This document shows positions 1 through 64,000 of a stretch of DNA of 64,000 nt, piece by piece (position 1 is the first letter of the stretch; each line of letters begins with the position of its first letter). The notes under the pieces were generated by a model, which saw only the letters and a program-made list of their open reading frames with translations, did not search any database and was not told the origin of the DNA. This DNA comes from Archangium primigenium (GTDB lineage Bacteria; Myxococcota; Myxococcia; Myxococcales; Myxococcaceae), in the NCBI RefSeq assembly GCF_016904885.1, contig NZ_JADWYI010000001.1, forward strand, positions 1,550,001-1,614,000. The letters run 5' to 3'. The position numbers and the translations under genes were made by a program.

Positions 1-1010
1 CCGGCGTGCAGCGAGATGTGGACCGTCTTGCGGCCCGCCGTCTGATCGTTGAAGTCGTCGAGCGTGCCCAGGGCGAACATCTCGTCCTCGTAGTAGGCGA
101 GCGACTTCTCGTTCTCCTCGGGGGACACGAGGTTGACGCCCACCACCTGGGGCACGCGCTGGGCCAGCTCGTAGGCGTGCACCCACTGGCCGAACACGTT
201 GGCGCGCTCCGCGGTGCGGTTGGCCGAGGACAGCAGGCGCAGCTCCACGTCACAGCCGGGGTCGGCCTGGGCCGTGTCACACTTGAGCAGCTCGCGCATG
301 CCCTTGATCGTGGCGGCGATGCTGTCGGCCTGGCGGGTGAGGGAGGCCTGGAAGTCGGGCAGGGCGATGAGCTGCTCGCGCTTGGCCAGCAGCGTCGCCT
401 TGTCCCAGGCGTCGCCGGGGCGGAAGAGCCCCTCGGCGAGCCGGCCGCCCGTGCTCGCGCCAAAGCCCTGCATCAGCTCCACGTACACCTGGTTCTGGTG
501 CCCGGCGCGCGAGACGATGTCCGCGTAGCTGTCGTCGTTGCGCGAGTCGAGCTGCACCGCGCCGTACTTGCCGAAGGCGTCGAAGAAGTGCTGGTGGGCG
601 TCGAGCAGCGGCCCCTGGAAGTTCTCCATGGACCAGGCGCCCAGCACGGCGTCGTGGAAGGCCGCGTCCTCCCACGCGCGCGACAGGGGCGTGGTGCCCG
701 CGGCGCACGGGTTGCTGGCGACGTAGGTCGTCGTGTTCACGCACGCCCCGTCCTCGGCGCCCCACTGGATGAGCTTCTCGGTGGTGATGGCGCCCGAGGT
801 GTGGCTGTGCAGGTCCGCGCCCTTGGGCATCTCGTAGAAGAAGTTGAGCATCGCCGAGGCGTTGCCGCGCAGCGACTCCAGGTGGTCGCGCACCGCGTCC
901 TCGCGCACGGGCTCCGGCGCGGGCGCCGGCGGCGTGGGTTTGACATCTCCATTGCAGGCGTTGAGGCCCAGCGCCGCCAGAACTGCGAGTCCCAGGTTCT
1001 TGGTGTTCAT
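1..1010 (-). CDS. Secreted adenosine deaminase-family lipoprotein (3' part outside window)
   Basis: The reading frame starts at the ATG at 1010 and is still open at the window edge, giving 336 visible residues. The N-terminus has a short hydrophobic stretch ending in the lipobox LNAC, so an exported lipoprotein is expected. About residue 62 there is MPKGADLHSHTSG, the metal-binding HxH of the adenosine deaminase superfamily. The visible part ends in SLHAG, the start of the catalytic HAGE motif, so the glutamate and the remaining metal ligands lie outside. The family removes the amino group from adenosine or related purines with zinc. Signal-bearing members resemble the secreted ADA2/ADGF group, so a role in extracellular purine salvage is inferred. 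The gene lies downstream of a 545-base gap rich in minus-strand G runs. Substrate specificity cannot be read from this fragment. Confidence 0.85.
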   Translation of the reverse strand, partial: MNTKNLGLAVLAALGLNACNGDVKPTPPAPAPEPVREDAVRDHLESLRGNASAMLNFFYEMPKGADLHSHTSGAITTEKLIQWGAEDGACVNTTTYVASNPCAAGTTPLSRAWEDAAFHDAVLGAWSMENFQGPLLDAHQHFFDAFGKYGAVQLDSRNDDSYADIVSRAGHQNQVYVELMQGFGASTGGRLAEGLFRPGDAWDKATLLAKREQLIALPDFQASLTRQADSIAATIKGMRELLKCDTAQADPGCDVELRLLSSANRTAERANVFGQWVHAYELAQRVPQVVGVNLVSPEENEKSLAYYEDEMFALGTLDDFNDQTAGRKTVHISLHA

Positions 1011-1555
1011 CCGGTGTGTGCACGCGGCGGGGTCGGTGCCGCGTGGCTCCCCTTTGCGGAAGGCCCCGCACCTTACGGGGCCCACACCGAGGGTCCGGAC
1101 GAATTCGCCAGAAGGATGTTCGGAAGGGGTGGTTCGTGCGCGCGCGACTGGAATTTCCCGTTGGGGATGGAGCGGGAGCGGCCCGCAAAAGAATCGGGGA
1201 GGAGCCGCCCCCAGCGACCCCTCCCCGACGGATGCCCTTTGCTCTCACTTCCCCCGAAGTGGTCCTGCCCCCGTTACAGCTCGGTTCCCGCTCTGAAAAT
1301 GTTCGCCCCGTCCCGCCCGTCCAACCCCGCCGCCCGTCCTGCCCCGCCCGTCCCGCCCCGCCCCGCCCGTCTTGCCCCGTCCGACCCGCCCTGACTTCTT
1401 GCGTGAGTCCTATAGCAGGGCGCGTGCCAGGGTCCGCGGGCCTGGCGAGGCTCCTGATTTCAAGGGGTTGGACGCGGCCCGGGCCGGAACCTGCCCCGGA
1501 GGGCAGTAAGAGTTACGGCGGCGGACGTTGGGCGGGGAAGAAGTTTCTCCAGTCT
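1011..1555. other. Intergenic region with a C-run tract (minus-strand G-quadruplex potential)
   Basis: This 545-base gap separates two minus-strand genes. I see no convincing gene in it; the open frames crossing it are unsupported extensions. It should hold the promoter and leader of the adenosine deaminase gene. Its distinctive element is 1306-1391, where the plus strand has 14 runs of three or four C, most separated by one to three bases. On the minus strand, which is the coding sense of the downstream gene, these are G runs; the segment opposite 1352-1368 reads GGGCGGGGCGGGGCGGG, a textbook four-run motif with single-base loops. Confidence 0.6.
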
Positions 1556-3007
1556 TCAGGGTGCGGGCGCGGGAGCGCAGCTGTCCTGGGGCCGGAAGGG
1601 CAGGGACCACAGCTCGTGGCCGTGCACCCCGTCATTGGCGATGAAGAAGACGTCCCAGCTCGAGCGGGCGAACAGGCGGGGCTCGGCGTCCTGCAGGTGG
1701 ATGGCCACCGCGTCGAGCGGCCAGGTGTTCTCCGCCGTGCCGTCGCTCGTCCAGGCCTGGTGGCCGAGGCCCGACACCCGCGCGGAGAAGAACAGGTGGT
1801 TCTGCAGGGCCACGAGGCCGCGGGGCTCGCCGCCTTCCGCGCCCGGCCGCAGGTCCACCACGAGCGTGGTGCCCACGGCGGTGCCGTCGCTCGTCCACAG
1901 CTCCCGGCCGCGCGCCTGGTCGTCCGCGCTGAAGTAGAGCCGCTCCCCGGCGACCACGAGCGACGCGGGCGAGGAGCCGGCCGGGCCCAGGGCGATGTCC
2001 GCCACGAGCACCGTGCCCTGGGCCGTGCCATCGCTCTTCCACAGCTCGTCCCCGAGGCTGTCCGTGTCGAACCCCCCGGCGCCCGCGCCGAAGTACAGCC
2101 CGCCGCCCATCGCCGTCAGGTCATGCGGCGGCGTGCCGGTGAAGCGCCGCAGGGCGGTGCTGCGCCAGGTCTTGGTGTCGGTGACGTACAGGTCCGTGGC
2201 GCCCCGGCCCAGGTGGTGCAGGTAGAAGAGCCGGTTGTTCACCGGCGTGAGCGTCGAGAAGGCCGTCTCCATCGTGGAGCTGAACAGCGGCGTCAGGCCG
2301 TTGATGAGGCCGGTGCTCTTCCAGAGCGTGGGCCGGCCCTGCGCGTCGTTGCTGACGAAGACGAGCTGGCGGCTCCAGGAGGTGAGCTGGTGGAGGCCCG
2401 CGTCACCCGGGCCGGGCACCAGCTCGTGCAGGAGGGCGGTGCCCGCCTCGGTGCCATCGCTGCGCCACAGCTCGCGGCCGTTCACCCCGTCGTCCGCGGT
2501 GAAGTAGAGCACGCCGTTGACGACGAGGAGCTCCTGGGGCCCCGCGCCCGCCTGCCCCGGCCACACGTCCTTCACCAGCACCGTGCCCACGTCGGTGCCA
2601 TCGCTCTTCCACAGCTCGGCGCCGTGCTCGCCGTCGTTCGCGACGAAGTAGGTGGTGCCCCCCATCTGCACCAGCTCCCGGGCGCCCGAGCTCTCCGCGC
2701 CTGGCAGGATGTCCTTCACCAGATGGGTGCCCACCCCGCCGGGCCCGCTGCTCGCCCACAGCTCGCGGCCGTGCTCCCCGTCATCCGCGGTGAAGAACAT
2801 GCGGCCGCGCAGCCCATCCACCAGCTCGCGCGGGTGCGAGCCGGCCAGCCCCGGCAACAGGTCCCCGCGCAGCGCCGCCGTCCGTCCGCAGGGCAGCCAT
2901 TTGCCGCCCACCCGCGGCTCCGGGGTATCGGAGCCAGCAGCTCCCGAGGTGGACAGCATCAGCAACGCCAGGGTCGTGGACCAGGACAACATGTGGAAGC
3001 ACTCCAA
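1556..3007 (-). CDS. Secreted ELWxxDGT-repeat protein
   Basis: A 483-residue protein with an N-terminal signal-like segment (residues 5-25, LSWSTTLALLMLSTSGAAG). The body is built from repeats of about 50 residues with the core ELWKSDGT or variants (GRELWRSDGT, DELWKSDGT, GRELWTSDGT), usually preceded by YFxADDGxHG and followed by GTxLVxDxxPG. At least six copies are recognisable from about residue 65 to the C-terminus. These are the ELWxxDGT repeats (hyalin-like, propeller-forming) abundant in secreted proteins of myxobacteria. No catalytic motif is visible, so surface binding or adhesion is inferred only by analogy. It lies upstream of, and in the same direction as, the adenosine deaminase gene, but the long gap argues against one operon. 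Confidence 0.85.
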   Translation of the reverse strand: MECFHMLSWSTTLALLMLSTSGAAGSDTPEPRVGGKWLPCGRTAALRGDLLPGLAGSHPRELVDGLRGRMFFTADDGEHGRELWASSGPGGVGTHLVKDILPGAESSGARELVQMGGTTYFVANDGEHGAELWKSDGTDVGTVLVKDVWPGQAGAGPQELLVVNGVLYFTADDGVNGRELWRSDGTEAGTALLHELVPGPGDAGLHQLTSWSRQLVFVSNDAQGRPTLWKSTGLINGLTPLFSSTMETAFSTLTPVNNRLFYLHHLGRGATDLYVTDTKTWRSTALRRFTGTPPHDLTAMGGGLYFGAGAGGFDTDSLGDELWKSDGTAQGTVLVADIALGPAGSSPASLVVAGERLYFSADDQARGRELWTSDGTAVGTTLVVDLRPGAEGGEPRGLVALQNHLFFSARVSGLGHQAWTSDGTAENTWPLDAVAIHLQDAEPRLFARSSWDVFFIANDGVHGHELWSLPFRPQDSCAPAPAP

Positions 3008-3166
3008 GTGGGTGTGTGTGGTCCATGGTGGGGTCCCTGGCTGGAGTGTTCATTCGTTCGGAAGTCGGGGCCTTTCCCCATCCACAAGACAGTCATGGCG
3101 GGGTCCTCGGCCCCTGCTTGCTCGGCAGGAGGAGGGCCAGTCCTGGCGAGCGTCCTGCTTGGTGGA

Positions 3167-4915
3167 ATGAGGCGGCGCACCTTGCCCGCCGTGAGGAAGA
3201 CACTCCTGTTGGCTGGTCTGATCACCGTGCTCGCCGCGTGTTCTCTCCCGAAGCCAGAGGGCTCCGAGCGCTCCGAGGACGTGTCGCCCTGGCCGCCCTC
3301 CGTGCCGAAGGGACCCGCGCAACCGCCACCCCCTCCGGTGGGAGCGGCGTGTGAGGTGCCCGCGCCGCTGCCCTCCGCGCCGACGCTCTCCTGGCCGGTG
3401 GCGGAGGCGTGGGTCTCCGCGGAGGCGCTGACGCTCCAGGTGGGGGAGGCGTCGGCTTCCGGGAGCGCGGTGCCCACGCGGGCGCGGTTCGAGCTCTGGT
3501 CCATGGAGGGTGACGCGCCGCTGGGGCTTATCTGGTCCGCCTCGAGGGAGGCGCCGGCCTCGCTCACCCAGGCACGGCTGGCCGAGGGCTCGTTCGTGGG
3601 CGGCAAGGGGACGCTGTCCGAGCGGAAGCGGTACGCGGCGCGGGTGCGCTACGGCTACGCACCCGCGTCATGCGAGGTCTGGGGCGGGTGGAGCGCCTGG
3701 CGCTTCTTCCGCGCGGATGACTCCTCCGGAGAACTCTTCGATGAAACGCGCGTGCTGGAGTTCCATCTCGACATCCCTCCGGCGTCCTGGGCCGCGATGA
3801 ACGCGGAGGCCGTGCCGCCCGACTGTGTCCCGCACACGCGTGAGGACCACCGGGCCACCCTGCGCCTGGGCGAGCGGGTCTTCGAGAACGTGGGCGTGCA
3901 CGTGAAGGGCGGTTGTGGCTCGGCGCGCACGCTCGAGGGCAAGGCGTCCTTCAAGGTGGACTTGGAGTGGGACGATCCCTCGGCGCCCGGCTGTCCGAAG
4001 TCACGGGAGCTGTTCGGACGGAAGAACCTCACCTTCGACAGCAACGTGCAGGACCCCACGCAGATGAACGCGCGGCTGGGGTACGCGTTCTTCCGGGCGT
4101 TGGGTATGCCGGCACCCCGGGTCGCGTCGGTGCGGATGTTCGTCAATGGCGAATATTGGGGCCTCTACACGCATGTGGAGTCGATCGACCGCAGGTTCCT
4201 GGCGCGCTGGTTCGAGGACAAGGACGGCGCGTTGTACGAGGGCGCGTACTGGTGCGACCTCCTTCCCGAGAACGTGCCGGGGCCGGGCGAGGATCCAAGC
4301 GGCTTCTGCCTGGAGCGCAAGCTCTCGGGCGAAGGCGTGTGTGGCTCGGGCGGGGAGGAGGACGGTTACGCGCCCTTGCGCGAGCTCACGCGGCGCCTGG
4401 CGGCCCTGCCCCCGGGCGGCTTCTACCCGCAGGTGGGCGCGTTCCTCGATTACGAGCGCTTCCTCACCACATGGGCCATCGAGGGGGTCCTCGCGCACTG
4501 GGATGGGTACTCGTTCGACACGCGCAACAACTACCGGGTGTACCGGGATCCCTCGACGGGCCTCTGGACGCTGCTGTCGGGCGGGATCGATCAAACGTTT
4601 GGTCACCGCTCGGGGCGGGGCGCGGGCCTGGAACAGGACCCGTGGGATGTGGCGGGTCTGCTCGCGGCGCGGTGCATGGAGGAAGCGGACTGCCGGATGG
4701 CCATGGCCACGCGGATGGAGGAGGTGACGCGGGCCTTCGCGACCGCGGGACTCGAGGCCCGGGCCAGGGACATCCGGAGTCAGATCGCCTCGGATGTCCA
4801 CGCGGATCCGCGCAAGGAGTCGTCGAATGCCGGGTTCGACGCGGCCGTGGAGCGGACACTTCGTTTCATCCGCGAGCGTCCGGACCGGATGCGCGAGTTC
4901 TCGTCTCCGGACTGA
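3167..4915 (+). CDS. CotH-family lipoprotein
   Basis: I start this 582-residue protein at the ATG at 3167; the frame is open for a further 2.1 kb upstream, but that part has no gene-like features. The N-terminus is basic (MRRRTLPAVRK), followed by a hydrophobic core and the lipobox VLAAC, then a Pro-rich linker, so it is an exported lipoprotein. From about residue 190 it resembles CotH proteins: FHLDIPPASW at the domain start, VGVHVKGG, KASFKVDLEW, NLTFDSN, and near residue 465 the motif GGIDQTFG after an NNYRVY strand. CotH of Bacillus spore coats is an atypical secreted protein kinase; other family members may be structural. A GTG at 3191 is an alternative start. It converges with the next gene, leaving only 5 bases between stop codons and no room for a separate terminator. 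Confidence 0.82.
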   Translation: MRRRTLPAVRKTLLLAGLITVLAACSLPKPEGSERSEDVSPWPPSVPKGPAQPPPPPVGAACEVPAPLPSAPTLSWPVAEAWVSAEALTLQVGEASASGSAVPTRARFELWSMEGDAPLGLIWSASREAPASLTQARLAEGSFVGGKGTLSERKRYAARVRYGYAPASCEVWGGWSAWRFFRADDSSGELFDETRVLEFHLDIPPASWAAMNAEAVPPDCVPHTREDHRATLRLGERVFENVGVHVKGGCGSARTLEGKASFKVDLEWDDPSAPGCPKSRELFGRKNLTFDSNVQDPTQMNARLGYAFFRALGMPAPRVASVRMFVNGEYWGLYTHVESIDRRFLARWFEDKDGALYEGAYWCDLLPENVPGPGEDPSGFCLERKLSGEGVCGSGGEEDGYAPLRELTRRLAALPPGGFYPQVGAFLDYERFLTTWAIEGVLAHWDGYSFDTRNNYRVYRDPSTGLWTLLSGGIDQTFGHRSGRGAGLEQDPWDVAGLLAARCMEEADCRMAMATRMEEVTRAFATAGLEARARDIRSQIASDVHADPRKESSNAGFDAAVERTLRFIRERPDRMREFSSPD

Positions 4916-4920
4916 CGGCG

Positions 4921-5865
4921 TCACTCCTCGCGGGTGGGCTTCCTCTCCAGGAGCTTGCCCCCCAGGTATTGATAGTGCTGGGTGTCGCGTTCGATGTTGC
5001 TCTCGGCGCCTGTGTTCATGTCCACCTGGAGCCGCGTGCGGCGCACGGCGATGTCCAGACCCTGGTCGGAAGGCGTGACCTCGACCTCCGCGAGCGACGA
5101 GCGCTTGGTCGTCGCCTCCAGTTCATCGCGCCGGATATCCACCGCGAGCAGCTCCTGGAAGAGGGGGTTGTCCAGGCGGATGAAGGTCTTGCGGACCCCA
5201 TTGAGCCGCGCGTCGCCTTGGAGCGAGTCCGTGATCTCCAGCACCGGCGGCGCCGAGGCGAATTCGTGAACGGTCAGGGTCTGGATCGCGCCCCGACGGG
5301 TCGCGGCCAGGACGCGCGCCTTCTTGCCAGAACGCGCCACCCACGCCACATAGCCCGCGCAGTCGGGGTCCACGGACGCGGAGTAGACGAGCATTCGCGA
5401 ACTGTTCGAGGGGACCAAGCGACGTGTGAATCGCGCACACCAGCCGCGCCGGGCTTTGGGTGCTTTCGCGAAGAGGATCGCACCTGCCGCCTCGTCTGAG
5501 AGCAGTGCTTGCGTGCCCAGGGGCTCCAGACGGGACCGGAACGCGTAGTTGATGCTCTGCTTGTCCAGCGTGACCTTCACGACTTCCTCCGGGTTTCCCT
5601 CCCACTTCTTCCCTCCCTCGGAGGAGAGCACGGTGACGAGCGTGCCCGTCGCCACATGGGTCATGTCCTCCACCTTGGGCTTGCTGCCTCGGAACACCTC
5701 CAACCGCCGCACGGACCTCGCCTCGAAAGGGGCTTGGGCGTCATTCGCCTGAAGAGGGGTGGGCGAGGGCTCGGCTCGCGCGCTACTACTGGAGAGTGCC
5801 AGGACGGCCATGCGAAGCCAGTGGGCGCCGGGTCGGAGAGACGAGACGAAAGAAGTTTGTTTCAT
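4921..5865 (-). CDS. Secreted protein of unknown function
   Basis: From the ATG at 5865 the product is 314 residues. The first 31 residues (MKQTSFVSSLRPGAHWLRMA, then a small-residue stretch ending SSARAEP) look like a Sec signal peptide with an Ala-x-Ala cleavage site, so export to the periplasm or beyond is expected. The longer frame up to 6168 was not used because it would place the signal peptide internally. I do not recognise a domain. The body has VGTLVTVLSS- and EVEVTPSDQG-like strand patterns suggesting a beta-rich fold, and only two cysteines (in RRGWCARF and VDPDCAGY), which could form a disulphide. Its 3' end faces a CotH gene; its 5' end faces the lower-G+C propeller locus across a 327-base gap. 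Confidence 0.7.
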   Translation of the reverse strand: MKQTSFVSSLRPGAHWLRMAVLALSSSSARAEPSPTPLQANDAQAPFEARSVRRLEVFRGSKPKVEDMTHVATGTLVTVLSSEGGKKWEGNPEEVVKVTLDKQSINYAFRSRLEPLGTQALLSDEAAGAILFAKAPKARRGWCARFTRRLVPSNSSRMLVYSASVDPDCAGYVAWVARSGKKARVLAATRRGAIQTLTVHEFASAPPVLEITDSLQGDARLNGVRKTFIRLDNPLFQELLAVDIRRDELEATTKRSSLAEVEVTPSDQGLDIAVRRTRLQVDMNTGAESNIERDTQHYQYLGGKLLERKPTREE

Positions 5866-6192
5866 GTATCCGGGAGAGTGGCTTCCCGTGAGCGTACCGC
5901 GTGGGGCGAGTTCACCGCAAGTGTTGCGGAGGACATTGTGATTCCATGCAAGAGAATGCGGCGGGTCCCGGTGCGATGGCGCTTCGCTCAGTTCGGGTCT
6001 CCGTCTGCGGTCATGCGTTTTCCGAGGAAAAACCGCTGGAAGCATAAGCTGCGTAGCTGTTCTGGGCTCACTCGGGCAAGGGCCCTGTTCAGGTGGCGAG
6101 GCTTCACTGTGGGTGTTGACTGTTGAAGAGTTATTTGTGTACGTAGGATCCTTGGTGCGACGAGGCATTCAACGCGTGAGGGATCTTTCGTG
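5866..6192. promoter_or_regulatory. Divergent promoter region
   Basis: This 327-base gap separates divergent genes and is clearly more A+T-rich than its surroundings, especially 5930-6180. I see no gene. On the plus strand TTGACT at 6116-6121 and TAGGAT at 6144-6149 are weak promoter-like hexamers, but their 22-base spacing is poor. The sequence GAGGGA at about 6178-6183 is a plausible ribosome-binding site for the ATG at 6193. Confidence 0.35.
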
Positions 6193-8079
6193 ATGCTGCG
6201 ACGAGTCAAGATAATCGCTGCAAGCTGCGTTCTGTCGTTAGGCGGTATGGGCTCGGCCCTGGCGGGTCAGACCTATACGAAGAATGCGGATTTCGATTGG
6301 GGGCAGTTGAAAGGGGTCGATCATGCGCCGCCAAACGACGACCAGTTGCAGATCACCCTCGGCGACAATCCGATTCCGCCCCCTTTCATGTGGGTGGCCA
6401 ACTTCGCCGATGGGACTGTCACCAAGATCAGCACGGATACGGGCGGACAAGTGGCCAAGTATCATTCTGTGCTGATGCGTAATTGGGATGGCTCCGTCCC
6501 GCAGGGGATCACGTTGCCAATCCCTGGTGCTGATTGCAATTCTCCCTCGCGCACGACCGTGGATGGAGATGACAATGCCTTTGTCGCCAATCGCGGATTT
6601 TGTACAGACAGTACGACCTATACGCGTGCGACAGTCACCAAGTTCGCGGGGTCGCTGGGTTATTGTGTGGATCGCAATGGGAATGGGTTGATCGACACAT
6701 CCAGGGATGTCAACGGGGATGGCGTCATTGGCCGTGAGCCGCCTGAATTCCTTGGTCAAGCGGATGAGTGCATCCTGTGGACGCGGAATTACGCGGAGAA
6801 GGGGGACTTGGGTCGATCCGTGGCGATAGACGGAGATCAGAACATCTGGTTGGGTGGGTACAGTTCATCCAAGTTGTGGAAGCTGGATGGCAAAACTGGC
6901 GCCCTGCTTCAGACGATTGATCTCAACGCCGAAAAGGGAACCATCGCCAATATCTATGGACTCGCGGTGGGCCCTGAAGGATTCATCTACACGTCGGATT
7001 TGACCGCTAAAAGACTGAGGAAGATCGATCCCAAGGCGCCCGTGGGACGACGTGTGGTGGCCGAGGTAGGAGTGTCCACTCCCACCTACGGCCTCGCGGT
7101 CGACCGGGATGGCGTTGCTTGGCTTGGAAGCTGGGCAGACGAATCTCCTGGAAGAGGCGGCGTGCTGCGGGTGGACTTCAAAACGGGCAAGGAGGAAAAA
7201 ATACTCGTGAGTTCCTCGACGGATTGCACGGGATTGACCCGTGGCGTGGCCGTGGCCGGCAATGGCGATATCTGGGTGGCTTGCTACAGCACGCATAAGT
7301 TGTTGCATTTCAGGCGCAGTCGGGTGACGGGAAGCGTGTTCTTCAACAAGAGCTATGCGACGGATAGCGGCACCTTGGGTGTGACGATCGACGATCATCA
7401 ACGTATCTGGACGTCCAATTATGATACGAATTCGGTGACCCGGGTGGACCCCGGGGCGGGGCGAGTGCAGTTGTCTCGTCCAGCAGGTGGCATACCGTAC
7501 TCATACTGGGACATGTCAGGTTATCAGTACCGTAATTCCACCATCCGCCAGGGTGAATGGGTGGTTGTTCAGGAAGGAGAAAGACTGGGCGCTCAGTGGG
7601 GAACCATCCACTGGAATCGTGAGTCGGCGGGCTCGGTCCCCGCGGAAACAGCCATCGAAGTCTCCGTACAAGCTTCGGATGATTCGCGAGCCTTGTCTTC
7701 CCAGCCTGTCTTTCCGGTGACCCGTGGCGTGTCATTCACGGGGGCTGGTGTGACGGGCCGTTACTTGCGAGTGCGAGCCGTTCTCCGCACCAAAAACCTC
7801 ACGCAGTCTCCTGTACTGAGTGACCTGAGCATCATTCCCAGTTGGAGTTGGGGAGAGTCCCCCGCCTTCATGTGTGAAGGAACGGTGGACGGGACTCCGC
7901 CCCCCCACGTGCAGCCATGTGCAATACCACAGGTCGGCATTATTGCCCGATGGCAGGGTGTTCACTGTCGGTGGTTATACGAAAACCGCTCGCGTATTCA
8001 ATCCGGCAACCGTGACGTGGAGCGACACCGCTCCTCCATCCACAGACAGGCGGCACCATACGGTGACCTTGCTCAATGA
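6193..8079 (+). CDS. Secreted NHL/Vgb-type beta-propeller protein, apparently frameshifted near its 3' end
   Basis: The ATG at 6193 follows a GAGGGA ribosome-binding site; a GTG at 6190 is alternative. A signal peptide is clear (MLRRVKIIAASCVLS, then GMGSALAGQ). Residues 55-430 carry NHL/streptogramin-lyase-like blades with repeated units such as MWVANFADGTVTKI, IWLGGYSSSKLWKL, GFIYTSDLTAKRLRKI, IWVACYSTHKLL and IWTSNYDTNSVTRVDP. Residues about 435-550 resemble a discoidin-like segment ending SPVLSDLSIIPSW. After the C7 tract at 7900-7906 the frame turns into unconvincing sequence and stops at 8079, while kelch repeats continue in the next frame. G+C is visibly lower than in neighbouring genes: the two 60-base lines I counted (6541-6600, 6601-6660) have 34 and 35 G+C. 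Acquisition by transfer is possible. No catalytic residues were identified. Confidence 0.7.
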   Translation: MLRRVKIIAASCVLSLGGMGSALAGQTYTKNADFDWGQLKGVDHAPPNDDQLQITLGDNPIPPPFMWVANFADGTVTKISTDTGGQVAKYHSVLMRNWDGSVPQGITLPIPGADCNSPSRTTVDGDDNAFVANRGFCTDSTTYTRATVTKFAGSLGYCVDRNGNGLIDTSRDVNGDGVIGREPPEFLGQADECILWTRNYAEKGDLGRSVAIDGDQNIWLGGYSSSKLWKLDGKTGALLQTIDLNAEKGTIANIYGLAVGPEGFIYTSDLTAKRLRKIDPKAPVGRRVVAEVGVSTPTYGLAVDRDGVAWLGSWADESPGRGGVLRVDFKTGKEEKILVSSSTDCTGLTRGVAVAGNGDIWVACYSTHKLLHFRRSRVTGSVFFNKSYATDSGTLGVTIDDHQRIWTSNYDTNSVTRVDPGAGRVQLSRPAGGIPYSYWDMSGYQYRNSTIRQGEWVVVQEGERLGAQWGTIHWNRESAGSVPAETAIEVSVQASDDSRALSSQPVFPVTRGVSFTGAGVTGRYLRVRAVLRTKNLTQSPVLSDLSIIPSWSWGESPAFMCEGTVDGTPPPHVQPCAIPQVGIIARWQGVHCRWLYENRSRIQSGNRDVERHRSSIHRQAAPYGDLAQ

Positions 8080-8875
8080 TGGCCGCGTCCTGGTGACTGG
8101 AGGCTCTGGCGACAGGCCGGACATGAGCACGGAAATATATGTCCCGGTCCGCGATGCGTGGGTTGCATCCTCGGCCATGGGTATGGCTCGGGTGCGGCAT
8201 ACGGCGACGTTGCTGGAGAATGGTCGGGTTCTCGTGGTGGGGGGGGCGGGCATGGCGGGCGCCACGGCGGAGTTGTACGACCCGGTCACCAATGCCTGGA
8301 TGAAGACGGGAAGTCCGCGAGAGGGTCGTCAAGATCACACGGCCACGTTGCTGAAGGATGGTCGGATTCTCGTGGTGGGGGGTGTTGATTCCAGAGGAAC
8401 GTCCTTGGCGTCGGCCGAGATTTACGACCCTGTGACGGGTTCGTGGTCGGGAGTGGACACGCTTGCCATGCGCCTGGCCCGTACCGAGCACACCGCGACC
8501 CTGTTGGCGGATGGTCGGGTGCTCGTGACCGGCAACAAGCAGGGGGTCGAGGGAGCGGAATCCGTGGAGATCTTCGATCCATCCACGCACAAGTGGTCGT
8601 CTGCGGCCAGCATGCATAACAAACGCTCCATGCATGCGGCGGTGCTGCTGAAGACAGGTCATGTTCTCGTGTCGGGCGGGTATCACGACTACGAGCGGAT
8701 TCTCAAGGAAGCAGAACTGTACGACCCTGCCACCGGCATCTGGCGCGCGGCCGGAGAGATGAAGCTGCCTCGCTACGAGCACTCCCTCACCTTGCTGCTC
8801 AATGGTGAGGTGCTGGCGATCGCTGGAATCGGCTCTCCGGAGGCGCAGACGTCCTCGGAGATCTTCTCGCCGTGA
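7874..8875 (+). CDS. Kelch-repeat protein or the C-terminal half of the preceding propeller gene
   Basis: This frame (333 residues from a GTG at 7874) contains six or seven kelch/galactose-oxidase-type repeats of about 50 residues. The pattern is HTATLLxDGRVLVVGG, then AELYDPxTxxW, and repeats begin soon after the C7 tract with ALLPDGRVFTVGG. It has no signal peptide and no good ribosome-binding site of its own, and it overlaps the upstream propeller frame by about 200 bases. The simplest reading is one secreted protein of about 890 residues (6193-8875) broken by a one-base length change in the C tract. Alternatives are a sequencing error, a real inactivating mutation, slippage-based expression, or a translationally coupled second gene. 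The kelch blades resemble those of the secreted protein at 12405-14063. Confidence 0.7.
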   Translation: MKERWTGLRPPTCSHVQYHRSALLPDGRVFTVGGYTKTARVFNPATVTWSDTAPPSTDRRHHTVTLLNDGRVLVTGGSGDRPDMSTEIYVPVRDAWVASSAMGMARVRHTATLLENGRVLVVGGAGMAGATAELYDPVTNAWMKTGSPREGRQDHTATLLKDGRILVVGGVDSRGTSLASAEIYDPVTGSWSGVDTLAMRLARTEHTATLLADGRVLVTGNKQGVEGAESVEIFDPSTHKWSSAASMHNKRSMHAAVLLKTGHVLVSGGYHDYERILKEAELYDPATGIWRAAGEMKLPRYEHSLTLLLNGEVLAIAGIGSPEAQTSSEIFSP

Positions 8876-8883
8876 GTTCCTGA

Positions 8884-8919
8884 CGCGCCCCTCTTTTCCG
8901 TCGAGGAATGAGGGGCGCG
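8884..8919. terminator. Bidirectional hairpin terminator
   Basis: A perfect 10-base inverted repeat, CGCGCCCCTC (8884-8893) and GAGGGGCGCG (8910-8919), with an inner TTCC/GGAA pairing. It lies between the stop of the plus-strand kelch frame (8875) and the stop of the minus-strand lipoprotein gene (8925), where a shared terminator is expected. There is a short T run inside the loop side but no long U tail. Confidence 0.6.
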
Positions 8920-8924
8920 AGCCC

Positions 8925-10055
8925 TCAAGGACACGCGAAGAGGGTGTCCAGGGCGGAGAGCGCGGCCGGAACGTCCACGTCGTCCGGCCGGGCCTTGCCC
9001 ACCTGGTTCACGAGTGCATCGGCCAGAGTGGGGTTTCTCGCGCGTGCCTCGCGATCCATCAGGGGCACGAGCACCTGGAGGAACGCCCAGCGCGCCGCCT
9101 TCGCCTCGCCAGACGTGCACGCCAGTTCCTGGAAGCGCTGGCGGACAATGACGGCCATGCCCCGCAGCAGGGCCGTGTCGAGCTGGGCGCGGGCTTGGTC
9201 CCTCAACGCGAGGTTGGTCGCTGGAACGGCCCGGTCCAGGTCCCTCCAGCAGCGCACCGCCAGGGTCGCGTCATACGCGCGCGCATGTGTCTCGGGGGCC
9301 AGGTCGCTCACGTAGCGGGCCAGGCCCACGGGCTCGTTCCGGGTCGTTCCGCCCGTGTAGTAGGCCCAGGCGCTGTCACAGTCCGCGTCCTTGGTGGTGC
9401 AACTCGTCACCTCGGACAGCGGCGACACATAGAGGAACCACAGCAGGGCCGCCTCGATGCGCGCCGCGTTGACTCCCGGGGTCTCTCCGCGCATGCCCGA
9501 GGCGAAGGCCTCGTTCACGAGGGGCCGCAGCTTCGCCGGACCCACGCAGCGCTCCGGATGCTCGGTGGGAATGGATGCACTTGAGTTGCAGGCGGCGGGA
9601 GCCGATGGGTAATGGACGTCCTCGCGCCGCTCCACACGTGAGCCCAATCCTTCGGACTCGGTGTAGCGCAGGCGGGCCTGCGTGAAGTCCTCCACGGTGG
9701 GCACCTTCGTCTTGCGCCACAGCGCGTCGGCGATCGCCTCGAATGCGGCGACGCGGCCGATGGTGGAGATGCTGGGATAGAGCCGGTGGTACGTGTTGTC
9801 ATCCGAGATGCACGCCGCCCACGTGTCTTGTGAGGAGCCGGCCCCGCGCGGCTGGTAGTCGGTCGACAGCGGTGCGCAGGTGGACACGTTCTCCGTGAAC
9901 GTGGGCTTCTCGATGCACTCGCCCTGTTCATCGGTGATGGGTGCTGGATTCTCAGGCGGGGGCGGAGCGTCCTCGCCGCCACAAGCCAGGAGGGCCGCGG
10001 CCAGCGTCAGCGCGGAGAGGGGGAGGGACAGCGGTTTGCCGCGGGGGGTCTTCAT
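8925..10055 (-). CDS. Lipoprotein of unknown function coupled to a TonB-dependent receptor
   Basis: A 376-residue product with a classic lipoprotein signal (basic start, hydrophobic core, lipobox LLACG at about residue 25) and a Pro-rich linker. The body is mostly alpha-helical in appearance, with cysteines clustered at CIEK, STCAP, AACIS, AACNS, ERCVG, TSCTT and ADCDS, probably in disulphides. I do not recognise the family. Its ATG overlaps the stop of the upstream TonB receptor (ATGA, 10052-10055), so the two are translationally coupled and should act together. A surface-exposed or periplasmic partner in ligand capture for the receptor is the natural inference. An imelysin-like or HmuY-like role was considered, but the expected motifs were not seen. 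Confidence 0.75.
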   Translation of the reverse strand: MKTPRGKPLSLPLSALTLAAALLACGGEDAPPPPENPAPITDEQGECIEKPTFTENVSTCAPLSTDYQPRGAGSSQDTWAACISDDNTYHRLYPSISTIGRVAAFEAIADALWRKTKVPTVEDFTQARLRYTESEGLGSRVERREDVHYPSAPAACNSSASIPTEHPERCVGPAKLRPLVNEAFASGMRGETPGVNAARIEAALLWFLYVSPLSEVTSCTTKDADCDSAWAYYTGGTTRNEPVGLARYVSDLAPETHARAYDATLAVRCWRDLDRAVPATNLALRDQARAQLDTALLRGMAVIVRQRFQELACTSGEAKAARWAFLQVLVPLMDREARARNPTLADALVNQVGKARPDDVDVPAALSALDTLFACP

Positions 10056-12256
10056 TCCAGAGCTCCTTCGAGAGACAGGGTGATTCCACGGGCCGGGCCA
10101 TTCACGCTCGAGCCGTGGTAGCGGTAGGGGGTGTCCAGCAGGTTCTCCAGGACGAGGGCCGCGATGAACCGGCTGCTCCTTCTGTAGGAGACGCGGGCAT
10201 CGAACACGGCGAAGCCGGGCGTTCCTCCAAGGGGGATGCGTGCGTCCGAGCGGTCCGCGACCGCGAGCCGGGTCTGCGCCGTGGCCCAGCGCATGGCGGC
10301 GCCCGCGCTCATGCCCAGGGGATGGGTCCAGATGAGCTCAAGCGTGCCATTGAGCGGCGGCACGCGGGACAACGGCACCCGGTACTCGAAGGGGAGGGCG
10401 GGGTCGGAAGGCGGGTCACCCAGGTTGGGTCCTTCTCCCCAGGTCCAGGCGCCGGTGGCGGCGGCGGCGAGGCCGGGCACCACGCGCCATCGCGCGGAGG
10501 CTTCCAGTCCTCTCAATTCGGAGAGCGCGCGGGCGTTGACGAGTTGGAGACGCGACCAGGACGCCTGACATTGGGGCGTGTTCACGGGACAATCGGCGCT
10601 GTCTCGAGGCCGTTTGCCCACGGCGTCTTCCAGCAGCAGGGTGAATGCCCAGAACTGGAGGGTCACCGCGGATGTGCGCACCTGCGTGCCCACTTCGAGG
10701 GTCGTGGCCTTTTCCGGCTGGAGCTCGGGGTTCTCGAACTGGAAGCCTGGACCCGTCTGCTGACGGGACGTGAGGTCATCGAGGTTGGGGGCGCGGAAGG
10801 AGCGATCCACGTTGGCCAGCAAGGTGAATCCGCTCCAGGGAGTCCATTCGGCGCCCATGTGTCCCACGAGGGGCCACCAGGTCCGGTCCACGGGCGAGGA
10901 GCCAGATTCGGCATCCCCGGGAGCGTGCGCGGAGATCCAGGAGGCGCGTGCTCCGGCGCGCGCCACGAGGTTCCAAGGCAGTTGGAGTTCACCGTCGAGG
11001 AACGCTCCGCCATACAGGTACCAGGAGCCCTCCAGGTACTGTCCTCGGCTGCGCCGCACCGTCAGGTCCACGTCGGTGAAGCCCGTGGTGGACGCGGAGC
11101 GCAGCCGGTCCACATACGTCTCCACGCCGGAGTCGAGCACCAGGGGGTGGTTTCCGGGCACGAGGAGGGGCCGGCTCCGGACCCGGCCAGTGAGGCCCAG
11201 GGTGTCCACGTCGTCCGTGCCGAGTGAGTAGACGGAGGAGGCGGGACGGTCATGGCGACGGCGCTCGTGCTGCCGCTGCCAGGACAGGGTCATCCGGACG
11301 TGTTCGGCCCAGGCGCCCCAGCCCTCGCGCTTCCATGCGGCGTAGGCGAGCGTGCGGAACTGCTGCTCGTAGCGCAGGCACTCGTCGTAGGGGGCGTAGG
11401 GCGGCGCGCACTGGTCCGTGCGGGGGGCGTCATACTGACGATAGAGGTACCCGGCGAGGGTAAGGGTCTGGCCCGGCGCGAGCCGCCACACGCTCCGTCC
11501 GTCGGCGGTGAGTTCGTCGAAGCCCGTCCCCAACTGCGTGCGTTGATCCGGGGCGAAGCGAGGCACGTCGGGAAGCGCCCCATTGAGCGGGCTGCGCACC
11601 GGGCCCGCGCTCTCCAGGAGGGAGATCCGTCGGCCACCCACGCCACCGATGAAGGTCACCTGATCGCTCAGGCCGGTTTCGAGTTGAAGTCGTCCCCCGC
11701 GTTCGAGGTCCGCGCTCGTACCCCGCAGTCGCAGGCGCGGGCGAGCCCAGAAGCCCTCCCCGGGGCGCGACGCTTCCAAGGCGTGGGTGAGCAGGATGCC
11801 GCCAAGCGCGTCCGAGCCAAACCGGGTCGAGCCTCCGCCTCGCAGGACCTCGATGGACTCGATGGTGGAGGCGTCGAGTGTGAAGAAGTACTGGTTGGGC
11901 CCCTGGCGGTAGGTGCTGTTGTTGAGGCGGATGCCGTCGAAGAGCAGGAGGGTTTGTTGGCCCGTGAGCCCTCGGATGAACGCGGAACCCTGGCCGTGGC
12001 CTGTCTGCTGAACGAAGACCCCGGGCTCATACCGGAGGGCGTCAGGCGCGGAACGGGGCAGACGGCGGTCGATGTCGGAACGGCGGACGGTGGTGGAAGC
12101 ACGCCCCTCGGGCAGGTCCTTGTCTCCCGGTTCCGATGCGGTGACCGTCGTCTCCCGTGGGTCTCGCGGCTCCTCCGCGCGAGCGCCCTCCATGGCTCCG
12201 GCGAGCCAGCCGACGAGCAGCCCTCCCCGTATCAAGGGAAGGGCCACGGGAAACAT
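10052..12256 (-). CDS. TonB-dependent outer-membrane receptor (haem/siderophore receptor type)
   Basis: I prefer the ATG at 12256, preceded by AGGGTGG at good spacing and followed by a signal peptide (MFPVALPLIRGGLL, then GARAEEP); the frame is open to an ATG at 12316. The mature protein starts with a TonB-box-like ETTVTA, then a plug domain with SAPDALRYEPGVFVQQ, FIRGLTGQQTLLLFDGIRLN, IESIEVLRGGGSTRFGSDA. A 22-strand-type barrel follows, with SFRAPNLDDL and NPELQPEKATTLEVG, the usual C-terminal receptor motifs. The plug sequence RLNNSTYRQGPNQYF resembles haem/haemoglobin receptors more than vitamin B12 receptors, but the ligand is not proven. The product is 734 residues, normal for the family. 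It is the first gene of a two-gene unit with the lipoprotein at 8925-10055. No Fur box was identified. Confidence 0.9.
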   Translation of the reverse strand: MFPVALPLIRGGLLVGWLAGAMEGARAEEPRDPRETTVTASEPGDKDLPEGRASTTVRRSDIDRRLPRSAPDALRYEPGVFVQQTGHGQGSAFIRGLTGQQTLLLFDGIRLNNSTYRQGPNQYFFTLDASTIESIEVLRGGGSTRFGSDALGGILLTHALEASRPGEGFWARPRLRLRGTSADLERGGRLQLETGLSDQVTFIGGVGGRRISLLESAGPVRSPLNGALPDVPRFAPDQRTQLGTGFDELTADGRSVWRLAPGQTLTLAGYLYRQYDAPRTDQCAPPYAPYDECLRYEQQFRTLAYAAWKREGWGAWAEHVRMTLSWQRQHERRRHDRPASSVYSLGTDDVDTLGLTGRVRSRPLLVPGNHPLVLDSGVETYVDRLRSASTTGFTDVDLTVRRSRGQYLEGSWYLYGGAFLDGELQLPWNLVARAGARASWISAHAPGDAESGSSPVDRTWWPLVGHMGAEWTPWSGFTLLANVDRSFRAPNLDDLTSRQQTGPGFQFENPELQPEKATTLEVGTQVRTSAVTLQFWAFTLLLEDAVGKRPRDSADCPVNTPQCQASWSRLQLVNARALSELRGLEASARWRVVPGLAAAATGAWTWGEGPNLGDPPSDPALPFEYRVPLSRVPPLNGTLELIWTHPLGMSAGAAMRWATAQTRLAVADRSDARIPLGGTPGFAVFDARVSYRRSSRFIAALVLENLLDTPYRYHGSSVNGPARGITLSLEGALE

Positions 12257-12367
12257 TCGGCGCCACCCTTGAATCCTGCTTCCAGGACGCGCGAGTGTTC
12301 GATGCACGGCAACCATTGAGGACGGACTATCTCACGCAGAGAGAAGTACGTCAGCACTGGTTGTGTG

Positions 12368-12389
12368 CTCCTGGCCTTTTGGCCAGGAG
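12368..12389. terminator. Perfect hairpin downstream of the kelch gene
   Basis: CTCCTGGCC (12368-12376) and GGCCAGGAG (12381-12389) form a perfect 9-base stem around a TTTT loop. It starts 15 bases past the stop of the minus-strand kelch gene. No U tract follows on the minus strand, so it may be a weak terminator or an RNA-stabilising 3' hairpin. Confidence 0.5.
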
Positions 12390-12404
12390 GTGCTCGGGCG
12401 GGGC

Positions 12405-14063
12405 TCAGTAGTGGCAGCGCACGCGCACGGTCCAGCCGGGGTTGGAGTCGCCGCAGGAGAGGAACTCGTCGGCGCCGAAGCGCGTGGTGCCATCCCCCAG
12501 GCGCTCGCGCACCTGGCCCCAGGGGGCGGCCTGGATTCCGGAGAAGGACTCGCCGTTGCAGTCCACGCCCTGGCTCCAGTTGGCGCAGCTCAGGCCCTCG
12601 CTGCCCTGCCAGCCGCCGGGGCAGAGGCCGGCGCCCGCGCACTGGCCCCACCAGTAGCCGTTGGCGCTGACGGCGCCCCCGAAGCCGAGCTTCTGGCAGA
12701 GCTGGTCCCCGGTGAGCGCGCCGGAGCCGCACGTCACCACCGTGGTGTGCACCGTGGGCACGCACGTGCCCTGGCCGTCACAGACGTTCTGGTTGCCGCA
12801 GTCCGTGTTGGCCGGACGGTCCTGGGCCTCGCACGCGCCCGTCTTCGCGTTGAGCAGGCCGGTGCTGCACGTGTTGCCCGTCTCGCACGGCTCCGGGGGC
12901 GGCGCGGGGGGCGCGCGGGTGGCGTACAGCTCCGCGGCCTTGGCGTCGTGGTTGCTCACGCCGCCCACCACCAGTACCGCGCCGCTCGGCAGCAGCGTGG
13001 CGGTGTGCCGGTAGCGGTCCGTGCTCATGGTGGGCGTCTGGCCCCACGTGCCGGTGGCCGGGTCGTACACCTCCGCGTTGCTCAGCACGCCCGCGGACTC
13101 GTGGTAGCCGCCGGCCACCAGCACCGTGCCGTCGGCGAGCGTCGTGGCCGAGTGGTAGCGCCGCGGCTGGGAGGGCGCCCCGGTGGCGCTCCAGGTGCCC
13201 GTGCCGGGGTCGTACAGCTCCGAGGGCGCCGCCGCGAAGTCGAGCGACTCCTCGCCGCCGGTGATGAGCACGCGCCCGTCGGGCAGGGTCGTGGCCGAGT
13301 GGAAGCGGCGCTTGTCGCCCAGGGTGCCCGCGGACGTGAAGGTGCCCGCCTCGGCCGCGAAGAGCTCCGCGGTGGCGAGGCTCTGGTCGTCGGCGCCCTG
13401 GCCACCCACCACGAGCACCCGGCCATCCGGCAGCAGCGTGGCGGAGTGGTGGACACGGCCCTCGGCGAGCGGGCCCACCTCGCTCCAGGTGTCGGTGGTG
13501 GGATCGTAGAGCTCGGCGCTCGTGAGCGGCGTGCCGCCGTGCTCGGAGTCGGTGCCGCCGGTGACGAGCACCTTGCCATCCGGCAGTCGCGTGGCCGTGT
13601 GGTGGTAGCGCGTCGTCTTGAGCGCGCCGGCCTTGACCCACGCGTTCTGCTCGGGATCGTAGAGCTCCGAGTTGATGCCGCTCTCGTCCTCGCCGCCGCC
13701 GGCGATGAGCACGCGGCCATCCTTGAGCCGGGTGGCGCTGTGGCCCCGGTGCGTGAAGCGCGAGGGCGGGGCGTCCTTCCACTGGCCGGTGTCGTCGTTG
13801 TAGACGGTGGTGGCCGGGCTGTAGCCGCCCACCACCAGCACGATGCCCTCCGCGAGCAGGGTGGCGGTGTGGTCCACGCGGTAGGCGTCCAGGGACGCGG
13901 TCTGGCGCCAGCCCGGGCTGGAGGGCTGGTCGAGCATCAGGCTCCAGACGTCGGCGGTGCCCTTGTCGGGGAGGACGCTGGTCGGACCGTCGGTCATGGG
14001 CGCACACCCACTGGTCGTCGCGAGAACCGTCAGCAGGCACTTCAGGTAGCTGGGCTTTCTCAT
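12405..14063 (-). CDS. Secreted kelch-repeat protein with Cys-rich C-terminal region
   Basis: The ATG at 14063 is preceded by GGGGGGA at six-base spacing and begins a 552-residue protein with a hydrophobic leader ending TTSGC (lipobox-like, imperfect). Residues 55-410 form seven kelch/galactose-oxidase-type blades, each with HTATxLxDGRVLVxGG and AELYDPxTxxW. Residues 415-465 are cysteine-rich (CETGNTCSTG, CEAQD, CGNQNVCDGQGTC), like the short EGF- or delta-type tails seen in myxobacterial secreted proteins. The end has paired Cys/Trp motifs (GYWWGQC, CPGGWQG, CHY) of unknown fold. The frame continues far upstream, but that region is antisense to the helicase gene and was excluded. Extracellular binding or galactose-oxidase-like activity is possible; copper ligands were not confirmed. 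Confidence 0.85.
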   Translation of the reverse strand: MRKPSYLKCLLTVLATTSGCAPMTDGPTSVLPDKGTADVWSLMLDQPSSPGWRQTASLDAYRVDHTATLLAEGIVLVVGGYSPATTVYNDDTGQWKDAPPSRFTHRGHSATRLKDGRVLIAGGGEDESGINSELYDPEQNAWVKAGALKTTRYHHTATRLPDGKVLVTGGTDSEHGGTPLTSAELYDPTTDTWSEVGPLAEGRVHHSATLLPDGRVLVVGGQGADDQSLATAELFAAEAGTFTSAGTLGDKRRFHSATTLPDGRVLITGGEESLDFAAAPSELYDPGTGTWSATGAPSQPRRYHSATTLADGTVLVAGGYHESAGVLSNAEVYDPATGTWGQTPTMSTDRYRHTATLLPSGAVLVVGGVSNHDAKAAELYATRAPPAPPPEPCETGNTCSTGLLNAKTGACEAQDRPANTDCGNQNVCDGQGTCVPTVHTTVVTCGSGALTGDQLCQKLGFGGAVSANGYWWGQCAGAGLCPGGWQGSEGLSCANWSQGVDCNGESFSGIQAAPWGQVRERLGDGTTRFGADEFLSCGDSNPGWTVRVRCHY

Positions 14064-14312
14064 CACGCAATCCCCCCGGTCACGTGCTTCGCCCCCGCGA
14101 TGGAGGCGAAAGCGTTGTAACAGGGGCTCGCGTCGCGGGCGCTTGGACCACGAAAGGACGTCTCCGTCCGCGAGGAACGCAGGCGGCGAGGTTTCGAGCG
14201 AGCGTACCCTCCAGGCAGGCGTGCGTCCGGGGCGGGTGCAAAAGCCGACGGCACGAGGGCGGACTGTTATCTTCCCGTGTCCGTTTCCCCTCGCTCCGAG
14301 CCTGCTTCGCCC

Positions 14313-16301
14313 ATGGCCCTGCCCGCTTCGCTCTCCCGTCCCTCCGTCGACTCCCTGCTCGGGCCGGGCGGCGCCTTGGAGGCCGCGCTGGACGCCTACG
14401 AGTACCGGCCAGAGCAGCTGCAGATGGCGCGCGCGGTGGAGCGGGCCTTCGACGAGCACGGCTATCTGCTGGCCGAGGCGGGCACGGGCACGGGCAAGAC
14501 GCTCGCCTATCTGGTGCCCGCGCTCTTGTCGGGCCGGCGCGTGGTGGTGTCCACGGCCACCAAGACGCTGCAGGAGCAGATCTTCTTCAAGGACCTGCCG
14601 CTGTTGCGCGAGCGCATGGGGCTCCAGTTCGAGGCGGCGTACCTCAAGGGGCGCAACAACTACCTGTGCCTGCACCGCTACGACGCGTTCCAGAAGGATC
14701 CGCAGTTCGTCACGCGCGAGGAGGGCGGCTACTGGCCGCACCTGAAGGCGTGGGCGGGCAGCACGGAGACGGGGGACCGCAGCGAGCTGGCCCTGCCCGA
14801 GGCCTTCAGCGCGTGGGGCCGGCTGTCGACGACGTCGGACACGTGCCTGGGCTCCAAGTGCCCGGTGTACGAGAACTGCTTCGTGACGCGCACGCGGCGC
14901 GCGGCGGAGCAGGCGGACCTGCTGGTGGTCAACCACCACCTGTTCTTCGCGGACCTGGCGCTGCGGGGCCGGGGCAAGGGCAGCGAGGGCGTGCTGCCCG
15001 CGTACGACGCGGTCATCTTCGACGAGGCGCACGCGCTGGAGGACGCGGCGGGCAGCTACTTCGGGCACGCGGTGTCGAGCTTCCGGCTGGAGGACCTGGT
15101 GCGCGACGCGCTGGGGGCCATGGCGCCCACGGACGGGCGCTTCGGCATGTTGTCCTCGCTGGTGGTGCGGCTGCGCACGCATTCCGAGGCGCTCTTCTCC
15201 CAGGCGCCGCGGGTGCTGGGGCTCACCGAGCAGGAGGGCGCGGTGGCGCTCAAGCCCGAGCGCCTGGAGCGGCTCGCGGGGGCCATCGAGCAGGTGAAGG
15301 GGGCGCTCTCGGCGCTGTCGGCCTTCACCACGAGCGAGCGCGAGCCGGAGCTGACGCTGCTCACGCGGCGGTGCGCGGAGCTGGTGGCGGACTTCTCCTT
15401 CCTGGAGAAGGTGGAGTCCAACGATCACGTGTACTGGGCCGAGCAGCGCGGGCGGGGCGTGTTCCTCCGGGCGAGCCCCATCGAGGTGTCGCGCGAGCTG
15501 CGCGAGCGGCTGTACGGGAGCGTGGACACGGTGGTGTTCACCTCGGCGACGCTGGCGGCCGAGGGCCGCTTCGACTTCTACGCGCGGCGCCTGGGCCTGT
15601 TCGACGCGGACGGCGTGCCGGTGACGAGCGTGCGCACGGTGGCGGTGCCCAGCCCCTTCGACTTCGAGCGGCAGTCGGCGCTCTACCTGCCCACGCACCT
15701 GCCGGACCCCTCGGCCCCGGGCTTCATCGAGGCGGCGGTGGAGGAGATCCTCCGCCTGTGCGACGTGACGGGAGGCCGGGCGTTCGTGCTCTTCACCTCG
15801 CTGCGCAACATGGAGCGGGCGCACACGCTCGCGCGCCACCGGCTGCCCTACCAGGTGCTCCTGCAAGGCGAGCGGCCCAAGCAGCAGCTCCTGGAGGCCT
15901 TCCGCGAGCAGCCCAGCGTGCTGTTCGCCGCGCACAGCTTCTGGGAGGGCGTGGACGTGCCGGGCGAGGCGCTGAGCCTGGTCATCATCGACCGGCTGCC
16001 CTTCGCCTCGCCGGGAGACCCGCTGGTGGCCGCGCGCATCCGGCAGTTGGAGGCGCGGGGCGAGGAGCCCTTCGGGGGCTACCAGTTGCCCCAGGCGGCG
16101 CTGGCGCTGCGGCAGGGCTTCGGGCGGCTCATCCGCACGCGGGCGGACCGGGGCATCGTGGCCCTGCTGGACCGCAGAATCGTCACGAAGAACTACGGCC
16201 GAGCGTTCCTCGCGAGCCTGCCGCCCGCCTGGCGCACGCACGCGCCCGAGTCGCTGGAGGCGTGGTTCCTCGGCGAGCCCGTCTACGACATGGAGCCCTG
16301 A
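14313..16301 (+). CDS. dinG: DinG/XPD-type ATP-dependent DNA helicase
   Basis: The product (662 residues from the ATG at 14313; an in-frame GTG at 14277 is alternative) is a superfamily 2 helicase of the XPD/DinG group. It has a Q-motif-like YRPEQLQMARAV, Walker A AEAGTGTGKT (about residue 52-61), and the DEAH box VIFDEAHALED. The iron-sulphur cluster cysteines appear as YLC plus DTCLGSKCPVYENC between them. C-terminal helicase motifs are SFWEGVDVPG, IIDRLPFASP and QGFGRLIRTRAD. DinG unwinds forked DNA, R-loops and G-quadruplexes with 5'-3' polarity in the cytoplasm. It stands alone between divergent and convergent neighbours; its stop is 12 bases from that of pilT. No strong ribosome-binding site is visible at either start, so a leaderless mRNA is possible. 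Confidence 0.92.
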   Translation: MALPASLSRPSVDSLLGPGGALEAALDAYEYRPEQLQMARAVERAFDEHGYLLAEAGTGTGKTLAYLVPALLSGRRVVVSTATKTLQEQIFFKDLPLLRERMGLQFEAAYLKGRNNYLCLHRYDAFQKDPQFVTREEGGYWPHLKAWAGSTETGDRSELALPEAFSAWGRLSTTSDTCLGSKCPVYENCFVTRTRRAAEQADLLVVNHHLFFADLALRGRGKGSEGVLPAYDAVIFDEAHALEDAAGSYFGHAVSSFRLEDLVRDALGAMAPTDGRFGMLSSLVVRLRTHSEALFSQAPRVLGLTEQEGAVALKPERLERLAGAIEQVKGALSALSAFTTSEREPELTLLTRRCAELVADFSFLEKVESNDHVYWAEQRGRGVFLRASPIEVSRELRERLYGSVDTVVFTSATLAAEGRFDFYARRLGLFDADGVPVTSVRTVAVPSPFDFERQSALYLPTHLPDPSAPGFIEAAVEEILRLCDVTGGRAFVLFTSLRNMERAHTLARHRLPYQVLLQGERPKQQLLEAFREQPSVLFAAHSFWEGVDVPGEALSLVIIDRLPFASPGDPLVAARIRQLEARGEEPFGGYQLPQAALALRQGFGRLIRTRADRGIVALLDRRIVTKNYGRAFLASLPPAWRTHAPESLEAWFLGEPVYDMEP

Positions 16302-16313
16302 GCCTCGAGGGCC

Positions 16314-17441
16314 TCAGTGCCCGCCGCCGCCGGCCTCGGCGCCCTCGAAGGCGGTGGTGTCGAACTCGGGCTTGAGGCGCTGGATGACCTTGGCGAGCGC
16401 CTCCTTGTCCTGGGCTTTCTCCATGGCGGCCTCGGCGGTGATGGTGTTGGCGGCCACCAGGCGCTCCAGGTGCATGTCGAGCGTCTGCATGCCCAGGTTC
16501 TGGCTCGCCTGCATCTTGCTGGCGATCTGGAACACCTTGCCCTCGCGAATCATGGAGGCGATGGCGCTCGTGCCGATGAGGATCTCCAGCGCCGCCACGC
16601 GGCCCTTGCCGTCCGCGGTGCGGATGAGCTGCTGGGCGACGATGCCGGCCAGCCCTTCCGCGAGCATGCCGCGCACCTGGGGCTGCTCGTCCGCGGGGAA
16701 CGAGTTGATCATCCGGTCGATGGTGGCCGGGGCGCTGTTGGTGTGCACCGTGGCGAACACGAGCACGCCGAAGCTGGCCAGCTGGAGCGCGAGCTTCATC
16801 GTCTCGTTGGTGCGCAGCTCGCCGATGAGGATGACGTTCGGGTCCTCGCGGCCCGCCGAGCGGATGGCGGTGGCGAAGGACGAGGCGTGCATGCCCACCT
16901 CGCGGTGCGTCACCTGGCACTTGACCGACTCGTGCACGAACTCCACCGGATCCTCGATGGTGAGGATGTGCGCGGGGCGCGTGTGGTTGATGTGGTGGAT
17001 CATCCCCGCGAGCGTGGTGGACTTGCCGCTGCCCGTGGGGCCGGTGACGAGCACGAGCCCGCTGCGGCGCTCGGCGAGCTTCTTCACCACCTCGGGGGTG
17101 TTGAGGTCCGCGAGCGACAGCACCTTGCTCGGGATGGTGCGGAAGACGGCCGCGATGCCGCTCGTCTTGTAGAAGTAGTTGGCGCGAAAGCGCGCGCGCG
17201 TGCCGTAGCTGTAGGCGAAGTCGAGGTCCAGCTCCTCGGTGATGTGGCGCTTCTGCTCGGGGCTGGTGAGCTCGAAGAGCATGGCCTCCAGCTCCGCCTG
17301 GGTGAGCACCGTGTCGCGCAGGGGCGCCAGGCCCCCGCGGATGCGGCCCAGGGGCGGGTGGCCCACGCTCAGGTGCAGGTCGCTCCCCTTGGCCTCCAGG
17401 AGCTTGTCGAAGAACACGGCGATGCGGGGCGAGGCGGTCAT
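16314..17441 (-). CDS. pilT: PilT-family type IV pilus retraction ATPase
   Basis: A 375-residue protein with the full PilT pattern: an N-terminal PAS-like half containing SDLHLSVGHPPLGRIRG, Walker A GPTGSGKST (residues 134-142), the Asp box HILTIEDPVEF, Walker B VILIGELRTNET, and the His box TVHTNSAPATIDR. The C-terminus is extended by an Ala/Gly-rich tail ending in GGGGH. PilT hexamers at the inner-membrane base depolymerise type IV pili, which drives S-motility. Its ATG lies 7 bases after the stop of a second PilT-type gene, so both are cotranscribed and may form mixed or alternative motors. Myxobacteria carry several pilT paralogues, so this may not be the main retraction motor. Confidence 0.88.
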   Translation of the reverse strand: MTASPRIAVFFDKLLEAKGSDLHLSVGHPPLGRIRGGLAPLRDTVLTQAELEAMLFELTSPEQKRHITEELDLDFAYSYGTRARFRANYFYKTSGIAAVFRTIPSKVLSLADLNTPEVVKKLAERRSGLVLVTGPTGSGKSTTLAGMIHHINHTRPAHILTIEDPVEFVHESVKCQVTHREVGMHASSFATAIRSAGREDPNVILIGELRTNETMKLALQLASFGVLVFATVHTNSAPATIDRMINSFPADEQPQVRGMLAEGLAGIVAQQLIRTADGKGRVAALEILIGTSAIASMIREGKVFQIASKMQASQNLGMQTLDMHLERLVAANTITAEAAMEKAQDKEALAKVIQRLKPEFDTTAFEGAEAGGGGH

Positions 17442-17448
17442 CGGGGGC

Positions 17449-19212
17449 TCAGGCGCTCTTGCGGTTGAGGAGGTTGCCCATCTTGGACAGCAGCTGCTTG
17501 CCGGCGTCCGGCGTGGGCTCGGGCGGCGGGGCCCCCGGGCGCTTGCCCGTCACCATCATCTCCACCTCGTCGGGGCTCTCCGCGTACAGGCGCGCCGTCT
17601 CCAGGGTGGTGCGGCCCGAGCGCACCAGCTCCGCGAGCGAGTCGTCGAAGCGCACGATGCCCAGGCTCTTGCCGCGCTGCTGCAGGGAGGGAATCTGGAA
17701 CGTCTTGTTGTCGCGGATGAGGTTGCCGAGCGCCACCGAGCCGGGCAGCAGCTCCGCGGCGGCCACGAGGCTCCGGCCGTCCGTGGAGGGCATCAGCCGC
17801 TGGCTCACGATGAGGCGCAGGCTGCTGGCGAGCGTCATGCGCACCTGGGCCTGGTCGCCCGGGGGGAACAGGTCGATGAGCCGGTCGATCGTCTTGGCGG
17901 CGCTCGGCGTGTTCATGGTGCTCACCAGCAGGTGGCCCGTCTCGCTCGCGGCGAGCGCCATGCGCACCGTCTCCGTGTCGCGCAGCTCGCCCACCAGGAT
18001 GACGTCCGGATCCTCGCGCAGGCTGCCCTTGAGGGCGCTCGCGAAGCTCTTGGTGTGCGTGCCCACCTCGCGCTGGCTCAAGAGCGCCTTCTTGCGCGGG
18101 TGGAGGTACTCGACGGGGTCCTCCACGGTGAGCACGTGGTGCGTGGTGTCGCGGTTGATGATGTCCACGATGGCCGCCAGCGTGCTCGTCTTGCCGTGGC
18201 CCGAGGGGCCGGTGACGACGATGAGGCCCTGGTGGTGGTGGCACGCCTTGGCGATGTCCGCGGGCAGCCCGAGCGACTCGAGCGTGGGGATGTCGCGCGA
18301 GATGAGCCGGAAGCATCCTTTATAGCCGGTGCGCTGGCGCGAGATGTTGACGCGGAAGCGGCCGGACTCGCCCAGGTCCAGCGAGAAGTCGCAGCTGCCC
18401 TCGCGCTCGAGCACCGGCCGCAGCCGCGCGGGCACGTGGGGCAGGAGCATCTTCTCCACCATCTCGGGCAGGAGGCCCTCGCCGTGGGGCAGCAGCTCCC
18501 CCACGAGCCGGAAGAGCGGGGGCCGTCCGGCGACGATGTGCAGGTCGCTGGCGCCCACCGCCCGGGCGTCCTCCAGGAGCATGCCCAGGTTGCCCGTGGA
18601 CTCGGGCCGCACGACGAGCCGGGGCCCGGGCGGCGGCTCGGGCGCGGGCTCGGGCTCGTCGGGCAGGGGGATGGTGTCGGCGGGCGCGGGCGCGGCGGGT
18701 TTGGCCGTGGGGAGGATCTGCATGCCCGCCCGGGGCCCCTTGGCGGCGGGCGCGGCCGGCGGGGCGGGGGCGGCCGGAGCGGGGGGGGCCGGAGCGCGCG
18801 CGGCGGGCGGGGCGGCGGGCGCGCGGGCCGGAGTGGCGGCGGCGGCGGCGGCCGGAGCGCGCGCGGCGGGGGCGGGAGCCGGGGCCGGAGCGGGCGCCGG
18901 GGCCGGGACGGGCTCGTTGCGCACGATGCGCACGTTGATGACGTCCCCGCGACGCAGCGCGCCCACGATCAGCGGCCCCTGCCCCTCGAGCCGCACGGCC
19001 CACTGGCTGGGCTTGTCGGAGAGCGTGGCCACGCGGGCGTCTCCCACCAGGCCGCGCAGGGCCTCGTGCAGGGCCTCGGGGGTGATGAGCGTGTCGTCCA
19101 CGGACTCGAAGCCGCCGCCCGTCTTCACCAGGGGGGTGCGGCCACTGATGAGGGCCAGCTCCAGCACGCCCGGGCGGCTCAGGTGTCGCAACAGTTCCGT
19201 GAAGGTCTTCAT
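17449..19212 (-). CDS. PilT/PilU-type ATPase with extra N-terminal domain and Ala/Pro linker
   Basis: This 587-residue protein has three parts. Residues 1-105 form a small domain with SGRTPLVKTGGGF, resembling a degenerate copy of the PilT N-terminal domain. Residues about 105-175 are an Ala/Pro low-complexity linker. Residues about 210-560 are a PilT/PilU motor with ASDLHIVAGRPPLFRL, Walker A GPSGHGKTS near residue 335, the Asp box VLTVEDPVEYL, Walker B VILVGELRDTET and STMNTPSAAKTIDR. The last replaces the usual H-T-N His box with M-N-T, and the P-loop has GHG where PilT has GSG. These changes suggest a specialised or regulatory motor rather than a simple duplicate. It is the first gene of the pair with the pilT at 16314-17441. 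The GC-rich linker makes sequencing errors in that part possible, but the frame is intact. Confidence 0.85.
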   Translation of the reverse strand: MKTFTELLRHLSRPGVLELALISGRTPLVKTGGGFESVDDTLITPEALHEALRGLVGDARVATLSDKPSQWAVRLEGQGPLIVGALRRGDVINVRIVRNEPVPAPAPAPAPAPAPAARAPAAAAAATPARAPAAPPAARAPAPPAPAAPAPPAAPAAKGPRAGMQILPTAKPAAPAPADTIPLPDEPEPAPEPPPGPRLVVRPESTGNLGMLLEDARAVGASDLHIVAGRPPLFRLVGELLPHGEGLLPEMVEKMLLPHVPARLRPVLEREGSCDFSLDLGESGRFRVNISRQRTGYKGCFRLISRDIPTLESLGLPADIAKACHHHQGLIVVTGPSGHGKTSTLAAIVDIINRDTTHHVLTVEDPVEYLHPRKKALLSQREVGTHTKSFASALKGSLREDPDVILVGELRDTETVRMALAASETGHLLVSTMNTPSAAKTIDRLIDLFPPGDQAQVRMTLASSLRLIVSQRLMPSTDGRSLVAAAELLPGSVALGNLIRDNKTFQIPSLQQRGKSLGIVRFDDSLAELVRSGRTTLETARLYAESPDEVEMMVTGKRPGAPPPEPTPDAGKQLLSKMGNLLNRKSA

Positions 19213-19441
19213 GTCTCGGGCTCACCCTCGTCACGGCCCGCGGGACAGTGCGCTCCCGGGGCGGCGGAGTGCAGCATAGCCGGGATTTTCGCGGCTGACT
19301 GCGTGGGCGGGCCCCGGGTGGCCGCAGGCCGGACGGGGGGGCGGCGGGGCAGGGGGCCCCGAATGAGGACGCCCGGCCTGGCACCCTCGGGAGAGGGGCC
19401 GGACCGGGCGTCATCGGCACGACGGTGGCGGGGTCAGCGGC

Positions 19442-19978
19442 TCACAGCTCACGCGACATGAGCAGGCGCAGCTTGCCGGACTTCTTGGACACCACGGTGG
19501 CCACCGTGGTGAACCCCGAGGCGCGGTAGAAGTTCACCGCCGCCGAGTTGGCGGGGTCCACGCGCAGGGCAATCGTCTTGCGGTACATGTCCTGGGCCAC
19601 CTGGATGCCCTTGGTGAGCACCGCCTTGCCGAGGCCCCGCCGGCGCAGCTCCGGCTTGATGACGATGTTGCGCATGTACGCGGCACCGGGCACCGGGCCG
19701 TCGCGCTCCACCGTCACGTACCCCACCACCTGGTTCTGCACCTTGGCCACGTGGAGGAACGGCCTGAGCCCCGTCAGGGCCTTCATGCTCTCCTCCAGCT
19801 TCTCGCCGCGGCCCAGCCACGGCTCGGAGTTGGCGCGCAGCGCGGCCACGGACGCCATGTCCTCGTCGGTCGGGGCGTTGTACTTCACCGCCAGCGACAA
19901 ATCGTTGGGCAGGTTGGCCATGTCTGGCACCGGCATCGCAGCCACCTCCACGCCCGTTTCCACCTGCTTCATCGTCAT
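19442..19978 (-). CDS. GNAT-family N-acetyltransferase
   Basis: The start at 19978 is fixed by a strong Shine-Dalgarno sequence (GGAGGAG, six bases before ATG); a second ATG at 19993 lies within it. The 178-residue product has a GNAT fold: EPWLGRGEKLEES helix, LHVAKVQNQVVGYVTVERD strand pair, and the acetyl-CoA motif A region YMRNIVIKPELRRRGLGKAV (the RRGLGKA pyrophosphate loop), followed by RVDPANSAAVNFYRASGF, the classic motif B. It transfers an acetyl group from acetyl-CoA to an amine; the substrate cannot be told. It is transcribed toward the PilT pair but separated by 229 bases, and diverges from the MglA-like gene. Confidence 0.85.
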   Translation of the reverse strand: MTMKQVETGVEVAAMPVPDMANLPNDLSLAVKYNAPTDEDMASVAALRANSEPWLGRGEKLEESMKALTGLRPFLHVAKVQNQVVGYVTVERDGPVPGAAYMRNIVIKPELRRRGLGKAVLTKGIQVAQDMYRKTIALRVDPANSAAVNFYRASGFTTVATVVSKKSGKLRLLMSREL

Positions 19979-20176
19979 GCCTTGCTCCTCCATTGCACTC
20001 AGGATCCTAACCGCTTCGCCACCGCTCGTGCACGTCCCAGGGTTTGGCGTACATTTCCCCTCATCGGGGGTGGGGTGCCAGACTCCCTCAAACTGCGCAC
20101 GCGGCTCCAGCATTCCAAGGCCGCCCGCTCTCCGCTTCTTCCGGAGGCTCCCCCATGCGACAAACGGGGGGACGGC

Positions 20177-20205
20177 TTTCAATGCTGAACACCTTTCACT
20201 ATAAA
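20177..20205 (+). promoter_or_regulatory. Candidate sigma70-type promoter for the MglA-like operon
   Basis: TATAAA at 20200-20205 is an unusually good -10 element for this G+C-rich DNA, in the A-rich patch CACTATAAAAAAACG. TTTCAA at 20177-20182 could serve as a weak -35 with 17-base spacing. It points to the GTG at 20272 and would give a leader of about 60 bases. Confidence 0.4.
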
Positions 20206-20271
20206 AAAACGCCCGCATCGAGCGCGCTGGCCCTACCCTTCCCCTTCCCCCTGGCGCCCTGAGCTCCGCAC

Positions 20272-20979
20272 GTGCAACTCAACCACGCCCAGCGCGAACT
20301 CACCTTGAAGATCGTCTACTACGGGCCCGGGCTCAGTGGGAAGACGACGAACCTGCGCTGCATCCACGCGCGTGCCCGGCCGGAAGCTCGTGGCCGGTTG
20401 CTCAGCGTGGAGACGCACGAGGATCGCACCCTGTTCTTCGACCTGCTGCCGGTGTTCTTCACCAGCAGCTCCGGCTTCAAGGTGAAGCTCAAGCTCTTCA
20501 CCGTGCCCGGACAGGTCGTCCACGACGCCACGCGCCGCGTGGTGCTGCAGAACGCGGACGCGGTCGCCTTCATCGCCGACAGCCGCCGCAGCGCCGCGGC
20601 GGAGAACAACGCCTCCTGGCGGCGCCTGCGCGCCAACATGCGGGAGAATGGTCTGGATGCCTCCCAGGTGCCGGTGGTCATCCAGTTCAACAAGCGCGAC
20701 CTGCCCGACGCCCAGACGGACGAGGAGCTGGAGGCGGCGCGCCAGCGGGGCGCGGAGCCCATCCTGGGCGCGGTGGCGCTCCGGGGAGAAGGTGTGATGG
20801 AGACGCTGCACGCGCTCTTGCAGTCCGCCTGGCGCAACCTGGACGAGCGCACGCGCCTGGCGCGCAACGTGGGCCTGCGTGAACAGGAATTCCTCACCCA
20901 CATCTTCCAGCAGATGGACCTCACGGGCACCGACCTGGCGTCCCTCTACCCGCCCTCCTCCGGGGGGCAGTCCCGATGA
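20272..20979 (+). CDS. MglA-like small Ras-family GTPase
   Basis: A 235-residue GTPase starting at GTG 20272. It has the bacterial MglA-type P-loop YYGPGLSGKTTNL (GKT at residues 23-25), the switch-II motif FTVPGQVVHD (residues 76-85, PGQ in place of the DxxG of Ras), and the guanine-specificity motif NKRD (140-143). In Myxococcus the MglA switch sets cell polarity for both motility systems. This protein is about 40 residues longer than MglA, with a C-terminal tail from about residue 195, and it has no MglB-like GAP gene beside it. It overlaps the next gene by 4 bases (ATGA), so it is translationally coupled to a sensor kinase. It is probably an MglA paralogue with its own signalling partner rather than mglA itself. 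No ribosome-binding site is evident. Confidence 0.88.
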   Translation: MQLNHAQRELTLKIVYYGPGLSGKTTNLRCIHARARPEARGRLLSVETHEDRTLFFDLLPVFFTSSSGFKVKLKLFTVPGQVVHDATRRVVLQNADAVAFIADSRRSAAAENNASWRRLRANMRENGLDASQVPVVIQFNKRDLPDAQTDEELEAARQRGAEPILGAVALRGEGVMETLHALLQSAWRNLDERTRLARNVGLREQEFLTHIFQQMDLTGTDLASLYPPSSGGQSR

Positions 20980-22436
20980 GCGCCGACAAGCCGGGCGTGG
21001 TGGACGGGGGCGCCGAGCACGCGGGGCTCGCCCTGCAGCGCAAGCTGTCGCTCGTGGACCTGCTGGACCCGCTCACCTTCGGGGACGTGGTGGACAGCCT
21101 GGGCACGCTCTTCCACGTGGGCGTGCGGGTCATCGACGAGCGCGGGCGCACGCTCGCGGACACCGAGGGGCCGGGCCAGGAGCTGTGTGACGCGCTGGAC
21201 GCCACGGCCCAGGGCCGCGCGCGCCGGGGCGCCGCGGTGGAGCGGCTGGGCGAGGCCTCGTCGGGCGCGCTGGCGGCCGAGCCCTGGTCGCACCCCTGCC
21301 TGGGGGGCCTGCGCTACCTGGGCCTGCCCATCGTGTGGGACGGCGACGTGCTCGGGCGCGTGGTACTCGGGCCCTTCGTGGCCGAGGAGGCCGGCGACGC
21401 CGCCGAGGGGCTCGCCCTGGTGGAAGGCCTGGACGTGGCGCGCGCGCGCGGCTGGCTCGCGGGCGTGCGGCGCCTGTCCGAGGCGGACGTGGCGCGGGTG
21501 CGCACGCACCTCGCCCAGGTGCTCGCGGCGCTCCTGGCCGCGGGTCAGAAGTCCTACCTCACCGGCCAGCTGCACCTGGAGGCCATGCTGGAGACCCAGC
21601 GCGAGCTGGAGTCGCAGAACACGCAGCTCATCCGCCTCAACCAGCGGCTCAAGGAGTCGGACCGCAGCAAGTCCAGCTTCCTGTCCACGGTGAGCCACGA
21701 GCTGCGCACGCCCCTGGCCTCCATCATCGGCTACTCGGAGATGCTGGCCGAGGGCCTGGTGGGCGGGCTCAACCCCGAGCAGATGCAGTTCGTGCGCACC
21801 ATCATGGAGAAGGGCAACACGCTGCTCAAGCTCATCTCCTCCATCCTCGACATGAGCCAGATCGAGGCGGGCAAGGTGCGGCTCGCCTTCGAGTGGGTGG
21901 ACGTGCAGGAGCTGGTGGAGAGCGCCATCACCAGCGTGATGCCGCAGGCGCAGCGCAAGGGCCTCACGCTCCAGCAGCGCATGCCCGCGGTGGTGCAGGC
22001 GCGGGTGGTGGGGGACCGCGAGAAGCTGCGGCAGGTGGTGGTGAACCTCCTGGCCAACGCGGTGAAGTTCACCCCGGGCCAGGGCCGCATCGACGTGCGC
22101 CTGTCGGACCTGGGCCCGCGCGCGGAGCTGGGCGTCACCGGCTACGCCATCGAGGTGGAGGACACCGGCGTGGGCATCCCCGAGGGCCAGCGCGACCGCA
22201 TCTTCCAGAGCTTCTACCAGGTGGACGACAGCCCCACGCGCGAGTACGGCGGCGCGGGGCTCGGGCTCGCCATCGTGAAGAGCTACGTGGAGGGCCACGG
22301 CGGTCAGGTCTCCGTGCGCAGCGAGGTGGGCCGCGGCTCGTGCTTCCGCGTGGTGCTGCCCAAGGAGCCGCCCCTCTCCAGCCAGGGCCCGGCCTACATC
22401 CCTCCGCCCGTGGACACCGAGCCCGAGCGCTTCTGA
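20976..22436 (+). CDS. PocR-domain sensor histidine kinase
   Basis: A 486-residue cytoplasmic kinase. Residues about 22-200 resemble the PocR ligand-binding domain: LVDLLDPLTFGDVVDSLG, then VRVIDERGRTLAD and CLGGLRYLGLPIVWDG with VVLGPFV, a fold that binds small organic ligands. A short coiled coil (about 205-232, rich in Q, E, R and L) leads to the HisKA motif STVSHELRTPLASI with phospho-acceptor His241, then the ATPase N box VVNLLANAVKF, G1 VEDTGVGIP, F box FQSFYQVDDS and G2 GGAGLGLAIVKSY. No membrane segment is present, so an internal signal is expected. The gene overlaps the MglA-like GTPase by four bases, which predicts joint function. No response regulator is adjacent. Confidence 0.88.
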   Translation: MSADKPGVVDGGAEHAGLALQRKLSLVDLLDPLTFGDVVDSLGTLFHVGVRVIDERGRTLADTEGPGQELCDALDATAQGRARRGAAVERLGEASSGALAAEPWSHPCLGGLRYLGLPIVWDGDVLGRVVLGPFVAEEAGDAAEGLALVEGLDVARARGWLAGVRRLSEADVARVRTHLAQVLAALLAAGQKSYLTGQLHLEAMLETQRELESQNTQLIRLNQRLKESDRSKSSFLSTVSHELRTPLASIIGYSEMLAEGLVGGLNPEQMQFVRTIMEKGNTLLKLISSILDMSQIEAGKVRLAFEWVDVQELVESAITSVMPQAQRKGLTLQQRMPAVVQARVVGDREKLRQVVVNLLANAVKFTPGQGRIDVRLSDLGPRAELGVTGYAIEVEDTGVGIPEGQRDRIFQSFYQVDDSPTREYGGAGLGLAIVKSYVEGHGGQVSVRSEVGRGSCFRVVLPKEPPLSSQGPAYIPPPVDTEPERF

Positions 22437-22696
22437 GCGCCCCCGCGCTGCGCTCCCACCGGATCATCCCCGCCCCGCTGTAATCCCTCACAGGGGAAGA
22501 ATTCCCGTGACCGGCGAATGATGCGCTGTGTCTTGAATGGACACCGCCTCAGAGGAATTCCGCTGAACTCATAAGCCGTTCATGCAACGCTTGCCGTCCG
22601 TTGATTGAAACGGATGTCAGGCGAGGCTCGACGGACAGTGGAAGCTCGGACGCGCGCCTGGCGCCGGAGACGTGCAGTCCTCGAGTCGGAGTCGCC

Positions 22697-24553
22697 ATGA
22701 GTCACACCCCGCCGTGCCCCTCGCCTCGACTGGCCGGGTACGCGCCGCTGTCCGCCCTGGCCGTCGTGTTGTGGGCCACGGTCTCGTTCGCTCAACCCGC
22801 GGGTCTGCCCGGCTTCGAGTTGGAACGTCTGGAGTTGAATCCCAATGGCAAGGGCTCCTTGGTGGTGGGCACCGGTGAGCTGCTGCCGCCCGGAGGCTTC
22901 CGCCTGTCGCTCGCGGGCCACTACCAGCGCAACCCCCTGGTGCTCTACGCGGACGGCAATCGCGTGGGCACGCTCGTGTCGGACCGGGTCCTCGGCCACC
23001 TGCTGCTCGCCTGGACGCCGCTGACGTGGCTGGAGCTCGATGCCCACCTGCCCCTGGTGGCCTGGCAGCGCGGCGAGGACCTGTCGGGCCGGGGCTTCGG
23101 CGCGCCCGCGACCACGGGCCTCGGCACGCCCTCGGCGGCCGTGCGCGTGGGCCTGCTCGCCCAGCGGCGCCAGCAGCCCCTGGACCTGTCGCTGGAGCTG
23201 GGGGTGGGGCTGCCCCTGGGCAGCGCGGAGACGCTGTCGCGCGATGGCACCTTCCGCTTCACGCCCCGCCTGGCGCTGGGCCGGCGCTTTGGCTTCTTGC
23301 GCGCGGGCCTCGAGGTGGGCGCCCTGGTGCGGCCCGCCACCGTGCTCTACGAGGACTTCAACATCGAGGACGAGCTGGGCAACGAGGTGCGCCTGGGCGC
23401 GGTGCTCGCCACCACGAACCGGGGCCTGCGCGGCGAGCTCAACGTGCGCGGCTCCGTGCCGCTCACCGCGCAGGGCCGGTCCATGGAGGTGCTCGCCGGT
23501 CTGCGCCTGCCCGCGGGCGAGTCCGCGGAGCTCTACCTGCTGGGCGGCCCGGGGTTTGGCAACGCGCCCGGCACGCCCTTCTTCCGGGTGCTGCTCGGCG
23601 TGGCCTTTGGCGGCATGGATCCGGACACCTCGCGCCTGGATGACGATGGCGACGGCATCATCAACCGCGACGACGCGTGCCCCCAGGAGCCGGGCCTCGT
23701 GGAGCTCAAGGGCTGCCCGGTGCGTGACACGGACGGCGACGGCATCCTCGACCCCAAGGACAAGTGCCCCCTGCAGGCCGGTCCCCCCGAGACCCAGGGC
23801 TGCCCCGTGCAGGACCGGGACGGCGACGGCCTCGAGGACGACAAGGACAAGTGCCCCCTGGAGCCCGGCCCGCGCGAGCGTCAGGGCTGCCCGGTGAAGG
23901 ACACGGACGGCGACGGCATCGAGGACGACAAGGACAAGTGCCCCCGCGAGGCGGGTCCGGTGGCGCGCCAGGGCTGCCCGGTGAAGGACACGGACGGCGA
24001 CGGCGTGGTGGACGAGCGCGATGCCTGCCCGAACGAGGCGGGCCTCGTGGAGCTGCGCGGCTGCCCGGCCAAGGACACGGACGGCGACGGCGTGGAGGAC
24101 CACCTGGACAACTGCCCCACGGAGAAGGGCACCGCGGCCAACCAGGGCTGCCCGGCCAAGGAGAAGCAGTTCGTCGTCATCCAGAAGAACGAGCTGAAGA
24201 TCAAGCAGGCGGTCTTCTTCGCCACCGCCAAGGCCATCATCCGGCCGCGCTCCTACAAGCTGCTCAACCAGGTGGCGCGCGTCATCCAGCAGCACCCGGA
24301 GATCGAGAAGATCGTCGTCGAGGGCCACACGGACACCCGGGGCAAGGCGGAGACCAACCGCAAGCTGTCGCTCGCGCGGGCCGAGTCGGTGCGCAAGTAC
24401 CTCGTCAAGCGGGGCGTGGACGAGCGGCGCCTGGACGCCCAGGGCTACGGCCCGGACCGGCCCATCGCGACGAACAAGACGTCCAAGGGCCGCGCCATCA
24501 ACCGCCGCGTGGTGTTCTCCATCGTCAATTCCGACAGTCCGCAGTCGCCGTAG
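22697..24553 (+). CDS. OmpA-family outer-membrane protein with thrombospondin type 3 repeats
   Basis: I choose the ATG at 22697 (GGAG five bases upstream), which places the signal peptide first (MSHTPPCPSPRLAGYAPL, then a hydrophobic stretch ending SFAQP); the frame is open from 22601. Product 618 residues. Residues about 30-310 are rich in alternating strands and look like a beta-barrel. Residues about 314-488 hold thrombospondin type 3 calcium-binding repeats (DTDGDGIxDxKDKCP, repeated six or seven times). Residues about 492-612 are an OmpA C-terminal peptidoglycan-binding domain with VVEGHTDTRG and LSLARAESVRKYL. It anchors the outer membrane to the wall. A stop embedded in TAGGAGG provides the ribosome-binding site of the next gene, so the two form an operon. 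It resembles the general layout of TraB of outer-membrane exchange, but identity is not shown. Confidence 0.88.
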   Translation: MSHTPPCPSPRLAGYAPLSALAVVLWATVSFAQPAGLPGFELERLELNPNGKGSLVVGTGELLPPGGFRLSLAGHYQRNPLVLYADGNRVGTLVSDRVLGHLLLAWTPLTWLELDAHLPLVAWQRGEDLSGRGFGAPATTGLGTPSAAVRVGLLAQRRQQPLDLSLELGVGLPLGSAETLSRDGTFRFTPRLALGRRFGFLRAGLEVGALVRPATVLYEDFNIEDELGNEVRLGAVLATTNRGLRGELNVRGSVPLTAQGRSMEVLAGLRLPAGESAELYLLGGPGFGNAPGTPFFRVLLGVAFGGMDPDTSRLDDDGDGIINRDDACPQEPGLVELKGCPVRDTDGDGILDPKDKCPLQAGPPETQGCPVQDRDGDGLEDDKDKCPLEPGPRERQGCPVKDTDGDGIEDDKDKCPREAGPVARQGCPVKDTDGDGVVDERDACPNEAGLVELRGCPAKDTDGDGVEDHLDNCPTEKGTAANQGCPAKEKQFVVIQKNELKIKQAVFFATAKAIIRPRSYKLLNQVARVIQQHPEIEKIVVEGHTDTRGKAETNRKLSLARAESVRKYLVKRGVDERRLDAQGYGPDRPIATNKTSKGRAINRRVVFSIVNSDSPQSP

Positions 24554-24565
24554 GAGGCACGGGTC

Positions 24566-26596
24566 ATGAGCAACGCATTCACGACGAAATGGCTGGCCAC
24601 CGCCCTGGGGGTGATGGCCCTGGGCGGGCTCGAGGCCCGGGCGGAGCCGGACACCTTCGGGGTGGGCTCGGGCCGCAGCGGGCCGCTCGCGGTGACCACG
24701 GCCAACACCGTCATCAACGCCTACGCGCCCGTGACGGCGGCCCTGGCGCGCAACGCCACGGCCATCTCCGTGGGCACGTGCGTGGGCGACCCCTGCTTCG
24801 CGGACGGGGACCTCGTCCTCGTCTACCAGGCGACGGGCCTCGTGCCCGCGCCCGAGTCGGGCAAGGAGGACCCCATCGACCTGACCGGCAGCGCCGCGGG
24901 CCGCTGGGAGTTGGCGCGCCTCAAGTCGGTGTCGCCCGCGGCCGCCCCCACGCGGCTGGAGCTGGCCGCGCCGCTCGTGAATGCCTTCGCGGCCAACGTC
25001 ACCCAGGTCATCCGGGTGCCGGAGTACACCTCCGTGAGCATTCCCGCGGGGCGCAGCCTCACGGCCTCCGCCTGGAATGGCAGCACGGGCGGCGTCGTCG
25101 CCTTCCTGGCCCAGAACGAGGTGAACAACCAGGGCACCATCACCGTGGACAGCCAGGGTTTCCGAGGCGGCCAGTTCTCCGCGGGAGACGGGGCCCGGGG
25201 ATGCTCCGAACTGGACGAGCCGGCCCCTGGCGGCGCCCAGAAGGGCGAGGGACTGGGCGGGCCCGCGCGCTATGGCGCGGCCTTCGCCGGGCGCGGCAAC
25301 GTGGCCAATGGCGCGGGCGGCGCGGTGTGCTACCGCTCTGGAGGCGGGGGCGGCGGCAATGGTGGCGCGGGCGGACACGGCGGCCGCTCGGATGGCGCGT
25401 TGGACCCGGGATCCACGCCCGGCGCGGGTCGGGACGTGGGGGGCCTGGGCGGCACCGCGCTCCGCATCCCGGCGCTGACCCACTTCACCTTCGGCGGCGG
25501 CGGCGGCGCGGGTCATGGCCTCTCGTCGGTGGGCCCGGCGGGCTCGGGGGGCGGCATCGTCTTCTTCCGCGCCAACCAGCTCTCGGGCGCGGGCTCCATC
25601 ACCGCCTTGGGCGGGGCCGTGGGCACCTTCCCCGAGGGCGGCAGCGGGGGCGGGGCCGGCGGCTCCATCCACGCGCGCATCGTCCGGTCCGCCGTCTGCG
25701 GCGCGGTCTACGCCAACGGCGGCATCGGCGGCACCTCGTCCTCCGCGCGGGTGGGTCCGGGCGGCGGCGGCGGCGGCGGTCAGGTGCTGTTCCAGGCGGC
25801 CCCGGGAGGCGCCTGCGCGCTCCTGGCCACGGGCGCCAACGCCGGCACGCAGCAGGTCCCGGCGGATGGGTCCTACGGGGCGATCTCGGGCTCCATCAAC
25901 ACGCCCGCCGAGAAGAAGTACGGCTTCATCATTCCCGCGCCTCCCACGGTGGCCACGCCGGCCAAGAACCTCATCACCAACAATGTCCGGCCCCGCATCA
26001 CCGGCACGGCGCGCATCTACGCGGAGGCCGCGCCCAACACCGAGGTCATCGTCTTCCTGGATGGCGTGGAAATCGGCCGGGTGATGTCCGATGCGACGGG
26101 CGCGTATGCGCTCGACATGCCCCGGGACCTCGACGAGCGCGAGCACCGCGTGGAGGCCGCCATCGTGGTGGACGCCGCGCAGAGCCTCAACGGCTCGCCC
26201 AACACCTTCCTCGTGGACATCACGCCCCCGAAGACCACCATCTCCGGCCCCAACGGCGCCATCCGCGAGCGCGACCCGAAGTTCGAGTTCGGCGCGAGCG
26301 AGGACGTCGTGGCCTACACGTGCAGCCTGGACGGCGCGGCCTTCACGCCCTGTCCGGCCGATGGCGTCTTCCCGGGGCTCGGGGACGGCGCGCACTCGCT
26401 CCAGGTGCGCTCCGAGGACCGCGCCGGCAACGTGGGCCAGCCCACCACCCAGAACTTCCGGGTCACCGTGGAGGACCTCGCGCTGTTCGGCGATGGCGTC
26501 GGGTGCTCGGCCACGGGCCGTGACGGCTCGCTGCTCGTGCTCTCGCTGGGCGCGCTCGTCCTGGGCCTGCGCCGTCGCGGCGGATCCGCGCGCTGA
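24566..26596 (+). CDS. Gly-rich surface protein with Ig-like segments and MYXO-CTERM tail (AgmC-like)
   Basis: A 676-residue exported protein with a signal peptide (MSNAFTTKWLATALGVMAL, cleaved near EARAEP). Residues about 210-400 are extremely Gly-rich (GGGGGGNGGAGGHGG and similar), as in bacterial surface proteins of the adhesin and AgmC type. Residues about 455-640 form two beta-sandwich segments, the second with TFLVDITPPKTTISG and CSLDGAAFTPCP, as in Ig-like repeats. The C-terminus GVGCSATGRDGSLLVLSLG, then LRRRG, is a MYXO-CTERM-like sorting signal: Cys, hydrophobic helix, Arg cluster. Such tails are processed and direct proteins to the cell surface in myxobacteria. It follows the OmpA gene by 12 bases. 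AgmC is associated with adventurous gliding in Myxococcus; that role here is an inference from resemblance. Confidence 0.8.
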   Translation: MSNAFTTKWLATALGVMALGGLEARAEPDTFGVGSGRSGPLAVTTANTVINAYAPVTAALARNATAISVGTCVGDPCFADGDLVLVYQATGLVPAPESGKEDPIDLTGSAAGRWELARLKSVSPAAAPTRLELAAPLVNAFAANVTQVIRVPEYTSVSIPAGRSLTASAWNGSTGGVVAFLAQNEVNNQGTITVDSQGFRGGQFSAGDGARGCSELDEPAPGGAQKGEGLGGPARYGAAFAGRGNVANGAGGAVCYRSGGGGGGNGGAGGHGGRSDGALDPGSTPGAGRDVGGLGGTALRIPALTHFTFGGGGGAGHGLSSVGPAGSGGGIVFFRANQLSGAGSITALGGAVGTFPEGGSGGGAGGSIHARIVRSAVCGAVYANGGIGGTSSSARVGPGGGGGGGQVLFQAAPGGACALLATGANAGTQQVPADGSYGAISGSINTPAEKKYGFIIPAPPTVATPAKNLITNNVRPRITGTARIYAEAAPNTEVIVFLDGVEIGRVMSDATGAYALDMPRDLDEREHRVEAAIVVDAAQSLNGSPNTFLVDITPPKTTISGPNGAIRERDPKFEFGASEDVVAYTCSLDGAAFTPCPADGVFPGLGDGAHSLQVRSEDRAGNVGQPTTQNFRVTVEDLALFGDGVGCSATGRDGSLLVLSLGALVLGLRRRGGSAR

Positions 26597-26598
26597 GC

Positions 26599-27159
26599 AT
26601 GCGGCCGGCGACGCCCGCGGATGCCGCCGTCGTCGTGCGCCTCATGTGCACGGCGATCGGCGACATCGCGCACACCCTGTCCGGCACCCGGGACAAGGCC
26701 GAGACCCTGCGGGTGCTCGAGGCCTTCTTCACCCAGCCGGGCAACCGCGTGAGCCACGAGCACGTGTCGGTGCTTGAAGAGGACGGGCGGGTAGTCGGCT
26801 TCTTGTCGGCCTACCATGGCGCGGACATCCCCCGGCTGGACCAGCCCTTCATCGATCGGCTGCTCGCGCGGGGGCAGGATCCGAGCGGCGTCGTGCCCGA
26901 GGCCCGGGCGGACGAGTACTATCTGGATTCGCTCGCCGTGGACGCGCGTTATCAAGGGCGAGGCCTCGGCTCCTTCCTGCTCGATGCCTTTGAACGAAAG
27001 GCCCGGGCCCTGGGCCACCCGAAGTTGCTCTTGTTGGTGGACCAGGAGAACACGAAGGCCCGGCGGCTGTACGAGCGGAGGGACTACCGCGCGGATGGCG
27101 CGTTGGTCCTCGGCGGCCATGTGTTCGATCGGATGGTCAAGGATGGCCTGGGGGCTTGA
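26599..27159 (+). CDS. GNAT-family N-acetyltransferase
   Basis: A 186-residue protein whose ATG begins 2 bases after the stop of the MYXO-CTERM gene, so it probably belongs to the same transcript. It has the GNAT order: MRPATPADAAVVVRLM at the N-terminus, VGFLSAYHG strand, YYLDSLAVDARYQGRGLGSF (motif A with the RGLG acetyl-CoA loop), LLLVDQENTKARRLYERRDY (motif B). The pattern resembles small-molecule or peptide acetyltransferases; the substrate is unknown. Confidence 0.85.
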   Translation: MRPATPADAAVVVRLMCTAIGDIAHTLSGTRDKAETLRVLEAFFTQPGNRVSHEHVSVLEEDGRVVGFLSAYHGADIPRLDQPFIDRLLARGQDPSGVVPEARADEYYLDSLAVDARYQGRGLGSFLLDAFERKARALGHPKLLLLVDQENTKARRLYERRDYRADGALVLGGHVFDRMVKDGLGA

Positions 27160-27279
27160 AATCAAGGAAAATAGGCGGTTAACACGGAGGGGCCCATCCC
27201 GAGCCTTCATCCACGCCCGGTCCTCCATCCGGGATGAGCGAGGTTTTCCCCGTTCGAATCGACCCGTCCAGACGCGCGC

Positions 27280-28515
27280 ATGACTCCTTCCTCTCCGCCC
27301 CTCGCGGTTCCCGCCGACACCCGGACCGACGACGTCCCGCCCGACGAGCTCGAGGCGGCCTTGCGGCGTGAGGGGGCGGCGCGTCTGGCCGCGGAGCAGG
27401 CCCTGGGTCGCGAGTACGCGGCACGCACCGAGCGTGAGGCGAACCTGCTGGCGACGCTCGCCGCCGCGCGCATGGGCACCTGGCGCATGGACGCGTACAC
27501 CGGCCAGGTGACGTGGGACGCCGCGCTCAACGAATTGCTGGGGCTGCCGGCGGTGTCCGGCTCGGGGCCCACGCCCGGGTGGCGCCGGTGGGTGCACCCC
27601 GAGGACGAGGGCCGGGTCGACGCCGAGCTGCGGCGGGCCCTGCGCGAGGCGAGCGGCTTCTCGCTGGACTACCGGATCGTCCGGCCCGACGGCGGGGTGC
27701 GCTGGATGCGCGACCGGGGCGGCGTGCTGTTCGGCGAGGATGGCACCCCGCGCTACCTCACGGGCGTGGCCTCGGACATCTCCGCCGACAAGCAGGCCGA
27801 GCAGGACGCCCTGGTCCACGCGGACCTGGATCAGCGGCTCATCGGCATCGTCTCGCACGACCTGCGCAATCCCCTGAGCGCCATCATCATGGGGGCGCAC
27901 ATGCTGATGCACCGGGTGAAGGAGGACGCCAAGTCCCGCCAGGTGGTGACGCACCTGCTGTCGAGCGCCGAGCGCTGCCATCGCATGGTGCGCGACCTGC
28001 TCGACTACACCCAGGCGGAGCTCGGCGGGGGCATCCGCATCGAGTCCCGGCCGCTCGACTTCCACGCGCTCGTCGCGCAGGCGGTCCAGGAGGTGCGCCT
28101 GAGCTTCGGTCCGGACCGCGACTTCCACGTCCGGCACGAGGGGGACGCCACCGGCGAGTGGGACGCGGATCGCCTCACCCAGGTCATCACCAACCTGGTG
28201 TGCAACGCGGTGAACTACAGCCCCGAGAACACCCCCATCGAGGTCACCTCCTCGGGGGACGACACGCACGTGGTCTTCTCGGTGCGCAACCAGGGCGAGC
28301 CCATTCCCCTGGAGCTGCGCACCCGCATCTTCGAGCCCATGACGCGGGGGCTCTCCCGCGGCGCCCAGGTCAGCCGGGGCGTGGGGCTGGGGCTGTACAT
28401 CGTCAAGCACCTGGTGGACGCGCACGAGGGCCGCGTGGACGTGGAGTCCTCCGAGGCCCAGGGCACGTGCTTCTCCATCCGGCTGCCGCGTCAGCGCACC
28501 GCGCGGCGGCCGTGA
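27280..28515 (+). CDS. PAS-domain sensor histidine kinase
   Basis: A 411-residue cytoplasmic kinase from the ATG at 27280. Residues about 20-58 are charged and probably a coiled coil. Residues 62-170 form a PAS/PAC module (ARMGTWRMDAYTGQVTWDAA, WVHPEDEGRV, FSLDYRIVRPDGGVRWM). HisKA follows with IGIVSHDLRNPLSAI, phospho-acceptor His193, then the N box VITNLVCNAVNYSP, and a G2 box GVGLGLYIVKHLVDAHEG. The G1 box is diverged (SVRNQGEPIP where D-x-G-x-G is usual), but that is common in this group. There is no transmembrane segment. It converges on a CotH-type gene with 13 bases between stops and has no response regulator beside it. The 120-base leader contains a CATCCCG/CGGGATG inverted repeat. 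Confidence 0.88.
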   Translation: MTPSSPPLAVPADTRTDDVPPDELEAALRREGAARLAAEQALGREYAARTEREANLLATLAAARMGTWRMDAYTGQVTWDAALNELLGLPAVSGSGPTPGWRRWVHPEDEGRVDAELRRALREASGFSLDYRIVRPDGGVRWMRDRGGVLFGEDGTPRYLTGVASDISADKQAEQDALVHADLDQRLIGIVSHDLRNPLSAIIMGAHMLMHRVKEDAKSRQVVTHLLSSAERCHRMVRDLLDYTQAELGGGIRIESRPLDFHALVAQAVQEVRLSFGPDRDFHVRHEGDATGEWDADRLTQVITNLVCNAVNYSPENTPIEVTSSGDDTHVVFSVRNQGEPIPLELRTRIFEPMTRGLSRGAQVSRGVGLGLYIVKHLVDAHEGRVDVESSEAQGTCFSIRLPRQRTARRP

Positions 28516-28528
28516 GGGCGCCGAGGGC

Positions 28529-30376
28529 TCAGGGGCCCGTCTGCACGCCGAAGTGCTCGGTCCCCCGGGGCGTGCGGCCGTAGGCCTCGCCCGGAGCCAG
28601 GGGCGCGAGCCACAGCAGATCCAGCGCCACCATCCCGTCGGCCGCGTACAGCGAGAGCTCGGGGGCCTTGGGATCCAGGAGGGCGCCCAGGTGCTCGGGG
28701 CCCACGGCGTCCTGGTGGAACGTCACCACCTCGCCCGGGGCGAGCATGCGCGCGGGCAGGGTCCACTGGCCGGGCACGCGGGTGAATCCGGAGAGCTGCA
28801 GGCCGCCCAATTCCTGGGGCTGGGTGCTCCGGTTGTAGAGCTGCACCCAGAAGGTGCCCGAGGCGTCGCGGCCCACGCGGTCGATGACGAGCGCGGTGTT
28901 GCCGTGCTGCTCCAGGTCGCGCAGGTGCTCCAGCAGCCAGGCGCGGCGCTCGCGCACGTAGCGGCGCAGGTACTCGACGCTGCGCGCGACGTGGTCCCGG
29001 CTGACGTAGGGATCCTTCGTGTGGCCGGAGGCGTCCGGGGTGATGAAGGGCGCGAGCAGGGCGTGCTGGGCCTCCACGCGCTTGCCGATGTTCTCCTCGG
29101 TGAACCACGTGTCCAGGAGCTGGCGCAGTCGGGCGGCGTAGCGCGCGCGCAGCGTGGGGTCATCGTAGATGCGCGTGGAGAGCGTGCTCCAGCCGGGCTT
29201 CATGTCCTCCATGCCGGGGAACTGACGGCGCTCGGCGGCGAGCACGTACACGCGCGGATCGTAGGGCGTGAAGCTGAAGAGCGGGTGGGCCCGCTTGACG
29301 CCCTGGATGACGGGGTTGGTGCGGTTGTAGAGCGAGAGGGCGTTGTTCAGGTCCCACGGCACGAACGTCCACTTCTGGGTCGCGCGGTCGTAGACGAGGT
29401 AGCTCCGGGTGTCGCCCTGGAGATCCTGGGCGATGAGCGTCTCCATGGCGAGCCAGGTGAGGTAGTCGTCCAGCTCCAGCGTGCGCTCGAGCAGGGCGGG
29501 CAGCGCGTGCGGCGGCGTCTTCTGCAACTCCTCGAGGAACGCCCACAGCTCGGTCCAGGGCTGGGTCTCGTTCGTCTTCTTGTCCCAGGGCTCCTGGTAC
29601 TCCTCCTGGGGCGGCGGGCGCAGCTCCCCGTCGTGCATGCCGGCGCGGTACAGGTCGCTGTCCGCGTCGAACCCGTGGGCCTTGAGGAAGTCCTTGTTCA
29701 CGGACTCCAGCTCCGTGAACACGCCCTCGTAGCGGGTGATGACGGTGCCGTCGGGCTGCCGCAGGTGGAGCTTCACGTGGGCATAGCGGGCCGTGGACGC
29801 GCGCAGGCCGAGGCTCGCCGCCATGTCGAACCACAGCTTCTCGGTGAGGTATCCGCTGTCCTTCCACGTGGCGAGCAACTCGATGTTCTTCTTGCCCTCG
29901 AAGCGGTCCGCCTTGTCGAACTTCACGTCCCAGGACTTCTTCACGATGCGCGGGTCCGTCTTGGTGGACCGCCCGCGGAAGCTCAGCTCCGCCGTGTACT
30001 CGCGGCCCTCGCGGATGAAGCGTCCCTTCACGCTGAAGTCCTTGGACGGTGGATCGTGGATGTGCGCGTGAAGGGCGTCGTAGTCCGCTTGGCTCAGGTT
30101 CAGCTCATAGACGGGTAAGGTGGTCTGCAGGGCGGGCCAGCGGGGAGATTCGGGCGTGGGCCGGGGCTCGGGCGGCGTGACCGGATTGGACGGCAGTTCC
30201 TCCTGCTGGGGACCGGAGGGCGGCCGGGTCTCGTCCGGGCCGCGGGGCGGCGTGCCGGGCGTGCCCGGGGCCACGTCGCTGACGCCCGGGGCCGGAAAGC
30301 GGGGCTCCGACTGCCCCGTGGGACCACCGCACGCGCTCGTCAGCAACATCAGTCCAGCCAGAAGTGGGATTCGCAT
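28529..30376 (-). CDS. CotH-family lipoprotein with C-terminal beta domain
   Basis: A 615-residue lipoprotein from the ATG at 30376 (GAGGGA eight bases upstream). Lipobox LLTSACG is near residue 16, followed by a Pro/Gly-rich spacer to about residue 85. Residues about 86-450 form a CotH domain: LPVYELNLSQADYDALHAH, AELSFRGRSTKTDPRIVKKS, KSWDVKFDK, NIELLATWKDS, VFTELESVNKDFL, and YLVYDRATQKWTFVPWDLNN, where the usual D-x-D/Q motif appears as DLNN. Residues about 485-615 resemble a lamin-tail-like beta domain (VIDRVGRDASGTFWVQLYN, LGGLQLSG, GEVVTFHQDA). Family members include secreted protein kinases. It is the second CotH protein in the window and shares only short motifs with the one at 3167-4915, so they are not recent duplicates. 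Confidence 0.82.
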   Translation of the reverse strand: MRIPLLAGLMLLTSACGGPTGQSEPRFPAPGVSDVAPGTPGTPPRGPDETRPPSGPQQEELPSNPVTPPEPRPTPESPRWPALQTTLPVYELNLSQADYDALHAHIHDPPSKDFSVKGRFIREGREYTAELSFRGRSTKTDPRIVKKSWDVKFDKADRFEGKKNIELLATWKDSGYLTEKLWFDMAASLGLRASTARYAHVKLHLRQPDGTVITRYEGVFTELESVNKDFLKAHGFDADSDLYRAGMHDGELRPPPQEEYQEPWDKKTNETQPWTELWAFLEELQKTPPHALPALLERTLELDDYLTWLAMETLIAQDLQGDTRSYLVYDRATQKWTFVPWDLNNALSLYNRTNPVIQGVKRAHPLFSFTPYDPRVYVLAAERRQFPGMEDMKPGWSTLSTRIYDDPTLRARYAARLRQLLDTWFTEENIGKRVEAQHALLAPFITPDASGHTKDPYVSRDHVARSVEYLRRYVRERRAWLLEHLRDLEQHGNTALVIDRVGRDASGTFWVQLYNRSTQPQELGGLQLSGFTRVPGQWTLPARMLAPGEVVTFHQDAVGPEHLGALLDPKAPELSLYAADGMVALDLLWLAPLAPGEAYGRTPRGTEHFGVQTGP

Positions 30377-30607
30377 GGCGGGAATCCCTCAGCAAGCAGC
30401 GCGCCAGGGCGGACTCCTTGTCCAGCAGGGGCATCGGGCTCGTTTCACGGGGAGGCGTGGGAAAACAATTCGCCCTCCCGGACAGTGGGATGCCCAAGCA
30501 GTTCACCCCCATGCCCAGGGGGCCGTGGCATCCTCGCCGGGAAGTGCCCCGCGCCCCGGGCGATGTCTCCTCCGAGACACCCGCCCCGGGCCCCAGCCGG
30601 AGGGCTC

Positions 30608-31579
30608 ATGCGCCTGTGTACGTTGATCTCCTCTTACGAGGACTCCACCTCGCCCTACAAGGACATCGATCCGTACCCGGACCCCGCGCGCTGGATGCCC
30701 GAGCACACCTGGAGCCGGGCCCTGCTCACGCGCGCCAACGCCGAGGCGACCATCGACCGGCTGGCGGAGCAGGGCGTCGACGTCTTCGTGAACCTGTGTG
30801 ACGGCGCGCCGGAGGAGGACCTCGCCGGGGTGGAGGTGATCGAACACCTGGTGCGCCGGGGCCTGGCCTTCACCGGCGCGGACGCCCGGTTCTACGCGAT
30901 GAGCCGCGAGGCCTTCAAACAGGCGTATGACGCGGGGGGCGTGCCCTCGCCGGGGCATGCGTTCGTGTCGGACGTGGCCGGGGCCGAGCACGCGGCCGGG
31001 CGGCTGCGCTTGCCGCTCTTCGTCAAGCCGCTGTCGGGGTACGCGAGCGTGGGCATCGAGAAGGACTCGCGGGTCGACACGCGCGAGGCGCTGGGCGAGC
31101 GGGTGGGGCGGACGGTCGCGCGCTTCGGCGGCGCGCTCATCGAGGAGTTCATCGAGGGGCGGGAGTTCACCCTGCTCGTGAGCGAGCCGCCCCCCGGCCA
31201 GGCGCGCCCCCGGGTCCACACCCCGGTGGAGGTCCGCTTCCCCGCGAACGAGGCGTTCAAGCACTTCGAGCTCAAGTGGACGGGCTTCCAGGGCATGGAC
31301 ACGGTGCCCGTGACGGACGCGGAGCTGGTGGCCCGGCTCACGGAGCTGGGCGAGCGCACCTTCCAGGTGACGGGGGCCCGGGGCTACTGCCGCTGTGACG
31401 TGCGGATGAACGCGCGGGGCGAGCTCTTCATGCTGGACTGCAACGCCAACCCGGGCGTGTTCTACCCGCCGGAGTCCTTTGGCAGCGCGGACTTCATCCT
31501 GTCGCTCGAGCCCGACGGACACCACGCCTTCCTCACGGGCATCATCGACGGCGCGCGGCGGGCCGCGGGACGCCGATGA
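30608..31579 (+). CDS. ATP-grasp ligase (D-Ala-D-Ala ligase-like)
   Basis: The ATG at 30608 follows GGAGGG closely; the longer frame from 30485 lacks support. The 323-residue product has an ATP-grasp layout: DVFVNLCDGAPEEDLAGVEV near residue 58, FTGADARFYAMSREAFKQA (the S-x-x-x-K-x-x motif of D-Ala-D-Ala ligase-like enzymes), LPLFVKPLSGYASVGIEKDS (ATP-binding lysine and glycine loop), ALIEEFIEGREFTLLV, and the metal-binding end RCDVRMNARGELFMLDCNAN, then PGVFYPPESFG. It would join an acid to an amine using ATP. A true Ddl is unlikely because the active-site context differs and no cell-wall genes are nearby. Its stop overlaps the thiL start by 4 bases (ATGA), so the two are coupled. The product of the reaction is unknown. 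Confidence 0.8.
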   Translation: MRLCTLISSYEDSTSPYKDIDPYPDPARWMPEHTWSRALLTRANAEATIDRLAEQGVDVFVNLCDGAPEEDLAGVEVIEHLVRRGLAFTGADARFYAMSREAFKQAYDAGGVPSPGHAFVSDVAGAEHAAGRLRLPLFVKPLSGYASVGIEKDSRVDTREALGERVGRTVARFGGALIEEFIEGREFTLLVSEPPPGQARPRVHTPVEVRFPANEAFKHFELKWTGFQGMDTVPVTDAELVARLTELGERTFQVTGARGYCRCDVRMNARGELFMLDCNANPGVFYPPESFGSADFILSLEPDGHHAFLTGIIDGARRAAGRR

Positions 31580-32541
31580 AGCGCGCGGGCGAGTTCTCCC
31601 TCATCGACTTCTTCCTGTCCCACTTTCCCCGGCCCCGGGTGCCGGTGGGGCCCGGGGATGACTGCGCGGTGCTCGCGCCGTCGCGGGGCGCGCAGTGCAT
31701 CACCACCGACGCGGTGGTGGAGGACGTGCACTTCACGCGCGCCTGGTTCTCCCCCGAGGACATCGGCCACAAGGCCCTGGCGGTGAACCTGTCGGACCTG
31801 GCCTCCATGGGCGCGCGGCCCCGTTGGTTCGTCTGCGCGCTGGCGCTGCCCCGGGACTATCCGCGCCCGGCGCTCGGGGGCATCGCGCGGGGCATGAGCG
31901 CGCTGGCGCGCACCCACGGCATCGCCCTGGTGGGCGGCAACTTCACCTCCGCGCGCGAGGTGTCCATCACCATCACCGCGGCCGGGGAGCTGCCCCGGGG
32001 CACCGCGCCCCTCACCCGCGCGGGGGGCAGGCCCGGGGACGTGCTCTACGTGTCGGGCACGCTGGGCGACGCCCGACTGGGCCTGTCGCTCCTCCAGGCC
32101 GGGCGGCGGCGGGCCCCGGCCATCCTCCGCCAGAAGCGCCCCGAGCCCCGCGTGGCCCTGGGCCGGCTGGCGTCCCGCTATGCGTCCGCGGCGCTGGACC
32201 TGTCGGATGGGCTGGCCCAGGACCTGGGCCACCTGTGCGCGGCCTCCCGGGTGGGCGCGGAGCTGGACCTCGAGGCCCTGCCGCTCACCCCGGCCGTACG
32301 GGCCGCCCTGGGGCCCGAGGGGGCCCTGGCGGGCGGGGAGGACTACGAGCTGCTGATGGCCGTCCCCCCCGAGCGGACCTCGGTCTTCGAGCGGGCCTGC
32401 CTGAGGGCCGAGGAGGCCGTCACGCGGGTGGGGCGGCTGACACCCGACGCGATGGGGCGCATCCGGACGGGCCGGGGCCGGGCGCCGCGCCTGCCCGCCG
32501 GTTTCGACCACTTCCGGCGCGGAAGACGGGGGGCGGATTGA
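31576..32541 (+). CDS. thiL: Thiamine-monophosphate kinase
   Basis: A 321-residue member of the AIR-synthase-related kinase family. The ThiL signature is complete: GEFSLIDFFLSHF at the N-terminus, VGPGDDCAVL, TTDAVVEDVHF, ALAVNLSDLASMGARPRW (all Mg/ATP-binding aspartates), GIALVGGNFTSA, and in the C-terminal half ALDLSDGLAQDLGHL and AGGEDYELLM. ThiL phosphorylates thiamine monophosphate to thiamine diphosphate in the cytoplasm. It overlaps the ATP-grasp gene by four bases and precedes a chemosensory operon. The coupling with the ligase is unusual; no other thiamine genes are nearby. Confidence 0.88.
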   Translation: MKRAGEFSLIDFFLSHFPRPRVPVGPGDDCAVLAPSRGAQCITTDAVVEDVHFTRAWFSPEDIGHKALAVNLSDLASMGARPRWFVCALALPRDYPRPALGGIARGMSALARTHGIALVGGNFTSAREVSITITAAGELPRGTAPLTRAGGRPGDVLYVSGTLGDARLGLSLLQAGRRRAPAILRQKRPEPRVALGRLASRYASAALDLSDGLAQDLGHLCAASRVGAELDLEALPLTPAVRAALGPEGALAGGEDYELLMAVPPERTSVFERACLRAEEAVTRVGRLTPDAMGRIRTGRGRAPRLPAGFDHFRRGRRGAD

Positions 32542-32716
32542 CCGGTGCGGACGGGAGGGCTAAACCCTCGGGGTGTCGCAGTTGCCGTCTTCCTCCCAAA
32601 GCCCGCCCGTGCGCCGCCCTCTTCGCGACGATCCCTCTCCCGGCCTCCTCCCTCGCCGCGATACCGCGCAGCGGCTGCTCCGTTCCGTGGATCAATCGGG
32701 CTCGGGGGGGCATGAA

Positions 32717-33970
32717 GTGTCCCTGCAGTCGAAGATCTTCGTGGGCTACCTGATTCTCGGGGGCCTGTTGACGGTCGCGCTGTTCGCCACCGAGCCGCTG
32801 CTGTCGTACTGGTGGCGGGTGTTCGTGGCGGCGGTCATCACGCTGTCCTTGTCGCTCACGCTGCCGCGCTACCTGCCGCGCGTGATGCGCCTGCGGCCCC
32901 TGTCGCGCTCGGCCTTCGAGATCTCCCAGGGTGACCTGTCCACGCCCATGGTGGTCGAGCCGCCGCGCGCCTGGCGCCGCGACGAGATCGACGAGCTGGC
33001 CATGGCCATCCGCAAGATGCAGGAGAACCTGCGCGCGCTGGTGGGCAAGATCCAGGACACGGCCACCAGCGTGGCGGACACCGCGCGCGACCTGCAGGGC
33101 TCGGCGGAGAACGTCAACGCGACGAACGAAGAGGTGGGCTTGTCCATGGACAAGATCGCCCAGGGCGCCGAGACCCAGTCGCAGCTGGTCGGCAAGACGT
33201 CCAAGGTCATCACCGAGATGGCCGGCAGCATCCAGCGCACCGCGGCGAGCGCCGAGGACGCGGCCCGCACCGCCGCCGAGACCAGCAGCGCGGCGGAGAA
33301 CGGCAGCAAGGCGGCCCTGCTCGCGGGCGAGAAGGTCAAGAAGGTCTTCAATCGCATCGAGGCGGCGAGCCAGCAGGTGTTCGCCTTCGGCGAGAAGACG
33401 CAGGAGATCTCCAAGATCGTCGACGCCATCACCCAGGTGGCCCAGCAGACCAACCTGCTCGCGCTCAACGCCACCATCGAGGCGGCGCGCGCGGGCGAGT
33501 ATGGCCGGGGCTTCGCGGTGGTGGCCGACGAGGTGCGCAAGCTGGCCGAGAGCGCGGGTCGCTCCGCCGAGCAGATCTCCCGCCTGGCGCGCGACATCTC
33601 CGGTCAGTCCACGGCGGTGGTGAGCGCCATGAAGGTGGGCATCGAGGAGCTGGCCGAGGGCCGCGAGGATCTCACCGGCATCGTGCGCTCCATGGGCGCC
33701 ATCACCGGCACCGTGCGCCAGGTGGCCGAGAAGGTCCACCTCATCTCCGACAGCGCCCGCGAGCAGCTCAAGGGCAGCGAGGAGATGGTGAAGGCCACCG
33801 AGGAGATCTCCAGCGTGGCGCGCAACAACGCCACCTCCACCGAGGCCATCCAGTCCGTCATCCAGGAGCAGACGGACGCCATGGTGCGCATGACGTCGCT
33901 GGCCAGCGAGCTCACCAACCTCTCCATCGAGTTGCAGAGCGTGGTGCGCAGCTTCCGGCTCAATGCATGA
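32717..33970 (+). CDS. difA: Methyl-accepting chemotaxis protein, DifA-like
   Basis: I favour the GTG at 32717, six bases after a GGGGGG tract, giving 417 residues; a GTG at 32573 would add 48 poorly conserved-looking residues. Two hydrophobic helices ([19 protein letters not shown] and [16 protein letters not shown]) are separated by only about eight residues, so there is almost no periplasmic sensor. A HAMP-like linker follows ([14 protein letters not shown]), then a long coiled coil and the signalling tip [20 protein letters not shown] and [20 protein letters not shown], intact for CheA/CheW contact. This short-loop layout and length match DifA of the M. xanthus Dif pathway, which regulates exopolysaccharide production needed for pilus-driven motility. 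No NWETF-type CheR tether is present. Confidence 0.85.
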
Positions 33971-34021
33971 GGCCCGTCAGGGATTTTCCATGCGGCTGCA
34001 CTTGCTGATAGAAAGTGGAAC

Positions 34022-34447
34022 GTGCGCCACGTCATCTTCCGGGTGGAGAAGGAGCGCTACGGGCTGCCGCTGACGGCGGTGAAGGAAGTGGTCGTGCCCC
34101 CGGAGCGCTTCACCCGGGTGCCGCGCGCGCCCGCGCCGGTCACGGGGGTGATGAACCTCAGGGGCCGGGTGGTGACGGTGGTGGAGTTGCGGCAGCTGCT
34201 GGGGCTGCCCGAGGGGCCCACGCCCAACGGGCGGGTGCTGTTGCTGGAGCGGGGACGGCGGGACCTGGGGTTGCTGGTGACGGATGTGGAGGGGATCGAG
34301 GCGGTGGAGCGGGTGGGCGTGGCGCCTGGCAAGGCGATTCCAGCGGTTCGAGGGGTGGCGCGGCTCAAGGGCCTGGCGGTCACGGTGTTGGATCCAGAGG
34401 GAGTGGATTCCGCGGTGGTTGGACTCTTCACCGCGGCTCAGAAGTGA
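34022..34447 (+). CDS. difC: CheW-like coupling protein, DifC-like
   Basis: A single CheW domain of 141 residues starting at GTG 34022. The beta-strand pattern is typical: HVIFRVEKERYGLPLTAVKE at the N-terminus, then VTGVMNLRGRVVTVVELRQL (the NLRG motif), and LGLLVTDVEGIEAVERVGVA. It links the receptor at 32717 to the kinase at 34923 in the cytoplasmic array. It sits 51 bases after the receptor stop. In M. xanthus the Dif CheW homologue is DifC; gene order supports the assignment. Confidence 0.85.
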   Translation: MRHVIFRVEKERYGLPLTAVKEVVVPPERFTRVPRAPAPVTGVMNLRGRVVTVVELRQLLGLPEGPTPNGRVLLLERGRRDLGLLVTDVEGIEAVERVGVAPGKAIPAVRGVARLKGLAVTVLDPEGVDSAVVGLFTAAQK

Positions 34448-34519
34448 GTAGCTGTCCGAAATGTGCGGGTGGTAGTGTCCGCGGCCCTTTCGGGGCCTTC
34501 TGCGGAGGCGGAGCTTCAC

Positions 34520-34888
34520 ATGGCTAAGCGGGTGCTGGTCGTCGACGATGCCATCTTCATGCGCAACATGATCAAGGACATCTTCGCGTCCGGTGGCTTC
34601 GAGGTCGTCGGAGAGGCGGCCAACGGGCTGGAGGCGGTGGAGAAGTTCAAGGAGTTGAAGCCGGATCTCACGACGATGGACATCGTCATGCCGTTCAAGA
34701 GCGGCATCGAGGCCACGCGCGAGATCATCAAGGCGGACTCGGGCGCGGTGGTCATCATGTGCTCGGCGTTGGGTCAGGAGAGCCTGGTGATGGAGGCCAT
34801 CGAGGCGGGTGCCTCGGACTTCATCGTCAAGCCGTTCCGCGCCGAGGACGTGCTGGCGGTCGTCAAGAAGGTGCTGGGCGAGAGCTGA
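34520..34888 (+). CDS. difD: CheY-like response regulator, DifD-like
   Basis: The ATG at 34520, preceded by GGAG at six bases, begins a 122-residue single-domain receiver. The acidic pair Asp9-Asp10 (VLVVDDAIFM), phospho-acceptor Asp54 (LTTMDIVMPF), Ser82 (MCSALG) and Lys104 (FIVKPF) are all present, so phosphorylation should work. There is no output domain. In the Dif pathway the CheY homologue DifD acts as a phosphate sink rather than a flagellar signal, and no flagellar genes are seen here. It lies between CheW and CheA. Confidence 0.87.
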   Translation: MAKRVLVVDDAIFMRNMIKDIFASGGFEVVGEAANGLEAVEKFKELKPDLTTMDIVMPFKSGIEATREIIKADSGAVVIMCSALGQESLVMEAIEAGASDFIVKPFRAEDVLAVVKKVLGES

Positions 34889-34922
34889 GGGTCCGCTCCA
34901 GCACGCGCGGCGGAGGCCGGGC

Positions 34923-36986
34923 ATGAGCATGGACATGTCCCGCTACCTCGGCCTGTTCCTGTCCGAGGCGAGCGAGCATCTGGAAGGACTGGGTCGGGAC
35001 CTCGTGCAACTCGAGCGCGAGGGCGCTCCCGCCGTGGTGGATTCCATGTTCCGCCACGCCCACTCCGTCAAGGGCATGGCCTCGTCCATGGGCTTCGAGT
35101 CCATCGCGGTGCTCGCCCACCGGGTGGAGGACCTGGTGGACGCCATCCGCCAGGATCCCAGCCGCCTGGAGCGCACGCTGGTGGACCTGCTCCTGTCGGC
35201 CACGGACGTGATGATGGCCCAGGTGCGCTGCGTGGCGGACAACAAGCCGCCCGAGGACGCCTCGGCGCTGCTCGGACAGCTCGCCGAGAAGGTCAGCCGC
35301 CTCACCGGCCAGGCACCCACCGCCACGCGGGTGTTGCCCCGCATGGCGTCCGAGTCGCCCGCGCCCCCGCCCGCCGCCCCCGCTCCGCCCGAGCGGGTCG
35401 CCGCGAGCACCGCCACCGCCCAGTTGAGCACCGCCGTGGCCCAGGCGGTGAAGGCGCAGCCGTCCGCGCCCGCGGAGCCCAAGCGCGCGGCGCGCTGGAG
35501 CGTGCACCTGCGCATCGCGACGAGCTGCCAGACGCCCGGGGTGCGCGCCTTCCTGATGCACAAGCGGCTCGTCGGCCTGGGGTCGCTGCATGACCTGCGG
35601 CCGGGCCTGGACGACCTCAAGGCCGGCCGTATCCCCGGGGGCTCCATCCAACTGGAGCTGGAGTCGGCCGAGGTCGAGGAGGGCATCCGCAAGGCGCTGC
35701 GCAACGTGGCCGAGGTGGAGCTGGTGTCCCTGACGCCGGTGGCGCCGCCCCCGCCGACGCCCGCGCCCACGTCGTCCCCGGCGCTGGCGCAGGGCGAGGC
35801 CGCGCGCTCGGTCGCCACGGGCGCGGATGGCTCGCGCACGGTGCGCGTGCGCACGGAGCTGCTCGACCACTTCCTGGACACCGTGGGAGAGCTCCTGCTC
35901 GCCACCGCGCGCCTGCGCGAGCTGGGCAAGGTGCTGCCGGAGGGCTCGCGCCCGCCCATCGAGGAGGGCGTCTACCGGCTGCACACGCTGGTCAAGGACC
36001 TGCACGACAAGGTGATGAGCGCGCGCATGACGCCCTTGTCGCTCATCACCGACCGGCTGCCCCGCGCGGCGCGCGACATCGCCCGGCGCAAGGAGCGCGA
36101 GGTGGACCTGGTCATCACCGGCGCGGAGATCGAGCTGGATCGGGCCATCCTCGACGAGCTGGCCGACCCCCTGCTGCACCTGTTGCGCAACTGCATCGAC
36201 CATGGCCTGGAGCCCGCCGAGGAGCGCGTGGCCGCGGGCAAGCCGCCCCGGGGCAAGCTGCAGGTGTCGGTGCGCCGCGTGCGCGACCGCGTGGTGCTGG
36301 AGATGGAGGACGACGGGCGCGGCATGAACGCGGCCCGGCTCAAGGCGGCGGCGGTCGAGCGGGGCGCCATCTCCCAGGAGGCGGCGGCGCGGATGACGGA
36401 CCGCGAGGCCTTCATGCTCTCGTGTCTGCCCGGTGTCTCCACCGCCAAGGACATCTCGGAGATCTCCGGCCGGGGCGTGGGCATGGACGCGGTCAAGCGC
36501 GTGGTGGAGAACGTGGGCGGCACGCTGGAGATCGAGAGCGAGCTGGGCCGCGGCTCGCGCTTCGTCCTCAAGCTGCCCCTGACGGTGGCGGTGGTGCAGC
36601 TGCTCCTGGTGGCCGTGGGCGAGGAGGTGTTCGGCCTGCCCATCGCCAAGGTCGTGGGCGCCACGGAGGCGGATGGCGAGCGGCTCGACCGCACCCGCCA
36701 GGTGCCGCTCTTGCCCCATGGCCAGGGCCTGCTGCCGGTGTACGCGCTGGACGAGCTGCTCGGCGTGGCGGCGCCGCCGCGCACGGGGGTGCGGCCCTTC
36801 GTGGTGATGGAAGCGGACACGGGCCGGGTCGCGCTCGCCGTGGACCGCCTGGTGGGGCAGGAGGAAGCGGTGCTCAAACCACTCTCTCGGCCTCTAGACT
36901 TGCTACCGGGGCTTTCTGGGGTGACCATCCTGGGAAGTGGCCGCCCGGTCTTCATCCTGGACGTGCCAAGGTTGCTATCCGCGTGA
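34923..36986 (+). CDS. difE: CheA-type histidine kinase, DifE-like
   Basis: The ATG at 34923 with GGAGG six bases upstream gives 687 residues. Domains in order: Hpt with MFRHAHSVKGMASSMG, phospho-acceptor His47; an Ala/Pro linker about residues 140-190; a P2-like or small alpha/beta segment (VHLRIATSCQTPGVRAFLMH, about 195-280); a dimerisation helix pair (VRTELLDHFLDTVGELLLAT); an HATPase with LLRNCIDHGLEPAEE, EMEDDGRGMN, SGRGVGMDAVKRV and LGRGSRFVLKLPLT; and a CheW-like regulatory domain to the C-terminus. All CheA catalytic boxes are present. It phosphorylates CheY and is controlled through CheW and the receptor. Its stop overlaps the cheC start (GTGA). Confidence 0.9.
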   Translation: MSMDMSRYLGLFLSEASEHLEGLGRDLVQLEREGAPAVVDSMFRHAHSVKGMASSMGFESIAVLAHRVEDLVDAIRQDPSRLERTLVDLLLSATDVMMAQVRCVADNKPPEDASALLGQLAEKVSRLTGQAPTATRVLPRMASESPAPPPAAPAPPERVAASTATAQLSTAVAQAVKAQPSAPAEPKRAARWSVHLRIATSCQTPGVRAFLMHKRLVGLGSLHDLRPGLDDLKAGRIPGGSIQLELESAEVEEGIRKALRNVAEVELVSLTPVAPPPPTPAPTSSPALAQGEAARSVATGADGSRTVRVRTELLDHFLDTVGELLLATARLRELGKVLPEGSRPPIEEGVYRLHTLVKDLHDKVMSARMTPLSLITDRLPRAARDIARRKEREVDLVITGAEIELDRAILDELADPLLHLLRNCIDHGLEPAEERVAAGKPPRGKLQVSVRRVRDRVVLEMEDDGRGMNAARLKAAAVERGAISQEAAARMTDREAFMLSCLPGVSTAKDISEISGRGVGMDAVKRVVENVGGTLEIESELGRGSRFVLKLPLTVAVVQLLLVAVGEEVFGLPIAKVVGATEADGERLDRTRQVPLLPHGQGLLPVYALDELLGVAAPPRTGVRPFVVMEADTGRVALAVDRLVGQEEAVLKPLSRPLDLLPGLSGVTILGSGRPVFILDVPRLLSA

Positions 36987-37579
36987 GCCCTCATCCGAGC
37001 GACATTCAACTCGACGCCCTGCGAGAGGTGGCCAACATCGGCTGCGGGCACGCCATCAGCGCGCTCGCGAAGATGGTGGGTGGCCGCACCGTGAACCTGT
37101 CCGTGCCGCGGGCCCTCCTGGCGGACGCCACGGGCGTGGCGGAGCTGCTCGGCGGGACCGAGACCTCCGTGGTGGTCGCGTCCCTGGGCATCCTGGGACC
37201 CCTGCGGGGCCTGCTCCTGCTCGTGCTGCCCACGCCGGACAGCGCGGCGCTGGAGGCCCTGCTGCTGCGCCGCACGGACGCGCCCGCCGAGGAGCGCGAG
37301 AGCGCCCTGGCGGAGACGGCCAACATCGTGGCCAGCGCGTGTCTGTCGGCCATCGGGATGCTGACCGGCTGGCGCCTCCTGCCCACCGTGCCGACGCTGC
37401 AGCGCGGTGACGCCGGCCCGCTCATCGCGGACGCCGTGTTCGAGACCCAGGGCGATGGCCGCGTGGTGGCCCTGGAGACGCGCTTCGACTCGGTGGGCAC
37501 GCCCGCCGTGTCCGGCCAGGTGCTGCTGCTGCTCGACGCCAAGAGCACCAGCGCCCTGCTCGCCCACCTGGGCGTCTGA
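36983..37579 (+). CDS. difG: CheC-type phosphatase, DifG-like
   Basis: The GTG at 36983 overlaps the cheA stop by four bases and begins a 198-residue CheC. Both phosphatase signatures are kept: LDALREVANIGCGHAISALA (D-x3-E-x2-N) and SALAETANIVASACLSAIG (S-x3-E-x2-N), each followed at the right distance by a proline. Two active centres are typical of CheC that dephosphorylates CheY-P. In M. xanthus, DifG is the CheC homologue that acts with DifD to damp DifE signalling. No CheD gene follows. It is the last gene of the operon, followed by a palindromic hairpin. Confidence 0.87.
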   Translation: MSPHPSDIQLDALREVANIGCGHAISALAKMVGGRTVNLSVPRALLADATGVAELLGGTETSVVVASLGILGPLRGLLLLVLPTPDSAALEALLLRRTDAPAEERESALAETANIVASACLSAIGMLTGWRLLPTVPTLQRGDAGPLIADAVFETQGDGRVVALETRFDSVGTPAVSGQVLLLLDAKSTSALLAHLGV

Positions 37580-37589
37580 AGACGAGCAG

Positions 37590-37605
37590 CCAGGCGGCCG
37601 CCTGG
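37590..37605. terminator. Palindromic hairpin after the chemosensory operon
   Basis: CCAGGCGGCCGCCTGG is a perfect 16-base palindrome 10 bases after the cheC stop; with the flanking G and C it forms a 7-base stem around GGCC. No U tract follows, so its strength as a terminator is uncertain. Confidence 0.4.
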
Positions 37606-37690
37606 CCTCGCCGCTGGTTGCCACCCCCTCGCCTCGTTCCCAGCTTGATAGGCCGAGGGGCGTGACGGTCGCGTCCCAGGGGAGGCACTC

Positions 37691-38110
37691 ATGGCGAAGC
37701 TCATCTTCGGAGGCGCGGTCCTGGGCGCGGTGCTGCTCGCGGGCTGTCAGACGGGAGGCGCGGTGGCCCTGCGCGACACGCCCGTGGTGCGGGATCAGCC
37801 CGCGCAGAACCCCAGTTCGCTCGAGCGGGGCCTGCTCGTGCGCGGCACCGTGGACAAGGACTACGACAACGTCCTCGTCATGCAGGATGACCTGGGCGAG
37901 CGGCGCTACCTGCGCATCGGCAACAACACGCGCTACTTCCAGGATGGCAAGCAGGTGAGCCGCGAGTTCCTCGCGCCAGGCTCCACGGTGCGCGCTTCGT
38001 ACGACTTCAACAACCGCGAGCAGATCGCGCGCGAAATCCACATCCTGAGCACCGATGGCGAGAGCGCCCCCGTGCAGCTCCCCACGCGCTCCGGCGCGCC
38101 CATTCCCTGA
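37691..38110 (+). CDS. Small lipoprotein of unknown function
   Basis: A 139-residue protein with a strong ribosome-binding site (GGGGAGG) before the ATG at 37691. The leader MAKLIFGGAVLGAVLLAGC ends in the lipobox LLAGC, so it is an exported lipoprotein. The mature part is beta-rich (LVRGTVDKDYDNVLVMQDDL, RYLRIGNNTRYFQDG, STVRASYDFNNREQIAREI), with the look of a small OB- or barrel-type domain like periplasmic DUFs in deltaproteobacteria, but I do not recognise the family. It stands alone between the chemosensory and glucan operons, on the same strand. Confidence 0.75.
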   Translation: MAKLIFGGAVLGAVLLAGCQTGGAVALRDTPVVRDQPAQNPSSLERGLLVRGTVDKDYDNVLVMQDDLGERRYLRIGNNTRYFQDGKQVSREFLAPGSTVRASYDFNNREQIAREIHILSTDGESAPVQLPTRSGAPIP

Positions 38111-38246
38111 CGTATCAGGTTTCATGGAAACCACCCGCCGGCGGACCCCGGATCATGGCGCGCCGTGTCATGACTTCCGAGGGTCGGCGGGCCGGATTCC
38201 AACTGGATGTCCCGACGCGGCGTGCTCGCGGTGAAGACCAATATAA

Positions 38247-38286
38247 GACCTGTGGGATTCGGCGTTGAATCGTGACATCCCAGGTC
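38247..38286. promoter_or_regulatory. Nested inverted repeat before the glucan operon (candidate operator)
   Basis: GACCTGTGGGAT (38247-38258) and ATCCCAGGTC (38277-38286) are inverted copies with a two-base difference, enclosing a second inverted pair GATTC (38256-38260) and GAATC (38267-38271). The element lies 44 bases before the first glucan gene, in a stretch more A+T-rich than its surroundings (AATATAAGACC just upstream). A repressor or activator site, or an mRNA leader hairpin, would fit. Confidence 0.4.
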
Positions 38287-38330
38287 CGAACGAATGACTT
38301 TCCGCAGCGGGTGTGGAAAAGTCCCGCGCA

Positions 38331-39932
38331 ATGGTTGATTCGTCGCCTTGTCGCCCCCTGGGCAAACGCGCGAACAGTCGTCTTCCCGTCGCGACCTCGT
38401 TGCTGCTCTTCCCGCTGACGTTGCTGGGCTGCGCGCATGCGCGGCCCTCGGCGGAGAATGTGACCTCCGAGGTTCAGGCGCAGGCGGCCGTCGCCCCTCC
38501 CGTGGTGGAGTCCGTTCCGTCCGCTCCCGCCGTGGCCCCCCGCCCCTGGGCGGACGAGGTGCTCTACTTCGTCGTGGTGGACCGCTTCGCGGATGGCGAC
38601 CCCACCAACAACCTGAACGTGGACACGAAGGCCGCGGGCACGTTCCACGGCGGTGACTTCAAGGGCCTGCGCGAGCAGCTCGACGAGCTGTCGTCCCTCG
38701 GCGTGACGGCGCTGTGGATCACCCCGGTGGTCAAGCAGATCGAGGGCTTCGTCACGGGCGCGGGCTTTCCGGACTGGGGCTACCACGGCTACTGGGCGGA
38801 TGACTTCCACGCGCTGGATCCGCACTTCGGCTCGGAGGCGGAGCTCAAGGCGCTCGTGGATGACTGCCACGCGCGGGGCATCCGCGTGCTGCTGGACGTG
38901 GTCTACAACCACGCGGGCTACCTGTCGCGCTACCAGCAGGACCCCCAGACCCGGGACTGGCTGCGCACGGAGGAGACGGGCACCTGCGGCCAGGACGACG
39001 TGACGGCCTGTGTCTCGGGCCTGCCGGACTTCAAGACCGAGCGGCCCGAGGTGGCCCAATACCTGCTCGACGCGCAGCTGGCCTGGGGCAAGCGCCTGGG
39101 CCTGGATGGCTTCCGCCTGGACACGGTCAAGCACGTGGACCACGCCTTCTGGCAGGAGCACCGGCGCCGCACCCGCGCCGAGCTGGGCCCGGACTTCTAC
39201 CTGCTCGGCGAGGTGTGGGGCGGGGACCGCGAGTCGCTCGAACCGTGGTTCTCCACGGACGAGCTGGACGCGGGCTTCGACTTCGGCTTCCAGGGCAGCG
39301 CGCTCGGGTGGGTGCAGGGCCGGGGCCGCACGGTGGCCTTCGACGCCTACCTGCGCTCGCGCCACAAGGTCCGCCCGGGCCACCTGCTGTCGCACTTCCT
39401 GTCGTCGCACGACGTGCCCGGCGCGCTCTTCCAGCTCCAGGGAGACAAGCCGCGCTTCCGGCTCGCGGCGGCGCTGCAGCTCACCACCTCCGGCATCCCC
39501 GTCATCTACTACGGCGAGGAAGTGGGCCGCGCGGGCGGCGACTGGCCGGCCAATCGCAGCGACATGCCCTGGGGCGAGCGGGCCGTGAAGCCCGGGGCGG
39601 GCGTGCCGCGCGACGAGTCCCTGCGCCAGTTCTACCAGAAGCTCGTGGCCGTGCGCCGCGCGCACCCCGCGCTGTCGCGGGGCACGCACAAGGCGCTGTC
39701 CACCGAGGGCGACGTCTACGTCTTCCTCCGCCATGACCCCGAGTCCAGTGACGCCGTGGTTGTGGCCGTGAATCGCGGTGATAAGAAGGGCGCTGTCTCG
39801 GTCCCCTGGCCCGAGGCCTGGGGCGGCGCGGCCGCGGAAGACCTGCTCGAAGGGGGAGGAGTGAAGGCGGCTCCCACCCTGGACGTCACCGTCGAGCCGC
39901 TGTCCGTGCGCATCCTGGGACGAGCCCGATGA
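38331..39932 (+). CDS. GH13 alpha-amylase-family lipoprotein
   Basis: From the ATG at 38331 the product is 533 residues with a lipoprotein-type leader (hydrophobic core and LLGC near residue 34). The GH13 barrel has all four conserved regions: DVVYNHAG, GFRLDTVKH with nucleophile Asp264, LLGEVWGG with acid/base Glu294, and FLSSHDV with Asp361. It cuts or transfers alpha-1,4 (or 1,6) glucosidic bonds. The FHGGDFKGLREQLD start and the short loops resemble cyclomaltodextrinase/neopullulanase or periplasmic amylases. As the first gene of an operon with an ABC maltodextrin transporter, it probably trims oligosaccharides in the periplasm or at a membrane face. The mature N-terminal linker is Ala/Val/Pro-rich. 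Confidence 0.88.
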   Translation: MVDSSPCRPLGKRANSRLPVATSLLLFPLTLLGCAHARPSAENVTSEVQAQAAVAPPVVESVPSAPAVAPRPWADEVLYFVVVDRFADGDPTNNLNVDTKAAGTFHGGDFKGLREQLDELSSLGVTALWITPVVKQIEGFVTGAGFPDWGYHGYWADDFHALDPHFGSEAELKALVDDCHARGIRVLLDVVYNHAGYLSRYQQDPQTRDWLRTEETGTCGQDDVTACVSGLPDFKTERPEVAQYLLDAQLAWGKRLGLDGFRLDTVKHVDHAFWQEHRRRTRAELGPDFYLLGEVWGGDRESLEPWFSTDELDAGFDFGFQGSALGWVQGRGRTVAFDAYLRSRHKVRPGHLLSHFLSSHDVPGALFQLQGDKPRFRLAAALQLTTSGIPVIYYGEEVGRAGGDWPANRSDMPWGERAVKPGAGVPRDESLRQFYQKLVAVRRAHPALSRGTHKALSTEGDVYVFLRHDPESSDAVVVAVNRGDKKGAVSVPWPEAWGGAAAEDLLEGGGVKAAPTLDVTVEPLSVRILGRAR

Positions 39933-40000
39933 AGTCCTCGCAGTCTTCCACCAGCAGGCCTGTGGGCACCCCGCGTCACGCCCACGGAGGGAGAGCCTGA

Positions 40001-41095
40001 ATGTCCGGTGTGGTTTTCAAGAATGTGGCCAAGCGGTACGGCGATGTGTCCGTCATCGAGGGGTTGAACCTCGACATCAAGGACCATGAGTTCATGGTGC
40101 TCGTGGGCCCCTCGGGCTGCGGCAAGTCCACGGCGTTGCGGATGATCGCCGGCCTGGAGGAGATCACCGGCGGCAGCCTGTCCATTGGCGACCGGGTGGT
40201 GAACCAGCTCCCGCCCAAGGAGCGGGACGTGGCCATGGTCTTCCAGAACTATGCCCTCTATCCGCACATGTCGATCCGGGAGAACCTCGAGTTCGGCCTG
40301 AAGATCAGGAAGACGCCCCGGCCGGAGATGGACCGGCTGGTGAACGAGGCGGCGGAGATCCTCGGCATCACCCACCTCTTGGACCGCAAGCCCAAGCAGC
40401 TGTCGGGCGGTCAGCGCCAGCGCGTGGCGCTCGGCCGCGCCATCGTGCGCAAGCCCGCCGTGTTCCTCTTCGACGAGCCCCTGTCCAACCTGGACGCCAA
40501 GCTGCGCGTGCAGATGCGCTCGGAGATCAAGAAGCTCCAGCAGCGCCTGGGCGTCACCTCGGTCTACGTCACGCACGACCAGATCGAGGCCATGACGATG
40601 GGCCACCGCATCGCGGTGATGAAGGAAGGCAAGCTGCAGCAGCTCGGCACGCCGCTGGAGGTCTACGAGCGGCCGGCCAACGTCTTCGTGGCGCAGTTCA
40701 TCGGCTCGCCGCCCATGAGCTTCACCTCGGCCACGCTGTCGGCCAACGGCGAGGTGCTCGAGGGGGACGGCTTCCGGCTGCCCGTGCCCCAGAGCCTGCG
40801 CCCGGTGACGGCGGGCAAGGGCGGCAAGAAGCTCAAGGTCGGCATCCGCCCGGACAACATCGTGGCCCCCACGGTGACGGCGCGCGGCGAGTCGGCGCCC
40901 ATCGAGGTGGCCGTGGACCTGGTGGAGCCGCTGGGCAACGAGGTCATCGTGCACTCGCGCCTGGCCGACAACTCACTCGTCTTCCGGTTGCCGCCCCAGC
41001 ACTCGCCCGAGTCGGGCGCGAAGCTCCAGGTGCAGGTGGAGCTCGAGGCGCTGCACCTCTTCGACGCCGAGACCGAGCTGCGGCTGTCCGCCTGA
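40001..41095 (+). CDS. Sugar ABC transporter ATPase, MalK/UgpC type
   Basis: A 364-residue ABC protein with Walker A LVGPSGCGKST, Q loop VFQNYALYPHM, signature LSGGQRQRVALGRAI, Walker B AVFLFDEPLSNLDAKLR and the switch His in VYVTHDQIEAM. The C-terminal 120 residues form the MOP-like regulatory domain of the MalK/UgpC/MsmX group (KLKVGIRPDNIVAP). It energises the import complex formed by the MalE-, MalF- and MalG-like proteins that follow. Placement of the ATPase between a GH13 gene and the binding protein differs from the enteric mal order. The upstream gap to the GH13 gene is 68 bases, so cotranscription is likely. Confidence 0.9.
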   Translation: MSGVVFKNVAKRYGDVSVIEGLNLDIKDHEFMVLVGPSGCGKSTALRMIAGLEEITGGSLSIGDRVVNQLPPKERDVAMVFQNYALYPHMSIRENLEFGLKIRKTPRPEMDRLVNEAAEILGITHLLDRKPKQLSGGQRQRVALGRAIVRKPAVFLFDEPLSNLDAKLRVQMRSEIKKLQQRLGVTSVYVTHDQIEAMTMGHRIAVMKEGKLQQLGTPLEVYERPANVFVAQFIGSPPMSFTSATLSANGEVLEGDGFRLPVPQSLRPVTAGKGGKKLKVGIRPDNIVAPTVTARGESAPIEVAVDLVEPLGNEVIVHSRLADNSLVFRLPPQHSPESGAKLQVQVELEALHLFDAETELRLSA

Positions 41096-41132
41096 GCCCC
41101 CTTCGTTTGATTCCAACCCCAGGATCCCCGAC

Positions 41133-42362
41133 ATGAAGACCCCCCGATGGATGTTGGCGGCCGCGTGCCTGTGTGTGCTCGGCCTGCTGTCCACGCGCGC
41201 CTCCGCCGCCGAGCCCAAGGAGATCGTCCTGTGGCACGGCTACCGCGCCGAGGAGAAGGCGGCGCTCGAGAAGCTGGTCAACCAGTTCAACACGGCCAAC
41301 GCCGCCCAGGGCATCAAGGTCACGACGCTCGCGGTGCCGTATGACGCCTACCCGGACAAGATCTCCGCCACGGTGCCGCGCGGCAAGGGCCCGGACGTCT
41401 TCATCTTCGCGCAGGACCGGCTGGGTGGCTGGATCGAGGCGGGCAACATCGAGCCCATCGACTTCTACCTGGACGATGCGCTGCGCAAGCGCTTCATCCC
41501 CACCACGATGGAGGCGATGACCTACCGGGGCACGTCCTACGGCCTGCCGCTCAACTACAAGGTCATCACGCTCATCTACAACAAGAAGCTCGTGCCCACG
41601 CCGCCCAAGACGAGCGGCGAGATGGTGGCGATGTCCAAGAAGCTCACCGACAAGAAGGCGGGCCGCTTCGGTCTGGCCTACGCCTACGGGGACTTCTACT
41701 ACCACGCGGCGGTGATGAACGGCTTTGGCGGCGGGGTGTTCGGCCCGGGCGCCGCGCCCACCATGAACTCGCCGGAGAACGTGAAGGCCGCCGAGCAGGT
41801 GCTCAAGTGGATGGACAAGGACGGCATCCTCCCAGCCGAGCCCACCAGCGCGCTCATCAGCTCGCTGTTCAACGAGGGCAAGGCGGGCATGGTGTTCTCC
41901 GGCCCGTGGTTCCTCGGGGAGATCGCCAAGGGCGTGGACTACGGCCTGGCGCCGCTGCCCAAGCTGGACGAGGCGGGCGGCAAGCCCATGCGTCCGTGGA
42001 TGACGGTGGAGGGCGTGTACGTGTCCTCCAAGTCGAGCAACAAGGACGCCTCCTTCGAGCTGGCCAAGTTCCTCACCTCGGACGCCGCGGCCAAGGTGCT
42101 CGCGCTGGAGGGCCGCCAGAGCCCCGCCAACCAGGGCGTGTACGCGGACGCGAAGCTGTCCGGGGACGCGCAGCTCAAGGCGTTCCGCGAGCAGGTGGAG
42201 GTGGCCGTGCCCATGCCCAACATCCCCGAGATGTCGATGGTGTGGAGCCACGCCACCACGGCCATGAGCTCCATCCTCAAGAAGACCGCTCCTCCCAAGG
42301 CCGCCTTGGACGCCGCGCAGAAGGGCGTCGTCAAGGACGTGGCCAACCTGCGCAAGAAGTGA
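41133..42362 (+). CDS. Maltodextrin-type periplasmic binding protein
   Basis: A 409-residue extracellular solute-binding protein (family 1). The signal peptide is clear (MKTPRWMLAAACLCVLGLL, cleaved near ASAAEP). The mature part has the MalE pattern: EIVLWHGYRAEEKAALEKLV, GKGPDVFIFAQDRLGGW, YGLPLNYKVITLIYNK, KAGMVFSGPWFLGEI and a C-terminal helical lobe with VWSHATTAMSSIL. Tyr and Trp residues of the binding cleft suggest an alpha-glucan oligosaccharide. It hands substrate to the MalF/MalG pair, and it is the third gene of the operon, with the malF-like gene 10 bases downstream. Confidence 0.88.
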   Translation: MKTPRWMLAAACLCVLGLLSTRASAAEPKEIVLWHGYRAEEKAALEKLVNQFNTANAAQGIKVTTLAVPYDAYPDKISATVPRGKGPDVFIFAQDRLGGWIEAGNIEPIDFYLDDALRKRFIPTTMEAMTYRGTSYGLPLNYKVITLIYNKKLVPTPPKTSGEMVAMSKKLTDKKAGRFGLAYAYGDFYYHAAVMNGFGGGVFGPGAAPTMNSPENVKAAEQVLKWMDKDGILPAEPTSALISSLFNEGKAGMVFSGPWFLGEIAKGVDYGLAPLPKLDEAGGKPMRPWMTVEGVYVSSKSSNKDASFELAKFLTSDAAAKVLALEGRQSPANQGVYADAKLSGDAQLKAFREQVEVAVPMPNIPEMSMVWSHATTAMSSILKKTAPPKAALDAAQKGVVKDVANLRKK

Positions 42363-42372
42363 GAGGCACCGC

Positions 42373-44415
42373 GTGAGCAACGTCGTCCCCCAGCCCCCGA
42401 GCGGTGAACCCGGCAACCCGGCCGCCCTGCTCACCGACACTGGGATGTCGGCCCTTCCTCCGCCACCCACGGAGAAGCGCCCGCTGTACCGTGGCCGGGT
42501 CCTCGTGGGACTCGCCCTCGCGCTGGGGGTGTCGTTGCTGCTCGCCCAGGGGCTGCTCGCCAGCGCCCTGGAGAGCGTGTCCGTGGAGCGCTCGGACCGG
42601 CTGACCTTCGTGTCCCTGCGCGCGCTGGAGGACGTGGTCCAGCGCGCCGGGGGCACGGGGGATGCGGTGCGCGCCGTGGTGGGCTCGTGGAAGGCGCAGA
42701 TGCCCGAGGGCAGCGCCGCGCGCGTCATCGCCTTCTCGGGCATCAAGCTGGAGGCGTCCACCTTCCCCGAGGACGTGGGGGAGCGCGCCGCGCCGCGCCG
42801 CCTGTCGCGCGAGGAGAAGCCCCTCTATGACCGGGGCCAGCGGCTGCGCGCCTCGGTGGACACCAACCGCGAGGAGGGCTCGGCGCGCAAGCTGGAGGTG
42901 GAGGCCGAGGCGCTGCCCGCGGGCGGACGTCTGTTGAGCGCGCCCGTGGAGGTGGAGGGCGCGGTGGTGGGCATGGTGGAGATGGCCACGGCGCCGCTCG
43001 CCGCGCCGCTGGCGCCCTCGCTCGGCTCGCTCCTGCTCTGGTGGCTCCTGCCGCTGGCGGTGTGCGCCGGGGCGGCCTTCGCGGTGCGCCGCCAGGGCGT
43101 GCTCGTCGCCGTGTCGGTGGTGGCGCTGCTCGTGGGCCTGGGGGGCTATGCCTCCTACTCGCTGGGCACGCTGGGCGCCGAGGTGCGCGGCACGCAATCG
43201 CTCGTGGCGGAGCGGCTGCGCACCATGGCCGAGCGGGCGCGGGCGGTGATGGCCGAGCACCAGCTCGCCACCGAGCCCGCGCTGCGGCCCGGGGACTGGG
43301 ACTCGGACGCCTACCGCCGTCCGCTGGGCCTGGTGACGCCCGAGGGCCAGGTGAACGACGCGGTGGTGTCCTCGCGTCTGTTGGAGCTGCGCTCGGGCGT
43401 GGGTCAGGCCATGGGCGCGCTGGGCGCGGTGTCGCTCGCGCTGCTGCTCTTCATCGGACTCGGGGGCGTGCACCGCACGGTGGCCACCATCCGCGAGAAC
43501 AGCACCGCCTACGTCTACATCGCGCCGGCGATGGTGGGCATGCTGGTGCTCGTCTTCTTCCCGTTCTTCTACGGCATCGCGCTGTCGTTCACCGACTCCA
43601 CGCTCTACAACGTGGGCCAGCCGCTCTCGAATCTCTGGGTGGGCGTGCGCAACTACGTGGAGATCCTGGGCGACTTCAACATCGCCCGGCGGGCGCAGGA
43701 CGGCTCGCTCGTCTTCAACTACCTCAACTTCTATTACACGCTCTTCTTCACGGTGGTGTGGACGGTCACCAACGTGGCGCTCGGCGTGACGCTGGGCCTG
43801 GTCCTCGCGCTCATCCTCAACGTGGACAAGCTGGCGATGCGGCCGGTGTACCGGGTGCTGCTCATCCTGCCGTGGGCCATGCCCAACTACATCACCGCGC
43901 TCATCTGGAAGGGCCTGTTCCACCAGCAGTTCGGCGTGGTCAACCACATCATCCGCATGTTCGGCGGCCAGGGCCTGTCCTGGTACGACACGCCCTTCAC
44001 CGCCTTCATCACGGTGCTCACCACCAACGGCTGGTTGAGCTTCCCGTTCATGATGGTGGTGTCGCTCGGCGCGCTGCAGTCCATCCCGCTGGAGCTCTAC
44101 GAGGCGGCGCGCGTGGACGGCGCCTCACGCTGGCAGCAGTTCAAGGCCATCACCCTGCCGTCGCTCAAGCCCGCGCTGGTGCCGGCCATCATCCTGTCGG
44201 TGGTGTGGACCTTCAACCAGTTCAACGTCATCTTCCTGGTGACGGAGGGTGAGCCGAGCAACTCGACGGAGATCCTCATCACCCAGGCGTACCGCTACGC
44301 CTTCCAGCGCTACCGCTACGGCTACGCGGCGGCGTACTCCACCGTCATCTTCGGCATCCTCTTGCTCTACAGCATGGTCCAGAACCGGGTCTCGCGCGCC
44401 ACGGAGGCCGCCTGA
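42373..44415 (+). CDS. MalF-type ABC permease with large N-terminal extension
   Basis: A 680-residue permease from the GTG at 42373 (GAGAGG six bases upstream). Residues about 378-680 are a normal MalF-type core (six helices; EAA loop YEAARVDGASRWQQFKAITL near 577-596). The first 370 residues are unusual: helix 1 (41-62), a soluble region of about 150 residues (63-215), helices 2 and 3 (217-237, 243-262), a second soluble loop (263-340) and helix 4 (346-364). The first loop (SDRLTFVSLRALEDVVQRAG, GAVVGMVEMATAPL) looks like an extracytoplasmic sensor domain of the PAS/Cache type. E. coli MalF has a periplasmic P2 loop, but between helices 3 and 4, not here. The extension may sense ligand or dock the binding protein. 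It overlaps the malG-like start by one base. Confidence 0.85.
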   Translation: MSNVVPQPPSGEPGNPAALLTDTGMSALPPPPTEKRPLYRGRVLVGLALALGVSLLLAQGLLASALESVSVERSDRLTFVSLRALEDVVQRAGGTGDAVRAVVGSWKAQMPEGSAARVIAFSGIKLEASTFPEDVGERAAPRRLSREEKPLYDRGQRLRASVDTNREEGSARKLEVEAEALPAGGRLLSAPVEVEGAVVGMVEMATAPLAAPLAPSLGSLLLWWLLPLAVCAGAAFAVRRQGVLVAVSVVALLVGLGGYASYSLGTLGAEVRGTQSLVAERLRTMAERARAVMAEHQLATEPALRPGDWDSDAYRRPLGLVTPEGQVNDAVVSSRLLELRSGVGQAMGALGAVSLALLLFIGLGGVHRTVATIRENSTAYVYIAPAMVGMLVLVFFPFFYGIALSFTDSTLYNVGQPLSNLWVGVRNYVEILGDFNIARRAQDGSLVFNYLNFYYTLFFTVVWTVTNVALGVTLGLVLALILNVDKLAMRPVYRVLLILPWAMPNYITALIWKGLFHQQFGVVNHIIRMFGGQGLSWYDTPFTAFITVLTTNGWLSFPFMMVVSLGALQSIPLELYEAARVDGASRWQQFKAITLPSLKPALVPAIILSVVWTFNQFNVIFLVTEGEPSNSTEILITQAYRYAFQRYRYGYAAAYSTVIFGILLLYSMVQNRVSRATEAA

Positions 44416-45293
44416 TGTTCTCGCGTCGCGAAGGCTTCCCCCACTGGCCGCTGCACCTCTTCCTGGTGTTCTTCACCCTGTTCGCGCTCTACCCGCTCTT
44501 GTGGGTGGTCTCCATCGCGTTCTCGGGCAAGCAGAGCCTGGCCATCACCACGCTGCCGGAGGACCCCACGTTCGCCGATCGGGTGCGCGCGGTGATTCCG
44601 TGGCCGGAGACGTGGTCCCTGTCCAACTTCACCGCGGTGATGACCGAGCAGCCCTTCGGTCACTGGCTGTTCAACAGCGCCGTCATCGCGCTGGGCACCA
44701 CGGTGGTGGGCGTGTTCCTCGCCTGCACGGCGGCCTATGCGTTCAGCCGCTTCAAGTTCAAGGGCCAGCGCGCGGGCATGATGGCCTTCCTCGTGTCCCA
44801 GATGTTCCCGGGCACGCTGATGCTCATCCCGCTCTACATCATCCTCGTGCAGGTGCTGGGGCTGGGCAACTCGCGCCTGGGCCTGATGATCGTCTACGCC
44901 ACCACGTCCATTCCCTTCAGCGTGTGGATGCTCAAGGGCTACTTCGACACCATCCCCCGGGACCTGGAGGAGGCGGCGCTCATCGAGGGCGCCACGGTGG
45001 GGAAGATCTTCTGGACCATCATCATGCCCCTGGCCAAGCCGGCGGTGGCGGTGACGGCGCTCTTCTCCTTCATGACGTCGTGGAACGAGTTCATCCTCGC
45101 CGCCACGTTCATGGACCAGGAGGCGATGTACACCGCGCCCGTGGGCCTGCGCTTCTTCGTGGGTGGCTACTCGCAGCAGTGGGGCTTCTTCTCCGCCGGC
45201 GCGATCATCGTCTCCATCCCCGTCGTCATCCTCTTCCTGTTCCTGCAGAAATATCTCGTCTCCGGCCTCACCGCCGGCAGCGTCAAGGGCTAG
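44415..45293 (+). CDS. MalG-type ABC permease
   Basis: A 292-residue permease with six predicted membrane helices, starting at the ATG that overlaps the malF-like stop (TGATG). The EAA loop is LEEAALIEGATVGKIFWTII, followed by PLAKPAVAV, the coupling-helix region that contacts the ATPase. The C-terminus LFLFLQKYLVSGLTAGSVKG is the typical MalG end. It pairs with the MalF-like subunit to form the membrane channel of the maltodextrin importer. The next gene begins 49 bases later. Confidence 0.9.
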   Translation: MFSRREGFPHWPLHLFLVFFTLFALYPLLWVVSIAFSGKQSLAITTLPEDPTFADRVRAVIPWPETWSLSNFTAVMTEQPFGHWLFNSAVIALGTTVVGVFLACTAAYAFSRFKFKGQRAGMMAFLVSQMFPGTLMLIPLYIILVQVLGLGNSRLGLMIVYATTSIPFSVWMLKGYFDTIPRDLEEAALIEGATVGKIFWTIIMPLAKPAVAVTALFSFMTSWNEFILAATFMDQEAMYTAPVGLRFFVGGYSQQWGFFSAGAIIVSIPVVILFLFLQKYLVSGLTAGSVKG

Positions 45294-45342
45294 CCGTCCG
45301 GCCCCGTCCCCGAAGTGTCTTACCCCGAAGGAGAAGTCGCAG

Positions 45343-46173
45343 ATGAAGACCTCACGTCTCGCGCTGTTCACGCTCGCCGCCGCGCTGCTGGGCGCCCCCG
45401 CCCTGGCCGCCAACAAGGTGTCCTTCAAGGACCCCTCCGGGGATGACAAGGGCCCGGGCAAGTACACGTACCCCACCGACCCCGTCTACAAGCGCGGCTC
45501 GTTCGACCTGACCGACTTCTCCCTGGAGAAGAAGGGCGACAAGGGCGAGCTCACCATCGGGCTGAACACGAGCCTGGAGAACCCCTGGAAGATGGGCGCG
45601 GGCTTCTCCGTGCAGATGATCTTCGTCTTCATCGACACGGACGGGAAGGAAGGCAGCGGCTCCACTGACGGCCTGCCCGGCCTGAACGTGAAGTTCGCGC
45701 CCGCGCACGCCTGGGACAAGGCCATCATCATCTCGCCCCAGGACGCCTCGCGCGTGAAGGCCGAGGTGGGCAACAAGGCCAGCGCCCAGAAGGACAACAT
45801 CATCGTCCCCTCGCGCGTGAAGGGCTCGGGCCGCAAGATCACCGCCTCCTTCGACGCCTCGGGCCTGCAGGGCGAGCCCTCGCAGTGGCGCTACCAGGTG
45901 GTCGTGCAGTCCAGCGAGGGCTTCCCCTCCGGCAATGATCTGCTCACGCGCAAGGTCAACGAGTACGAGGGCCAGCACCGCTTTGGCGGCGGCACGGACG
46001 GCGACTGCGATCCGCACGTGATGGACGTGCTCGCGGGCGCCGGCAAGGGCGACGCGTCCGAGGCCCAGGCCCAGTACGACATGCTCGCCTACGAGTGCGC
46101 CGAGGATGGCACGGCCAAGAAGGCGGCCACGCTCACCATGGTGGGCGAGGCGGCTCCGGCGGAGAAGAAGTAG
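45343..46173 (+). CDS. Secreted glucodextranase-C-like carbohydrate-binding protein
   Basis: The ATG at 45343 follows AAGGAGA and a signal peptide (MKTSRLALFTLAAALLGAPA, cleaved near ALAANK). The mature part (about 250 residues) matches the glucodextranase C-terminal binding-module family: DPSGDDKGPGKYTYPTDP, KRGSFDLTDFSL, MIFVFIDTDGKEGSGSTDGL, PGLNVKFAPAHAWDKAIIIS. In enzymes this module binds glucan or the cell surface; here it stands alone. It lies between the transporter genes and the outer-membrane barrel gene, and a paralogous lipoprotein follows the barrel at 48576. A role in capturing or passing glucan oligosaccharides in the periplasm is inferred. Cysteines DCDPH and YECAE near the end may form a disulphide. 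Confidence 0.82.
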   Translation: MKTSRLALFTLAAALLGAPALAANKVSFKDPSGDDKGPGKYTYPTDPVYKRGSFDLTDFSLEKKGDKGELTIGLNTSLENPWKMGAGFSVQMIFVFIDTDGKEGSGSTDGLPGLNVKFAPAHAWDKAIIISPQDASRVKAEVGNKASAQKDNIIVPSRVKGSGRKITASFDASGLQGEPSQWRYQVVVQSSEGFPSGNDLLTRKVNEYEGQHRFGGGTDGDCDPHVMDVLAGAGKGDASEAQAQYDMLAYECAEDGTAKKAATLTMVGEAAPAEKK

Positions 46174-46197
46174 TTCACGGCATCGCGCATCGCCGTT

Positions 46198-46223
46198 GAC
46201 CGGGGCGCAGCCGCGCCCCGGTC
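46198..46223. terminator. Strong hairpin between the binding-protein and barrel genes
   Basis: GACCGGGGCGC (46198-46208) and GCGCCCCGGTC (46213-46223) form a perfect 11-base stem around AGCC, followed on the plus strand by CGGTTGTTTC. It lies 25 bases after one stop and 31 bases before the next start, in the middle of a same-strand gene series. It may act as a partial terminator or stabilise upstream mRNA. Confidence 0.55.
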
Positions 46224-46253
46224 CGGTTGTTTCAACGGAGGGGAATCACCCAC

Positions 46254-48473
46254 ATGAAGATCAAGTCCATGCGGAAGGGCGCCGCCGCCCTGGCCGCCAC
46301 CGCCATCGTGTTGCCCGCAGTGCCCGTGCTCGCCCAGGAGGCCCCCCGCCTCCAGATCGGCGGCACCACCTACACCAAGTGGCTCGCCGGCAGTCAGCGC
46401 CTCCAGGGGTCGCTCTACAACTTCACCACCGTGCCCGGCGAGGGCTTCGGTGACAACGGCGTCGGCACGGAGCTGGAGCTGTTGCTCAACGCCCGGCTCT
46501 CCAGCCAGGTCGAGGTGCGCGGCCGCATCCACAGCCGCTTCAGCCAGAACTTCTGGACGAACTTCGGCGGCTTCGGTCCCAGGTCGGAGCCGTGCGTCGC
46601 GGGCGACTGCGGCGAGTTCGATCCGCGCTCCAACCAGTACATCAAGCTGCGCGGCATGGCCGTCACGCTCACGCCCGGCTACCTCATCGACTCGGCGACG
46701 ATTGGCGCGAACGACTTCGGCCAGTTCGATCCCTTCATCGTGGGCCGCATCCGCTACATCGATCGCGACAACGCGGCGGGCCTGCTGGTGCAGGGCTCGT
46801 CCTTCGAGCGCCGCCTGACGTGGGACACGGCGGCCATCGCGCTGCCGCGCTTGTGGGCGGGCCCGGGCTTCAAGACGGGCGACTACCACGCCACGGACGC
46901 CTCCTACGTCTTCCAGACGCGCTACGCCGTCAATGACATGTTCGACGTCGGGGGCATCTTCCAGTACGCCCGCGACAACGAGCTGAGCATCACGGACACC
47001 AATCCGGACAACGGCCGGGACCTCTACCCGCGCTTCCGCAACGGCGTGGGCGGCCTCAAGGCGGGCTTCCACACCGATGCTGGCGTGGACATCCGCGGCT
47101 CCTTCTTCCGCTCCTACGCCCATGCCGAGAACTCGAACTACTTCGGCACCGACCCCGATGATCCGCGCTTCGTGCCCAAGAGCTTTGGCCTGAACGGCAC
47201 CTCGCCGGTGCCGGTGGGCAAGCACGTGGACAACACGTGGAAGCTGGACGTGTCGCTGAGCGACCCGCTGGACATTGGCCTGTCGCTCAACGCCCAGGCG
47301 TTCAGCATCGGCTCGGACTACGTGGCGCTCATGGCCGCCCGCCGTGAGTCCGACGTGCTGCTCACCGAGGGCACCGACGGCACCTTCGCCTTCCCGGGCC
47401 CCAACAACCGCAAGTACGGTGTCTTCGCGGGCAACCCCGCCGTCATCGGCTATGGCGGCTGGACGAACGAGACCCAGCAGGTGGCCACGATCAACGTGGA
47501 CAACGAGTTCACCGACTTCGACGAGCCCATGGCCCAGACGGTCATCGGCTGGAAGGGCGTGACGCTCAACCCGGTGTACACCAACGGCGCGCTGGACATC
47601 GCGGGCGAGTACTCGTTCATCACCTACAACACCAACTGGCAGGCCTGGGGGGATGACACCCGGTCCATCACCGACACGCTCTACCCCGGCGCCGAGCTGG
47701 ACTCGGGCGTGCTGCACAACTTCCGCTCCGCCTACCAGCCCTTCCAGGACAAGCGCACGCAGATCGCCGTGCTCAAGGCCCGCTACGTGCTGGACTTCGG
47801 CAAGGGCGTGGATGTGTTCGGCAAGGTCAAGTACATCCACGAGACCGACAAGCGCCTGAACAACCGCAAGTACCTGCCCTTCGAGGACGGGGCCTGCCCC
47901 ACGGACGGCTCGGCGCCCTGCGCGGACACCAAGCGCTACTACGACCCCGAGGGCAAGTTCTCCACGGGCGACTACTACAGCAACCCGGGGCTGGTCGCGG
48001 GCGGCGAGGGCTTCGCCTTCAAGCCGTTCAACGACATCTCGGATGACGACCGCACGCTCAACTACACGAGCTTCAACCTGGGCGCGGGCTACCAGTTCAG
48101 CGACGACTTCTACGCCTCGCTGAGCTACACCAAGTTCCTGGCCAACCTGCAGGACGGCAACACGGCCTTCCAGTCGTACAACCTGCACGAGATGGTGTCG
48201 GGCAAGCACGACAAGAACCTGGTGTCGGTCAAGGCCAAGTACATCCTGGCCGGCGTGGAGTTCGGTCTCGAGGGCCAGTACCTCTTCGGCACCTTCACCC
48301 CGGACTTCGGCACCGGCTACGTGCCGCAGCGCGCGGACGAGGCCATCGCCAAGACCTCCGAGGTGCCGGTGGGCTCGCTGGGCTTCTCCAACCGCTACGG
48401 TGGCTGGAACAGCCTGGAGACGCGCCACTTCACCCAGGCGCGCCTCAAGGCCTTCATGAAGGCGCAGTTCTAG
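46254..48473 (+). CDS. Outer-membrane beta-barrel protein of the glucan locus
   Basis: From the ATG at 46254 (GGAGGGG about ten bases upstream) the product is 739 residues with a signal peptide (MKIKSMRKGAAALAATA, cleaved near VLAQEA). The mature protein is a long run of amphipathic strands separated by short turns and charged loops (for example RSNQYIKLRGMAVTLTPGY, YTSFNLGAGYQFSDDFYASL), and it ends LKAFMKAQF with the terminal phenylalanine typical of outer-membrane barrels. There is no TonB box or plug, so it is a porin-like channel rather than a TonB receptor. Its place between two glucodextranase-C-like proteins in a glucan operon suggests it lets maltodextrins across the outer membrane. 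The exact family is not recognised. Confidence 0.82.
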   Translation: MKIKSMRKGAAALAATAIVLPAVPVLAQEAPRLQIGGTTYTKWLAGSQRLQGSLYNFTTVPGEGFGDNGVGTELELLLNARLSSQVEVRGRIHSRFSQNFWTNFGGFGPRSEPCVAGDCGEFDPRSNQYIKLRGMAVTLTPGYLIDSATIGANDFGQFDPFIVGRIRYIDRDNAAGLLVQGSSFERRLTWDTAAIALPRLWAGPGFKTGDYHATDASYVFQTRYAVNDMFDVGGIFQYARDNELSITDTNPDNGRDLYPRFRNGVGGLKAGFHTDAGVDIRGSFFRSYAHAENSNYFGTDPDDPRFVPKSFGLNGTSPVPVGKHVDNTWKLDVSLSDPLDIGLSLNAQAFSIGSDYVALMAARRESDVLLTEGTDGTFAFPGPNNRKYGVFAGNPAVIGYGGWTNETQQVATINVDNEFTDFDEPMAQTVIGWKGVTLNPVYTNGALDIAGEYSFITYNTNWQAWGDDTRSITDTLYPGAELDSGVLHNFRSAYQPFQDKRTQIAVLKARYVLDFGKGVDVFGKVKYIHETDKRLNNRKYLPFEDGACPTDGSAPCADTKRYYDPEGKFSTGDYYSNPGLVAGGEGFAFKPFNDISDDDRTLNYTSFNLGAGYQFSDDFYASLSYTKFLANLQDGNTAFQSYNLHEMVSGKHDKNLVSVKAKYILAGVEFGLEGQYLFGTFTPDFGTGYVPQRADEAIAKTSEVPVGSLGFSNRYGGWNSLETRHFTQARLKAFMKAQF

Positions 48474-48497
48474 CCGTTCGTCTCCCGTCGCATCCCG

Positions 48498-48535
48498 GGG
48501 CCCGGTCCGCACGCCAGTCGCGTGGGGCCGGGCCC
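48498..48535 (+). terminator. Hairpin terminator after the barrel gene
   Basis: GGGCCCGG (48498-48505) pairs with CCGGGCCC (48528-48535), with an inner CACGC/GCGTG pair and a short loop, followed by TCTTCATGTCC. It starts 24 bases past the barrel stop and ends 40 bases before the next start. Confidence 0.55.
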
Positions 48536-48575
48536 TCTTCATGTCCGTTCGCCGCGCCCAAGGAGTGCCGCCGTC

Positions 48576-49553
48576 ATGTCCGCCCGTCTCCCGCCGTTGC
48601 TCCTGCTCGCCGTCCTGGCGTGTGCCTGCCGAGGCACCCGCGCGAGCACGCCTCTCTTCGTCCTCGAAGACCCCCGGGGCGATGACCACGGGGATGGTCA
48701 GCTGAGCTACCCGCTGCGTGAGGACATGCCGCGCGGCTCGCTGGACCTCTTGTCCCTGCGCGTCTGGCCGGAGCAGGGGGGCACGCGCTTCGAGGCCACC
48801 TTCGCGCGGCCCATCGTCGCGCCCTGGCGCCGCACGGTGGACGCGGCGGGCACCACGCTCGCGGACCAGGCGCGGCTGGGCTTCTACACCTTCAACCTGG
48901 ACGTGTACGTGGACCAGGATCGGCGCGAGGGCTCGGGGAGCACGGACACGCTGCCGGGCCGCCAGTTGGTGCTCGCGCCGGACAGCGCGTGGGAGAAGGC
49001 GCTCATCCTCACGCCGCGCCCCTACGAGGCGCGCGACATGCTGCGCAAGCTGTGGCGCGAGGCGGCCCTCGTCGAGGCCCAACGCACCCAGGGCTCGCTG
49101 GGCGAGGCCGCGGTGAAGGCCGTGGAGGCCGAGGTGGAGCAGCGGCTGGACACGCGCGTCTTCTTCCCCACGCGGGTGCGGGTGGCGGGCGCCACCGTGT
49201 CCTTCGTGGTGCCCGAGGCCTTCCTGGGCGGACCGGCCCGGGCCTCGTGGGGCTACGCGGTGGCGGTGACGGGCGCCACGCTCAACCAGCGCGTGGCGCT
49301 GCCCGCGTTCCTCGGCGGCGTGACGACGCCCGCGGAGCGCGGCGTGGCGGTGATGGGGATTGCGCCGGGCGTGTCACAGGAGCGCTTCGGCGGGGGCCGC
49401 GTGGGCGGCGGCGCGCAGTCACCCGTGGTGGACCTGGTGGTTCCCGAGGGCGTGCGACAGGAAGACGTGCTCGGCCCCGCGCTGCCGCCCTGGCCCGCCG
49501 TGGTGCCGATTCCCGAGCGCTCAGAGCCTGAGAGTCCGCATGAAAAACCCTGA
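48576..49553 (+). CDS. Glucodextranase-C-like lipoprotein
   Basis: The ATG at 48576, nine bases after AAGGAG, begins a 325-residue lipoprotein (lipobox in VLACAC near residue 15). The mature part is a paralogue of the protein at 45343: LEDPRGDDHGDGQLSYPLRE, PRGSLDLLSLRVW, LDVYVDQDRREGSGSTDTL, then LAPDSAWEKALILTP. It is longer, with a helical insert (MLRKLWREAALVEAQRTQGS) and a Pro-rich C-terminal tail. The lipid anchor suggests it works on a membrane next to the barrel at 46254. Its separation by a terminator-like hairpin suggests separate expression levels. Binding activity is inferred from the family. Confidence 0.8.
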   Translation: MSARLPPLLLLAVLACACRGTRASTPLFVLEDPRGDDHGDGQLSYPLREDMPRGSLDLLSLRVWPEQGGTRFEATFARPIVAPWRRTVDAAGTTLADQARLGFYTFNLDVYVDQDRREGSGSTDTLPGRQLVLAPDSAWEKALILTPRPYEARDMLRKLWREAALVEAQRTQGSLGEAAVKAVEAEVEQRLDTRVFFPTRVRVAGATVSFVVPEAFLGGPARASWGYAVAVTGATLNQRVALPAFLGGVTTPAERGVAVMGIAPGVSQERFGGGRVGGGAQSPVVDLVVPEGVRQEDVLGPALPPWPAVVPIPERSEPESPHEKP

Positions 49554-50706
49554 TGTCCGCGCGGGGTTCGGAATGTGTCGTCGCCGCGCGTGAGCGCCTC
49601 ACTGGAGTTCCGGCGCGCGGGTACTCCTGGTACAGGCGCGAGGCATGACCGCCTTCTCCGCCGAAGAACTCGATGAACATCTCGCGCGAACGGCTGGCCG
49701 ACTGACGCGGGAGCTGCACCAGGCGCGCCCGGTCCTCTACTGGACGGATCTGCTGCTGTCCGTGGCCGTGGGCTACACCGGCATGTTCCTGGCGCTGAGC
49801 CCCCTGGCGCTCGGCGTGCGGCTGGGCGCGGGCGTGGTGGGCGTGCTCGGCCTGTACCGTGGGGTCAGCTTCATCCACGAGCTCACCCACCTCAAGGCCA
49901 ACGCCGTGCCGGGGTTCTGGTGGGCATGGAACGCGCTCATCGGCGTGCCGCTCCTGCTGCCCTCGTTCTTGTACGAGGGCGTGCACAACCTCCACCACGT
50001 GCCCTCGCGCTACGGCACCGCGCGGGATCCCGAGTACCTGCCGCTCGCCCACATGCGGCCCGGCTTCCTGCTCGCCTTCCTCGTCGTGTCGGCGCTCGCG
50101 CCGCTGTTGCTGGTCGTGCGCTTCGCCCTGCTCGGGCCCGTGTCGTGGTTCTGGCCGGGCCTGCGACGCGGGGTGGTGGAGCGCGCCTCGTCGATGATCA
50201 TCGAGACGCGTTTTCGCCGCCCGCTCCCCGAGGGGCCCCGCGCGCGCGAGTGGTGGGGGCTGGAGCTGGCCTGCTCGCTCTGGGCCTGGACGGTGGTCGT
50301 GCTCGTGCTCACCGGACACGTGCCGCTCGCGACGGTGGGCGGGGTGCTGGGCATGGCCAGCGCGGTGGCCCTGCTCAACCAGGTGCGCACGCTCGTGGCC
50401 CACCTGTGGGAGAACGACGGCGCGCCCATGAGCATGACGGCGCAGTTCCTGGACTCGGTGAACGTGCCCCCACCGGGCTGGACGGCGGCGCTCTGGGCGC
50501 CGGTGGGGCTGCGCTACCACGCCCTGCACCACCTGTTGCCGGGGCTGCCCTACCACGCGCTGGGGGAGGCTCATCGGCGCCTCGCGACGCTCATGCCCCC
50601 GCCGGCGCCCTATCCCCGCGCGAGTCACGCGGGGCTGTGGCGCCTCGTGCGTCGGCTCTTCGCCCAGGCGGCGCGCCACCGCGGGGGCTCGGGGCCGGGG
50701 GGCGTG

Positions 50707-52371
<1,665 letters not shown>

Positions 52372-52528
52372 GGCGGAAGGCTTAACAGCGCTCGCCCGCC
52401 GCGTGCCAGTGGCCTCAGGTGAAGGGGTGGGGCGCGTCTGCTATACGCGAGAGGACCTCACGGTGTTTCCGTGTCCCCGGAGGACGGGGTCCGCGCCGCG
52501 AGGGTTTCCCCCCGACAAGTGAGTCCCC

Positions 52529-56284
<3,756 letters not shown>

Positions 56285-56309
56285 CGGCGGGGTGCGGTAG
56301 GTGACACGG

Positions 56310-56335
56310 GGGCCCCGGGCACGCGTCCGGGGCCC
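56310..56335 (+). terminator. Hairpin terminator after the pullulanase gene
   Basis: GGGCCCCGG (56310-56318) pairs perfectly with CCGGGGCCC (56327-56335) around an 8-base loop, followed by TCGTCGTTTCGG. It lies 25 bases past the pullulanase stop and 67 bases before larB. Confidence 0.6.
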
Positions 56336-56402
56336 TCGTCGTTTCGGCCCTGGGGCCGCTTGTCGCGTGCGGCGCCCTCCGGAGTGGAGTAGACGTGCGC
56401 CC

Positions 56403-57155
56403 ATGGACGAGAAGACGCTCACCCGACTGCTCGAGCAGGTGAAGGGCGGCAAGGTTTCCGTGGATGCCGCCGTGGGGCAACTCAAGGACCTGCCCTTCGC
56501 CGAGCTGGGCTATGCGACCCTGGACACGCACCGCAGCCTGCGCTTCGGCTTCCCGGAAGTGGTGCTGGGCGAGCCGAAGACGGTGGAGCAGCTGCTCGGC
56601 ATCGTGGGCAAGCTGATGGAGGTGAAGCAGCCGGTGCTGGTGACGCGGCTGCAGCCGGACAAGGCCGAGGCGCTGCTCAAGGCCCACCCCAAGGGCGAGT
56701 ACCACGCCGTGGCGCGCATCTTCCACGTGAAGCAGGGCAAGCCCAAGGCGGGCCGGGTGGCGGTGGTGACGGCGGGCACGAGCGACATCCCCGTGGCCGA
56801 GGAGGCCGCGCTCACCGCGGAGGCCATGGGCGCCACGGTGAACCGGGTGTACGACGTGGGCGTGGCGGGCATCCACCGGCTCTTGCGGCGGCGCGAGGAG
56901 ATTCAATCCGCGCACGCGGCCGTGGTGGTGGCGGGCATGGAGGGGGCGCTGGCGAGCGCGGTGGGCGGCCTGGTGGGCATCCCCGTGGTGGCGGTGCCGA
57001 CGTCCGTGGGCTACGGGGCCAACTTCGGCGGCGTGTCCGCGCTGCTGGCCATGGTCAACTCGTGCGCCTCCAACGTGGCCACCATGAACATCGACAATGG
57101 CTTTGGCGGCGGCTTCTACGCGGCGCTCATCTCCCGCACCAAGGGGCAGCGTTAG
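56403..57155 (+). CDS. larB: LarB, pyridinium dicarboxylate synthase for the nickel-pincer cofactor
   Basis: From the ATG at 56403 the product is 250 residues. The N-terminal half has the LarB-specific motif LGYATLDTHRSLRFGFPEVV; the C-terminal half is a PurE (AIR carboxylase)-like domain with VAVVTAGTSDIPVAEEAALT, VYDVGVAGIHRLL and VVVAGMEGALASAVGGLV. LarB carboxylates the pyridinium ring of nicotinic acid adenine dinucleotide and hydrolyses its phosphoanhydride, the first step of the nickel-pincer cofactor used by lactate racemase-type enzymes. larC follows 3 bases downstream. No larA or larE is visible here. Confidence 0.9.
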   Translation: MDEKTLTRLLEQVKGGKVSVDAAVGQLKDLPFAELGYATLDTHRSLRFGFPEVVLGEPKTVEQLLGIVGKLMEVKQPVLVTRLQPDKAEALLKAHPKGEYHAVARIFHVKQGKPKAGRVAVVTAGTSDIPVAEEAALTAEAMGATVNRVYDVGVAGIHRLLRRREEIQSAHAAVVVAGMEGALASAVGGLVGIPVVAVPTSVGYGANFGGVSALLAMVNSCASNVATMNIDNGFGGGFYAALISRTKGQR

Positions 57156-57158
57156 GCC

Positions 57159-58331
57159 ATGCGCAAGGTCCTCTACCTGGAGCCCGTGGGCGGCATCGCC
57201 GGGGACATGTTCCTCGCGGCCGGCGTGGACCTGGGCCTCTCGCCGGAGGCGCTGACGCAGGCGCTGTCGGGGCTCGGTGTGCCGGGCTGGAAGCTGGCGG
57301 TGAAGCGCGCGGTGCGCCACGCCATCAGCGGCACCCACCTGGACGTGGTGCTCGACGAGCGCGAGGCGCACCCCCACCGGGCCTACGCGGACATCCGCCA
57401 GCTCATCGAGGCGGCGCCCTCCCTGCCGGCCCGGGCCAAGGAGCGGGCGCTGGCGGTGTTCCGCGCCATCGGCGAGGCCGAGGCCAAGGTGCACGGCGTG
57501 TCCATCGACGACATCCACTTCCACGAGGTGGGCGCGGTGGACTCCATCGTGGACATCTGCGGCGCGGCGGTGGTGCTGGAGCTCCTGGGCGACCCGGAGG
57601 TGTACGCGGCGCCGCCACCGCTGGGCAGCGGCACCATCCGCGTGGCCCACGGCAACATGCCCATCCCGGTGCCCGCCACGCTGGAGCTGCTGCGCGACCT
57701 GCCCGTGCGCTTCGAGGGCGTGGGCGAGCTGACGACGCCCACGGGCGCGGCCCTGCTCAAGGTGCTCGCCCACATCGGCCCGCCGCCGCCGGACTTCATC
57801 ACCGAGCGCATCGGCTATGGCGTGGGCACGAAGGACTTCCGCGACCGGCCCAACGTGCTGCGCGCGTCGCTCGGCCGGGCCGAGGCGCGGGCCGAGGGGC
57901 TCTGGGTGCTGGAGGCCAACCTGGACGACTGCACGCCGCAACTGCTCGGCTACCTGCTGGAGCACGTGCTGGTGCGCGGCGCGCTGGACGCCTGGGTCGT
58001 CCCCGCGACGATGAAGAAGGCGCGGCCGGGCCACGTGCTGAGTGTCCTGGTGGAGGGCGGGGTGAAGGACTCGGTGACGGACCTGCTCCTGCGCGAGTCC
58101 ACCACGCTGGGCGTGCGCTCCTACGCCGTGGAGCGCCGGGCGCTCGAGCGCGACTGGGTGGAGGTGGAGACGCCCTGGGGCCGGGTGCGGGTGAAGCGCG
58201 GCCTGCGCCAGGGCGAGGTGCTCAACGCCCACCCGGAGTTCGAGGACTGCCGCCAGGTGGCCGAGGCCGCGGGGGTTCCCCTCAAGCAGGTGATGGCGGC
58301 GGCCCTCGCGGCGCTCGGCACCTCCCGCTAG
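57159..58331 (+). CDS. larC: LarC, nickel insertase for the pincer cofactor
   Basis: A 390-residue LarC in one uninterrupted frame. It starts VLYLEPVGGIAGDMFLAAGV, the family signature, and carries the His-rich IHFHEVGAVDSIVDICGAAV, the PIPVPATLELL segment and the C-terminal domain (ERIGYGVGTKDFRDRPNVLR, WVLEANLDDCTPQLLGYLLE). LarC uses CTP to insert nickel into the pyridinium dithiodicarboxylate ligand. In Lactobacillus plantarum larC is made by a programmed frameshift of two frames; here the two parts are already fused. The missing middle enzyme LarE (sulphur transfer) must be elsewhere if the pathway is complete. Confidence 0.9.
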   Translation: MRKVLYLEPVGGIAGDMFLAAGVDLGLSPEALTQALSGLGVPGWKLAVKRAVRHAISGTHLDVVLDEREAHPHRAYADIRQLIEAAPSLPARAKERALAVFRAIGEAEAKVHGVSIDDIHFHEVGAVDSIVDICGAAVVLELLGDPEVYAAPPPLGSGTIRVAHGNMPIPVPATLELLRDLPVRFEGVGELTTPTGAALLKVLAHIGPPPPDFITERIGYGVGTKDFRDRPNVLRASLGRAEARAEGLWVLEANLDDCTPQLLGYLLEHVLVRGALDAWVVPATMKKARPGHVLSVLVEGGVKDSVTDLLLRESTTLGVRSYAVERRALERDWVEVETPWGRVRVKRGLRQGEVLNAHPEFEDCRQVAEAAGVPLKQVMAAALAALGTSR

Positions 58332-58355
58332 CCCGCTGTCTTCCCGAGGATTGTC

Positions 58356-59432
58356 ATGCACCCGACCCGCATCACCGACCTGCGCTTCGAGCCGCTGGAC
58401 CTCTCCCTCACCGAGCCCTTCGCCATCGCCACGGGCGCCCCGGACATGGCCAACAACGTGCTGGTGCGCCTGACGTTGGCGGATGGCACGGTGGGCCTGG
58501 GCGAGGCGGCGCCCTTCACGGCGGTCTCCGGGGAAACCCAGGCGAGCACGCTCGCGGCCCTGACGTCCGTGCAAGCGGCGATGCTGGGCAAGGACGCCTC
58601 CGCGTGGCGGCCCATCGGCGCGTGGCTGGGCGAGGCCCTGCCCCAGGCGCCCTCCGCGAGGTGCGCGCTGGAGTTGGCCCTCCTGGACGCGCTGTGCCGC
58701 CACCATCGGATGCCCCTGGCCACGTTCTTCGGCGGGGCGGGCACGGGCCTGGACATCGACATGACGGTGACGGCCGGGGACGAGGCCCACGCGGCCTCCT
58801 CGGCGCGGGCCATCCGCGCGCGGGGCATCCGCACCATCAAGGTGAAGGTGGGCGCGCTGTCGCCGGAGGAGGACGTGCGGCGCATGGTGCACATCCGCCG
58901 CGAGGCGCCCGAGGCCCGGCTGTTCGCGGACGCCAACGGGGGCTACACGGTGGCGGGGGCGCGCGCGTTCCTCTCGGGGCTGGAGGCCGCGGGCATTCCC
59001 CTGGCGCTCTTCGAGCAGCCCGTGCCGCGCGAGGACTGGGAGGGCATGGCGGAGCTGACGCGCTCCTCGCGGGTGCCCGTCTGCGCGGACGAGTCGGCCC
59101 GGACGGTGAAGGACGTGGTGCGCCTGGCGCGCGAGGGCGGGGCGCACGGCGTGAACCTCAAGTTCATGAAGAGCGGCGTGGGCGAGTCCCTGGCCATGTG
59201 GAACGTGGCGCGCGCCTTCGGCATGGAGTTGATGATGGGCGGCATGGTGGAGAGCACCCTGGCCATGAGCAGCGCGGTGCACTTCGCCGCGGGCCTGGGC
59301 GGCTTCGACTACGCGGACCTCGACACGCACCTCTTCATCCGCGAGCACCCCTTCCAGGGGGGCCTGCGGGTGGACGGGGGTCGGGTGGACGTGGGCCACA
59401 CCGAGGCCGGACACGGCGTCACCTTGGAGTAG
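58356..59432 (+). CDS. Enolase-superfamily dipeptide epimerase
   Basis: A 358-residue member of the muconate-lactonising subgroup of the enolase superfamily. Catalytic pieces: TIKVKVG (K-x-K acid/base pair about residues 164-166), LFADANGGY (metal Asp), LFEQPVPREDW (metal Glu), VPVCADESA (metal Asp), and VNLKFMKSG (second catalytic Lys). This set and the MGGMVESTLAMSSAVHFA end are typical of L-Ala-D/L-Glu epimerases, which recycle murein dipeptides, or related dipeptide epimerases. The gene follows larC by 24 bases with GAGG before its ATG and probably shares its transcript. It uses Mg rather than the pincer cofactor, so a link to larBC is not mechanistic. Confidence 0.85.
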   Translation: MHPTRITDLRFEPLDLSLTEPFAIATGAPDMANNVLVRLTLADGTVGLGEAAPFTAVSGETQASTLAALTSVQAAMLGKDASAWRPIGAWLGEALPQAPSARCALELALLDALCRHHRMPLATFFGGAGTGLDIDMTVTAGDEAHAASSARAIRARGIRTIKVKVGALSPEEDVRRMVHIRREAPEARLFADANGGYTVAGARAFLSGLEAAGIPLALFEQPVPREDWEGMAELTRSSRVPVCADESARTVKDVVRLAREGGAHGVNLKFMKSGVGESLAMWNVARAFGMELMMGGMVESTLAMSSAVHFAAGLGGFDYADLDTHLFIREHPFQGGLRVDGGRVDVGHTEAGHGVTLE

Positions 59433-59463
59433 AACCTCGCGGTGAAGTGAAGGGGGCACACAC

Positions 59464-61116
59464 ATGCTGGACGCACTGGTGGTGGGCGCGGGTCCCACGG
59501 GCCTGACGATGGCCTCGGAGCTCGTGCGGCACGGGTTGAGCTGTCGGCTCGTCGAGCAGTTAGAAACGCCTTCTCCGCTGTCGCGGGCGCTGGCGGTCCA
59601 GTCCCGCACGCTGGAGATCTTCGCGCACCTGGGCATCGCCGACCGGGCGGTCGCTCGGGGGCGTCGTCCCGAGGCCCTCAACGTTGTGGGGCAGGGCGGG
59701 CTGCGCACGCGGGTGCCGCTGGGCCAGTTCGACTGGATGGAGACGCACTACCCCTACATCCTGATGCTCCCGCAGGACGCCACCGAGGCGCTGCTCACCG
59801 AGCACCTGGACGCCCTGGGCGGTCGGCTGGAGCGCGGCGTGGCGCTGGAGACCCTCCAGCAGGAGGCCGAGGGGGTGCTGGCCACGCTCCAGCACGCGGA
59901 TGGCCGGAGCGAGCGGGTGCGGGCGCGCTGGCTCATCGGGTGTGACGGCGCGCGCAGCCGGACGCGCAAGCTCCTGGGCCTGCCCTTCGAGGGCGGCACC
60001 TACGAGGACTCGTGCATGCTGGCGGACGTGCGCGTGGACTGGTCGCTGGGCGCGGGGGAGGTGTGCATCATGCCCTCGGTGCACGGCATGACGCTCGCCA
60101 TGCCCATTCCCGGCGACCACCGCTACCGGATCTTCGTCATCCGGCCGCGCGACGAGGCCTCCGACCAGGCCGCCGACACGGCGCCGGTATTGCTGGAGGA
60201 GTTCCAGGCCATCCTGGACCGCACGGTGCCCGTGCCCATCCGCGTGAGCGAGCCGACGTGGATGTCGCGCTACCGGTTGCACAGCCGGGGTGTGCGCAGC
60301 TACCGCCAGGGCCACGTCTTCCTCGCGGGGGATGCCGCCCACATCCACAGCCCCATCGGTGGCCAGGGCATGAACACGGGCATCCAGGACGCCTTCAACC
60401 TCGCCTGGAAGCTCGCGCTCGTCACCCGGCGCCGCGCGCCGGCGTCCCTGCTCGATACCTATGAGGCCGAGCGGCAACGCGTGGGCCGCCACCTCTTGCA
60501 GGGCACGGACCGGGCCTTCACCTTCGTCGCGAGCGGGGGCCTGCCCGCGCGGCTCTTGCGCGCCTATGTCTTCCCGCGGGTCGCCCGGCGGATGTTCCGG
60601 GGGGGCCGGGTGCAGCGGCGGTTGCTGCGCTTCGGCTCCCAGCTCGCCATCCACTACCGCAAGAGCCCGCTGTCCACCGAGCGCCTGTGGGGCGAGGACG
60701 TGAATGGCGTGCGCAGGGCGGACGGCCCCGCGGCGGGAGACCGGGTCCCGGACATGCCCGTGAAGGGCGAGGGCGTGGAGCGCCTGCAGCAGGTGCTGCA
60801 TGTCCCCCGGCACACGCTGCTGCTGTTCACCGGCTTGTCCCCCGAGCCGGGCGCCCCGGAGGCCCTGGGGGCGCTCGCGCGGCGGCTGGAGGCGGCCCAC
60901 CCGGGGGTCCTCCAGGTCCGGGTGGTGGTGGCCGGCGCCCAGGCGCCCTCGGCCCACGTCCTGGCCGATACGGACGGCGCGGTGCACCGTCGCTTCGGCG
61001 CGGGCTCGGAGTGCTTCTACCTGGTGCGCCCGGATGGCTACGTGGGCCATCGCGAGTGGCCCATCGAGGCGCGCCGTCTCGAGGCGGAGCTCCGGCGGCG
61101 GCTGGGCGCCGGGTGA
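59464..61116 (+). CDS. FAD-dependent monooxygenase (PheA/TfdB-type hydroxylase)
   Basis: A 550-residue flavoprotein with a good ribosome-binding site (AAGGGGG) before the ATG at 59464. It has the dinucleotide fold VVGAGPTGLTMASELVRHG (residues 6-24), the DG motif LIGCDGARSRTR and the GD motif FLAGDAAHIHSPIGGQGMNT (Asp290), as in aromatic hydroxylases. A thioredoxin-like C-terminal domain ends the protein (VRPDGYVGHREWPIEA), as in the phenol 2-monooxygenase/TfdB group and polyketide hydroxylases. It would hydroxylate an aromatic or polyketide substrate with NAD(P)H and oxygen. No ring-cleavage or polyketide genes are beside it, so the substrate is unknown. Confidence 0.87.
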   Translation: MLDALVVGAGPTGLTMASELVRHGLSCRLVEQLETPSPLSRALAVQSRTLEIFAHLGIADRAVARGRRPEALNVVGQGGLRTRVPLGQFDWMETHYPYILMLPQDATEALLTEHLDALGGRLERGVALETLQQEAEGVLATLQHADGRSERVRARWLIGCDGARSRTRKLLGLPFEGGTYEDSCMLADVRVDWSLGAGEVCIMPSVHGMTLAMPIPGDHRYRIFVIRPRDEASDQAADTAPVLLEEFQAILDRTVPVPIRVSEPTWMSRYRLHSRGVRSYRQGHVFLAGDAAHIHSPIGGQGMNTGIQDAFNLAWKLALVTRRRAPASLLDTYEAERQRVGRHLLQGTDRAFTFVASGGLPARLLRAYVFPRVARRMFRGGRVQRRLLRFGSQLAIHYRKSPLSTERLWGEDVNGVRRADGPAAGDRVPDMPVKGEGVERLQQVLHVPRHTLLLFTGLSPEPGAPEALGALARRLEAAHPGVLQVRVVVAGAQAPSAHVLADTDGAVHRRFGAGSECFYLVRPDGYVGHREWPIEARRLEAELRRRLGAG

Positions 61117-61132
61117 GCCGCGTCACCGGGCC
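61107..61132. terminator. Hairpin spanning two convergent stop codons
   Basis: GGTGA (61112-61116) pairs with TCACC (61123-61127), extended by GCC/GGC after one mismatch. It contains the stop of the monooxygenase and the stop of the opposite-strand gene. With no U tract it is only a weak terminator candidate. Confidence 0.3.
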
Positions 61133-61695
61133 CGGTCGCGCTCCGTCCGGGGCACGTGGCCGAACCAGGACTTCGTCCCATTGAAGACGAAGATCTTCTC
61201 GGGCTGGAACCAGACGAAGGTCACGTCCCGGGGCGAGAGGTTCCCGGGCAGGCGGATGCTTCCCAGGACCGAGTCGCCCGCCAGGAGGGCCAGCTCGGAC
61301 TGGGCGCCGGGTGCGCCCTCCCATCGTCCCGTCCTGGTGCCGAGCTGGTTCTGGGCTTTGCCATCGAGGACGTAGAGGTCCGGGCCCACGGGGGAGACCC
61401 CGCCCTTGATGAAGAGCCGTCGGTCGGCCTCTTCCTCCGCGACGCCCGTCAGGAGCTTCGCGGTACTGGAGCCGGAGAGGTAGGCGATGGCTCCCAGGGT
61501 CCACTCCGCCACGAACAGGGTGACGCGGTGGGGCTCCGAGGGCCCGTTCACGACGGTCAGCGCGCCGCGCACCCCGAGGGCGAGCAGCACGGCTACCCCG
61601 ACCAATACTCTTCGCCAGCGTTTGTGTTTGGGTGGAGAGGTCCGCATCCACCCCGCATAGCGGAAAACCTCACCGGGCGTGGTGAGCCCCTTCAC
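61123..61695 (-). CDS. Small membrane-anchored protein of unknown function
   Basis: 190 residues if started at the GTG at 61695, which lies 13 bases after the upstream stop with a GAGG before it; an ATG at 61647 would give 174 residues and keep the same anchor. After a basic segment (PPKHKRWRR) there is one hydrophobic helix (VLVGVAVLLALGVRGAL), then a soluble domain with beta patterns (LLAGDSVLGSIRLPGNLSP, VTFVWFQPEKIFVFNG). A type II anchor with the domain outside is likely. I do not recognise the family. It is the last gene of the minus-strand group from 63289. Confidence 0.65.
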   Translation of the reverse strand: MKGLTTPGEVFRYAGWMRTSPPKHKRWRRVLVGVAVLLALGVRGALTVVNGPSEPHRVTLFVAEWTLGAIAYLSGSSTAKLLTGVAEEEADRRLFIKGGVSPVGPDLYVLDGKAQNQLGTRTGRWEGAPGAQSELALLAGDSVLGSIRLPGNLSPRDVTFVWFQPEKIFVFNGTKSWFGHVPRTERDRAR

Positions 61696-61708
61696 ATCCG
61701 GTGCCGCC

Positions 61709-62428
61709 TCATTCGTGCAGGGGCAGGCCGTCGGTGAAGTGGGTGAGCGCCTCGCCCTCGGCCCAGCCGACCAGGCCCGTGGAGGACTTCACGAGGAACC
61801 AGGGCAGCTTGCCGGGAATGGAGGTGTCGGCGGCGAGCACGCGAATCTTCGTGTTCGTCGCCAGCTGGGCCACCACGTCCTTGCCGCTGCGGTCGAACGT
61901 GAGGGGGAAGGACGTGGTCACCCGGGCCTCCTCGCCGACGTAATAGAGGTCCTGGGGCACGCGCTCGACCTTCCACTTCTCCCGGTTGAGCACGTACTTG
62001 TCCCGGCGGTTCCAGAAGCCCCACCAGTCGTCCGACAGGAAGATGCCGTTGCCGTGGGCCTGGGTGAGCGTGGGCACGCTGCCCAGGTGCTTGAGCTGCG
62101 CGCCGTCGAAGCCGTAGAGGTCGATGCGGCGCTCGTCCCAGGGCAGCTCGACATGCACGAGCAATTCCTTGCGCTTGTCGCTCGTGTCCAGGTCGATGAC
62201 CGTCAGCCCCTCGACCTTGACCTCGTCCCCGCGGCCCTGGAGGCGGCTCGTCCCCAACTGGAGGACATAGCTGCTGTCTCCCTCCTTCCACTTCAGGGTG
62301 GCGGCGTCCTTGCGGCCATCGCCGTTGAGGTCCTCGGACAGGGACTTCACCGGCTCGCGGGCGGCGGCCCCGAGGGGCGCGAGCAACAGGCACGTCGTCA
62401 CGGCGAGGGCGCGAGGGGTCTTCCTCAT
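61709..62428 (-). CDS. Secreted FG-GAP/SH3-like protein of unknown role
   Basis: The ATG at 62428 has AGGAG nine bases upstream; the ATG at 62437 would put that site immediately beside it. The 239-residue product has a signal peptide (MRKTPRALAVTTCLLLAPL, cleaved near GAAARE). Early in the mature part is SEDLNGDGRKDAATLKW, a calcium-binding FG-GAP/dockerin-like loop as in beta-propeller blades. The C-terminus (VVAQLATNTKIRVLAADT, WFLVKSSTGLVGWAEGEAL) looks like an SH3b domain. Binding to a surface polymer is possible but not shown. It begins 12 bases after the EamA gene, whose stop TAG forms part of its ribosome-binding site. Confidence 0.75.
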   Translation of the reverse strand: MRKTPRALAVTTCLLLAPLGAAAREPVKSLSEDLNGDGRKDAATLKWKEGDSSYVLQLGTSRLQGRGDEVKVEGLTVIDLDTSDKRKELLVHVELPWDERRIDLYGFDGAQLKHLGSVPTLTQAHGNGIFLSDDWWGFWNRRDKYVLNREKWKVERVPQDLYYVGEEARVTTSFPLTFDRSGKDVVAQLATNTKIRVLAADTSIPGKLPWFLVKSSTGLVGWAEGEALTHFTDGLPLHE

Positions 62429-62440
62429 GGCGGGCATCTC

Positions 62441-63289
62441 CTAGGACACGTTTTCACGGGCCGTGGGTCCGCTGGTCCGGAAGGAGACGAGCACGATGCG
62501 CCAGGCGGTGGCCGCCAGGATGATGGTACCGCCCACCAGCGCCCAGCCACCGGGACGCTCTCCCGCGAGCAGAAAAGTCCACACAGGGTTGAGCACGGGT
62601 TCAATGAGGATGAGAAGAGATGCCTCCACGGCCGGGGTTTCCCTCAGGCCTCGCTGGAAGCAGGCGTAGGCGAATGCCAGCTGGAACACACCCAGGAAGA
62701 CCACCAGTCCCAGGTCCAGGGCCGTGGGCCGCGGGCCGTCCAGGGACAAGAACAGGGTGACGCCTCCCGCGAGCACGTTGCCCCAGACGAGCACGGAGGT
62801 GCCCTCGTTCTTGACGGCGCGCAATCCGAGAATGCACGTGGCGAAACAGATGCCCGAGATCATCGCCACCGCGTTGCCCGTGCGCTGGCCGGGGTCGAGC
62901 TGGTCGAGGAAGAAGAGGCTCAGGCCGAGCAGGAACACGGGCACGGCGAGCAGCTCGCCGCGCGTGGGGCGCTCGCCGAGCACCCACGGCGAGAGCATCA
63001 GGACGTAGAGCGGCGCGGTGCTCTGCAGGAAGATGGCGTTGGCGGAGGTGGTGAGCCGGGTGGCCACGATGAAGGACACCACCGTGCTCGCGTAGGCCAG
63101 GGTGACCAGGGCGCCCCGGCGCGAGGGCAGCCGGCGCCCGGCGGGAAGCACGAGCGCGAGCACCACCGCGGCGATGAGCGAGCGGCCGGAGGCGAGCTGC
63201 CAGCCGGACAGGGTGGACAGCTTCACGGCGGCGCCCGCCGTGGACCAGCACACGGCGGCGACGATGAGGTAGAGGCGGGCGGTGCGCAT
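62441..63289 (-). CDS. EamA/DMT-family membrane transporter
   Basis: A 282-residue inner-membrane protein with about ten hydrophobic helices and the two EamA halves: LIVAAVCWSTAGAAVKLS (first EamA start), FIVATRLTTSANAIFLQSTA and LYVLMLSPWVLGERP in the first half, FAYACFQRGLRETPAVEASL and ILIEPVLNPVWTFLLAGERP in the second. Family members export metabolites, often amino acids or purines. The substrate is unknown. It is in the middle of the minus-strand group, 7 bases after the EEP-family gene. Confidence 0.87.
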   Translation of the reverse strand: MRTARLYLIVAAVCWSTAGAAVKLSTLSGWQLASGRSLIAAVVLALVLPAGRRLPSRRGALVTLAYASTVVSFIVATRLTTSANAIFLQSTAPLYVLMLSPWVLGERPTRGELLAVPVFLLGLSLFFLDQLDPGQRTGNAVAMISGICFATCILGLRAVKNEGTSVLVWGNVLAGGVTLFLSLDGPRPTALDLGLVVFLGVFQLAFAYACFQRGLRETPAVEASLLILIEPVLNPVWTFLLAGERPGGWALVGGTIILAATAWRIVLVSFRTSGPTARENVS

Positions 63290-63296
63290 ACCCGGG

Positions 63297-64000
63297 TCAG
63301 GGCGTCTGGGCGGCGGGGCCGAAGGCGAAGCGGCTGAGGATGGGGTAGTGGTCGGTGGTGGTCACGCCGTACCGGTCGATGTACGCCTCGGGGTGGAGGA
63401 CCTGGGCCGAGTTGTTCACGTAGCTCGTGGCGAGCGCGCGCGTGGCGAGCTGATGGTCGATGAACTCGGTGTTGTTCGCCTTCACCGTGCTGCTCTGCCG
63501 GGCGAGCGACAGGGGCCGGGTGAGGAAGGTGTAGTCCGCGGAGTCCTGGACGAAGTTCTGGTAGGGCGTGGGCTGGTAGCTGCCCGTGCTGGTGTCCCGG
63601 AGGATGGAGACGTCCACGTCGTCGTTCCAGTCGCCGAGCACGAGCACCGGCGTGGTGGGGGGCAGCGCATCCAGGTTGCTCTTGAGCGCCACGGCCGCCG
63701 ACTTGCGGCGATTGTAGGACTCCGTGTCCGCGAAAGCCTTCATGTGCAGCACGATGACCGTGAGCTCCGTGGCCTTGCCATCGCGGGTGACGCGCAGCTT
63801 CACCTGCAGGGGCGGCCGCGAGCCGAAGTCGTAGGAGCGCTGGGTGAGGATGAGCTTGCGCTCGAGCACGCGCACCACGTCCGAGCGGAAGAGCAGGGCC
63901 AGCTTCGGGGCCAGCTCGTCATAGTAGTAGTAGGTGCCCGAGGGGACGCTCGGATCATTGGAGAGGAAGCCGTCGTAGCCGGGCAGCTGCTGCTTGAGGC
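63297..64000 (-). CDS. Endonuclease/exonuclease/phosphatase-family protein (5' part outside window)
   Basis: The frame enters from the right edge, so the start and any signal peptide are not visible; 234 residues can be read. The EEP fold is shown by VIVLHMKAF, LVLGDWNDDVD (the conserved GD-x-N-D catalytic loop), IDHQLATRAL and the C-terminal TTDHYPILSRF (the D-H-x-P catalytic pair). Members are DNases, phosphodiesterases or phospholipid phosphatases using Mg. In myxobacteria many are secreted. It heads the minus-strand group of four genes. Confidence 0.85.
   Translation of the reverse strand, partial: LKQQLPGYDGFLSNDPSVPSGTYYYYDELAPKLALLFRSDVVRVLERKLILTQRSYDFGSRPPLQVKLRVTRDGKATELTVIVLHMKAFADTESYNRRKSAAVALKSNLDALPPTTPVLVLGDWNDDVDVSILRDTSTGSYQPTPYQNFVQDSADYTFLTRPLSLARQSSTVKANNTEFIDHQLATRALATSYVNNSAQVLHPEAYIDRYGVTTTDHYPILSRFAFGPAAQTP

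Follow-up and report, generated by a model that had tools for sequence, protein, structure and literature searches.

A SofG-type GTPase gene and a PocR-domain histidine kinase gene stay together across Myxococcota and may form a signalling module of the pilus/Dif pathway

A 64,000-nucleotide stretch of the Archangium primigenium genome was analysed as a whole (hereafter the window). It carries a gene for a SofG-type small Ras-like GTPase of the MglA family (20272-20979, stop codon included, + strand) and, directly downstream, a gene for a PocR-sensor histidine kinase (20976-22436, + strand). With moderate confidence, we read the pair as a GTPase of the SofG type and a kinase dedicated to it, which would make up a two-gene signalling module of Myxococcota in the pilus/Dif pathway. 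Since the two genes stay together in related genomes, often beside Dif genes, the kinase appears to be a good candidate for the missing regulator of SofG.

The GTPase gene, called from its ORF, motifs, and tree position, has a GTG start and encodes 235 amino acids; the kinase gene has an ATG start and encodes 486. By their ORF coordinates, the two genes share the tetranucleotide ATGA at 20976-20979 (+ strand), which confirmed the start/stop overlap described in the first-pass annotation, with both ORFs present. Of 52 distinct loci, 42 have a start codon placed exactly at -4 from the GTPase end whose reading frame runs for 150 codons or more (ATG in 28, GTG in 13, and TTG in 1); the loci L049, L067, L071, L072, L074, and L076 were excluded from this count since their genomes had already been counted. 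The overlap suggests that the translation of the GTPase and the kinase is coupled.

The GTPase product matched the Arf family of Pfam (E = 2.1e-5, over the cut-off) and was 47% identical to the MglA of its own genome across residues 3-184. Its nucleotide-binding motifs, as aligned with MglA, were the P-loop GPGLSGKT, DRTLFFD, TVPGQ, and NKRD. In 37 GTPase sequences, the P-loop residues G18, P19, S22, G23, K24, and T25 were invariant, as were R52, G80, Q81, N140, K141, and D143. The G motifs are intact together with the Arg and Gln of MglA, as is expected of a SofG protein. Three MglA-family GTPases were found in the genome, namely the 235-aa protein of 20272-20979, the 195-aa MglA encoded beside mglB, and a 381-aa form. 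When paralogues and outgroups were included in a tree, the 14 sequences of the SofG type fell into one clade (support 1.0), which was separate from both MglA and the 381-aa form. The first-pass annotation had proposed an MglA-like polarity GTPase; the family assignment stands, but by tree and locus the protein is a SofG-type orphan and not MglA. The identification as MglA was rejected, since the protein lies outside the MglA clade and mglB is not adjacent. A genome-wide search with the Robl_LC7 (MglB) profile gave a single match at E<=0.001 (C1:7980268), located directly before the true mglA (C1:7980726) and 6.4 Mb along the contig from the GTPase. There was no MglB within four genes of the GTPase in this search, in keeping with the earlier remark that no MglB partner is nearby.

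The orthologue in a Myxococcus genome (G025), whose MglA is identical to the M. xanthus MglA in the PDB at 194 of 195 residues, has 239 aa when counted from the start matching that of the window protein, and its gene adjoins a GNAT gene and two PilT-like genes; the paralogues have lengths of 195 and 373-381 aa, as against the 235 aa (window) and 239 aa (G025) of the SofG type. The locus comparison covered the window and G025, in both of which a GNAT gene adjoins the GTPase gene, and for M. xanthus we take sofG to be MXAN_6703, with the kinase gene after it as the presumed MXAN_6702. In passages of the literature, MXAN_6704 is given as a GNAT (PMC4048283), DifE and DifD as MXAN_6692 and MXAN_6693 (PMC9040617), SofG as an orphan of 239 aa, and MglA as a protein of 195 aa (PMC4316618). 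Since the GTPase has its own clade, a 239-aa orthologue in G025, orphan status, and a GNAT/PilT-like locus, and since DifE is MXAN_6692, we called it SofG; the orthology to SofG of M. xanthus itself is inferred from size, orphan status, and locus. The two proteins are alike in length, in being orphans, in their MglA-family motifs (with the Arg of DRTLFFD), in having a C-terminal extension, and probably in having a GNAT neighbour, and no difference was seen; the passages on SofG that we consulted name no partner kinase.

Two observations on the family are recorded here. The third MglA-family GTPase (L070, G000:C1:3890253-3890810, and its counterpart L075) carries a C-terminal extension of roughly 190 residues (381 aa in total here, 373 aa in G025) and fell outside both the SofG type and MglA in the tree. 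In addition, two small genomes (2.1-2.3 Mb) of family f1 contain one stop codon each in the matched SofG stretch (G156:C27:11170-11856 and G157:C231:1484-2164), which may represent the end of the gene, decay, or an assembly error.

The conservation of the pair was surveyed in 195 Myxococcota genomes. A SofG-type GTPase was found in 166 genomes when a best E of <=1e-75 was used as the cut-off (our own choice; the remaining matching genomes stop at 9e-67), and the kinase sensor profile matched in 167. Both genes were absent from 27 genomes, of which 13 are at least 90% complete and several are very small, and one genome (G051) showed a weak kinase match and no SofG-type GTPase. Among the matches listed, the kinase lay directly downstream of the GTPase on the same strand in all 135 of 135 pairs; this count is based on 150 kinase matches, 135 of them with a listed GTPase match, and on GTPase matches down to an E of 2.6e-101, and 15 kinase matches and 15 GTPase matches without a listed counterpart stand outside it. 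Adjacency was also found separately in G016, G017, G031, G041, G022, G068, G071, G072, G076, G080, G165, G166, and G192; the kinase next door has a diverged PocR half in G072, the GTPase next door is a poor match in G080, and both pairs are adjacent. No similar kinase was present within 1.2 kb downstream of 12 other MglA-family GTPase loci (L037-L048), or of the mglA and 381-aa loci in the window genome (G000) and G025. By this linkage, the kinase is a steady partner of the SofG-type GTPase, and the conservation in myxobacteria that the first-pass annotation had suggested checking was borne out. A mirror-tree comparison of GTPase and kinase over 40 loci (r = 0.85, 26 of 37 splits common, one supported conflict) fits common descent; it was run with no control and carries little weight. 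Adjacency of a pair can also persist under vertical descent without any contact between the proteins.

The earlier suggestion that the GTPase bears a C-terminal tail was upheld. The tail (aa 191-235; 20842-20976, + strand) contains helices at aa 196-200 and 204-213 and a low-confidence end at aa 227-235 in an AF2 model made from a 16-sequence alignment (mean pLDDT 82.2), of which MglA structures were the best fold match. In 37 sequences, F207 (97%), L196 (95%), and L208 (92%) were conserved, and residues 216-235 were more variable than the earlier part of the tail. From the model and the alignment, the tail is predicted to be a conserved helical element of the SofG-type clade. The ATGA overlap and a conserved tail specific to the clade would both suit the proposal that an MglA polarity GTPase is phosphorylated on its tail by the kinase. 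However, the best kept tail residues were the hydrophobic helix positions L196, F207, L208, and F212, no invariant His or Asp was found within residues 191-221 of the 37 sequences, the GTPase lies outside the MglA clade, and the normal phosphorylation targets of HisKA kinases are Asp residues of receivers. We consider tail phosphorylation very improbable.

The kinase matched PocR (E = 1.9e-13), HisKA (1.1e-20), and HATPase_c (3.3e-31) of Pfam, all over the curated cut-offs, and has no receiver domain. The PocR sensory domain (PF10114) covers aa 28-187 (21057-21536, + strand), the HisKA domain lies at 21669-21872 (+ strand) with the predicted phosphoacceptor H241 at 21696-21698, and the HATPase_c domain lies at 22011-22367 (+ strand); H, N, and G boxes were visible by eye. 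The kinase has no membrane-like segment, and its top 19-residue hydropathy was 1.2, compared to 2.2 in the DifA-like receptor of the window; it is thus predicted to be soluble. H241 was kept in all 34 aligned kinases. The PocR half was less conserved than the kinase core. It holds Cys at positions 71 (34/34), 84 (33/34), and 108 (34/34) of the aligned kinases, and the window kinase alone has an Arg at position 84. The only other PocR match in the genome (L077), an NtrC-type regulator/activator by eye, has a similar Cys pattern; therefore, the Cys triad is probably common to PocR domains in general. For the first 225 kinase residues, which include the PocR part, no relative was found in the PDB by sequence at E<=5. 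A structure model of the kinase was made from five sequences (the window and four loci) and was of low confidence (mean pLDDT 63.6, pTM 0.39), and its use was therefore restricted to the kinase core, leaving aside the PocR pocket and the Cys residues; its best structural match was HK853 with the receiver RR468. The first-pass annotation had credited PocR domains with the binding of small metabolites. Such binding is put forward in the literature as a prediction (Anantharaman and Aravind 2005, as cited in passages of PMC1592074 and PMC9768040), so the idea is kept in a weaker form than stated; signalling from a metabolite via the kinase to the GTPase is possible. PocR is also borne by histidine kinases of putative two-component systems at propanediol loci, according to passages of PMC4207490; those loci are catabolic microcompartment loci, whereas the partner here is a small GTPase.

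In the window, the pair is surrounded by genes that provide a context for it, namely two PilT-like genes (16314-19212) and a Dif-type operon (32717-37579). Upstream lies a helicase gene (14313-16301, + strand), whose product we take to be DinG-like from its domains; such a gene adjoins the pair on the upstream side in several families. It is followed by two PilT-like ATPase genes with T2SSE domains (16314-17441 and 17449-19212, both - strand) and by the divergent neighbour of the GTPase, a GNAT acetyltransferase gene (19442-19978, - strand). The start of the GNAT gene is probably at 19978 (178 aa) rather than at 20218; in the more distant relatives the alignment begins only at about aa 74-82 of the longer ORF, and the protein has 178 aa in L049. 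Downstream, about 9 kb (22437-31575) separate the kinase from the thiL-dif genes. This interval encodes an OmpA/TSP3 protein, a Gly-rich surface-type protein, a PAS histidine kinase, and an ATP-grasp-type enzyme, as well as, by eye, a second GNAT and a large lipoprotein. It is followed by a gene with AIRS and AIRS_C domains (31576-32541, + strand), the product of which is presumably ThiL-like. A Dif-type gene set lies at 32717-37579 on the + strand, with a DifA-like chemoreceptor (MCP; HAMP and MCPsignal domains, 32717-33970), a DifC-like CheW (34022-34447), a DifD-like CheY (34463-34888; 96% identical in G025 over residues 15-140), a DifE-like CheA (34923-36986), and a DifG-like CheC (36983-37579), the protein names being those used in passages of PMC4671073. 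The assignment of this chemosensory operon to Dif rather than to another Che system rests on the gene set and the locus and not on a tree. Further downstream, an alpha-amylase-like protein and a sugar ABC transporter were seen by eye at 38400-45293, and the 680-aa permease of this region has an unusually long N-terminal part.

The neighbourhood of the pair was then compared in a sample of 20 families. The recurrent order was DinG-like (or Lon), sofG, kinase, (receiver), ThiL-like, difA, difC, difD, difE, and difG, and many families miss parts of it. Two or more dif-like genes were found downstream in six of the 20 families (f1, f5, f6, f10, f11, and f15), and a seventh, f14, showed a chemoreceptor only, where the contig ends. 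Dif-like genes were present in 9 of 10 genomes of f1, in 7 of the 7 genomes of f5 with enough contig, and in one genome of f6, the other having no room. In 13 of the 20 families, the roughly 6-18 kb covered downstream yielded no dif gene set, lone matches to a DifD-like receiver aside. The kinase is followed by a ThiL-like gene in 11 of the 20 families, with a start/stop overlap in L108 and L116. The thiL- and difA-like genes came directly after the kinase in a genome of the same genus (G002), in G010, and in an Archangium locus (L033). A receiver gene lay directly 3' of the kinase in five loci (L062, L113, L114, L115, and L117). No receiver orthologue stood out in the window genome, since a profile of four of these adjacent receivers (L115 being left out) matched 110 places at E<=1e-15; the best matches scored 103.5, 99.8, and 97.5 bits, and many lay within long frames. 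The pair probably belonged to the Dif (pilus/exopolysaccharide) gene neighbourhood early on.

A passage of PMC2330069 reports an 'mglA' within the dif cluster of Anaeromyxobacter dehalogenans 2CP-C and no such proximity in M. xanthus. Since a SofG-type GTPase, the kinase, and dif genes occur together in all seven of the f5 genomes mentioned above, and since we guess that f5 holds Anaeromyxobacter, the gene named mglA there is probably of the same SofG type. As against the lack of mglA-dif proximity reported for M. xanthus in that passage, the Myxococcus genome G025 has a looser spacing, in which about 7 kb with other genes lie between the kinase and the downstream thiL-difA genes.

The pair could also be a bystander operon, in which the genes are co-transcribed for historical reasons, work in separate pathways, and the kinase belongs to an ordinary two-component system that senses a metabolite. 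The other recurrent neighbours (DinG-, Lon-, and ThiL-like) do look housekeeping, and such clusters can stay stable for a long time. However, these neighbours, the receiver, and dif vary between families, whereas the GTPase and the kinase stay adjacent in every pair among the matches listed, and the 27 genomes without both genes further speak against it. We therefore regard the bystander explanation as unlikely.

The pilus and Dif genes were compared in 51 genomes, 28 without the pair (including G051) and 23 with it; since these genomes were chosen by us and are related, no statistic was drawn. Strong PilM_2 matches (E<=1e-55) were found in 15 of the 28 genomes without the pair versus 22 of the 23 with it, and DifD (E<=1e-25) in 9 of 28 versus 21 of 23. 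At E<=0.001, PilM_2 matched in 27 of the 28 genomes without the pair; such weak matches say little, because the profile also matches control genomes, e.g., B. subtilis and Lactococcus. These counts do not support a strict co-loss of the pair with pili or Dif. Neither pili nor Dif needs the module, because genomes without the pair often keep PilM and some keep DifD. This speaks against the proposed module, as do the 13 families in which no dif gene set was found, the lack of an outstanding receiver orthologue in the window genome, the lower conservation of the PocR half, and the Cys lost from it in the window kinase.

Among known systems, the Streptomyces conservon (CvnA kinase, CvnB roadblock, CvnC, and CvnD GTPase) likewise encodes a histidine kinase together with an MglA-family GTPase, according to passages of PMC4316618. 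Unlike the conservon described there, the window pair has no roadblock gene, its kinase has a PocR domain and no membrane segment, and its GTPase belongs to the MglA/SofG group rather than to the actinobacterial one and is encoded first. With no roadblock near and no membrane kinase, the pair is not a conservon. The MglA-MglB-RomR/RomX module has the GTPase family in common with the pair; unlike it, the window has no MglB nearby, a GTPase of a different clade, and a dedicated kinase in the operon. Our search of the open-access literature returned no paper on the kinase or on the GTPase-kinase pair.

In M. xanthus, SofG localises subpolarly together with the bactofilin BacP and helps place the motors PilB and PilT (passages of PMC5703909 and PMC4316618). 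Signalling by PilB takes place upstream of Dif (passages of PMC5544727), and DifE works via EpsW on EPS synthesis (passages of PMC12802240). A soluble kinase that is tied to SofG and frequently encoded near dif would suit the role of an internal sensor in a SofG/PilB/Dif branch. In the module that we propose, the PocR domain is probably a sensor of a small intracellular ligand or of the redox state. The kinase would then autophosphorylate on H241 and pass the phosphate to a stand-alone receiver, which is next door in some families and would be encoded elsewhere in the window genome, and the receiver, or the kinase itself, would set the activity of SofG. The direction from kinase to receiver to SofG is modelled on the response regulator RomR, which together with RomX is the GEF for MglA (passage of PMC11016934). 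The match of the low-confidence kinase model to HK853 with its receiver, and the adjacent receiver genes of some families, are in keeping with such a scheme.

The reverse direction, in which SofG-GTP switches the kinase, is nearly as likely. In a tentative alternative of this kind, GTP-bound SofG would bind the kinase, which as an effector would report the state of the pilus motor to the receiver and perhaps to the Dif/EPS branch. It is favoured by the GTPase gene coming first in all 135 pairs among the matches listed, by the dif neighbourhood in a part of the families, and, in passages of the literature, by the signalling from PilB to Dif (PMC5544727) and by the kinase/GTPase/roadblock interactions of the Streptomyces conservon, which depend on kinase and GTPase activity (PMC4316618); however, it leaves the PocR sensor unexplained.

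The regulation of SofG is at issue in the literature. MglB does not aid GTP hydrolysis by SofG and no cognate GAP is known according to a passage of PMC4316618, which conflicts with a passage of PMC11016934 in which MglB acts as the GAP of SofG; the input signals of exopolysaccharide control are said to be unknown in a passage of PMC12802240. A bolder form of the proposed module, which is doubtful as a whole, would make the kinase the missing regulator of SofG; the kinase would sense a metabolite or the redox state, set the nucleotide state of SofG via a single-domain receiver and without a dedicated roadblock GAP, and couple the placement of the pilus motor to Dif-driven exopolysaccharide across Myxococcota. 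The partner gene, conserved across the phylum, provides one gene to delete and test, and the sofG-dif neighbourhood in a part of the families could link the placement of pilus motors genetically to the control of exopolysaccharide.
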